Of a stretch of 34,969 nucleotides of DNA, positions 1 to 34,969 are shown piece after piece. A program made the translations under genes and the position numbers. The first letter of the stretch is position 1, and each line of letters begins with the position of its first letter. This DNA comes from Candidatus Omnitrophota bacterium (GTDB lineage: Bacteria > Omnitrophota > Gorgyraeia > 2-01-FULL-45-10): positions 1 to 34,969 of the forward strand of contig JAUYOL010000032.1 of the NCBI GenBank assembly GCA_030695905.1, in the 5' to 3' direction. Under the pieces are notes generated by a model, which worked only from the letters and a program-made list of their open reading frames with translations, searched no databases and was not told the origin of the DNA.

Positions 1-2240
1 TTCCTGGAGATTGGGAATGACCGTTCCAAACAACTGCTTGACGTTTGTATCGCGCTGGGCCTTCTGCTTATCCCCTTCGGGCGTCCCTGCCTTATCTTTG
101 TCAGCGTCTATTGTGCCATCGGACGTAAAGAATTTTTGCCATGATTTATAGTTTGTCACTATGTCTCTCGCTATTGCCATTGTGATGCCTGCCACATGCC
201 ATTCGTTTTGTTTTTTGGACAAGGCAGGATCATGTTTGATAAAATCCTTGATCGATCTATATACATTGGGACGGACTTCATTAATCAGCCTTTCCACTTC
301 TCTACGGCTAATTGCGTCTTTCGCTATTCCATTACCGTCAAAAAACAGCTCCCATCTGCCGGAACGATTTACGATATCCTGGGCTATCCCTATCCTAAGA
401 CCCTCTATCGCAAAATCGGCATCGGTAGAACCGAGCCCGCCCTGGAGGCCTTTTATTCCATGTTCAGGGCTTCCTAAATTACCGGCAATTTTAAGGATTC
501 TTTCTAATTTATTAACGTCATTGCTCAATCTTGCGCTGAGGTAATCTTCCCATGCCATTATCCTGCCGACATTCACTCCCGACCTGTCCGGATCTTTGTC
601 TATTGTTATTTTGTATCCGGGTTTTTCACCAAGGGCTATGTAATAGCCTTCTACGGCATGCTTAATCTTCCCCATATTTTTTATACGCTCATTCATGTTG
701 CCGTAAGCAGGATTATTCCATCCCCCTTTACTGTTAATCCTGGAGAATGTATATCCGAATAGAAAGCCTATATCCTGGAAGTCTTTTTCATTTTTCGGGG
801 TTGGGGTAAAGATAACGCCTTCCCTGTTCCCTTCTCTAAGCATCGCTATGAAATCACGCGCTTCTTCCCTCGCGTCTGCCAATCTCTTTAATATGTATAC
901 AGATTCTGCCGTACTCCATCCGTTTGCCCGGGACAATTCATAAAAACTTGTCAAGAGGCCTATGTGGTCCGGATTAGTTACATCGAAAGGCTCTTTCATA
1001 TCATACACGTTCTGTATATATGGTTTTATCGTGGTGAGAAAATGGAAATGCTCCTTTATGAATGAGAGTATGCGCTGTATCTCCTGAGGGATGAGATCCC
1101 TGATGGTAAGAGCTTCAAAAATATCCGGATTTTTCTCAAGGGCGTATTTAATGATATATATACCGTTTCCATAGATTTGCCCTTCCCTTAAAATCGACAA
1201 TTCCTGCTCAATTTCATTATTAACCAAGACCAATTCTTCATAATCTTTTACGGGATCCAGAGACTTGGCCTTTGTCATGAGGGCTTTGAGCCTGGCGGCA
1301 TTAGGAAGCTTGGACAGCTTCTCCTTTGTAAACCCTTCGTAAAATCTTTCCAGGCCAACATCATCCTGCCTGGCGACATCTTTTAATATCCGCATAAAAT
1401 TTTCAAACCCTTTATACGGATCTTTCGCCTTATCTGACTGTGCCTTAGTATTAATGAGCCTGAATATATTCCATACGCCTACAGTTCCCTGCCCTGTTCC
1501 ATCCCCAAATACATAATGCGCGTCACCAAACGTCTTTTCTATAATATCCCTTACTCTGTTATTATCGAGTTTTCTTAGCGCGCTATCCGGAGGAAGCTTA
1601 TAAAACTCTTTATTATCTAAGTCTATCGCCTGCCTTTTTAGCCATTCTAAATAATCTTTAAAAGCTCGCCCATCATAGGTGAGCTCGCCCCTTCTTTCCT
1701 GCTCTCCAAGTCTTTCGTAACGTATTATTTCATTTATAACAGCTTTTGGATCAGCTTGCGGGTTAGCCATATTCATGGTTACCGCGTAACTCAGAATACC
1801 TATTTCGGTTAAACTGATGTAACCTTTGTCGTCCTTGTTTATGCGTACTTTATTATCGCCTTTGATCCTGCCATCCGCTTCTACCGAGATAGAATAATTC
1901 AAATTATTTCTCTGCACCATAGAGAGGCCGCTTTCATAATGCTTGTCCCACCTTATGACCTGGTCATCCCTAAGAGCTATTTCACGCAAAGATTTTTTCT
2001 GCTCTGGAGTAAGATCTCCATACGACGCGATCATCTTTTTTAGCTTTTCGATCATCTCAGCTTCATTTAAGCGGTGAGCGCCTTCATGTGATTTAAAAAA
2101 GTTTGACCAGTCATCAATATTCAAAACCCTGTCATTGCCATAGCTTATGTTAAGAGCGTCTAATAAGCCCGCAACCGCATTTCTATACTCTTTGCTTGCA
2201 TCAAGTTTGGCGCGTGTTAATGATTCGGAAACAGGCCTTA
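1..2240 (-). other. Gene A: unrecognised C-terminal part within the window
   Basis: From about residue 5196 to the edge (5942) the sequence is soluble, mixed alpha/beta, rich in charged and aromatic residues, with no hydrophobic helix and no motif I can assign. It follows a strongly charged helix (2240-2460). Its content is consistent with real coding sequence: the frame stays open across many Asp/Glu/Lys-rich codons. The protein continues past the window. Confidence 0.7.
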
Positions 2241-5200
2241 CGGCTTGCTCCTTGCCGGTAGCTTTTTTTGTCTCTGCCTCCACTTGCGCCATTTTTTCTT
2301 TAATACCTTTTTCTATTATTTCGTTGTTTGCGGCAGCTTCATCGGCTCTTCTCTGCGCCTCTTCCCGCTTTTGCGCATCTACCCGTCTTCTCTCCGCGAG
2401 TAATTCTTCCGCCGCCTCTCTCTGGCGCTTTAACTTTAAGTCTTCTCCCGAGACAAGCTTCTTTACCTTTTTTGGCATGGATCTTATGCGCTTTCCCTCG
2501 TATCCGCTTATTTCTTCCTTGGTTATTCCATAGCTGTTGAGATTGGCAATCGTAATGGCATAAGACCCTCTATAAACGCCACGCGCAATTACATATTCTA
2601 CAGACGCCTTTTCAAGCTTTTCTATAGCGTCCCGGTAATCCGCCCAATTGACTCTCTTCGCCAGGAAATTCTCTCTCTGCCTGCGATATTCTCTCATGGA
2701 TATTATGAGTTCTGTTTCCGCGCTTTCCAGCCTTTTCAGATCCCTCTCTAAAGAGGTAAATAAAGAGTCTACTTTATAAATAGCTCCCAATACTCTTTCT
2801 ATCTTTTCCTTATCAATGTTTTTGGCCTTTAAGCGCTCTATGATCTGCCGGGCCTCAAGCCTGCCGCCGTCTAGTATCTCTTTTCTTGCCTCAATACCTA
2901 TATTCATATCCAGCATGCTTGCAACGACCTCCGCCCTTATCTGCGGCAACCATCTGTCTACCCATGCCTGCTTTATCTTTAAACCCGCTATCGCCCTTGC
3001 CACCTCAATGGCTTTCACACTGGCGTCTTCGCTGCTTGAGTCTAACATTCTCTGCTGGAGCATGATCGCGAATTCAGGCATCGCGTCCCTAAACAAGTCG
3101 TCGGTCACTGTTACGTCGGAATTGGTCGTCCTCCTTATCGTCTGCAAATTGTTTTTAGCTATGCCCAGAGCATCCCTGCATATTTTTAAGAAAGCATCCG
3201 CCTCCCGTAATGTATCTGCGGGGCCTATCGATTCTCTGCCTTTCTCTTCCTGCGAATAAGGAACATTCGCGATCTTCACATCATTAGCCCTGTCTCTTTT
3301 TTGTTCCTCGGCAAGCACCACAAGCGCATTGGCAGTCTCCACGTCAGACGCCGCTCTGATATCTTTTTCTGTAGCCGATAGATCCGCTTCTTTCTTATTT
3401 AATCCGGCTAAGGCCGCTTGTTTTTCAGCAATCTTGGCATCCTGGCCAAAAAATAATTTTGTAAGGTCATAACTGAATATCAAGCCTCCGTTTAAAATTA
3501 TTCCCGTAGAGGACTGTTGCCCGCTGCCAGTCGAAGATCCAGAGGTAGAAGTGCCGCTGCTCGAAGCAGGCTTTACGGAGCTCGAAGAAGAAGCGGTAGA
3601 AAGAGGGTGTATTACAGGTGTGCCGGAATCGGTGGCAGGGCCTCCGGGCTGTGTGCCTATCCCGCCAAAACCTCCCGACACAAAAGAAGTTGTCGTAGAA
3701 ATAGGGCTCCATAAGCGGCTATCTCGTTCAATTTTGGCCATTCTTCCGGCCATTACAGCGTTTATGGCAGCATTCGCGTCTTCACTCTTTATCTCTGATA
3801 TGCTTGAAACTGTTATAGGCTCTCCCTGTCGTAACTCTTCCCGCGTGAGATCTGCCGCCCCAGCGTATAAATCTGACATCTGTTTTGAAAGATCCATATG
3901 CAATAAGACTGCTTTCATATCCTGTTCTTCGTCTTCGGCTCTTAACGCGTCACTCTGGGCCCTGAGAGTATCGAGAGTGCCCTGCAAAGTAGTCTTTCTA
4001 TCTATAATATCTTTTCCGGAAACAAACTTCACGTCATTCCTAGCCGCAACCAATTTATCCTTCTTCAACTGCAGGTTACTGGTAGTAGCGTTATACGCAA
4101 GGCCGGTGCTCTTCTTCTGATTATAAAGAGCGATGCCAACGTCATCGTATATTAACTGGGCCTTCTTCACTAAAGCACCTGCGTCTTCGCGTCTTAATAA
4201 TACGGATTTCCATTTTTCACCGCTGAATAGCTCAGCCGCCACAAAGAAGCCGGAAGTATTAGCCATCATTTCAACAGGTATCCCTATCTTTTCCAGCGAC
4301 ATGTACTTCATTATTTCCGCGGTCTCTTTAACGAGCTGCCTGTCGGTATCCATCCATGTCCCATCGAATAATCCCCGGTTCGACATGATCTCTGTTATCC
4401 TCTGATGCATCGCTTCCGGAGTCAAAGACAATATTTCATTTATATTGAGGTCGGCGGCGCTTGCCACCCCTAAAAATGCTTTGTATTGAGTAGCGAGATC
4501 GAGATAGTAAGAATTTGTCCTGTCTCTATTAACAGACAGCTCACTGGCCTCTCTTTTGGTATCCTGAAGTTCTATTTGAAGCTCATCTTTATTCGCAGGG
4601 TTGTCTTTTATGGCCTCTTCAAGGTGCGATTTGATAGCAGCCAGTTTAGATAAGCGGGCATCTGCCAGATTACAGGCGGATTTTGCTTTTCTTAATTCAA
4701 TGGCTATTTTAATGACTCCCGTCGTTGTCGCATTCTCTAAACCTACGACGTTGTTCTCGGCTTTCTTCCTGGCATTTTCCAAAAGCATCACTTCGCCGTA
4801 GTACTCTTTGCCGACGGTTATTTTTATTTTGCCGCCGATAGTCAACGGCATACCGGCCTCCAGATCGAACCCCTCTACTTTTAACGTCGGACGGTTCCCA
4901 AATAATTTATCCAGAGCGCTTCTATCTGTTTTGTTCGCCGTCGCGCTTTGTATGTTTTTCAGAAGCGCGTTCGTTATCACATCTATCGAGGCTTCCAGAT
5001 CGTCAAGTTTACCGCGGAATTCTGCCAGCACCTTCTCGCTGGGGTCCTTTTTAAATGCTCCATAGAATTTCTTTTCCAGCTTTTCACGCTGTTTCAGAAG
5101 GGATTTTAGCTTATGCGCTTCGGGTATCTCAGCAAGCTTTGCCTGCAGGGTCCGCTTAACTGCGCTTACTTCATTTCTCGCCATGGCAATATCCGGCGAG

Positions 5201-8200
5201 CCCTCATGCGCCTTTCGTATATCCCCTGCCAGCCCCGACGAAACATAATGCCCCTCAACGGGTTGCGGCCTGACCAATTTTTCAGCCCTCTCAAGCATCT
5301 CAACATGTTTCGGATCAAGCCGGAACTCTTCGCCAACTCCGGCAGTATTAAATTTCCAACCGCTGATTTTAAGTTTTTCTATATTGTCTTCGTTCTCAAC
5401 CACACGCGTATTGCCGTCGCTCTTTCTTACCAAGATCGCGTACGGCTTCACTTCTTTCTGCCCGAAGAGCGCTACGTCAAACCGCTTTTTAGATACATCG
5501 CGCGCGGAGAATAGCCCAAGGTCCAAACCATAATCTTTCATAAAGGGTATGCCCTCTCCCCTGACCCAATAACTTTCGCCGCTGCAATAAACTATGTCGT
5601 ACTCATGATCGTCGGGAGTTTTGGCGGTTACGAAGCTAAGCCCTTTGTTTAAGCTCTGTAACTCCGTTGATATATTTTGTAAATTACCGCGCTCCATGGC
5701 CAATTGATCCAATACCGCGGAATATTTCCGGGAGCTTTCGGTAGCCGCTGATACCGGCACCAACTGTCCCCGGCTGTCGGTGTATTGTTTTAGTCTTTCT
5801 CTGGCGACTTGTTCTGCCAAGGTCGCCGCTTCTTTCTCCAGTGTCGTTATTCTACCGCCGACTTCCCTGGCCTGCCTTGAAAGCTGCTCTCTTCTTATTC
5901 TTGTGGCTTTAACTTCATTTTCAAATTTTAAGATGCCGTTAAAAGCCCTATTAAAGGAAGTCATGGGATCCGTCTTTTTATCGTTTCTGAATTCAAGGGC
6001 AAGGAATGAGCCGAATGCCCCGTCCGAACCGAATAATAAACGCGCTCTTAACAATACACTTGTTTCCTTCTCCGCCCGCTTTAAGTTGTAATCAAGGGTA
6101 GCCATTTGAGAATTTACATTGCTCAATAATTCGCCCATGCTCTCTGCTGTCTCTACAATGCCATATCTGTCCTTAAGCATCTTACCGGTCGAATCGCTTA
6201 TAATATTCTTGCTAAGCTCTCTCCACGCTGTAAAATCGGAGCTCAATGTTATATTGTCAGCAGGTTTTAACCTCAAGAGCTTCTTTATATCCTTTCGCAC
6301 ATCCTCCATTACATCATCCTGCTGCCGTATAGAATTCTCTATTTCGTTACGCATGCGTTCTATCTCGGCGTCAGAATATTGCAATTTCACGTTTCTTCTT
6401 GCCGCGGCTTCTATCTGGCTGAAGAACTCATCGCGCATCTTTACATAATTTTCTTTCTTCTGATAAGCCTCGACATATCTTGTCTGATAACTGTATATTT
6501 TATTCAGAAGATCCTGTATGGCCTTGTTTGTCAAAAGTCTCTGCCATACCGGCCTGTAACGCGCTATATCCTCTCTTACCGGCCCGGCAGGGTTTATTAA
6601 ATAGAAACTTACTTCTCCTCCGGATTGAATTCCTCCCACGAGGCCTAATTTCATGATAGCTGCTAATTGCACCTTGTCCTGCGCCGTCAAAACGATGCCC
6701 TCTTGCTTAGCTATTTCCTCGAGCACCGTGTAATGATCTATGGTGTCCAAGCTCCTTAGAAATACTTGGTCTACGGTCAAGTCTGAATAAATTGGCGCCG
6801 TTGTTTCGGCTGTGGCGGCGGATTTTTCCAATTCTTCCATCCTCGCGGCATAAAACTGTTTAATCGCCTCGAGTTTTTCACGGATAGAATCTCTTATCTT
6901 GCTAAAGAATGTTTCCTTGTAGAGCTCTTCCAGAAGCGCGGAAGCCTTTTCTCTTAAAGTGACCTCGACAATACTTTTTACCACATTTATCTCGCTGTCA
7001 GGCCTGCCCTTTAGCAGCACATCTACCCTGTCTTTTGCCTTGGCTATGGCATAAATAATATCTTCGCTTTTGAGCACTCCTGCAGCGCGCTTCCTATTCT
7101 CCAACTCCTCAAAGAAGGTCCTCGCTATCGTATCTATCAGGATCTTCTTCTCAAGATCCTCTTTTGTCGCCAAATCAAGATTTATATTATTACGGACATA
7201 GTCTGTGAAGGCATATTCGATTATGGTGGCAAAACGTTTTACCTTGTTCTCCCTCAGAGCTTCTTCTATCTGCTTTAGGCGGTTTCCATAGTAATCGATT
7301 TCCGCCTTGCCGGCAGTTTGTGTCGCGGATGGCTGCGGCGCGGGCGCGGTCGTTGGCGCGGACGGCTGCGTTGTAACTGGCGCGGCAGGTTGTGCCGCGG
7401 GTGCGGTCGTTGGTTGTGTCGCTACAGGCTGGGTCGTGGACTGTGTCGCAGCGGGTTGCGTAGCTTGTGAAATCATCGTCGTGGCCGTTTTTTCCGCGAA
7501 TCTGTGCGCCGCAAGTGTCGCCGGTGAAATAGATGCATGCACCATACAAATAAAAGTCATGGCGATTGCCGTACATAACACAATAGTTGTCAATGCCCTC
7601 CTGGGCGCCGGCATCGAAAACGTGTCTGCGATACCGCGCAGGCGATCTGCGAGAACGCGCCGGACGCGGGCCTTGAATAGCGCCCATGGTGTGCCGGCCT
7701 CACGTTTTCTAATAATGGACTCGATGGCTTTCCGCCCCGCTTCCAGTTGTCTCAGTCGTTCATCTTTTAGCCTATATTGCAGCATAAGATCGGCGTAGAG
7801 CTGGCCTTTACTATCAAGACCCTGCATCCTCGCGCCGATACCGGCCATATCTTCGGTAACCGCCGCGCATTGCCCTTCGACTTTCATTAATTCAATTTTT
7901 AGCTGTGCTGTCTCCTGGGATGCAAATTCGGGCTTCGCTTTCTCTCGCGCGATGGCGGCTTTTTCTCTTTCTATCATGAATACCATTACCGCTTTCGCGT
8001 CGGTCAGGCCGAGGCGTCTTAATTGCGGCGCGTCATACCAGATCGGGATAGCTTCGGGCTTTACTCCGGTGATCTTTACAAGCCGCTGCCAATCGTTGAT
8101 ACCGCCCTGATCACGCAAAGACAGCTTATACTTATTAAAGAAATAATTGAGTACAATAGTTTTTGAAACATTGCTTAACAGCGCCCATTCAGGGCTTGCC

Positions 8201-11200
8201 ATAACAATCTTCAACCCGGCAATGGCTTGCTCCAATGTCGCAGGTACTGTGGGAGTTGGCCCTGGGGGAACAGGAACAGCTAATCTCCCGATCTTAACAA
8301 ATTTTTCTTCATCTGCTTCGCTTATTTCCGGTTTTTTCAATAAGACTGCGAGGATTATGGCTGCTTTTATACGGGCATAAATTTTAAATGAAAAATAAGC
8401 TATTATTATCAGCCCAAGAGCTACTGCAAAGCCCAAGCCTATAGTTTCATAAAGCGTGCTCACAGGACTTACGGGCATTCCCGGCATAGCTTCAACAATA
8501 TCTACCCCGGCAAATGCGGCGCTTGCAGTTTGCGGCGCGGCAAATAAAGCGCTTAAGCCGGAAAATCCCATGCCCGCCATAAGCCATCCGGGGATCGGCC
8601 CTCGAGCGGGCTTGCCTTCAGGAGATTCTGGCTTTGCGGGAGAAGCTGAAAAAGTAAAATTAGGTCTCAATTCAAAAGCAGGCTGATTTGAATTAACCCG
8701 CCCTTCGACAACCAGAACAAGAACATCGAGCTTGCGTCCCAGTAAGGCATTGGGTTTCGGTATAGGAACTTCTATCGTTTGCCAATTCCCGAAATTTTTA
8801 TAGTACTTACCGATCTCCACATAAAATTGATAATAATTTTGTTCCCTTCCATCTTTTATTTCATGAAATTCGATCTTAATCTTCTCCGGCACTTTTCCTT
8901 TTTGCGCCTTGAAATCGAAAGAGACCTGGTTTAAACCTGATATGGAAACTTGCGCTTCTGATTTAAACCAATGAAAGCCAAAGTCCCCTTCACCGTTAAA
9001 TGGGAAAGAAAGCTGAATAGCGCCGTCATCTTTCTCGATAGCTTGCAATTTTTCCGCTGCATCCCCCCCGTGTACCGCTGCGCGGAAAATTTGCTGGTTA
9101 CTCACCATTGCCAAATCCGCCTGATCCGGGAACGCTTTAAACCGATAAACTGCCCCAAAATTTGCTTGAAGAGACCCATATCGTCCACGATATGCGGGAT
9201 TCCCCTGAATAGCGCGTTTAATATTCCCTTGTGTCGATGGCGCCAGCAGGCCCGAAATTAAGAAATAATCATTGCTGGATACCCTCCATTGACTGCTTTC
9301 CGGCTTTACATCTTTCATTTGATAGGCATCAGCGAAACCGAATGGACCGAAAACTCCTTCCGCTTGATAGGCGCCGCTTAATGGCACCAAGGTATGTTGC
9401 GGATGAGCCGCATAAAGCAAGCCGGCATTTAATGGCGCGGCGTAATTTTCCTGGATTCCGTCTTGCGCGATCGCCTGGACGCCTCCATGAATATAATTGA
9501 ATTCATTTGCGGATGGATCTGACGCGGGACTGCCGGGTATAGGATATCCATGGCGATAAGACGACAGTAAACTTGCCGAAATCAAATGTTGATCTGCCTG
9601 CAATAAAGCACCGTTAAAATCGTGAGAAAAATATAAATAATATGGAAATTGGAAGAGCGCGCCTTCTTTGAGTTCCGGGGCATAGAAATAAATCCCGTTT
9701 TCCTGGACCAATCGATGATTATATTTCATTTGATCCCATTTTACAGAAACATCGCCCAAAACCGATCCAAACAAGTAAACCAGCAGGCTTTCGCTGTAAA
9801 TTTGATCGTAATAAATTACGTTCCCGGATGGTTCTGTATTTTTCTTCCCTTCTTCATTATCCGAATAATAATTCGCCGCAAAAAGACCTTTTCTCGCGTT
9901 AAAAAATTTATTCCATTTTATTTCTGAAGTGAAACGGGTGGCTTCCTGAATTGTTTTTTGATCTGTTGGATCATTGGAATCACTCAGAGCCCCCACAACA
10001 CTTAACATGTCGCCGATAAGGAATGCGTTATCCAGGATATTAACCCGCCCCAACTGGTTAGGGTCAGGACGAATGCCCCCATCTTCGGTCATCTGTACCC
10101 ATGGGAGAAGGCCGGTCTCGGGATTGCGAATCCGATTGACCAATCTTATGACTTCAAGTAATTCTTGGCGTGATTTAGCCACTGGGAGATCGGTATCTTT
10201 GATTTCACCGGCAATAACCGCTAAATGCCCTTTGATCAGAAGGCCGTACAATTCAGGTTGAGAATAACGGGCGCCTTCTGTCAAATCTGCACCATTGAGC
10301 TTATAATGATCAAAAACGGTTAAGCCTTCGCGGGCCTTCCCGGTAAGATACAATTTTAAGGTTTTGGTCAGGACATGCTTTCTGAATTCATCGGGAGTGC
10401 TGAAATTTTTAGGTAATTGGCCGGTTCTTGCTTCCTGGATAGCCAAGGTCTTAGCGACCAATTCTTCGGATGTTACTTGACCTGAAACTTGAGTTGCAGA
10501 AGGAATAATCTCCGGCTCATGGCTTTTGCCACTCATAGTCGTTGCAGGGAAAGCTAAGCTCAGGGCAATAACTATCGGGAGTAAAAATCTGAGGGAGAAT
10601 GGCTGTAATTGAATCCGCTGCGGCTGTCTTTGCCCCTTTAGAATAAACTCAATCACCCTATTTCTTATATCCAATATGCTTTTGTAATAATATCTAACAC
10701 CGGCGTTCACATTCGCGACAAATGCCGTTTCAAAAACAAAGGGCCCGATAATCCCGAAAAGCCCCGCAACGAAACCAGTCATACCCAGGATCAGAGTAAC
10801 ATGATTTACTTCCAGTCTCGAATAAAAACCTACCAAATTCATTGTCAACACAGTCAGCGCCAACGCAAAAACAGTTGCTTTACCGGTTATAATCCTACTC
10901 ATGATTTCTTTGATCGACTTATCCCCCTCTTCGTCAAAAATGGGAGTTGGCATATGTACGACTTTTTTGCCCAATAAATAACGGCCTGCGCCAAGTGACG
11001 TATAAAAATAAATTCCTGCATATACCCAACCCTGGAATTGTATGCGAATGAAATTTTTAAAAGTATTCCAGATCAAGCCTCCTTTTTTCGTTATGTCATT
11101 GCTTCTCATTGTCATTGTTAGAGAACTTAATAAAATAAGAAATGTTCCAATTAAAAATAAAGTTACACAAGCACCCCCTATGTGCAGTTTCAGGAAAAAA

Positions 11201-14200
11201 GCACTTCCGAATAGTTGAAAGAAAATAATGTTGATCGATAAAAATATAAACGGCATAAAAGATTCTAATGGTATTGTCATGCCTTGTAAAAAGTTAAATT
11301 TTACATACCATGGAATCTGCTTATTCTTCAAAAAGGAAAGAGTTGCAGGTTTTAATATGCCTGATTTTATCCACTGGCTGATAGGGTTAAGGATTATTTC
11401 GGTATCGCCATGCGCAAATTTGGTCTTTCTCGGGAGGTCTGCATTGATGCTCTCCGGGGCCGCCTCTCCGAAAGATTGCAGTGATTCGAAATGAAGGAAC
11501 AGACTTAAAATAATTTTTCTTGTCAGTCCGCCTTCCGTATTCATAGCTGCCTTAAAAACACTCTTCCTGACATTATAAAGTGGGAGATATTCATCGAACC
11601 CGGCTCGTTCGATATGCCGCATAAAGCCCTGGATAGCTTCTTCTGCGATGCCTCGTTTTTTGATTTCCCGCTCTAAATCTTCCAGACTCAGGCGCATGCA
11701 TTCTCCAAAATTCAGAGTTTCATACTGGACAAATCGCCCAAAATAAAGGTTTCCGGTTGCTGGATTTACAGTTTGCGACACAGCAACGGAAAATGCGGTA
11801 TCTTCACCAACCTGGTTTTCATTCCAATAACCGACTTGCTTTAAGGCTTCTTTCCGAACAAAGGCGTTGTGTCCAAACATTCTGGGAAAACCATAATGAG
11901 CTTCTACTGGAAACAAATATTTAATATAAACTTCGTATCCGTGAGACAGAAGCGCTGAAAACCAGTTTGTTTCTGCATTTGTCACATAAATTGAATTTTG
12001 CGTAAATGCCAAGTCCGGGTCATCTATGAATTCTTTGACAGTTTGCATAAGACCTGCCGGAGGGACGATTGAGTCTTTATCAAGGAGAAGGGCTAATTCT
12101 CCTATTCTAGGTGTACCCAATACAAATGTATTTGCAAAAATACTTTGACCCGCAACGAGGCTGCTTCTCGCAACCGCAAGCGCCTGTTCTGCAGACATAC
12201 CCTGGCCCATTGCCTTTTCAACCAGATCGCTTAACATGTAGCTATGATTCAGATTGCTGCCTTTTTTGAATGAGCCCCGGCGTTCGAATGTACCCCAGGC
12301 AAATTGTGATCGATGTTTTGGTCTCGCAATTACTGAAAAACCCTCGCCTGCATGACTGCGATAAAATGTCATGCGATTATGAAATTCTATTTCATCCTTT
12401 GTCAATTTTTCCTGGTTACTCAATTTTTCCTTAATCTTTGCTTCCAGTCCGAGGGGATCGTTGTCTGACAACTGCATCAGGCCATCGTCATTCACCATAA
12501 TATTCGCTATAGGTTTTCCTGTTTCTACATTGTATCGCCTGACCGCCTCGATAGAACTTTCGAGATTCGCCCGAATAACCGGCCATGGTTCCATATAAAT
12601 AGGTATTTGAATTGTTTGCGTTTTCCATTTGCCGCTATAATTCCCTTCGGGGATCCGATACGAAAAGAATTTGCTATTGACCCGGTAAGTGAATTTATCT
12701 AAATCAAGCAAGATAAACATATGAGCGATTATGTAATAGGCGATAAAAAGAAACATACGGCCCCCTCCAAATATAAGAAGCAGGCTAAGATATGCAAATA
12801 TGGCATATTGACCAAGAAAAAGAGGTATAAATAATGAAGGGATAGATATTATAAGCGGTAAACCATAAATAGTTAATATAGCAGACGAAATCCAAGCAGA
12901 ACCTGCTTTTCTCTGCGGCGATGTCAGAATCTGTTCCCGCGCCGAGGTTTGTTTCGGCTCCTGCGCATTCCTCTTGTACAATTGGTATATGATCAGGCTG
13001 AATACCAGTCCCCATGCAATAATTCCATACGGTATGTTTATATTGTTTGCTATCGGGCTCTGGAAAACACCGGCAATGGCAGCGTTTGCCTGTTGGCCGA
13101 AGAGCGATATAATCCCTGCGGCGCCGATAATGAAAGGAAACAAATTATTAGTGGAGAATGCCAGTCTTGTTCTTAAAGAAGGCGCTTCTGATCTTAACTG
13201 TAATTCTTCCGGGAGCGCCTGCTGGACAATGCTGTTACTTATACTGCTGGTAAATTCATTCAAGGCCCCTGGTCGTGAACCTTTATTATAAAACTTAACC
13301 CACGGTCCTGCATACCGGCTAAGATTATTTCTTAAAAGCTGCCTTGTCGGGGGGTAAGCTTCAGGACGTGTTTTTTCCATATAATATTTGTAATGAAGCA
13401 TTGCTAAAAGCAATGAGGAAATATCGTTGGATTTATTTTCAAGCAGTTTTGAAATGTCAGGCTCTGTTAATGCCAAGAGTTCCCCAACAGGCACCCCAAA
13501 AGCATGAGACAATAATCGCGCTTGCATAGGATCCCTGCTGGCCCAGGCCAGGATAGTCTTCGCGCTGCGCGGCTGGATCATAAACAGGCTTTTTGCCGGC
13601 CCGTTTTTATCCTGCGCGCGGTTTTCTAATTTATCACTTTCGTGAATGGCGGTTAAAAGCAAAAGGACCGCCATGTCTTCCTGGTAATCTGCATTCTTAT
13701 CAGCGTAAACCACCTTAGAGCAAATTCTTGTAAATCCATATAACCTGTTTATCTCGCCCCTTAGGGCGGCTGCATATTGCGCTTCTGATATCTTGAGTTG
13801 CGCGGTAACTTCAGATCTATCCTGATATAACTTTGCTTTTGGGCCTTCTTTCTTCAAACGTCTGTCTATATGCTTTGCTGCTTTCTGCAGGAATATATAC
13901 GCTCCATTTGATGCTTTTACCTTATCCGTATCGACATATTCGCCTTTCAACAACATAAATTCTATGACGGTTTTAACTTCTCCCAGGTGCTGGCCCGTAA
14001 CTATATAATTGCGCAAGACTTCTTTTTTCTGCTCATTGCTTAATTCAACGCCCTGGGGAAGGTTTATACTGTAGCCATTGGGCGTTTCTTGAATAACTAA
14101 TCTGGCGAACTGATTATTGTAGGAGAAATCTATTACTATAGATCTGCTTACTGTCCAATTCTTTGACTCGTATTCGAGTTGAACGGCCGGGCCGGAAATT

Positions 14201-17200
14201 GTCGGCGCGGGGGCAATTGCTGCAGGCACGGACGGCTGCGGTGGTTGTGTCGCCATATACAAATTTTTGATAACAGGAGTTATTGCTGCAATCGCTATTA
14301 AGGCCGGAAATGCCATGGCGCATATTGCAGCAATCAGTCTGATCCTGACAGCGCCTATATTCCTGCCTTTTGTAGTAACAACCGGCCGAGCAGAAGGCAT
14401 CGCTGTCTCCTGTGTCAGCGTTTTAGGGGCTGCGAGGTCTTCAGCCGCAAGCTGTGATTTTGCTCTTTCAAGCGTCGCGTCATCCCACGTAAGGACTTTT
14501 ATAAAGACATATGCCTGGGCGGCGTATTTGCGGATCCCTGCCGCATATCTATCCAGGTCTGCATCATTTTTTGCGCCAATGTAAAGCTCAAGGTATGACT
14601 TATAGACAGCTATTGCATTACCGAATATATCGGCATAAGCGGGCGGATCGAATTCATCCGGGGTCTGGGCCCTGCCTGAACCTGCCGATGTTTCATATCG
14701 GCCTTTGCGCGGAGTGCCCTCTATCGCATATTGAACAAGATATTCATGATATTTTCGCAATACTTCGGCATCGGTTAGTTTATCAAATTCTGTTTTAAGC
14801 TCATTTACCAGCCCAACCTCATTCTCAACTTCCGACAGCCTTATTGTTTCCAGCCGTATTATAAGCTTATTCAACAGGATCATCATCCCGCGATCGTTCT
14901 GGTAATTTTCGTCTATTGATACGCCTTCTGCTTCAAGCGCTTTTACTACAGATCCCGTTGTAATGTACTTACCATCTCCAAAGTGGGAGTAAAACGCTGC
15001 TGTGCGATCCGTAGCCAACCTGCTCGCAACGGCATCGATCATTGTTTCTGAAGGTATTTGCGCGGGGGCCGGTTCGGCTCGCAACTCTTCCAGTTCTGTT
15101 TTAAAATCCACTCGGGCCTTATTGGCTAAAGCAAAAAGCCGATCAAATTCTCTTTTCCCTACCTCAACATCGTCTGTTTTGAAATTATACGCGCGCTTCC
15201 TCAAGGAATCTTTTTCCTGAATAGCGCCTTTAGCGATGTCGGCGCGCATAATAAGATTTTCTATGGCAACTATGTCTCGCTCTCTTATGCGCCTCTCCAA
15301 AGCATGCCTAATGGCGCGTATCTGTCTTATAATAGGTATAACATCCGGCTTGCTTGGCTCGGTCAGCAGTTGCTGAGCCGGAGCTGCTTCCACTGCCAGC
15401 GGCTCACCACCGACTCTGACGACCGCCTCTGTAGACGTATTTCTATGAACAGAGACCGTCCTTAACATGCCTTCGACAGTTCTTGGACTGGGGGTAGGAA
15501 TAACCCATGTGCCGGCTAATTGCTTATCACCCATATCTATTCTGCCGCGTACGGATTTCTTAACCGCGCTCTTCTCATCGCCTGTTAACCCATTATAGAA
15601 TTGCTTCCTGTTGGCTACCCTTGAAAATTCCGTATCAAAATCTTTTTTAGCTTTATTTTTATTCATTCCCTCTGTGATCGATTCGACCAGCATATCCTTT
15701 GTGGCCGATTCTACCTTAGCGAGCCGATCCTCTATCGATATGGACTGCGTACCTTTGGCCGCGAGTGTCCGCTTCATCCTCTCTTTAAATTTAACCATCT
15801 CTTCGGGTGCCGTTGCCCTATTTTCGATACTACCATCAGCATTTTTCAAAATCGTTCTGTAAATAGGTCTCGGCAATGCGAATACCGTCTCCCCTCCCGG
15901 TGGGTAAGACGGTTCAGAAATCAGGCCCTTTGCCTTTAAAGATTCATACGCGTTCGTATACCCTGCCAGCCACAGCTTCTTAACACTCTCGACATCCCTG
16001 TTTTCTATGGCAGCCTGGCCTAAGCTTGTGATAATGGCGTCTAACAGAAAGCTTTGGGCTTGTTTCGGATCGGCCATGCTATTCTTCAGATAGTTGTCAG
16101 ACAACAGGCTGTACTCGCCTGTCTCAAGAAGGTCTTCATACGGCTCTTTTTTGTTTGTGAGTATAGCTACATACGGACGATCGCCTTTGGATGAATCGAA
16201 TTTAGGCAGGATAACTATGTACGATGTCTCTTTCTGCTTTAGAAGTTGCGTCAGGCCTTTTGTGTGGTAACCGCCTGTGACAAGGGCCGCGACATTCTGG
16301 CCGGTAGCTTGCATCTTGTTTATGGTGTTGGTAAGTATCGCGGAGTTTCTCTCTTCCGCCGTTTTATAGAACGCCAGGGCAGGTTGTATATTCTCGAATA
16401 TAACGCCAAGGTCATAGCCGCCATCGATTGCGACGCCGTATTTGGACAAACCTTCTCTGATAAGGCCGGCTACCGATGCGGCGTCCACTCTATTCTTATT
16501 CGCGACCAGCTCTTCCAGGTCACCGTTGGTCAGCTTCAATTCATAAAGGTCTTTTACAAGAGAAACGAACCTTGAGAAATCATGCAGCTTGCGCTGGTAA
16601 TCATTCGTAAAAAGCTTCTCTTTTATAGAGTCCTCGAATTTCCTTACCTCTTCAAATATCTCGACAAGGTCTATCGATTCGTAAAGCGATATGTATTCTG
16701 TGTAGGTGATAAGGCCTTTGTACGGATCCGGAGCTATACCGTATCTTTGGGCAAGCTCCTGCAGGTATATATAATATTCGCTCTGCGAGATCTTATTCAT
16801 TTTGAACGATAAGCTTTTCAGGACCAGCTGCTCCAGGTCCTGCTTCAGCATCTTCTTGCTTAGCACATCTATGAGAGCGTCACGTTCTTTGTTCGCCTTT
16901 TGGAAATTTATCTTCTTCTCTAATTTCAGAGACTCAACAAGCTTCGCGAGATTCTCGTATCTGGTGTAGCTTATACCGTATCTGGCGGCTAATGTATTTA
17001 CGAGTTCCCATCTATCGCTAAAACTGATCTTGCCGTCCTTGTGAAGGACCGAGTTGCTCTCCAGGGCCATCAAATCTTTTGAATAGGCCTTCTCTTTCAG
17101 GCTGTTAAGATTCGCTGTAAGGCTGGCTATATCCTTTCTGGTAAGCTCATTAATGTCATGGATTTTTCTAAACTGCTCCACGTTTTCAAGATAGAGCGGC

Positions 17201-17826
17201 TTGTCTTCGATACCGTAAAGCGCAACTTCGTGATCCGATGTGATCGAAAAGAATTCACCCGCGGAAAGCTTGCCTTTCTTCATGAAATATTTCGCGGTAT
17301 TCTTGCGGATCTCTTCATCGGGGAATGTCTTCAGGATGGATGTATCGATATAGCCTTGAGAACCTTCTATGGCTACCAGCTTTAGGTCATAGTTAGTTAC
17401 TAATGAGTCGAGTATGGACACTATGGATTCTTGAGCTGCTAATGAGGCGTGGGCGTCCTGGATGTTGATGATGGTCTTATCGCCGCCGTTGGTGGATTTG
17501 TAAACTTCCTTAGTAACGGCGACATCTTTGGGAATGGCTATCCCGCCTTGAGGCGTGACCGGCTGGGGCTTTAAAGCAAAATTCCCGTTTTGTCCTTTCG
17601 ACCAAACGGGAGATCCTTCCTGCGCCCAGACTAAATCCTGATTAACAAAACATACTATCAAAATAAGCGCAATGGCCCGGATCCACTTTTTATTCCGCGC
17701 GCTCTGCCAGTCCATGATAAGAGACTTGCGGCCAAGCTCTTCGCGGGTGGATATCGGGTCCAAATGACTAAAAACCGATAGCGATATTTTTTGAACCGAA
17801 TCTCTTCGGCTCCGCCAAGCAAACAT
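1..17826 (-). CDS. Giant multidomain envelope protein (gene A), 3' end beyond window
   Basis: One uninterrupted frame runs from ATG at 17826 to the left edge, at least 5,942 codons with no stop. The start is well fixed: an in-frame TGA lies at 17844-17842, no other ATG lies between, and a weak SD (GAAGGG, 17843-17838) and a good promoter precede it. Visible layout in residues: basic N-terminus, then hydrophobic 48-62 ending near VWAQ (possible late signal peptide); TIKI/ChaN-like about 115-545; hydrophobic 1163-1187 plus Pro/Thr/Gln linker; lysozyme-like about 1365-1500; membrane segments and GT2 about 1560-2400; signal-like 2410-2434; (alpha/alpha)6 glucoamylase-like about 2436-2890; beta-sandwich about 2920-3050; hydrophobic near 3125-3150 and 3412-3430; Thr/Gln/Pro linker 3453-3509; helical and coiled-coil to about 4700; Ser-rich linker 4725-4771; TolC-like stretch; charged helix near 5123-5190; unrecognised to 5942. 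The ORF is seen directly; the overall function (envelope glycan handling) is inferred. Confidence 0.95.
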   Translation of the reverse strand, partial: MFAWRSRRDSVQKISLSVFSHLDPISTREELGRKSLIMDWQSARNKKWIRAIALILIVCFVNQDLVWAQEGSPVWSKGQNGNFALKPQPVTPQGGIAIPKDVAVTKEVYKSTNGGDKTIINIQDAHASLAAQESIVSILDSLVTNYDLKLVAIEGSQGYIDTSILKTFPDEEIRKNTAKYFMKKGKLSAGEFFSITSDHEVALYGIEDKPLYLENVEQFRKIHDINELTRKDIASLTANLNSLKEKAYSKDLMALESNSVLHKDGKISFSDRWELVNTLAARYGISYTRYENLAKLVESLKLEKKINFQKANKERDALIDVLSKKMLKQDLEQLVLKSLSFKMNKISQSEYYIYLQELAQRYGIAPDPYKGLITYTEYISLYESIDLVEIFEEVRKFEDSIKEKLFTNDYQRKLHDFSRFVSLVKDLYELKLTNGDLEELVANKNRVDAASVAGLIREGLSKYGVAIDGGYDLGVIFENIQPALAFYKTAEERNSAILTNTINKMQATGQNVAALVTGGYHTKGLTQLLKQKETSYIVILPKFDSSKGDRPYVAILTNKKEPYEDLLETGEYSLLSDNYLKNSMADPKQAQSFLLDAIITSLGQAAIENRDVESVKKLWLAGYTNAYESLKAKGLISEPSYPPGGETVFALPRPIYRTILKNADGSIENRATAPEEMVKFKERMKRTLAAKGTQSISIEDRLAKVESATKDMLVESITEGMNKNKAKKDFDTEFSRVANRKQFYNGLTGDEKSAVKKSVRGRIDMGDKQLAGTWVIPTPSPRTVEGMLRTVSVHRNTSTEAVVRVGGEPLAVEAAPAQQLLTEPSKPDVIPIIRQIRAIRHALERRIRERDIVAIENLIMRADIAKGAIQEKDSLRKRAYNFKTDDVEVGKREFDRLFALANKARVDFKTELEELRAEPAPAQIPSETMIDAVASRLATDRTAAFYSHFGDGKYITTGSVVKALEAEGVSIDENYQNDRGMMILLNKLIIRLETIRLSEVENEVGLVNELKTEFDKLTDAEVLRKYHEYLVQYAIEGTPRKGRYETSAGSGRAQTPDEFDPPAYADIFGNAIAVYKSYLELYIGAKNDADLDRYAAGIRKYAAQAYVFIKVLTWDDATLERAKSQLAAEDLAAPKTLTQETAMPSARPVVTTKGRNIGAVRIRLIAAICAMAFPALIAIAAITPVIKNLYMATQPPQPSVPAAIAPAPTISGPAVQLEYESKNWTVSRSIVIDFSYNNQFARLVIQETPNGYSINLPQGVELSNEQKKEVLRNYIVTGQHLGEVKTVIEFMLLKGEYVDTDKVKASNGAYIFLQKAAKHIDRRLKKEGPKAKLYQDRSEVTAQLKISEAQYAAALRGEINRLYGFTRICSKVVYADKNADYQEDMAVLLLLTAIHESDKLENRAQDKNGPAKSLFMIQPRSAKTILAWASRDPMQARLLSHAFGVPVGELLALTEPDISKLLENKSNDISSLLLAMLHYKYYMEKTRPEAYPPTRQLLRNNLSRYAGPWVKFYNKGSRPGALNEFTSSISNSIVQQALPEELQLRSEAPSLRTRLAFSTNNLFPFIIGAAGIISLFGQQANAAIAGVFQSPIANNINIPYGIIAWGLVFSLIIYQLYKRNAQEPKQTSAREQILTSPQRKAGSAWISSAILTIYGLPLIISIPSLFIPLFLGQYAIFAYLSLLLIFGGGRMFLFIAYYIIAHMFILLDLDKFTYRVNSKFFSYRIPEGNYSGKWKTQTIQIPIYMEPWPVIRANLESSIEAVRRYNVETGKPIANIMVNDDGLMQLSDNDPLGLEAKIKEKLSNQEKLTKDEIEFHNRMTFYRSHAGEGFSVIARPKHRSQFAWGTFERRGSFKKGSNLNHSYMLSDLVEKAMGQGMSAEQALAVARSSLVAGQSIFANTFVLGTPRIGELALLLDKDSIVPPAGLMQTVKEFIDDPDLAFTQNSIYVTNAETNWFSALLSHGYEVYIKYLFPVEAHYGFPRMFGHNAFVRKEALKQVGYWNENQVGEDTAFSVAVSQTVNPATGNLYFGRFVQYETLNFGECMRLSLEDLEREIKKRGIAEEAIQGFMRHIERAGFDEYLPLYNVRKSVFKAAMNTEGGLTRKIILSLFLHFESLQSFGEAAPESINADLPRKTKFAHGDTEIILNPISQWIKSGILKPATLSFLKNKQIPWYVKFNFLQGMTIPLESFMPFIFLSINIIFFQLFGSAFFLKLHIGGACVTLFLIGTFLILLSSLTMTMRSNDITKKGGLIWNTFKNFIRIQFQGWVYAGIYFYTSLGAGRYLLGKKVVHMPTPIFDEEGDKSIKEIMSRIITGKATVFALALTVLTMNLVGFYSRLEVNHVTLILGMTGFVAGLFGIIGPFVFETAFVANVNAGVRYYYKSILDIRNRVIEFILKGQRQPQRIQLQPFSLRFLLPIVIALSLAFPATTMSGKSHEPEIIPSATQVSGQVTSEELVAKTLAIQEARTGQLPKNFSTPDEFRKHVLTKTLKLYLTGKAREGLTVFDHYKLNGADLTEGARYSQPELYGLLIKGHLAVIAGEIKDTDLPVAKSRQELLEVIRLVNRIRNPETGLLPWVQMTEDGGIRPDPNQLGRVNILDNAFLIGDMLSVVGALSDSNDPTDQKTIQEATRFTSEIKWNKFFNARKGLFAANYYSDNEEGKKNTEPSGNVIYYDQIYSESLLVYLFGSVLGDVSVKWDQMKYNHRLVQENGIYFYAPELKEGALFQFPYYLYFSHDFNGALLQADQHLISASLLSSYRHGYPIPGSPASDPSANEFNYIHGGVQAIAQDGIQENYAAPLNAGLLYAAHPQHTLVPLSGAYQAEGVFGPFGFADAYQMKDVKPESSQWRVSSNDYFLISGLLAPSTQGNIKRAIQGNPAYRGRYGSLQANFGAVYRFKAFPDQADLAMVSNQQIFRAAVHGGDAAEKLQAIEKDDGAIQLSFPFNGEGDFGFHWFKSEAQVSISGLNQVSFDFKAQKGKVPEKIKIEFHEIKDGREQNYYQFYVEIGKYYKNFGNWQTIEVPIPKPNALLGRKLDVLVLVVEGRVNSNQPAFELRPNFTFSASPAKPESPEGKPARGPIPGWLMAGMGFSGLSALFAAPQTASAAFAGVDIVEAMPGMPVSPVSTLYETIGLGFAVALGLIIIAYFSFKIYARIKAAIILAVLLKKPEISEADEEKFVKIGRLAVPVPPGPTPTVPATLEQAIAGLKIVMASPEWALLSNVSKTIVLNYFFNKYKLSLRDQGGINDWQRLVKITGVKPEAIPIWYDAPQLRRLGLTDAKAVMVFMIEREKAAIAREKAKPEFASQETAQLKIELMKVEGQCAAVTEDMAGIGARMQGLDSKGQLYADLMLQYRLKDERLRQLEAGRKAIESIIRKREAGTPWALFKARVRRVLADRLRGIADTFSMPAPRRALTTIVLCTAIAMTFICMVHASISPATLAAHRFAEKTATTMISQATQPAATQSTTQPVATQPTTAPAAQPAAPVTTQPSAPTTAPAPQPSATQTAGKAEIDYYGNRLKQIEEALRENKVKRFATIIEYAFTDYVRNNINLDLATKEDLEKKILIDTIARTFFEELENRKRAAGVLKSEDIIYAIAKAKDRVDVLLKGRPDSEINVVKSIVEVTLREKASALLEELYKETFFSKIRDSIREKLEAIKQFYAARMEELEKSAATAETTAPIYSDLTVDQVFLRSLDTIDHYTVLEEIAKQEGIVLTAQDKVQLAAIMKLGLVGGIQSGGEVSFYLINPAGPVREDIARYRPVWQRLLTNKAIQDLLNKIYSYQTRYVEAYQKKENYVKMRDEFFSQIEAAARRNVKLQYSDAEIERMRNEIENSIRQQDDVMEDVRKDIKKLLRLKPADNITLSSDFTAWRELSKNIISDSTGKMLKDRYGIVETAESMGELLSNVNSQMATLDYNLKRAEKETSVLLRARLLFGSDGAFGSFLALEFRNDKKTDPMTSFNRAFNGILKFENEVKATRIRREQLSRQAREVGGRITTLEKEAATLAEQVARERLKQYTDSRGQLVPVSAATESSRKYSAVLDQLAMERGNLQNISTELQSLNKGLSFVTAKTPDDHEYDIVYCSGESYWVRGEGIPFMKDYGLDLGLFSARDVSKKRFDVALFGQKEVKPYAILVRKSDGNTRVVENEDNIEKLKISGWKFNTAGVGEEFRLDPKHVEMLERAEKLVRPQPVEGHYVSSGLAGDIRKAHEGSPDIAMARNEVSAVKRTLQAKLAEIPEAHKLKSLLKQREKLEKKFYGAFKKDPSEKVLAEFRGKLDDLEASIDVITNALLKNIQSATANKTDRSALDKLFGNRPTLKVEGFDLEAGMPLTIGGKIKITVGKEYYGEVMLLENARKKAENNVVGLENATTTGVIKIAIELRKAKSACNLADARLSKLAAIKSHLEEAIKDNPANKDELQIELQDTKREASELSVNRDRTNSYYLDLATQYKAFLGVASAADLNINEILSLTPEAMHQRITEIMSNRGLFDGTWMDTDRQLVKETAEIMKYMSLEKIGIPVEMMANTSGFFVAAELFSGEKWKSVLLRREDAGALVKKAQLIYDDVGIALYNQKKSTGLAYNATTSNLQLKKDKLVAARNDVKFVSGKDIIDRKTTLQGTLDTLRAQSDALRAEDEEQDMKAVLLHMDLSKQMSDLYAGAADLTREELRQGEPITVSSISEIKSEDANAAINAVMAGRMAKIERDSRLWSPISTTTSFVSGGFGGIGTQPGGPATDSGTPVIHPLSTASSSSSVKPASSSGTSTSGSSTGSGQQSSTGIILNGGLIFSYDLTKLFFGQDAKIAEKQAALAGLNKKEADLSATEKDIRAASDVETANALVVLAEEQKRDRANDVKIANVPYSQEEKGRESIGPADTLREADAFLKICRDALGIAKNNLQTIRRTTNSDVTVTDDLFRDAMPEFAIMLQQRMLDSSSEDASVKAIEVARAIAGLKIKQAWVDRWLPQIRAEVVASMLDMNIGIEARKEILDGGRLEARQIIERLKAKNIDKEKIERVLGAIYKVDSLFTSLERDLKRLESAETELIISMREYRRQRENFLAKRVNWADYRDAIEKLEKASVEYVIARGVYRGSYAITIANLNSYGITKEEISGYEGKRIRSMPKKVKKLVSGEDLKLKRQREAAEELLAERRRVDAQKREEAQRRADEAAANNEIIEKGIKEKMAQVEAETKKATGKEQAVRPVSESLTRAKLDASKEYRNAVAGLLDALNISYGNDRVLNIDDWSNFFKSHEGAHRLNEAEMIEKLKKMIASYGDLTPEQKKSLREIALRDDQVIRWDKHYESGLSMVQRNNLNYSISVEADGRIKGDNKVRINKDDKGYISLTEIGILSYAVTMNMANPQADPKAVINEIIRYERLGEQERRGELTYDGRAFKDYLEWLKRQAIDLDNKEFYKLPPDSALRKLDNNRVRDIIEKTFGDAHYVFGDGTGQGTVGVWNIFRLINTKAQSDKAKDPYKGFENFMRILKDVARQDDVGLERFYEGFTKEKLSKLPNAARLKALMTKAKSLDPVKDYEELVLVNNEIEQELSILREGQIYGNGIYIIKYALEKNPDIFEALTIRDLIPQEIQRILSFIKEHFHFLTTIKPYIQNVYDMKEPFDVTNPDHIGLLTSFYELSRANGWSTAESVYILKRLADAREEARDFIAMLREGNREGVIFTPTPKNEKDFQDIGFLFGYTFSRINSKGGWNNPAYGNMNERIKNMGKIKHAVEGYYIALGEKPGYKITIDKDPDRSGVNVGRIMAWEDYLSARLSNDVNKLERILKIAGNLGSPEHGIKGLQGGLGSTDADFAIEGLRIGIAQDIVNRSGRWELFFDGNGIAKDAISRREVERLINEVRPNVYRSIKDFIKHDPALSKKQNEWHVAGITMAIARDIVTNYKSWQKFFTSDGTIDADKDKAGTPEGDKQKAQRDTNVKQLFGTVIPNLQE
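3250..3730 (-). other. Gene A: Ser-rich linker and TolC-like (outer-membrane efflux) segment
   Basis: Residues about 4700-4859. SPISTTTSFVSGGFGGIG leads into a Gly/Pro/Ser-rich linker (4725-4771, DNA 3514-3654), then GIILNGGLIFSYDLTKLFFG and long helices with Ala/Glu/Lys. TolC-family proteins have short amphipathic beta strands ending in an L-F-x-G-type turn and then very long helices. The similarity is one of pattern, and the linker inside the strand pair is atypical. If right, it would place part of gene A in the outer membrane. Confidence 0.3.
3740..7300 (-). other. Gene A: long helical / coiled-coil region
   Basis: Residues about 3510-4696 are rich in Glu, Lys, Arg, Leu and Ala with long runs lacking Pro or Gly, for example KLEAIKQFYAARMEELEKSA and EKEAATLAEQVARERLKQY. 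Around residue 3930 is an aromatic, strand-like piece (GAFGSFLALEFRN) followed by long helices. No enzyme motif was recognised. Likely a rod or spacer spanning the periplasm or extending from the cell. Confidence 0.6.
7301..7620 (-). other. Gene A: hydrophobic segment plus Thr/Gln/Pro repeat linker
   Basis: A basic stretch and a hydrophobic helix (3412-3430, LTTIVLCTAIAMTFICMV) are followed by a low-complexity linker (about 3453-3509) built from repeats such as ATQP, TTQP, TTAP and APQP. The DNA of the linker (about 7301-7470) is correspondingly repetitive and can be expected to vary in repeat number. It is a flexible spacer before the long helical region. Confidence 0.8.
8680..9060 (-). other. 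Gene A module: beta-sandwich, possibly carbohydrate-binding
   Basis: Residues about 2923-3049 alternate hydrophobic and polar residues in short strands: GAIQLSFPFN, GFHWFKSEAQVSISGL, VSFDFKAQKG, IKIEFHEIKDG, YYQFYVEIGKYY, WQTIEVPIPKP and LDVLVLVVEG. This is the look of a jelly-roll CBM attached to glycoside hydrolases. It follows the glucoamylase-like domain and is followed by a Pro-rich stretch and a hydrophobic segment. No ligand residues are assigned. Confidence 0.45.
9157..10521 (-). other. Gene A module: (alpha/alpha)6 glucoamylase-like domain
   Basis: Residues about 2436-2890, directly after a signal-like segment (2410-2434). Aromatic and acidic motifs recur between helices: RNPETGLLPWVQMTEDGG, LDNAFLIGDM, NEFNYIHGGVQ and GVFGPFGFADAYQM. 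The last resembles the G-x-x-G-F-x-D-A-x-N/Q signature of the glycoamylase (DUF3131-related) barrels that accompany glucan synthases. Such domains cut or trim glucans. Catalytic acids cannot be assigned by eye. Its position after the GT2 module suggests hydrolysis or editing of the glycan made by the transferase. Confidence 0.6.
10627..12909 (-). other. Gene A module: multi-pass family-2 glycosyltransferase
   Basis: Residues about 1640-2400. Several hydrophobic helices (about 1645-1710) lead into a GT-A type catalytic region: QIPIYMEPWPV, then NDD at 1779-1781, a DKD motif at 1916-1918 (the DxD nucleotide-sugar/metal site) and GED at 2007-2009 (the ED motif of processive GT2 enzymes). More membrane helices follow (about 2165-2380). 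This is the layout of cellulose-synthase-like and cyclic-glucan-synthase-like transferases. A clear QxxRW was not seen. It likely makes or exports a glycan across the inner membrane. Direct fusion to a glucoamylase-like domain recalls NdvB-type glucan synthases, though the order and partners differ. Confidence 0.75.
13327..13734 (-). other. Gene A module: lysozyme-like / lytic transglycosylase-like domain
   Basis: Residues about 1365-1500. The segment AIHES (Glu1396) is followed by RAQDKNGPAKSLFMIQP. Lysozyme-fold transglycosylases have a helix ending in E-S (catalytic Glu) and then a G-P-A-x-x-L/G-x-x-Q-x-x-P type segment, notably in phage-type murein hydrolases. Here the Gln-x-x-P core survives as MIQP. 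If active, it would cleave peptidoglycan glycan strands in the periplasm or on another cell. It is preceded by a hydrophobic anchor and linker. Identification rests on this one motif pair, so it is moderate. Confidence 0.45.
14236..14340 (-). other. Gene A: hydrophobic segment plus Pro/Thr/Gln linker
   Basis: An Arg/Lys-containing stretch is followed by about 25 hydrophobic residues (1163-1187) and then a Pro/Ala/Thr/Gln linker starting MATQPPQPSVPAA. Basic residues, a hydrophobic core and a flexible linker together look like a membrane anchor or internal signal peptide leading into the lysozyme-like module. The same arrangement recurs near 7300-7600. Confidence 0.6.
16192..17484 (-). other. 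Gene A module: TIKI/ChaN-like domain
   Basis: Residues about 115-545 of gene A. The module opens with a strand carrying NIQDAH (His126), followed by VAIEGSQG (Glu154), and near its end has VTGGYH (His521). An early D/H motif, an early E-G motif and a late G-x-H motif after a long helical insert are the pattern of the TIKI/TraB/ChaN/EreA superfamily, some members of which are metal-dependent hydrolases. It follows the first hydrophobic segment, so it would be outside the cytoplasm if that segment is a signal peptide. Family assignment is from motif pattern only and the substrate is unknown. Confidence 0.4.
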
Positions 17827-17891
17827 TTTTTTGATTACCCTTCATAAAAATGTTGTGTTAAGAACTGCCTTTTTGTTTCTATTACATAAAA

Positions 17892-17920
17892 AGTATAACA
17901 TATATATAATATAGAGTCAA
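17892..17920 (-). promoter_or_regulatory. Sigma70-type promoter of gene A
   Basis: On the minus strand TTGACT (17920-17915) is separated by 17 nt from TATACT (17897-17892). This is close to consensus with ideal spacing. Predicted transcription start is near 17885, giving a 5' leader of about 60 nt that contains the GAAGGG SD-like site. It indicates that gene A is transcribed independently and is not a read-through product of gene B. Confidence 0.7.
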
Positions 17921-17955
17921 TGCATGGTATTTGGCTTTTTTGTGTTTTAACTATA

Positions 17956-17986
17956 TTGCAACACATTGAAATACAATGCGTTACAA
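17956..17986. promoter_or_regulatory. Inverted repeat upstream of gene A promoter, possible operator
   Basis: Arms TTGCAACACATTG and CAATGCGTTACAA are separated by AAATA. They pair at 11 of 13 positions. The repeat lies 35 bp upstream of the -35 box of gene A, in otherwise AT-rich non-coding DNA. Its size fits a dimeric regulator site; no regulator is encoded nearby. Confidence 0.4.
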
Positions 17987-18051
17987 TTATTATGAGTGTA
18001 TTCTATTAGGCGTGTAAAAAAGTAGGTCTTGACACTTCCAAATTCCTATCC

Positions 18052-18090
18052 CCAAACCGTTTTACCCACCGGGTGGGTAAAACGGTTTGG
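18052..18090. repeat. REP palindrome copy 1 (upstream of RAYT)
   Basis: Perfect 19-bp arms around a single central G (18071), core ACCCACCGGGTGGGT, outer part CCAAACCGTTTT and its complement. It is the longest and cleanest of the copies. The bases immediately 3' (GGTGGT) also match copy 2, so the two copies flank the RAYT gene in the same orientation. Confidence 0.85.
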
Positions 18091-18162
18091 TGGTATCAAA
18101 TATTTTTTAAAATACTTTGCAACAATTTTGGCACTTTTTACGTCTTATATAGTAGGGACCTA

Positions 18163-18181
18163 TTACCCACCGGGAGGGTAA
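18163..18181. repeat. Degenerate REP palindrome in the RAYT leader
   Basis: TTACCCACCGGGAGGGTAA has 9-bp arms with one mismatch around the central G (18172) and lacks the outer arms of the other copies. It ends 29 nt before the SD of the RAYT gene, so in the mRNA it could form a hairpin near the ribosome site if transcription starts upstream. Confidence 0.6.
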
Positions 18182-18210
18182 ATAATGGTAAGTGGATGAT
18201 AATTAAACAA

Positions 18211-18216
18211 AGGAGG
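18211..18216 (+). promoter_or_regulatory. Strong ribosome binding site of RAYT
   Basis: AGGAGG lies 4 nt before ATG 18221, within AAAGGAGGTTGT. This near-perfect SD fixes the start. Confidence 0.8.
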
Positions 18217-18220
18217 TTGT

Positions 18221-18865
18221 ATGCCGCGAAGAATAGTGCCATTAGTAAAAAATGAAGTGTATCATATTTTTTCTCGAAGCATAGCGGAGTTTGTAATCTT
18301 CAACAATAATGAGGAATACAGAAGAATGATGGAAACGATAAAATTTTATAACACCACAAAGCCTCCTTGTAAATTTTCTATTTACAAGGAGTTGGCCGCA
18401 CCAAATAATGAGCCTGGTGGGAAGGAAAAATTGGTAGACATACTGGCTTACTGCCTGATGCCGACTCATTTTCACATGGTATTAAAAGAAACAGACTATG
18501 GGAACATAACAAAGTTCATTCATTCGGTATTAAATAGCTACAGCCAGTACTTTAATACAAGACATCTACGGCACGGCCCATTATGGCAAAGCAGATTTAA
18601 AAATGTACTGGTCAAAGATGATATTCAGCTGCTTCATGTTACCAGATATTTGCACCTAAATCCTGTAACTGCTTTCATTATAAACTCTCCCGACGGGTGG
18701 AAATATTCATCATATATGGAATATATGGGTTTACTTGAAGATTCGGACAAGATTTGTAATTTTTCACAATACATAGCTATCGAGAAGAAATCATATGAGA
18801 AATTTGTTAAGGACAGGATTGGATATCAGCGGGATCTGGCAATGATCAAAGCACATTGTTTGTAG
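18221..18865 (+). CDS. REP-associated tyrosine transposase (RAYT, Y1_Tnp/HUH family)
   Basis: A 214-residue single-strand DNA transposase-like protein. Seen: an N-terminal strand with VYHIFSRS; the HUH motif HFH at 83-85 within CLMPTHFHMVLKE; Tyr107 and Tyr110 in SYSQYFN as catalytic tyrosine candidates; the family signature HGPLWQSRFKNVLV; and RYLHLNPV at 142-149. Length and motif order match full-length RAYTs. Such proteins nick and mobilise REP hairpins and are usually single-copy, domesticated genes rather than IS elements. It is the only + strand gene here. It is flanked by two REP palindromes, the second starting 2 nt after the stop. No terminal inverted repeats or target duplication were seen. 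Confidence 0.92.
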   Translation: MPRRIVPLVKNEVYHIFSRSIAEFVIFNNNEEYRRMMETIKFYNTTKPPCKFSIYKELAAPNNEPGGKEKLVDILAYCLMPTHFHMVLKETDYGNITKFIHSVLNSYSQYFNTRHLRHGPLWQSRFKNVLVKDDIQLLHVTRYLHLNPVTAFIINSPDGWKYSSYMEYMGLLEDSDKICNFSQYIAIEKKSYEKFVKDRIGYQRDLAMIKAHCL

Positions 18866-18867
18866 TA

Positions 18868-18900
18868 AACCGTTTTACCCACCGGGTGGGTAAAACGGTT
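18868..18900. repeat. REP palindrome copy 2 (between convergent RAYT and nucleotidyltransferase)
   Basis: Perfect 16-bp arms around central G 18884, same core as copy 1. It starts 2 nt after the RAYT stop and ends 6 nt from the nucleotidyltransferase stop. The RAYT stop region supplies GTAG (18862-18865) at the foot of the hairpin, the tetranucleotide that RAYTs recognise in several bacteria. It may also act as a bidirectional transcript end, but no T-run follows on either strand. Confidence 0.85.
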
Positions 18901-18906
18901 GGGTGG

Positions 18907-19659
18907 TTACGCTTTTTGTTTTTCGTGGCGGAGGAATTCTAATTCTTTTTTGAGCGGCTCCCAGTATTCTATGTCCTTACTACGCTCGGCCATCTCTTCT
19001 TTTTGGAGTTCTAACTTAAGCTGTTCCATGTTTTGTACAATAGCCAGCGAAAGAAGCGGTCTATTTGTAACTGTTTCTTTCGTTTCTTTAGGATATTTCC
19101 CAGTAATCTCTATCAAAAGTTCGGCACTCCTGCATTCGCGAAGCCACCACCTGACCTGTTCATCCGTAGGCTTAACCCTATTTAAAGCTATGTCATTTTC
19201 CACAAGACGCTTTAACATCAGCCAGTCTTTATCGCGTTGTGTCTTTTTGCTCTGAACAAGATCCCGCAACGAAATAATATCTATGCCGCCATTATTTTTA
19301 ACCCTTATTGTTTTCCGTCGGGCCCATAGTTTTTCAAATCCCTCACACCCTCTCAACTTGGCTATTAAATCCACCCGTAGGCCTTCCACGCCCTTCGCGG
19401 CGCAACGAAAATGACAGGCGTGACCGCGCTCTAAATATTCGATTTTAAGCGGTGGAAAATAGATGGAGGTTGCCTGCAGATGTTTCAGCGCTTTTTGCAA
19501 ATGTTCGAGATTCTCATATGTGGCGAGTATCACAAAATCTGAATCCCTGCTAAATTCAGCGGCTCCGTAAATAATACAGGCCTGCCCACCAATTAAAAGG
19601 CACTTAACCTGATATTTCTTGAGCGTAGAAAGGACTTTGAGGATCGGGTTCGGGGTCAA
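18907..19659 (-). CDS. Nucleotidyltransferase-fold protein (AbiEii/MNT-like)
   Basis: A 250-residue protein. The N-terminal half shows the nucleotidyltransferase fold signature: LLIGGQACIIYG (GG at 24-25), SRDSDFVI (Asp39 and Asp41, metal-binding candidates) and LRVDLIAKL (Asp97, third carboxylate). The C-terminal half is helical and highly charged. The start is TTG at 19659, chosen because a perfect AGGAGG (19670-19665) sits 5 nt upstream. The gene overlaps the end of the small upstream ORF by 56 bp, so translation is probably coupled. Family members include toxins of abortive-infection or toxin-antitoxin systems and tRNA-modifying enzymes; which applies here is not evident. Confidence 0.85.
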   Translation of the reverse strand: MTPNPILKVLSTLKKYQVKCLLIGGQACIIYGAAEFSRDSDFVILATYENLEHLQKALKHLQATSIYFPPLKIEYLERGHACHFRCAAKGVEGLRVDLIAKLRGCEGFEKLWARRKTIRVKNNGGIDIISLRDLVQSKKTQRDKDWLMLKRLVENDIALNRVKPTDEQVRWWLRECRSAELLIEITGKYPKETKETVTNRPLLSLAIVQNMEQLKLELQKEEMAERSKDIEYWEPLKKELEFLRHEKQKA

Positions 19660-19795
19660 GATCTCCTCCTAATGATATATAGAGTTTCCATAACTTGGTT
19701 GTTTCCAAGAGCCTTTTGGCGGGGGTAAGACTAAGCCATTCCTTGTCTTCGTCGATAAACGACCCTGACAATTCTATTGCTTTCTGTTTTTTCAT
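19604..19795 (-). CDS. Small protein paired with the nucleotidyltransferase
   Basis: A 63-residue acidic protein starting ATG 19795 with an AGGTGA SD-like site about 6 nt upstream and a strong promoter. It contains ELSGSFIDEDKEW, a helical SLTPAKRLLETTKLWKLY and an acidic tail LDPEPDPQSPF. Short proteins of this style often precede nucleotidyltransferase-fold genes. It overlaps the next gene by 56 bp in a different frame. An antitoxin or accessory subunit is plausible but unproven. Confidence 0.75.
   Translation of the reverse strand: MKKQKAIELSGSFIDEDKEWLSLTPAKRLLETTKLWKLYISLGGDLDPEPDPQSPFYAQEISG
19665..19670 (-). promoter_or_regulatory. Ribosome binding site deciding the TTG start of the nucleotidyltransferase
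   Basis: AGGAGG on the minus strand, 5 nt before TTG 19659, inside the coding sequence of the small upstream protein. Confidence 0.8.
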
Positions 19796-19821
19796 GCGCT
19801 CACCTGATATTTACCGAATAA

Positions 19822-19849
19822 ATTATACCACATATTCACAAAATCTCAA
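19822..19849 (-). promoter_or_regulatory. Promoter of the small protein / nucleotidyltransferase operon
   Basis: TTGAGA (19849-19844), 16-nt spacer, perfect TATAAT (19827-19822) with an extended -10 TGG just before it. It lies between REP copy 3 and the ATG at 19795. Confidence 0.75.
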
Positions 19850-19853
19850 TCAT

Positions 19854-19886
19854 AACCGTCTTACCCACCGGGTGGGTAGGATGGTT
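19854..19886. repeat. REP palindrome copy 3 (overlaps the ATPase stop codon)
   Basis: Sixteen-base arms around central G 19870, core ACCCACCGGGTGGGT. Two positions in the arms are not Watson-Crick but would be G-U pairs in + strand RNA. Its outer end overlaps the TAA stop of the ATPase (19887-19885) by 2 nt and it lies just upstream of the promoter of the following operon. Confidence 0.85.
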
Positions 19887-21060
19887 AAAGGATATTATTG
19901 ATGGATTGCCATGGTAAAGCAAAAATTTTTTCACTTAACTTAGTCTTTCGGGGAACCTGGCAAACAAGAAAACCTTGCGTTGCTGATCTGTATTCAGAAA
20001 GGAAAACCTCCAGGTGGCGTATGTCACTCGACGTGGGGTTTCCGGTCAGCTTAACTTCCAGAGGAGTATAGATCCCATCCGCGTCAATGATCCAATCGAC
20101 TTCAGGGCCATCAGGATCCCGCCAAAATCGAATCTTTACTCCATGCCCCTTTGTATGCGCGGATCTTAAAAGCTCGAGACCAATAAATTGCTCAAATATC
20201 TTTCCCATGGTATCGCGCGAAGGCTTTGTCCCCTCACGCGCGGCAAGACGACGTACTCCCAGATCAAAAAACAGATATTTTTCAGATTTAGTAAGTTTTT
20301 TTCTGGTCTTGCTTTGAGTTAATGGCTCTACTCGTTCGGCTATAAGACAATCCTCTAATATTTGATAATAGGCACCTATAGTGGTATGAGAAACACCTAT
20401 CTCCTGTGATAATTTTCTTAAATTTATGATACCTCCGGATTCGGAAGCCGAAAGCTCTAAAAATCTCGCAAAATCCCCTAAATTCCTCACAACAGCTTCG
20501 GCGCGAACTTCTTCTTCCAAATAGGTTGTCACGTAAGCTTCCAGATCGGTTTCTCTATCTGAAAGCGACTGAACGGCAAGTATTCCGGGTAATGATCCAT
20601 AAATGAGCAGCTCATTTAAATCTTTAGCGGGGAATTCCAGTAAATTAAACGGATCCAGCCGGAACGCGACAACACGCCCGGGCAGGAGATTAATCTCGGC
20701 CCCCCTGCGAAGCCTGCGAGCGCTTGAACCTGTAAGTATAAAGTTGGCTCTATCCCGGTCGATTAGATCCTGGACAACATCCAAAATAACCGGCACTTTC
20801 TGAACTTCATCTAAGATAACAAGTGGGCGTTTGTCGGATTCTGCGGCAATTAGAGATTCCACTTCTCCTTTTAGGAGATGCGGCGACTTTTCATACCGCT
20901 GTCTTACGTCCGGCTGCACGAACGAAATCGATAAATCGTATTTAAACTGACGGGTTAATGTCGTTTTTCCTACTTGCCGCGCGCCGAGCAAAAGAACGCT
21001 CTTATTCCGTTCAAGAGTATGTCTAATCCTCCCATCCAAGAGTCTTTTAATGTATTTCAT
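19885..21060 (-). CDS. AAA ATPase with C-terminal DUF4143 (AAA_14 family)
   Basis: A 391-residue protein. Walker A is GARQVGKT (26-33), Walker B with the following acid is LVILDEVQ (80-87), and a sensor-type LTGSSARRLRRG occurs at 109-120. A winged-helix stretch (about 213-245, LRKLSQEIGVSHTTI) and a C-terminal DUF4143 region with GPEVDWIID (319-327) and LEVK (334-337) follow; these resemble the E/D and E-x-K residues of PD-(D/E)xK nucleases. Length and order are typical. The family is widespread, often in mobile or defence-like contexts, with no settled function. No SD is visible at ATG 21060; a promoter directly upstream suggests a leaderless mRNA. Confidence 0.9.
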   Translation of the reverse strand: MKYIKRLLDGRIRHTLERNKSVLLLGARQVGKTTLTRQFKYDLSISFVQPDVRQRYEKSPHLLKGEVESLIAAESDKRPLVILDEVQKVPVILDVVQDLIDRDRANFILTGSSARRLRRGAEINLLPGRVVAFRLDPFNLLEFPAKDLNELLIYGSLPGILAVQSLSDRETDLEAYVTTYLEEEVRAEAVVRNLGDFARFLELSASESGGIINLRKLSQEIGVSHTTIGAYYQILEDCLIAERVEPLTQSKTRKKLTKSEKYLFFDLGVRRLAAREGTKPSRDTMGKIFEQFIGLELLRSAHTKGHGVKIRFWRDPDGPEVDWIIDADGIYTPLEVKLTGNPTSSDIRHLEVFLSEYRSATQGFLVCQVPRKTKLSEKIFALPWQSINNIL

Positions 21061-21067
21061 GGTTTAA

Positions 21068-21096
21068 ATTATCGCCGAAAATGGATGACTTGTCAA
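21068..21096 (-). promoter_or_regulatory. Promoter of the ATPase gene, predicting a leaderless mRNA
   Basis: Perfect TTGACA (21096-21091), 17-nt spacer, GATAAT (21073-21068), then only 7 nt (TTAAACC) before ATG 21060. Transcription would start at or within a base or two of the start codon, which agrees with the missing SD. Confidence 0.7.
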
Positions 21097-21110
21097 CAAA
21101 ATTCTTATAA

Positions 21111-21141
21111 GCCATCTTACCCACCGGGTGGGTAGGATGGT
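21111..21141. repeat. REP palindrome copy 4 (abuts the stop codon of gene B)
   Basis: Fifteen- to sixteen-base arms around central G 21126, sharing GGGTGGGTAGGATGG with copy 3. It has one internal G-U type pair in + strand RNA. It begins directly after the TAA of gene B (21144-21142) and ends 15 bp before the -35 of the ATPase promoter. No T-run follows on the minus strand, so it is not a standard intrinsic terminator. Confidence 0.85.
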
Positions 21142-22010
21142 TTAGAGTGATTTGGCGGTGGCGTTGAGGGCTGAGAGGAATTCGTTGATTATCTTGCCTA
21201 TATTAATTTTCGTTATGACGCGCAGCCAACCGCCCAGGGTATTTTTGATCTGATTCAAAGTTCTTACGGTTTCAGCAGAACAATCTTCGGTAGCTACCGC
21301 CGTGGGCTTATCCTGTGCCGCGAGCCTCTGGATAAAGCGTATCAATTCCACCATCAATGCCGCCGCGGCTACATTCCTGGAATTGCCTTCCAGGGCCGCA
21401 GATTTCTTATCCGCGATGAGGAAGTTGGACATGTTATTTATTTCTTTCTCCGGAGCGGACGCGAATGTCCTGTAATGGCTTGTTACAGAACCTATGTCGG
21501 ATTCCATGAGCGCATATGCTATGTGGGAATTGGGAACAAGCTGGTCTATCGATGCCCTTGCCTTGCCGACGATATCCGGTTCTCCGTCTGGAATTCTTAT
21601 TATATTGACGTTGGCTTTTGTAATTATATCTTTAGCGGATTCTTGAACTATCACGAAATAATTAATCGGTGAATCTGCTGAAGCCGTACTCTCTATGGCA
21701 TCGGCCACTTCCCGGTAGCTATAAGCGCCTCTTCTCGCGTCTACAACGACCGCGAGTTTACCCTGGAAGACACCGGCCTCTTTCAGCAATCTTGTGAGTT
21801 TATCAAGTATCGCATAGCTCGACATGGAGGTCCCTGACGGGCCCATAGCAGCAAGATCTGCCCGGAGCTTCTCGAGTTCCCGCAAATATATATCCTTTAC
21901 GCCTCTGGCCGCGGCACGTTTCACGAATTTCTCGCCTCTTAATATCCCTAAAAGGGCGGACAACCCTTCCCCAAGCTCTTGCATTTCGGAGATCGTGCTT
22001 GATATATTTT
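21142..22010 (-). other. Gene B: unrecognised C-terminal alpha/beta region
   Basis: About 290 residues with alternating strands and helices (KLAVVVDARRGAYSYREV, INYFVIVQESAKDIITKA, VNIIRIPDG, HIAYALMESDIGSV) ending in a helical tail. It looks Rossmann-like by strand-helix alternation. No catalytic motif was recognised. Confidence 0.5.
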
Positions 22011-25000
22011 CTCTATAGAGAACGGCGCTTATGCCTGCCGCGGTTTCGCGGCTAAAGGTATGCGTGTTGACCCACGAACCGAATGTAGGCATTGTATCTG
22101 TTATGGCAATACTTATCGGGACTATCCTGGAGCCGGCTATTACATATACAGCATTATTTCCGAAATATCCTTTTGCATAATTTTCTCTGTCGGCATCAAA
22201 CTCTCTATCGTCTTCGGCTTCCGCTGGATGTGTATGTATGTAGATATAGCTGCCTTGCGCATGTATGGTCTGATTACAATTAAAGTATTCCACCGCTCCA
22301 TTCTTATTAAACGAGACCTCTGATTTTGTTCCATATTCGACTGTACCGTCGGAGGTTCTTATGGTAATGGCTGCTTCGGTACTTACAGCGCTCATAATAT
22401 TTATCGCTTCTCGAGCGACTTTCAGGTCTTCTCTGCCTGCCGATATTTTGACATCTAATTTATCGAGTATGGCTTCCTTAAGATTGACCCCTTTATCGCT
22501 ACCCTCCACCGTGAATACTTCCGCACCTACAGTTACGGTTACGGTCTGGCCGGCCATTACAGTACCTGCCTTGGCATTTATAATAGCTTTGGCCATCTTC
22601 TGTTTTTCTGTAGCAGATATCGTAACACCGGTCTGCTGTGTGAAGCGCTCCACTACAGATGAGGCGTCTATTGACATGGCCTGGCTTCTCCCTATAATAT
22701 TCACGTTCTGCATAGGCGCGACCGCGCTCGTGCCGAATGCGCTTGTTCCGACGACCGGCGCAATAGGCGAACTGATTGCGCGCCCAGGCGCGAGTTCTTT
22801 CACCGCGCCAATACCCAGATTTCGCAACCATCCTCTTGTTTCGCCTCCTGCAGGCAATAGACGCGTTTCAACATTTATCGGCATGTTAACTAAGAATTTA
22901 TCGGCACTTGGGAATTCAGCCGCGAAGCTTTTGGGATTTACGGCACGCAGCCCTATAGCCTGCGCAACAGCTTCGGGTAATATACCCTTTAGGCCTTCTC
23001 CTAATTTGGTAATTCTATGATTAGCTACATTAACTTCTTCCGGCTTCATGCCAAAGGCGCCAAAACCAGCTACAACAATCTCCTGAATCGCCCTATCGCT
23101 ACCTGCTTGTCTTAATTGCGAGGTTATATTATATCTCTTGTCAAGGACATGACCTACTTCATGAGCAATAGCCTCATCGATATTTTTAGAATACCTCAAC
23201 GTGGCACGCCTCTCCATAACTCCTGTTGCCGCATTGACTCTGGCATCAGCGTCAATTCCTCCTAAGTTAACGAGTTTGTCTGCCCGCCGATCCCATTCTT
23301 CATTAGGCACAACTTTTATTGTCACTCCATGCATTTTCGCAAAATCTTCGCCGCTAATCGGCGCTACGGCTTTCGCGGCTGACTGCGGTCTTGCAATCTT
23401 GCCTAAAATTGCGATAAGACTGCCGACTGCGGCGACACCGCCCATTACAGCAAGCGCCATCGGGCTTATGACTCCGGCTACGACACCGGCAACGAGCCCC
23501 ACGACCGCAACTCCTGCAACCACAGCCAGTTGTGCAAATCCGCCTTCTCTCGCCGCAGGCCCGCGCGGCTCTTCTAACGCAGGGATAGCTTCCGCTGCTT
23601 TACGAACGGCGTGCAATACAGGGTGCGCCATTATTTGCAATGCAACAAAGTTACGGATATTCTGCGGTACTTTTATCTTGTTGTCTATCTCGCCCATTAC
23701 TATCCATCCGACTATATCCGCGAACTGCTCTTCTCTCAACAGTTCATCCACAACCACCCTGCCTCTAAAATCTTTCTCAAATCCACTTGCCTTTTCCACC
23801 AGACCTATAAATCTTTCCTGGTTGGCTTTGTCTATGTTTCTCCAGACAAGATGGGCTACCTCATGCACGAGGTCTCCCGCATCGGCTCTGTTACTCAAGT
23901 CTAATCTATAAAATACATCGTTACCAACCCACTCACACTCAACTACTCTCCCGTTAATATCCATCGAACTGCCGTCTGGTTGCGCTACAACGCCGGCCTT
24001 ACTTAACCCTAACTCGGCCAGGCCTCTCGCCACCTGGGTGTTGTCCAAAACTTTTACCAAAAGCTCAGGCGTTCCCGGATTTACTGTTATACCGAACCTG
24101 GATATTTCTTGCTCTGCGCCAGTCTTCTCGTACTTCGCGGGCTCGGGCACTGGCTGCTCGATAGTTACCGATGCTGCGACCGGTACAATATTATTCCTTA
24201 GTTCGTCTGAAAGCCTGGCTGATATCTTTTCGCCTATGCCACTTATAGTCTTAATGTTTTCTCTGAAATTGGCAGGAAACTCTGACAGCCATGCAACCGC
24301 CTCGCTATTATTCTCACTTGTAATCTCGGCAAGGTTAGCAAAATCTATTACTACGGCTCTTCCATCTATAATACCTATGTCTTTGAGTATATTGCCACTG
24401 GAACTGATAAGAGGGTTAAAGTATACTCTTTCTTTCCAAAGCATAGAAATAAGCTCCGCTGTTTTCTGCGTAACCTCCTTCTTTGTAATATTGTATTCAC
24501 CCGGTTCGCTAAGCATCTCGAAGATGGTGGGAATAGCAGCTTGCTTTATCACCATTCTCGTCCCAAGCTTATTTCTAACCAGTTCATATCCAAGCACAAG
24601 ACCTTTGGCAACAAGCGCCTTCGCCTGGACAAGGTTGTCTGCCCTAATTACCTCCTGCATAACCTTCTGCCTTGCCTCAACCGGCTTTACAAATGTTCTC
24701 GCATTTTGTTTTGAAATTGTTTCAACGGCAATGGCATGATAGCCTTCGGCAACTGCCTCCAGGCTGTTGAGATTATCCAATTCATCCCCTGTCATAATAC
24801 TTGCCGCTATAGCATCTTCCTGCCTTAATTCTTCCGCCTTCTGCGCGTCGACACCAACCAACTTGTCAAACTTTACTACACCGCCCTTTTCCAGCGGCTC
24901 GAAGATATCCTTGTGGAACGCGGCCATCTCTTTGAGCGCACCTCTCTGTTCGCGAGTCAGTGTCTTTATCTTAGCGAGTTCTGTAAGTTTACCGCTTATG

Positions 25001-28000
25001 GGCAGGGCAGGCCAGTTCGAAACAGCATGCAATATTGCATCTACTTCTTCGAATTTAACCGTGTCCATGACGCCGTCACCTAATTGGATCTGCAGTATCC
25101 GATAAGCATTATAAACATTGCCTATCATAGCGCCTGCTTCAGGACCAAATGATAATTGGCTTACCATTGACATCGGCATGCCGCTGCGTGCCACAAAATT
25201 CTGCGCATAATTAAACATCGCTTCACGCATTAGTGAAGGTTTAGCATTGTATTCTCCGGCTATTTTTTCTACACTTTCTAACGTTATAGGCTTAGGCTGT
25301 TCGCCTTCCTTGGCAGTACGCGCATCCTGTAATAGCCTTGATAATGCAAGCTGCGCCCCGGCGATGTCCGTCTTCAGATCTGACTGCATAACAGCATTAA
25401 TGAGTGCGCCAAGCGTTGCAGCCTGGTCTTCTCTTGCAACCGCGGATGAGATCATGGTAGTAAGTGCATCCCTAACCTCTTCGGCGCTGTAAACTCTTCC
25501 CGCGCTCCTTTCAGACGCCGTCCTGGTCATGGCTCCTGCAACATGCTCAGCAACGGGCATTATTAGATCGGCCGTAGCAAGTCCGTTTTGCGCAGCTAAG
25601 GCATCTACCTGATTTACAGGTATGTCGTAATCCCATACCTGTGATTTTTCCACGGTCTTTATAAGATTCGCCGATACAATAATTTGCACTCTAAGCATTT
25701 TTGCTGCTACTCCGACATCCTCATATTTTCCTGCTATTACCTGCAGCGTCCCAAGCGTTACCTCGGTCTTTACACTGCCAGGCAACACATCATATATAGC
25801 GGCCATACGAGGTGCCTGTTTTTCATCTGTCAATAGTTTAAATATTTCAGCCAGCGATGTTTTTGTAGGAGCAATTACTGTTTCTATCTCTGTAATCTTC
25901 GTATCTTTTCCTGACCTTTGATTATCCATTATCTTGGCCATTACATTCTCCATAGCCAATTCCGGCACCCCCGAATTCATGGCCCTGTCCCACAGCCTAA
26001 GGGCTTCTCTATTAATTGAACTCTTTATTGCAAGGCCCTGCGCCATACCAACTGCCATGGCTAGAATTGTAGGTGTCCAAGATCCGCTTAGGATACCTAC
26101 GATATTAAGAGCTATTATTACCGGATTAGCCAAAACACCTGTTGTGCCCATGCCGAATCTTTCCATGCCTTTTCTTAATCCGGACCTATCTCCGGCGGGC
26201 GAGTCTTGCTTTATTATTTCGGCCATCTTTCCCATATAGGAATTCAATAAAGGCATTGCTAAAAGTGTCATAATGCCTATGGCACCCTTGATACCTACCG
26301 CTACTCCACCGATAACCGGTGCCCACGCTGCAATCGCTCCACCCAGAACAAGCGGCGCGGCTACTTTAAATATAGGATGCGTGTTCTGCCACGATGCGGC
26401 AAGGTTATCGCTCATCCTTGTAAACCAGCCTCTAATCGCTGAAGGAGCCCTGTCCTGCAGGACTTTTGCTATGTCAGCACTGATTAGCCCGAGGCCTGCG
26501 AGTTCCGCTGATGTCTTTCCTGTAATATTCATCAGTATTGTGGCGGCTTCTGCTTTCTGCATAACTCTATAGGCGGCAGAATCCTTTGTTATCTTACCCT
26601 GCGCCACAAGGCTATCGGCTAAACGCGATGGCGTTTTGCCTGATGGGCCGGCGACTAACATTGTCGCTAACAATTCGGCAGATCTTCTGGTCGACCCGCG
26701 GTCTGTCCCGGATAATTCTGATCCCATTGGTATGAGGCCCGTCTCGACTGCCTGGGCCTTAAGTTCTTGTATTTTATTCTCTCTCTCGGCTATATTTCTA
26801 CTTAACGCCGCAACTTCATTCGGCTTTATATAGCCTTTCTCTCCGGCGTACCTACCCAACTGTGCCAATACTATAAGCTCCTGTTCGGCTTGCGTGAGAC
26901 TTGCCATGGTTTTTGCAACGTCTCTTCGATCAACTAATGTGCGTATGGATGGGGTCAATATATCATCGAGCGTTGTTATCCCGTTTCGAATACGTCTCTC
27001 TATCTGTCCAGCGTTCATTTGTCCAAAAAGTACACGCTGCTCCTGGGATATCTCGGGTTTTCCCGACGGTATCTGTGCGGCATTTGTATTTACCGGTGTC
27101 ATATACTTCGCAAGGACAAGAATCTGATCAACGGTAATATTACCTATAAGACTCTCCCCTATCTCGGCCCTCATCTCACTAAGCCAATTTAGTGTAACGT
27201 TGAGTTGGCGCGGCACTATATTCACTCTCGCGACAATGGCAAACGCCGTGGCTTGACTTATGCCTAGCTTATCCGCCAACTTCATAATCTGCACAAATAC
27301 GATGTTCTGATAATTGCGCTGGGCGGAGTTTAACCTAATTCCGGCTATCTTCATCGCTGTATACGCGTAGGCTTTTGTGAGGAAATTGCCAAAATATTGG
27401 GCACGAGCATACTGTTCCTGCTTGGCCTGATAACTCAGAATAGCGCCATTCAGCTTATTTACAATCCTTGTACTGGCGTTTAAAGCATTGCGGCTGCCCG
27501 GCACTGCCTGACCAGCTGTTCCTAACATCCTTAACGCCCCCGACGCATAATTAGAGGAAGTTGCAAACTCTATTGCTTCTGTTATTGTAATGCCTTCTGT
27601 TGCCGCACCTTTCATCTGCAATTCTCGTTCGGCAAGCGCCCAATTCGATATTATATTTGCCTGTGTTAAACCTACTGATGGGCTAATAGCAACGAGCAGG
27701 GTGGCAACCATACCATCATTCTTGCCGGCAAGGCTTAACGCATCACTTAGCATAGCAGGTGTCTGCCCAGACTGTAAATTAACCACTAATTGTTCAACGG
27801 TGCTGACCTTCTGGGTAAGCGATTGCTTATCGACATCGTTTAGACCGGTCGAATTGGCTAGGCTGGAATATAGTGCACCTAAAACAAGCCCTGCCCAGCC
27901 CAGCATTGCTGCAGGACGATCTCCGGTCCTAATATTAGCATCATAAGCTTTTATGGCTGATTCAATTGCATCACGCGTTACCCCTGAATTTGGCGCGGTT

Positions 28001-31000
28001 TCCTCGATAGCCCTCTGCATCCGACGAACGGCGCTTTCTCTTCTCTCTGACGCACCAAACGTAGAAACCGTTTCTCTCATTATCCCGCTATCCGAGAAGC
28101 TTCTGTTTATATCGTCAACTATCCCCTTCGGGGTCATCCTTGAATAAGCGGATTCGCTCATACCGCCCAACTTTTCATTATAAGTGTCTTCTTTACCAGT
28201 AAGCTCCAATTTCACCATAAGCTGATTTGTTTCTCTATCCCAAGCAAATGACGCCATATCCTGGCGCAAATAACCATTGACCAACTGCCGTAAGTCCCCC
28301 CTTAGTTCTCCTTTATACTGATCCAGCGCCAAATGGAATTGCGTAAGAATGCCGGTAAGAGTATTCTCAACCGCTTCTTTTACTTCAGGAAGCGCTTTTA
28401 TAGTGTCAGATGTATTTAATTTATCATCCACGCCGGATCTCGTCTGGAACCGGGTTCTAATTTTCTCTATAGTATCCCTCTCCTGCTGAGTTGACGCCGC
28501 TCTTGATAATAACCTAAACCTATTTACTAACGCCGTTCGCATGTTGTCTGATAAACTACTCACTAATGATATTTTTAAGAATGTGCCTTGGCTTTCAGTA
28601 ATCATATCCGTAAATTTCCGTGCTGTCATTGGCTCCGGCTTGCCATCTATGGCGCTATCTATTACCCAGGATTCTTTCTTATGGTATCCCCATTCACCCA
28701 ATTTGCCTATTCCTATGCCTCTATCCCTTCCCAATGTTTGCTCTACAATAGTCATGGGAGAATTCCTATCGAAGATACCAACCCACTTTACGCCGCTTTC
28801 CTTATACATAATATAAGTTTCCAAACTCTCTCTCAAGGCGGGATCTTTGGTTAACAAATTTAGTGACTCACGAGTTAATACTCCATTTTTGAATACATCT
28901 TTATCAAGTCTTCCTTCAGCAACCGCCGCTTCAATTGATTTAAATGCTTTTTCCGTCTTTGGAGATAGATATATGGCTTTTTCAAGATTCAATCCTGTGC
29001 AACCGCTTTGGTCCAATAATATGATTCCTTTATAAATATTCCCTTCGGCATCTTTAATTGCGCCATTCATTATCTCCTGGAAACTTTTTCCTTCTCTTAC
29101 ATCAACTTCATAGCGAACTAAATTGCCCCTGTTGTCGCGTACAGCTTCTCCATTTTTATATAGCTGGAACCAGTTTCCATTCTGTACCCATATATCAACA
29201 CCCGCTTTTGCGGCTATTTTTAACACAGCTGAAACTATGCTGCCTCTATCAACATCCGCCTGATGCTCTAATACGTATAACCTATCTATGTTGCCCAGTC
29301 GTGTAGATAGAAGAGGTTCTATATTCCCGGCCCATATCTCTCCTTCTAAAAATCTATTAATGCCATCCACACCATAGTTCTTGAACGCTTCCCCGAACAC
29401 CCCTCGTTCCACAGACTGGAAGGCGCGATAGTAATTTAAAAGTTCCGGTGTAGCTGTCATTAAGGTTCTGGCCATGAACTGTGACAAAATGTCGAGGTCT
29501 GTAACTTCTATTGAATCACCGCTTGTTCTCACTCTTTCAAGAGCTTTTCTCGCATACATGCTATCGCCAATTTTATTAAGATATTTTCTACCGATGAGTT
29601 CACGGGCGCCGGCTATATTCCATGCACTCCAGTACATATTGGTATCCGCATGATTCTCTGACCAAGGCACCACTCGCTCGCCTCCCACTCGCGCATCGTA
29701 ACCCCACCCGAAACCGCCTTCGCCTACCTCATGTTTCATGCGGAACGCATCCTCAAAGCCTTTTATAGCCGCCCTGAATATGCTGTATTCTTCTTTGGAA
29801 GAACTCGTAAAATCTTCGGCTCTTACCCTGTCAAGCCCCAGACTCTTACCGTCTGCCCATAACAGGAATTCTTGATGGAACTTTGATTGCAGCTCAAGCC
29901 ATCCGCCTTTTTGTTCAAGCATATAATTTTTCCTTACATACTCAACAAAGTTAGCGAACGTGTTATTGTACCCATTAATTTGTGATATATCTTCTGCGCC
30001 CTTGTTTCTCCATTCTGTATATAGATGATCCACGAAATTATATACCGCTTCAAGACTCGTCATTATCTTTTCGCCATCGGGTAGGTTCTTGAGCATTGCC
30101 TCATTGCCGCCCATTATTAGATGAGGTACAAATGGTAATACATGCGCTTCATCGTAAATAGCCCAACCCTTATCGGTTAATAATCCCATAAGGTTCGATG
30201 AGAACTTTTCGTTCCTATCCGAAGACATTTTTATAGATTTTAGGCTCATAAGGTCTGTTACAACTATATCGGCTTTCTCAACTTCTTCTAATAATCTTCC
30301 ACGCAGCGCATCCCTTCCCGGCAAATTATCAAACGAACTTATAAGGTCTCCATCTAAAAATAAGACAGTAACTTCTTTATCACCGATCTTTGCATATGCG
30401 CTTTCCAATTTTATGTTGCCATCGGCATCCAGTGATACCGGTCGAGAGGCTGCTCCTAATGCGCTACAGGTTTCTGCGTATAGTGATAGCGCTCTTGCCC
30501 TGTTCATGGTTATATCGACTACCCTGCCCAAAACTGGATTTTCAGATAGCTTGTATAATGATATTAGTATTGAACTCATAACGGGGGCTATTACGGAGGT
30601 TTTACCAAGGCCCGTGCCCATCTTTATCAGCTCTGCGGGCGACGACAATATATCAAGCATTGCTTTCACCTGATAATCCTTGACTTTCCAATCAGGCGTT
30701 TTGTTTTCTTTCGTTAACCTTGCGTTTTCATCTGCTTCTCTTTTGGCAAGGGATCTGTTTATAATATTTGCTATAATCTGCGCTATTTGGATAATGTTTT
30801 CAGGCGCCCCGGCTCTAACATTTACTCTATATCCGCCTATTCCAGCCGGATCTCTGACTATTTCAATATGGCCCGCTACAAGGTGGCCGTCTGTCTTTAA
30901 TAGATCTATAGACGCGCTTCTTTGTTTGCTGTCTTTTATTAATATAAATGCGTATCTTTGAAGTGCTATATTTTCTTTTGCCGCACGGCTGAAATATTTT

Positions 31001-34000
31001 GCTATACCAAATAACTCCGGATGTTCCTTATGTTCCTTGGCTATCTCCCTATCTATGGCCTTAAGAAGTTGCCGCGGGAGTTTTTGACTTAACTCTATAC
31101 GCAGCGTTGCCTTGTCTCTAAGCTGGGTACCGATATCTTGGCCAGAACCTTCGATTTTCTTATAATTCTCTGCCATCCATATTTTTGCAATGGCTTTATC
31201 TCCCAATAAAATTCTTACTTCTATATTTGCTTTTACGGTTTTTTGCAATTTCTCTGTTACGGATATCTCGATCCCATCTATGGATATCTCTCTTATTTCC
31301 CCGATCGCAATTCTAATCATGTCGGAAATAGATCCATGTTCTAACACCTTTGAAATTGCAGTATTCTTGAGCTCTTCGGAAACGGCAACTTTCACCTTCC
31401 CTATATCAATCTCATTTTTGTCCTTGGCCGTATTTATTATGGTTTGTAATAATAATTTATCGGCCGCGTTTACTATGTTTTTATAATTTAACGCTTTAAG
31501 TTCCGGAGTTGCCTTGACGCTTTCCATCTTCCCTTCTATCTCTAAGCGTATGCTTCCACCCTGAAGTTCATTGTATATTTCCGCAGCCCTATATAGATCA
31601 TTTTCCGGATTAAGTGCTTTATCGAGCTTCCTTGCCGCAGCATCTCTCAACCCTGAAACCTTAAAATCAATATCTACGAAAGTCGAATTAGCATCAACTA
31701 CTTGCCCGCCCTTTATTGTGTCAGCAGGGTTTGCCTCATTTACGACGCGTGCACCGGTCAAAGTCATGGATTCGCCTATCTTGACTCTAGCCAACTCCAT
31801 AGCAACGGTTCTCATCTTATCCGTTATCGTGCCGGCATGGATCCCACTCTTGCCAAGATCCGAATCTTTGGTAGCTGCAACCCGTGCTATATCCGCATCT
31901 GTCTGTAGTTCTTTTATAAAATCTCTGATTTCGACAGAAGTCGCGCGAACTCCCATTGCCTCATTTTTGATTATGACTATGTCGCGCATTCTTGTCTGTT
32001 CCTTCTCTGTATATTTCGCATTCGCCTTTGCGAATAGGAAGAACCAGCCGAGCACTCCGCTGGGACCTACGAAGAAAGATGATAAGCCGGTTGGCCTGAA
32101 AGTGCCATCCTCGCTCTTTTGCGCCAATACATCCAGGGCGCTATTAACAGCGGTTACATAACCTGCTATATACATATTGCCTTCAGCCCAAGCAATAAAT
32201 CCAGCTATTCCTTCGCCAAATTTAGTTGCAACCCATGCATACGCGCGCTTCGACCATAATGTTACGGCAAACTCTTCTGCATCCAAGCCCTTACCAAATA
32301 CCTTTAGTATATTATTCCATGCCATTTGCACCAATGTAAGAGGCTTGGACATAACACCCGGGGCAGAGCTTAATGCGGATTTCCAGTTAAAGCCGGGGGT
32401 CATTTCAAAGGAGAATATCTTTATGAGTGGCCCCATCCAAAATCCTTGAGCGGGTCCGGTTATCGAGCTGGATATTAAGGCCTTTGCGGCTCCGAATATA
32501 TTGGATAATTCTATCGCTTCACCGGTAATCTCATTACGCAAAACGATCGGCTTACTAAAATCATTCATGCCGTGACCATTAAATATGCCCTTAATTCCGC
32601 CTATAAACCAAGACCAGACACCTGTAAACAAATTGAATGCCGGCGCAACGGCTAACCATGATACTGCTCCTTCTATCATGTGCATACCGAGAAGCTGCGC
32701 ACCGGTAACTTCTATTGTCCCCGCAGTCTTTAAACCCAGTAAAGTTCGGGCAAGCTTTTCTGATATGCCGACCTGCCCACCTTCGGCTACTTCAACTACT
32801 GTCTTTTGTGTCCCATATCTCATCAAATTACCTTGAGCCGAAGCAATATGTGTCAACCCGCGCGGACTGCCAAGATATGCTATGGCAAGTCCTATAGCAA
32901 CTCCTGTCAAGAAACTTACCGCTCTATCGCCAAAGGTAAGTTGGATTACAGGCTTTCCATCAGCACCTTTAAGATTGCCGGTACGATAGCGCAGTTCATC
33001 AAACCCCAGCTTTACAAGGCCACCAGCTAGGCCAAATTCTATTGTCGCTATCATAGGTTGCACGGCAATTCTGGCTGCACTGGCACCAGCTGGCGCGAAG
33101 AAAAGTTTTTCAGCAAGTATTCTAAAGTTCGTCGATACCACACCTTTTCCGTTAACTAATAATGAAGATTGTCCGCCTTTTGCTAATGCGTAGACTGGCT
33201 CACCTTTGCCGCTTACAGCAGGCTTGAAGCCCCAACGCATAAACTGTGTGGCTCCATACAAGCCAATACCCGCTACAGCATTACCCAGAGTATTCCACCC
33301 AATATTCGAAGTCCCTTCGAATATTTTATTCTCAATAGCTCCTACAGCGCCGCTTAACACACCTACTGCCCCAACTCGTGCCACCGTACCCCATACGCCA
33401 CCCATGCCAACTATATTTACACCTAAAGCGCCCAAACCATATTTAACGCCTATGGCTAATGCGGCGCCGATAGCCGCGTTTGTACCCAACCTCATCCAGC
33501 TAAATTCCTGGCCGCGAAAAGCCACATCATAAAGTAGATACCTGCCTCCTCCGATAGCTGCTCCTGTTAAACCGGTCGCGGCAATCTGTAATACTATCTG
33601 CCGACCAACCGTTAAACTTGCTCCGGCAATAGCTCCCGGCAAGGCTAATATTCCACCAGTCATTCCGCCTATCAAACCGTTTACTACTAATGAATTCAAA
33701 AATCCCTGGCTATCAAATCGCCATCTACCATATTCAAGGCCTGTGTAAATATAAGTTCCGGCGCTTACTGCTGTCGCAACTCCCATCGAGACTAGCATCC
33801 CTACTCCTATAGCATTTAACCATACCCCTAAAGGAATCCCGAATCCAGTAAACGTAAGCACTGTGCCGACAGTAAGTAATGCAACCGCAGTCGCTTCTTT
33901 CCATACATACGATACAATACCTCCCATGCTATCAATGGATTTGAGATTACCAAAAGTAATACCGCTGGCTACCCAGTATGATATTGTATTTATCCAGCCT

Positions 34001-34969
34001 CCATCGTAGAAATCGTTCCAGGATTTAGCCAGGCTGCCGTTAAGACCATAGTAGGCGTCGTAAGTTTTTATATCTGCTGATATTTGTTTTAATAATCCTC
34101 CTGTGGTATCTGCCAAAACTACTTTGGTTAATTCTTCCGCTGACATTTTTTCCGCATCTACACCTCTTAACGCGCCCATGCCGTCCACTTTAAATTTACC
34201 TTCCGTGACATATTTATCGTGCCAATAGGTAACAGCATTAGATATTGACAATTCATGGAGACTTTGTGAAGCACCTTCAATTCTTCCGGCAATAATATGT
34301 GAGCTTGCCACATCCACTCGAGCTTGATCCTCTGTTCTTAAGCTTGAATATCCTACAACTTTGTTAACGGCGTCCCAAGCATCAAATGTTCCCGAACCAA
34401 ACCACTCGTAGGCCAAACCGCCATAGTGACCTTGTATTCCTGCTGTTTCTCTTCTCAAATCGGCAAAAGTTATTTCCCCATTTTCAAACTTAGCAGCCAA
34501 TTGATAAAGCTTATTTGCGGTCGCTGCATATCCAAAATTATCTTTCCTTGGCTCTTTCGCGGCCAATTCAAATTTATATGCAGTGTCACGCAATGCTTCG
34601 ACCACCTCTTGGCGTTTTGCTATGCCAGCTTCATTGGGACTTCCACTCGATGTATTTCTACCTATGCCCATAGCTTCATCGAGCTGTCTTGCTTCGCGGC
34701 CAATAACTTTGCCACTGTTCGAACCAATGCCTATAAGTATATTATCCTTCATTATCCATAGTGTGGCGCCCAGGTTATTTGTGAATACTATGTTCTCCGA
34801 TATTCCGAACTGCCCGAGGGCGGATAGGGCCGATAATCTGTCAGCGCCTTCAGATAGGCCGACTATTGTTGTAGCTATACCGCGAGTGATAGCCGTATCG
34901 CCTGTGCGTGCCGTAGCTAACTTAACCTGGCCGTCCGTAGCCGCGTTCCTGGCCGTGTCATAGGTAGAG
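21142..34969 (-). CDS. Giant multidomain membrane protein (gene B), 5' end beyond window
   Basis: An open frame of at least 4,608 codons ending at TAA 21144-21142. The first ATG in the window (34752) is not a convincing start: the frame stays open for 72 further codons to the right edge, reads like protein (QVKLATARTGDTAITRG, SENIVFTNNLGATLW), and no SD precedes that ATG. Positions below count from the right edge. Gly/Ala-rich hydrophobic helices lie at about 357-583 and further ones to about 950; a mixed alpha/beta region follows; SF2 helicase about 1397-2123; helical region; membrane segments about 2868-2980; HEVAH at 3702; hydrophobic cluster about 3810-3855; HEVGH at 3936; HTHP at 4245; C-terminal alpha/beta region. 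The ORF is certain, while function is inferred only module by module. Genes of this size are known in Omnitrophota-type genomes. Confidence 0.95.
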   Translation of the reverse strand, partial: STYDTARNAATDGQVKLATARTGDTAITRGIATTIVGLSEGADRLSALSALGQFGISENIVFTNNLGATLWIMKDNILIGIGSNSGKVIGREARQLDEAMGIGRNTSSGSPNEAGIAKRQEVVEALRDTAYKFELAAKEPRKDNFGYAATANKLYQLAAKFENGEITFADLRRETAGIQGHYGGLAYEWFGSGTFDAWDAVNKVVGYSSLRTEDQARVDVASSHIIAGRIEGASQSLHELSISNAVTYWHDKYVTEGKFKVDGMGALRGVDAEKMSAEELTKVVLADTTGGLLKQISADIKTYDAYYGLNGSLAKSWNDFYDGGWINTISYWVASGITFGNLKSIDSMGGIVSYVWKEATAVALLTVGTVLTFTGFGIPLGVWLNAIGVGMLVSMGVATAVSAGTYIYTGLEYGRWRFDSQGFLNSLVVNGLIGGMTGGILALPGAIAGASLTVGRQIVLQIAATGLTGAAIGGGRYLLYDVAFRGQEFSWMRLGTNAAIGAALAIGVKYGLGALGVNIVGMGGVWGTVARVGAVGVLSGAVGAIENKIFEGTSNIGWNTLGNAVAGIGLYGATQFMRWGFKPAVSGKGEPVYALAKGGQSSLLVNGKGVVSTNFRILAEKLFFAPAGASAARIAVQPMIATIEFGLAGGLVKLGFDELRYRTGNLKGADGKPVIQLTFGDRAVSFLTGVAIGLAIAYLGSPRGLTHIASAQGNLMRYGTQKTVVEVAEGGQVGISEKLARTLLGLKTAGTIEVTGAQLLGMHMIEGAVSWLAVAPAFNLFTGVWSWFIGGIKGIFNGHGMNDFSKPIVLRNEITGEAIELSNIFGAAKALISSSITGPAQGFWMGPLIKIFSFEMTPGFNWKSALSSAPGVMSKPLTLVQMAWNNILKVFGKGLDAEEFAVTLWSKRAYAWVATKFGEGIAGFIAWAEGNMYIAGYVTAVNSALDVLAQKSEDGTFRPTGLSSFFVGPSGVLGWFFLFAKANAKYTEKEQTRMRDIVIIKNEAMGVRATSVEIRDFIKELQTDADIARVAATKDSDLGKSGIHAGTITDKMRTVAMELARVKIGESMTLTGARVVNEANPADTIKGGQVVDANSTFVDIDFKVSGLRDAAARKLDKALNPENDLYRAAEIYNELQGGSIRLEIEGKMESVKATPELKALNYKNIVNAADKLLLQTIINTAKDKNEIDIGKVKVAVSEELKNTAISKVLEHGSISDMIRIAIGEIREISIDGIEISVTEKLQKTVKANIEVRILLGDKAIAKIWMAENYKKIEGSGQDIGTQLRDKATLRIELSQKLPRQLLKAIDREIAKEHKEHPELFGIAKYFSRAAKENIALQRYAFILIKDSKQRSASIDLLKTDGHLVAGHIEIVRDPAGIGGYRVNVRAGAPENIIQIAQIIANIINRSLAKREADENARLTKENKTPDWKVKDYQVKAMLDILSSPAELIKMGTGLGKTSVIAPVMSSILISLYKLSENPVLGRVVDITMNRARALSLYAETCSALGAASRPVSLDADGNIKLESAYAKIGDKEVTVLFLDGDLISSFDNLPGRDALRGRLLEEVEKADIVVTDLMSLKSIKMSSDRNEKFSSNLMGLLTDKGWAIYDEAHVLPFVPHLIMGGNEAMLKNLPDGEKIMTSLEAVYNFVDHLYTEWRNKGAEDISQINGYNNTFANFVEYVRKNYMLEQKGGWLELQSKFHQEFLLWADGKSLGLDRVRAEDFTSSSKEEYSIFRAAIKGFEDAFRMKHEVGEGGFGWGYDARVGGERVVPWSENHADTNMYWSAWNIAGARELIGRKYLNKIGDSMYARKALERVRTSGDSIEVTDLDILSQFMARTLMTATPELLNYYRAFQSVERGVFGEAFKNYGVDGINRFLEGEIWAGNIEPLLSTRLGNIDRLYVLEHQADVDRGSIVSAVLKIAAKAGVDIWVQNGNWFQLYKNGEAVRDNRGNLVRYEVDVREGKSFQEIMNGAIKDAEGNIYKGIILLDQSGCTGLNLEKAIYLSPKTEKAFKSIEAAVAEGRLDKDVFKNGVLTRESLNLLTKDPALRESLETYIMYKESGVKWVGIFDRNSPMTIVEQTLGRDRGIGIGKLGEWGYHKKESWVIDSAIDGKPEPMTARKFTDMITESQGTFLKISLVSSLSDNMRTALVNRFRLLSRAASTQQERDTIEKIRTRFQTRSGVDDKLNTSDTIKALPEVKEAVENTLTGILTQFHLALDQYKGELRGDLRQLVNGYLRQDMASFAWDRETNQLMVKLELTGKEDTYNEKLGGMSESAYSRMTPKGIVDDINRSFSDSGIMRETVSTFGASERRESAVRRMQRAIEETAPNSGVTRDAIESAIKAYDANIRTGDRPAAMLGWAGLVLGALYSSLANSTGLNDVDKQSLTQKVSTVEQLVVNLQSGQTPAMLSDALSLAGKNDGMVATLLVAISPSVGLTQANIISNWALAERELQMKGAATEGITITEAIEFATSSNYASGALRMLGTAGQAVPGSRNALNASTRIVNKLNGAILSYQAKQEQYARAQYFGNFLTKAYAYTAMKIAGIRLNSAQRNYQNIVFVQIMKLADKLGISQATAFAIVARVNIVPRQLNVTLNWLSEMRAEIGESLIGNITVDQILVLAKYMTPVNTNAAQIPSGKPEISQEQRVLFGQMNAGQIERRIRNGITTLDDILTPSIRTLVDRRDVAKTMASLTQAEQELIVLAQLGRYAGEKGYIKPNEVAALSRNIAERENKIQELKAQAVETGLIPMGSELSGTDRGSTRRSAELLATMLVAGPSGKTPSRLADSLVAQGKITKDSAAYRVMQKAEAATILMNITGKTSAELAGLGLISADIAKVLQDRAPSAIRGWFTRMSDNLAASWQNTHPIFKVAAPLVLGGAIAAWAPVIGGVAVGIKGAIGIMTLLAMPLLNSYMGKMAEIIKQDSPAGDRSGLRKGMERFGMGTTGVLANPVIIALNIVGILSGSWTPTILAMAVGMAQGLAIKSSINREALRLWDRAMNSGVPELAMENVMAKIMDNQRSGKDTKITEIETVIAPTKTSLAEIFKLLTDEKQAPRMAAIYDVLPGSVKTEVTLGTLQVIAGKYEDVGVAAKMLRVQIIVSANLIKTVEKSQVWDYDIPVNQVDALAAQNGLATADLIMPVAEHVAGAMTRTASERSAGRVYSAEEVRDALTTMISSAVAREDQAATLGALINAVMQSDLKTDIAGAQLALSRLLQDARTAKEGEQPKPITLESVEKIAGEYNAKPSLMREAMFNYAQNFVARSGMPMSMVSQLSFGPEAGAMIGNVYNAYRILQIQLGDGVMDTVKFEEVDAILHAVSNWPALPISGKLTELAKIKTLTREQRGALKEMAAFHKDIFEPLEKGGVVKFDKLVGVDAQKAEELRQEDAIAASIMTGDELDNLNSLEAVAEGYHAIAVETISKQNARTFVKPVEARQKVMQEVIRADNLVQAKALVAKGLVLGYELVRNKLGTRMVIKQAAIPTIFEMLSEPGEYNITKKEVTQKTAELISMLWKERVYFNPLISSSGNILKDIGIIDGRAVVIDFANLAEITSENNSEAVAWLSEFPANFRENIKTISGIGEKISARLSDELRNNIVPVAASVTIEQPVPEPAKYEKTGAEQEISRFGITVNPGTPELLVKVLDNTQVARGLAELGLSKAGVVAQPDGSSMDINGRVVECEWVGNDVFYRLDLSNRADAGDLVHEVAHLVWRNIDKANQERFIGLVEKASGFEKDFRGRVVVDELLREEQFADIVGWIVMGEIDNKIKVPQNIRNFVALQIMAHPVLHAVRKAAEAIPALEEPRGPAAREGGFAQLAVVAGVAVVGLVAGVVAGVISPMALAVMGGVAAVGSLIAILGKIARPQSAAKAVAPISGEDFAKMHGVTIKVVPNEEWDRRADKLVNLGGIDADARVNAATGVMERRATLRYSKNIDEAIAHEVGHVLDKRYNITSQLRQAGSDRAIQEIVVAGFGAFGMKPEEVNVANHRITKLGEGLKGILPEAVAQAIGLRAVNPKSFAAEFPSADKFLVNMPINVETRLLPAGGETRGWLRNLGIGAVKELAPGRAISSPIAPVVGTSAFGTSAVAPMQNVNIIGRSQAMSIDASSVVERFTQQTGVTISATEKQKMAKAIINAKAGTVMAGQTVTVTVGAEVFTVEGSDKGVNLKEAILDKLDVKISAGREDLKVAREAINIMSAVSTEAAITIRTSDGTVEYGTKSEVSFNKNGAVEYFNCNQTIHAQGSYIYIHTHPAEAEDDREFDADRENYAKGYFGNNAVYVIAGSRIVPISIAITDTMPTFGSWVNTHTFSRETAAGISAVLYRENISSTISEMQELGEGLSALLGILRGEKFVKRAAARGVKDIYLRELEKLRADLAAMGPSGTSMSSYAILDKLTRLLKEAGVFQGKLAVVVDARRGAYSYREVADAIESTASADSPINYFVIVQESAKDIITKANVNIIRIPDGEPDIVGKARASIDQLVPNSHIAYALMESDIGSVTSHYRTFASAPEKEINNMSNFLIADKKSAALEGNSRNVAAAALMVELIRFIQRLAAQDKPTAVATEDCSAETVRTLNQIKNTLGGWLRVITKINIGKIINEFLSALNATAKSL
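22050..22345 (-). other. Gene B module: JAB/DUF4329-like domain
   Basis: SYIYIHTHPAEAEDDREFDADRE (written as motifs: HTHP at 22236-22225, then acidic residues and FDAD) followed by NNAVYVIAGSRIVPI. The HTHP-then-D layout with a downstream strand pair matches JAB-type folds, notably DUF4329 of Rhs-type proteins. The usual Ser of the JAMM motif is not clear, so activity is uncertain. Confidence 0.45.
22850..23350 (-). other. Gene B module: zincin-like metallopeptidase 2
   Basis: HEVGH (23163-23149) within DEAIAHEVGHVLDKRYN, preceded by strands (VTIKVVPNEEW, ATLRYSKNI). Downstream EAVAQAIGL and FAAEFPSADKFL could hold a third ligand. HExGH followed by acidic helices is common in peptidase-like domains of large phage or secreted proteins. 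Confidence 0.55.
23400..23545 (-). other. Gene B: hydrophobic cluster between the two zincins
   Basis: AQLAVVAGVAVVGLVAGVVA, SPMALAVMGGVAAVG and SLIAILG make two Gly/Ala/Val-rich helices that separate the two HExxH domains. Confidence 0.6.
23600..23960 (-). other. Gene B module: zincin-like metallopeptidase 1
   Basis: HEVAH (23865-23851) within DLVHEVAHLVWRNID, followed about 44 residues later by LREEQFADIVGW, where Glu/Asp could be the third zinc ligand as in gluzincins (E-x-x-A-D pattern). The spacing and motif fit an active metallopeptidase. The substrate is unknown. Confidence 0.6.
26030..26400 (-). other. Gene B: central membrane segments
   Basis: VAAPLVLGGAIAAWAPVIGG, GAIGIMTLLAMPLL, ANPVIIALNIVGIL and TPTILAMAVGMAQGLA form about four hydrophobic helices, between the helicase/helical region and the peptidase-like C-terminal third. 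They separate the protein into parts that could lie on opposite sides of a membrane. Confidence 0.65.
28600..30780 (-). other. Gene B module: SF2 / SecA-like helicase or translocase
   Basis: The motif set is complete and in order: Q-like KDYQVKAML; motif I KMGTGLGKTS (GTGLGKT 30618-30598); motif II WAIYDEAH (30153-30142); motif III LMTATPE (29457-29443); motif V DQSGCTGLNLEKA (about 29013-28975); motif VI EQTLGRDRGIG (about 28743-28711). PAELIKMGTGLGKT and AIYDEAHVLPFVPHLIMGG resemble the matching regions of SecA (EMKTGEGKT; DEARTPLIISG), more than DNA repair helicases. ATP-driven movement of nucleic acid or polypeptide is expected. A long insert between motifs II and III is specific to this protein. 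Confidence 0.8.
32100..33900 (-). other. Gene B: Gly/Ala-rich hydrophobic clusters
   Basis: Many hydrophobic stretches occur, such as AVALLTVGTVLTFTGFG, LIGGMTGGILALPGAIAGAS, AVSFLTGVAIGLAIAYLG and GVLGWFFLFAKA. They are rich in Gly and Ala with G-x-x-x-G spacing, unlike ordinary transporter helices and closer to the small-residue helices of large secreted toxins or pore- and translocation-associated segments. Membrane insertion or self-translocation is possible. Confidence 0.55.

What the first reader, a model, noticed from the sequence alone, without database searches (positions are those of the whole stretch)
7301..17826. Gene A looks like concatenated secreted proteins with internal signal-like segments
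Segments of basic residues, hydrophobic core and small residues or linker occur at residues 48-68, 1163-1187, 2410-2434 and 3412-3430, each just before a new extracytoplasmic-looking module (TIKI-like, lysozyme-like, glucoamylase-like, helical rod). This suggests a gene built by fusion of neighbouring exported-protein genes, and possibly a polyprotein cut by signal peptidase into separate products.
Basis: inference. Interest (0 to 1): 0.75.

Follow-up and report, generated by a model that had tools for sequence, protein, structure and literature searches.

The report
Giant bacterial protein with internal export-like segments
This is one more of the giant membrane and cell-surface proteins of the uncultured bacterial phylum Omnitrophota; it joins an exported leader, a sugar-polymer synthase and a sugar-cutting enzyme in one chain, with membrane-crossing segments that probably restart export inside the chain, but nothing shows that it is cut into separate proteins.

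Summary
The four segments are real: residues 47-68, 1161-1183, 2410-2431 and 3409-3429 of a minus-strand ORF of at least 5942 aa, cut by the contig end. They are the inside-to-outside members of about 12 membrane segments. The genome is Omnitrophota. Module identities: the N-terminal module is EreA/ChaN/TIKI-like and is a common start of the phylum's giant ORFs, also found free-standing with a signal peptide. The 'glucoamylase' is a beta-1,2-glucanase-clan domain whose free homologues carry their own signal peptides. The lysozyme label found no support. Module-level fusion of exported proteins is supported, though not from genes seen as neighbours. At the 2410 junction, a relative's ORF (G022) has a textbook signal peptide (ASA|QP) between a synthase tail and the same glucanase domain; in gene A it is a membrane-anchor-like helix. 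From 1161 onward the charges fit one alternating multi-pass chain, so 2410 and 3409 need no cleavage. Only 47-68 followed by 1161 clashes. By a weak classifier, internal segments mostly resemble membrane helices. Signal-peptidase polyprotein processing is possible but unsupported here.

The parts
1..17826 (-). Gene A, at least 5942 aa, C-terminus cut by the contig end
17623..17688 (-). N-terminal signal peptide, residues 47-68 (AIALILIVCFV core, VWA|QE site)
   Evidence: conserved in relatives
16147..17574 (-). N-terminal leader module, residues about 85-560: EreA/ChaN/TIKI-like, with invariant H126, E154, H521
14347..15906 (-). Charged stretch 641-1160 with no hydrophobic segment (minimum dG 3.4); part (about 649-831) shared with relatives
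14278..14346 (-). Internal segment 2, residues 1161-1183: long apolar run, membrane-helix-like, N-side inside by charge
13207..13929 (-).
   Evidence: no match
13096..13164 (-). Weak hydrophobic segment 1555-1577 followed by ANAA
12976..13035 (-). TM helix 1598-1617 (outside to inside)
12733..12882 (-). TM pair 1649-1671 and 1676-1698 before the GT domain
11287..12669 (-). GT2 glycosyltransferase, residues about 1720-2180; DD, DKD, ED and W motifs invariant among gene A and two relatives
10732..11259 (-). TM helices 2190-2212, 2211-2233, 2317-2338, 2343-2365
10534..10599 (-). Internal segment 3, residues 2410-2431; occupies the place of the signal peptide of free and fused homologues
8995..10404 (-). 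Beta-1,2-glucanase-clan (alpha/alpha) domain, residues 2475-2944
8617..8994 (-). Beta-sandwich, CBM-like, residues 2945-3070 (low-confidence model)
8536..8595 (-). Weak hydrophobic segment 3078-3097 with following TASAA
8377..8445 (-). TM helix 3128-3150 (outside to inside)
7540..7602 (-). Internal segment 4, residues 3409-3429, VHA|SI possible site
7312..7494 (-). P/T/A/Q-rich linker, residues 3445-3505
643..6789 (-). Rod, residues 3680-5728, collinear with G014:C89 and, for 3680-4708, with G023:C251

Best explanation
Gene A encodes one multi-pass envelope protein of the Omnitrophota giant-protein kind, built from modules that also exist separately. A normal N-terminal signal peptide (47-68) exports an EreA/ChaN/TIKI-like leader module. 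A membrane-embedded GT2 synthase of the OpgH/MdoH type (1598-2365) sits with its catalytic domain in the cytosol. Segment 2410-2431, probably derived from a signal peptide, restarts export after the synthase and places a beta-1,2-glucanase-clan domain in the periplasm beside the synthase's exit. The chain returns to the cytosol at 3128-3150, and 3409-3429 restarts export again to put the long rod outside. The internal segments most likely stay as membrane anchors and the chain stays whole. Likely role: making and trimming a periplasmic or surface glucan carried on a giant surface protein. Shown: ORF, segments, homology of the GT2 and glucanase modules, signal peptides of the free glucanase homologues, and the signal peptide at the matching junction in G022. 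Inferred: topology, product, lack of cleavage, and function.
For: K/R bias alternates from 1161 to 3409 as a single multi-pass chain requires, ties aside. GT2 match and invariant motifs. Profile of the glucanase module hits beta-1,2-glucanases and the middle domain of cyclic beta-1,2-glucan synthase in the PDB (3e-66, 1.3e-15, 2.7e-12), and its model matches beta-1,2-glucanase EeSGL1 (E 1.1e-12, TM 0.73 by target). Free homologues have N-terminal signal peptides. G022:C87 carries an MdoH-like tail (NCBIfam E 0.0015), TM helices, a textbook signal peptide and a 31%-identical glucanase domain in one ORF. In G258 and G240 a signal-like segment again directly precedes the glucanase domain, in G240 after a cytosolic-type DnaJ domain. 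In most other long ORFs with an internal glucanase domain, no segment precedes it: the segment appears mainly where the upstream part ends on the cytosolic side. Leader module in 158 of 285 phylum genomes, starting ORFs of up to 35113 aa.
Against: The pair 47-68 and 1161-1183 both read as N-side-inside with no hydrophobic segment between (minimum dG 3.4), so no simple single-chain topology satisfies both. The same happens class-wide: for gaps of 200 aa or more with nothing between, orientation pairs are NN 17, CC 2, NC 7, CN 13, against 123 of 133 alternating at short gaps. The SP/TM classifier is weak (AUC 0.69). The E. coli control for long loops was uninformative. The G022 ORF starts at a contig end, so its GT is only a C-terminal tail.
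Confidence: 0.58

Rival explanations
1. Polyprotein: signal peptidase I (or II in relatives with lipoboxes) cuts at the internal segments, releasing the leader, the region after 1161, the glucanase and the rod as separate proteins.
For: Textbook sites at the homologous junction in G022 (ASA|QP) and G258 (VFA|NE). VHA|SI at 3409. Five internal lipobox-type signals in the giants, against about 1 expected from other residues in the same position. Same-orientation NN pairs across long gaps. Known precedent from memory: the cytochrome b-c1 fusion FbcH of Bradyrhizobium.
Against: Gene A's own internal segments are long and membrane-helix-like, with weak sites at 1161 and 2410. Across the set only 20% of isolated internal N-in segments score signal-like, against 83% of N-terminal ones. 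A-x-A motifs are hardly commoner in isolated N-in segments than in hairpins (26 of 45 against 38 of 75).
Confidence: 0.2
2. One ordinary multi-pass synthase with periplasmic insertions, with no history of fused exported genes; the segments are simply its TM helices.
For: Alternating topology from 1161 to 3409. TM helices flanking the GT core resemble those of two relatives' GT modules.
Against: Free exported glucanase homologues with their own signal peptide. The same modules occur in other contexts: leader with other bodies, rod with other middles. The leader lies outside the alternating part.
Confidence: 0.13
3. The glucanase-clan domain is cytosolic, as the related domain of cyclic beta-1,2-glucan synthase is (from memory), and the GT-glucanase part is a divergent cyclic glucan synthase.
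For: Same order GT then PF10091-like domain; profile and fold match to the cyclic glucan synthase middle domain.
Against: Signal peptides in front of the domain in free homologues and in G022 and G258. Closest match is a stand-alone beta-1,2-glucanase. No GH94 phosphorylase domain was found.
Confidence: 0.06
4. Assembly artefact joining separate genes.
For: Contig end cuts the gene; draft genome.
Against: One open frame of 5942 codons; comparable giants in dozens of independent genomes, one of 39687 aa in a single-contig genome; leader and rod are found together in G014 and G023 as well.
Confidence: 0.03

Closest known systems
Omnitrophota giant ORFs, e.g. Velamenicoccus archaeovorus LiM 39,678-aa protein (PMC10066038)
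   Same: Same phylum; multiple TM helices with large exported domains; own search hit a 39687-aa ORF with a GT2 match in a single-contig genome
   Different: Gene A is at least 5942 aa (17.8 kb), truncated, and starts with the EreA/ChaN-like leader, which one search did not find in that genome (G080)
OpgH/MdoH glucan synthase (GT2)
   Same: Processive-type GT2 motifs and flanking TM helices; weak NCBIfam match for gene A (E 0.019) and G022 (E 0.0015)
   Different: Fused to a leader, a glucanase-clan domain and a rod; QIPW in place of QxxRW
Beta-1,2-glucanases of the SGL clan (8xuj, 6imu, 5gzh; GH144/GH162 from memory)
   Same: Profile and fold match
   Different: Divergent (gene A 18-23% identical to free homologues); embedded in a giant; activity untested
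Cyclic beta-1,2-glucan synthase (NdvB/ChvB; 8rf0, 8rf9)
   Same: GT plus PF10091-clan domain in one chain
   Different: No GH94 found; a signal-like segment lies between GT and glucanase
Erythromycin esterase/ChaN/TIKI superfamily
   Same: Best fold matches include EreC, BcR135, HopBA1 and ChaN; two His and a Glu invariant
   Different: Large helical insertion; no significant E-value; leader of giant proteins
FbcH-type bacterial polyprotein (internal signal peptide; from memory)
   Same: Membrane protein followed by an internal signal and an exported domain
   Different: No cleavage shown here

Membership tests
Omnitrophota giant ORF (PMC10066038) | ORF longer than 20 kb | tested here: inconclusive
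   17.8 kb present, truncated by contig end
Omnitrophota giant ORF (PMC10066038) | Several TM helices with large exported domains | tested here: met
EreA/ChaN/TIKI superfamily | Conserved His, Glu, His of the active or metal site | tested here: met
   H126, E154, H521 invariant in 24 sequences; their role is inferred
EreA/ChaN/TIKI superfamily | Profile or fold match | tested here: inconclusive
   PF04187 E 0.011 in 1 of 24; Foldseek best hits in this clan but E > 0.04
GT2 processive glycosyltransferase | GT2 profile | tested here: met
   PF13632 E 1.1e-12
GT2 processive glycosyltransferase | D, DxD, (T/G)ED, QxxRW motifs | tested here: inconclusive
   D, DxD, ED, W invariant; R replaced by P in gene A
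SGL-clan beta-1,2-glucanase | Profile and (alpha/alpha)6 fold | tested here: met
   through the alignment profile; gene A alone finds nothing
SGL-clan beta-1,2-glucanase | Catalytic acids and activity | not tested
   residues not mapped
Lysozyme / transglycosylase | Profile match | tested here: not met
Signal-peptidase-processed polyprotein | Internal segments have signal-peptide form and cleavage sites | tested here: inconclusive
   good in G022 and G258, weak in gene A
Signal-peptidase-processed polyprotein | Separate mature products | not testable with these tools
   needs proteomics

The most novel reading that the evidence does not exclude
Omnitrophota giant proteins are, at least in part, secretory polyproteins: strings of exported and membrane modules, each with its own internal signal (type I, lipobox or Tat-like), released by signal peptidases after one long translation.
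Probability: 0.17. Interest if true: 0.85.

Novelty: new variant of a known kind. Interest (0 to 1): 0.45.

Why it matters
The function of giant ORFs in Omnitrophota is an open question in the literature read here (PMC10066038 says few domains are annotated). This work gives one a concrete reading: an exported leader common to much of the phylum, an OpgH-like synthase and a periplasmic beta-1,2-glucanase-clan enzyme in one chain. It also makes the question 'one chain or many products' testable at named residues, and points to junctions in relatives (G022, G258, G240) where an internal signal is clearest.

Tried and rejected
Lysozyme identity: no profile, PDB or genome match. Neighbouring-gene origin: ten loci with the glucanase domain showed no GT beside it by a simple motif scan. 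A-x-A enrichment as proof of cleavage: little difference between N-in segment groups. E. coli long-loop proteins as an orientation control: nearly all segments uncalled, so uninformative; ordinary genes of G092 gave no long-gap pairs. PDB search with the N-terminal profile: only chance hits. Paper searches for FbcH and for bacterial internal-signal polyproteins gave nothing usable.

Full report
Setting. Gene A is a minus-strand ORF from 17826 to the contig end, 5942 codons without a stop. The window is contig 32 of a 1.82 Mb draft genome. Relatives found by the N-terminal module are all titled Omnitrophota, Omnitrophica or Candidatus taxa of that group. The phylum is known for giant ORFs with many TM helices and exported domains (PMC10066038).

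Observation. Gene A has 11 segments with dG <= 0; shuffled versions have 0-5. The four are the inside-to-outside members of a larger set that includes the helices around a GT2 domain (PF13632, E 1.1e-12).

Modules. The leader (about 85-560) dominates the matches found in 45 of 57 relatives and, as a profile, is found in 158 of 285 phylum genomes, at the start of ORFs from about 500 to 35113 aa. The free-standing copies read in full in two genomes carry an N-terminal hydrophobic signal. H126, E154 and H521 are invariant, and the model (pLDDT 75) finds EreC, BcR135, HopBA1 and ChaN among its best fold matches, none significant alone. The 'glucoamylase' is of the beta-1,2-glucanase clan: the profile hits 8xuj (3e-66), cyclic beta-1,2-glucan synthase (1.3e-15) and endo-beta-1,2-glucanase 6imu (2.7e-12); the model (pLDDT 57) agrees. 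Gene A's copy alone finds no PDB match; it is linked through homologues (E about 1e-10 and, for G022, 1e-65). The rod 3680-5728 is collinear with a 10168-aa giant, and 3680-4708 with a 6014-aa one. The lysozyme label is unsupported.

Fusion. Free homologues of the glucanase module (G101, G205, G057, G048) begin with signal peptides, and these align with 2410-2431. G022:C87 has, in one ORF, an MdoH-like tail (E 0.0015), TM helices, KAKFWPSLTKVFAAFFSLLLVLANPSASA|QP, and a 31%-identical domain. G258 has RIAKAVTTVVLIVIAPVFVFA|NE, and G240 has SSRSFLKTLAVAASAIAFHPLTA|SS after a DnaJ domain. In most of 20 long ORFs with an internal glucanase domain no segment precedes it. So the segment tends to appear where the upstream part ends on the cytosolic side, as expected of a re-export signal. 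Module-level fusion is supported; neighbouring origin is not.

Topology. From 1161 to 3409 the charge bias fits strict alternation, so one multi-pass chain suffices. The exception is 47-68 followed by 1161, both N-side inside, with nothing hydrophobic between. In 93 giant and leader-bearing ORFs, orientation alternates in 123 of 133 clean short-gap pairs, but at gaps of 200 aa or more the pairs are NN 17, CC 2, NC 7, CN 13. This fits repeated export signals, or frustrated chains in which a segment does not insert; the long-gap control was uninformative.

Cleavage. Internal lipobox-type signals number 5 against about 1 expected, for example FSGC|AGN (counting the Cys as +1: FSG|CAGN) and FTG|CGKD. 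Against cleavage, a crude classifier (AUC 0.69) scores 47-68 at 0.90 and the internal three at 0.26, 0.49 and 0.42; only 20% of isolated internal segments score signal-like, against 83% at N-termini. Cleavage is therefore undecided, and unlikely for gene A's own 1161 and 2410 segments.

Verdict. An ordinary member of an extraordinary protein class, with a clear domain reading and a testable internal-signal question.

Noticed in passing
L263 (G240:C51:33500-38900): One ORF of 4015 aa carries a DnaJ domain (E 3e-21), then a Tat-like internal segment (SSRSFLKTLAVAASAIAFHPLTA), then a glucanase-clan domain: cytosolic-type and exported modules in one chain.
   Followed up: partly
G056:C51, G003:C14, G014:C89 giants (L062-L064, L072-L075, L078-L079): Internal lipobox-type signals (FTG|CGKD, FSG|CAGN, LSG|CSQS, LTG|CSLG) deep inside giant ORFs; similar in G021 (ISG|CGST).
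   Followed up: partly
phylum-wide: An EreA/ChaN-like leader module starts many giant ORFs of Omnitrophota and is also free-standing; it could serve as a marker for finding giant genes.
   Followed up: partly
window 21142-34968 (-): Second large ORF (4608 aa, 5' open) with no Pfam match at E 0.01 and five mostly weak hydrophobic segments.
   Followed up: partly
window 18221-18865 (+) and 19885-21060 (-): REP-associated tyrosine transposase-like gene and an AAA/DUF4143 ATPase between the two giants.
   Followed up: no
G047:C94 (20415-aa ORF; L265 holds part): Two glucanase-clan matches about 21 kb apart, both in an open frame of 20415 aa.
   Followed up: no
G014:C89, residues about 3240-3700 (L078-L079): By eye, a second PF10091-like domain and a peptidoglycan-binding-like stretch just before the shared rod.
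   Followed up: no
L067 (G081:C18): Starch-synthase/phosphorylase-like GT-B domain before a GT2 module in one open frame of 1561 aa.
   Followed up: no
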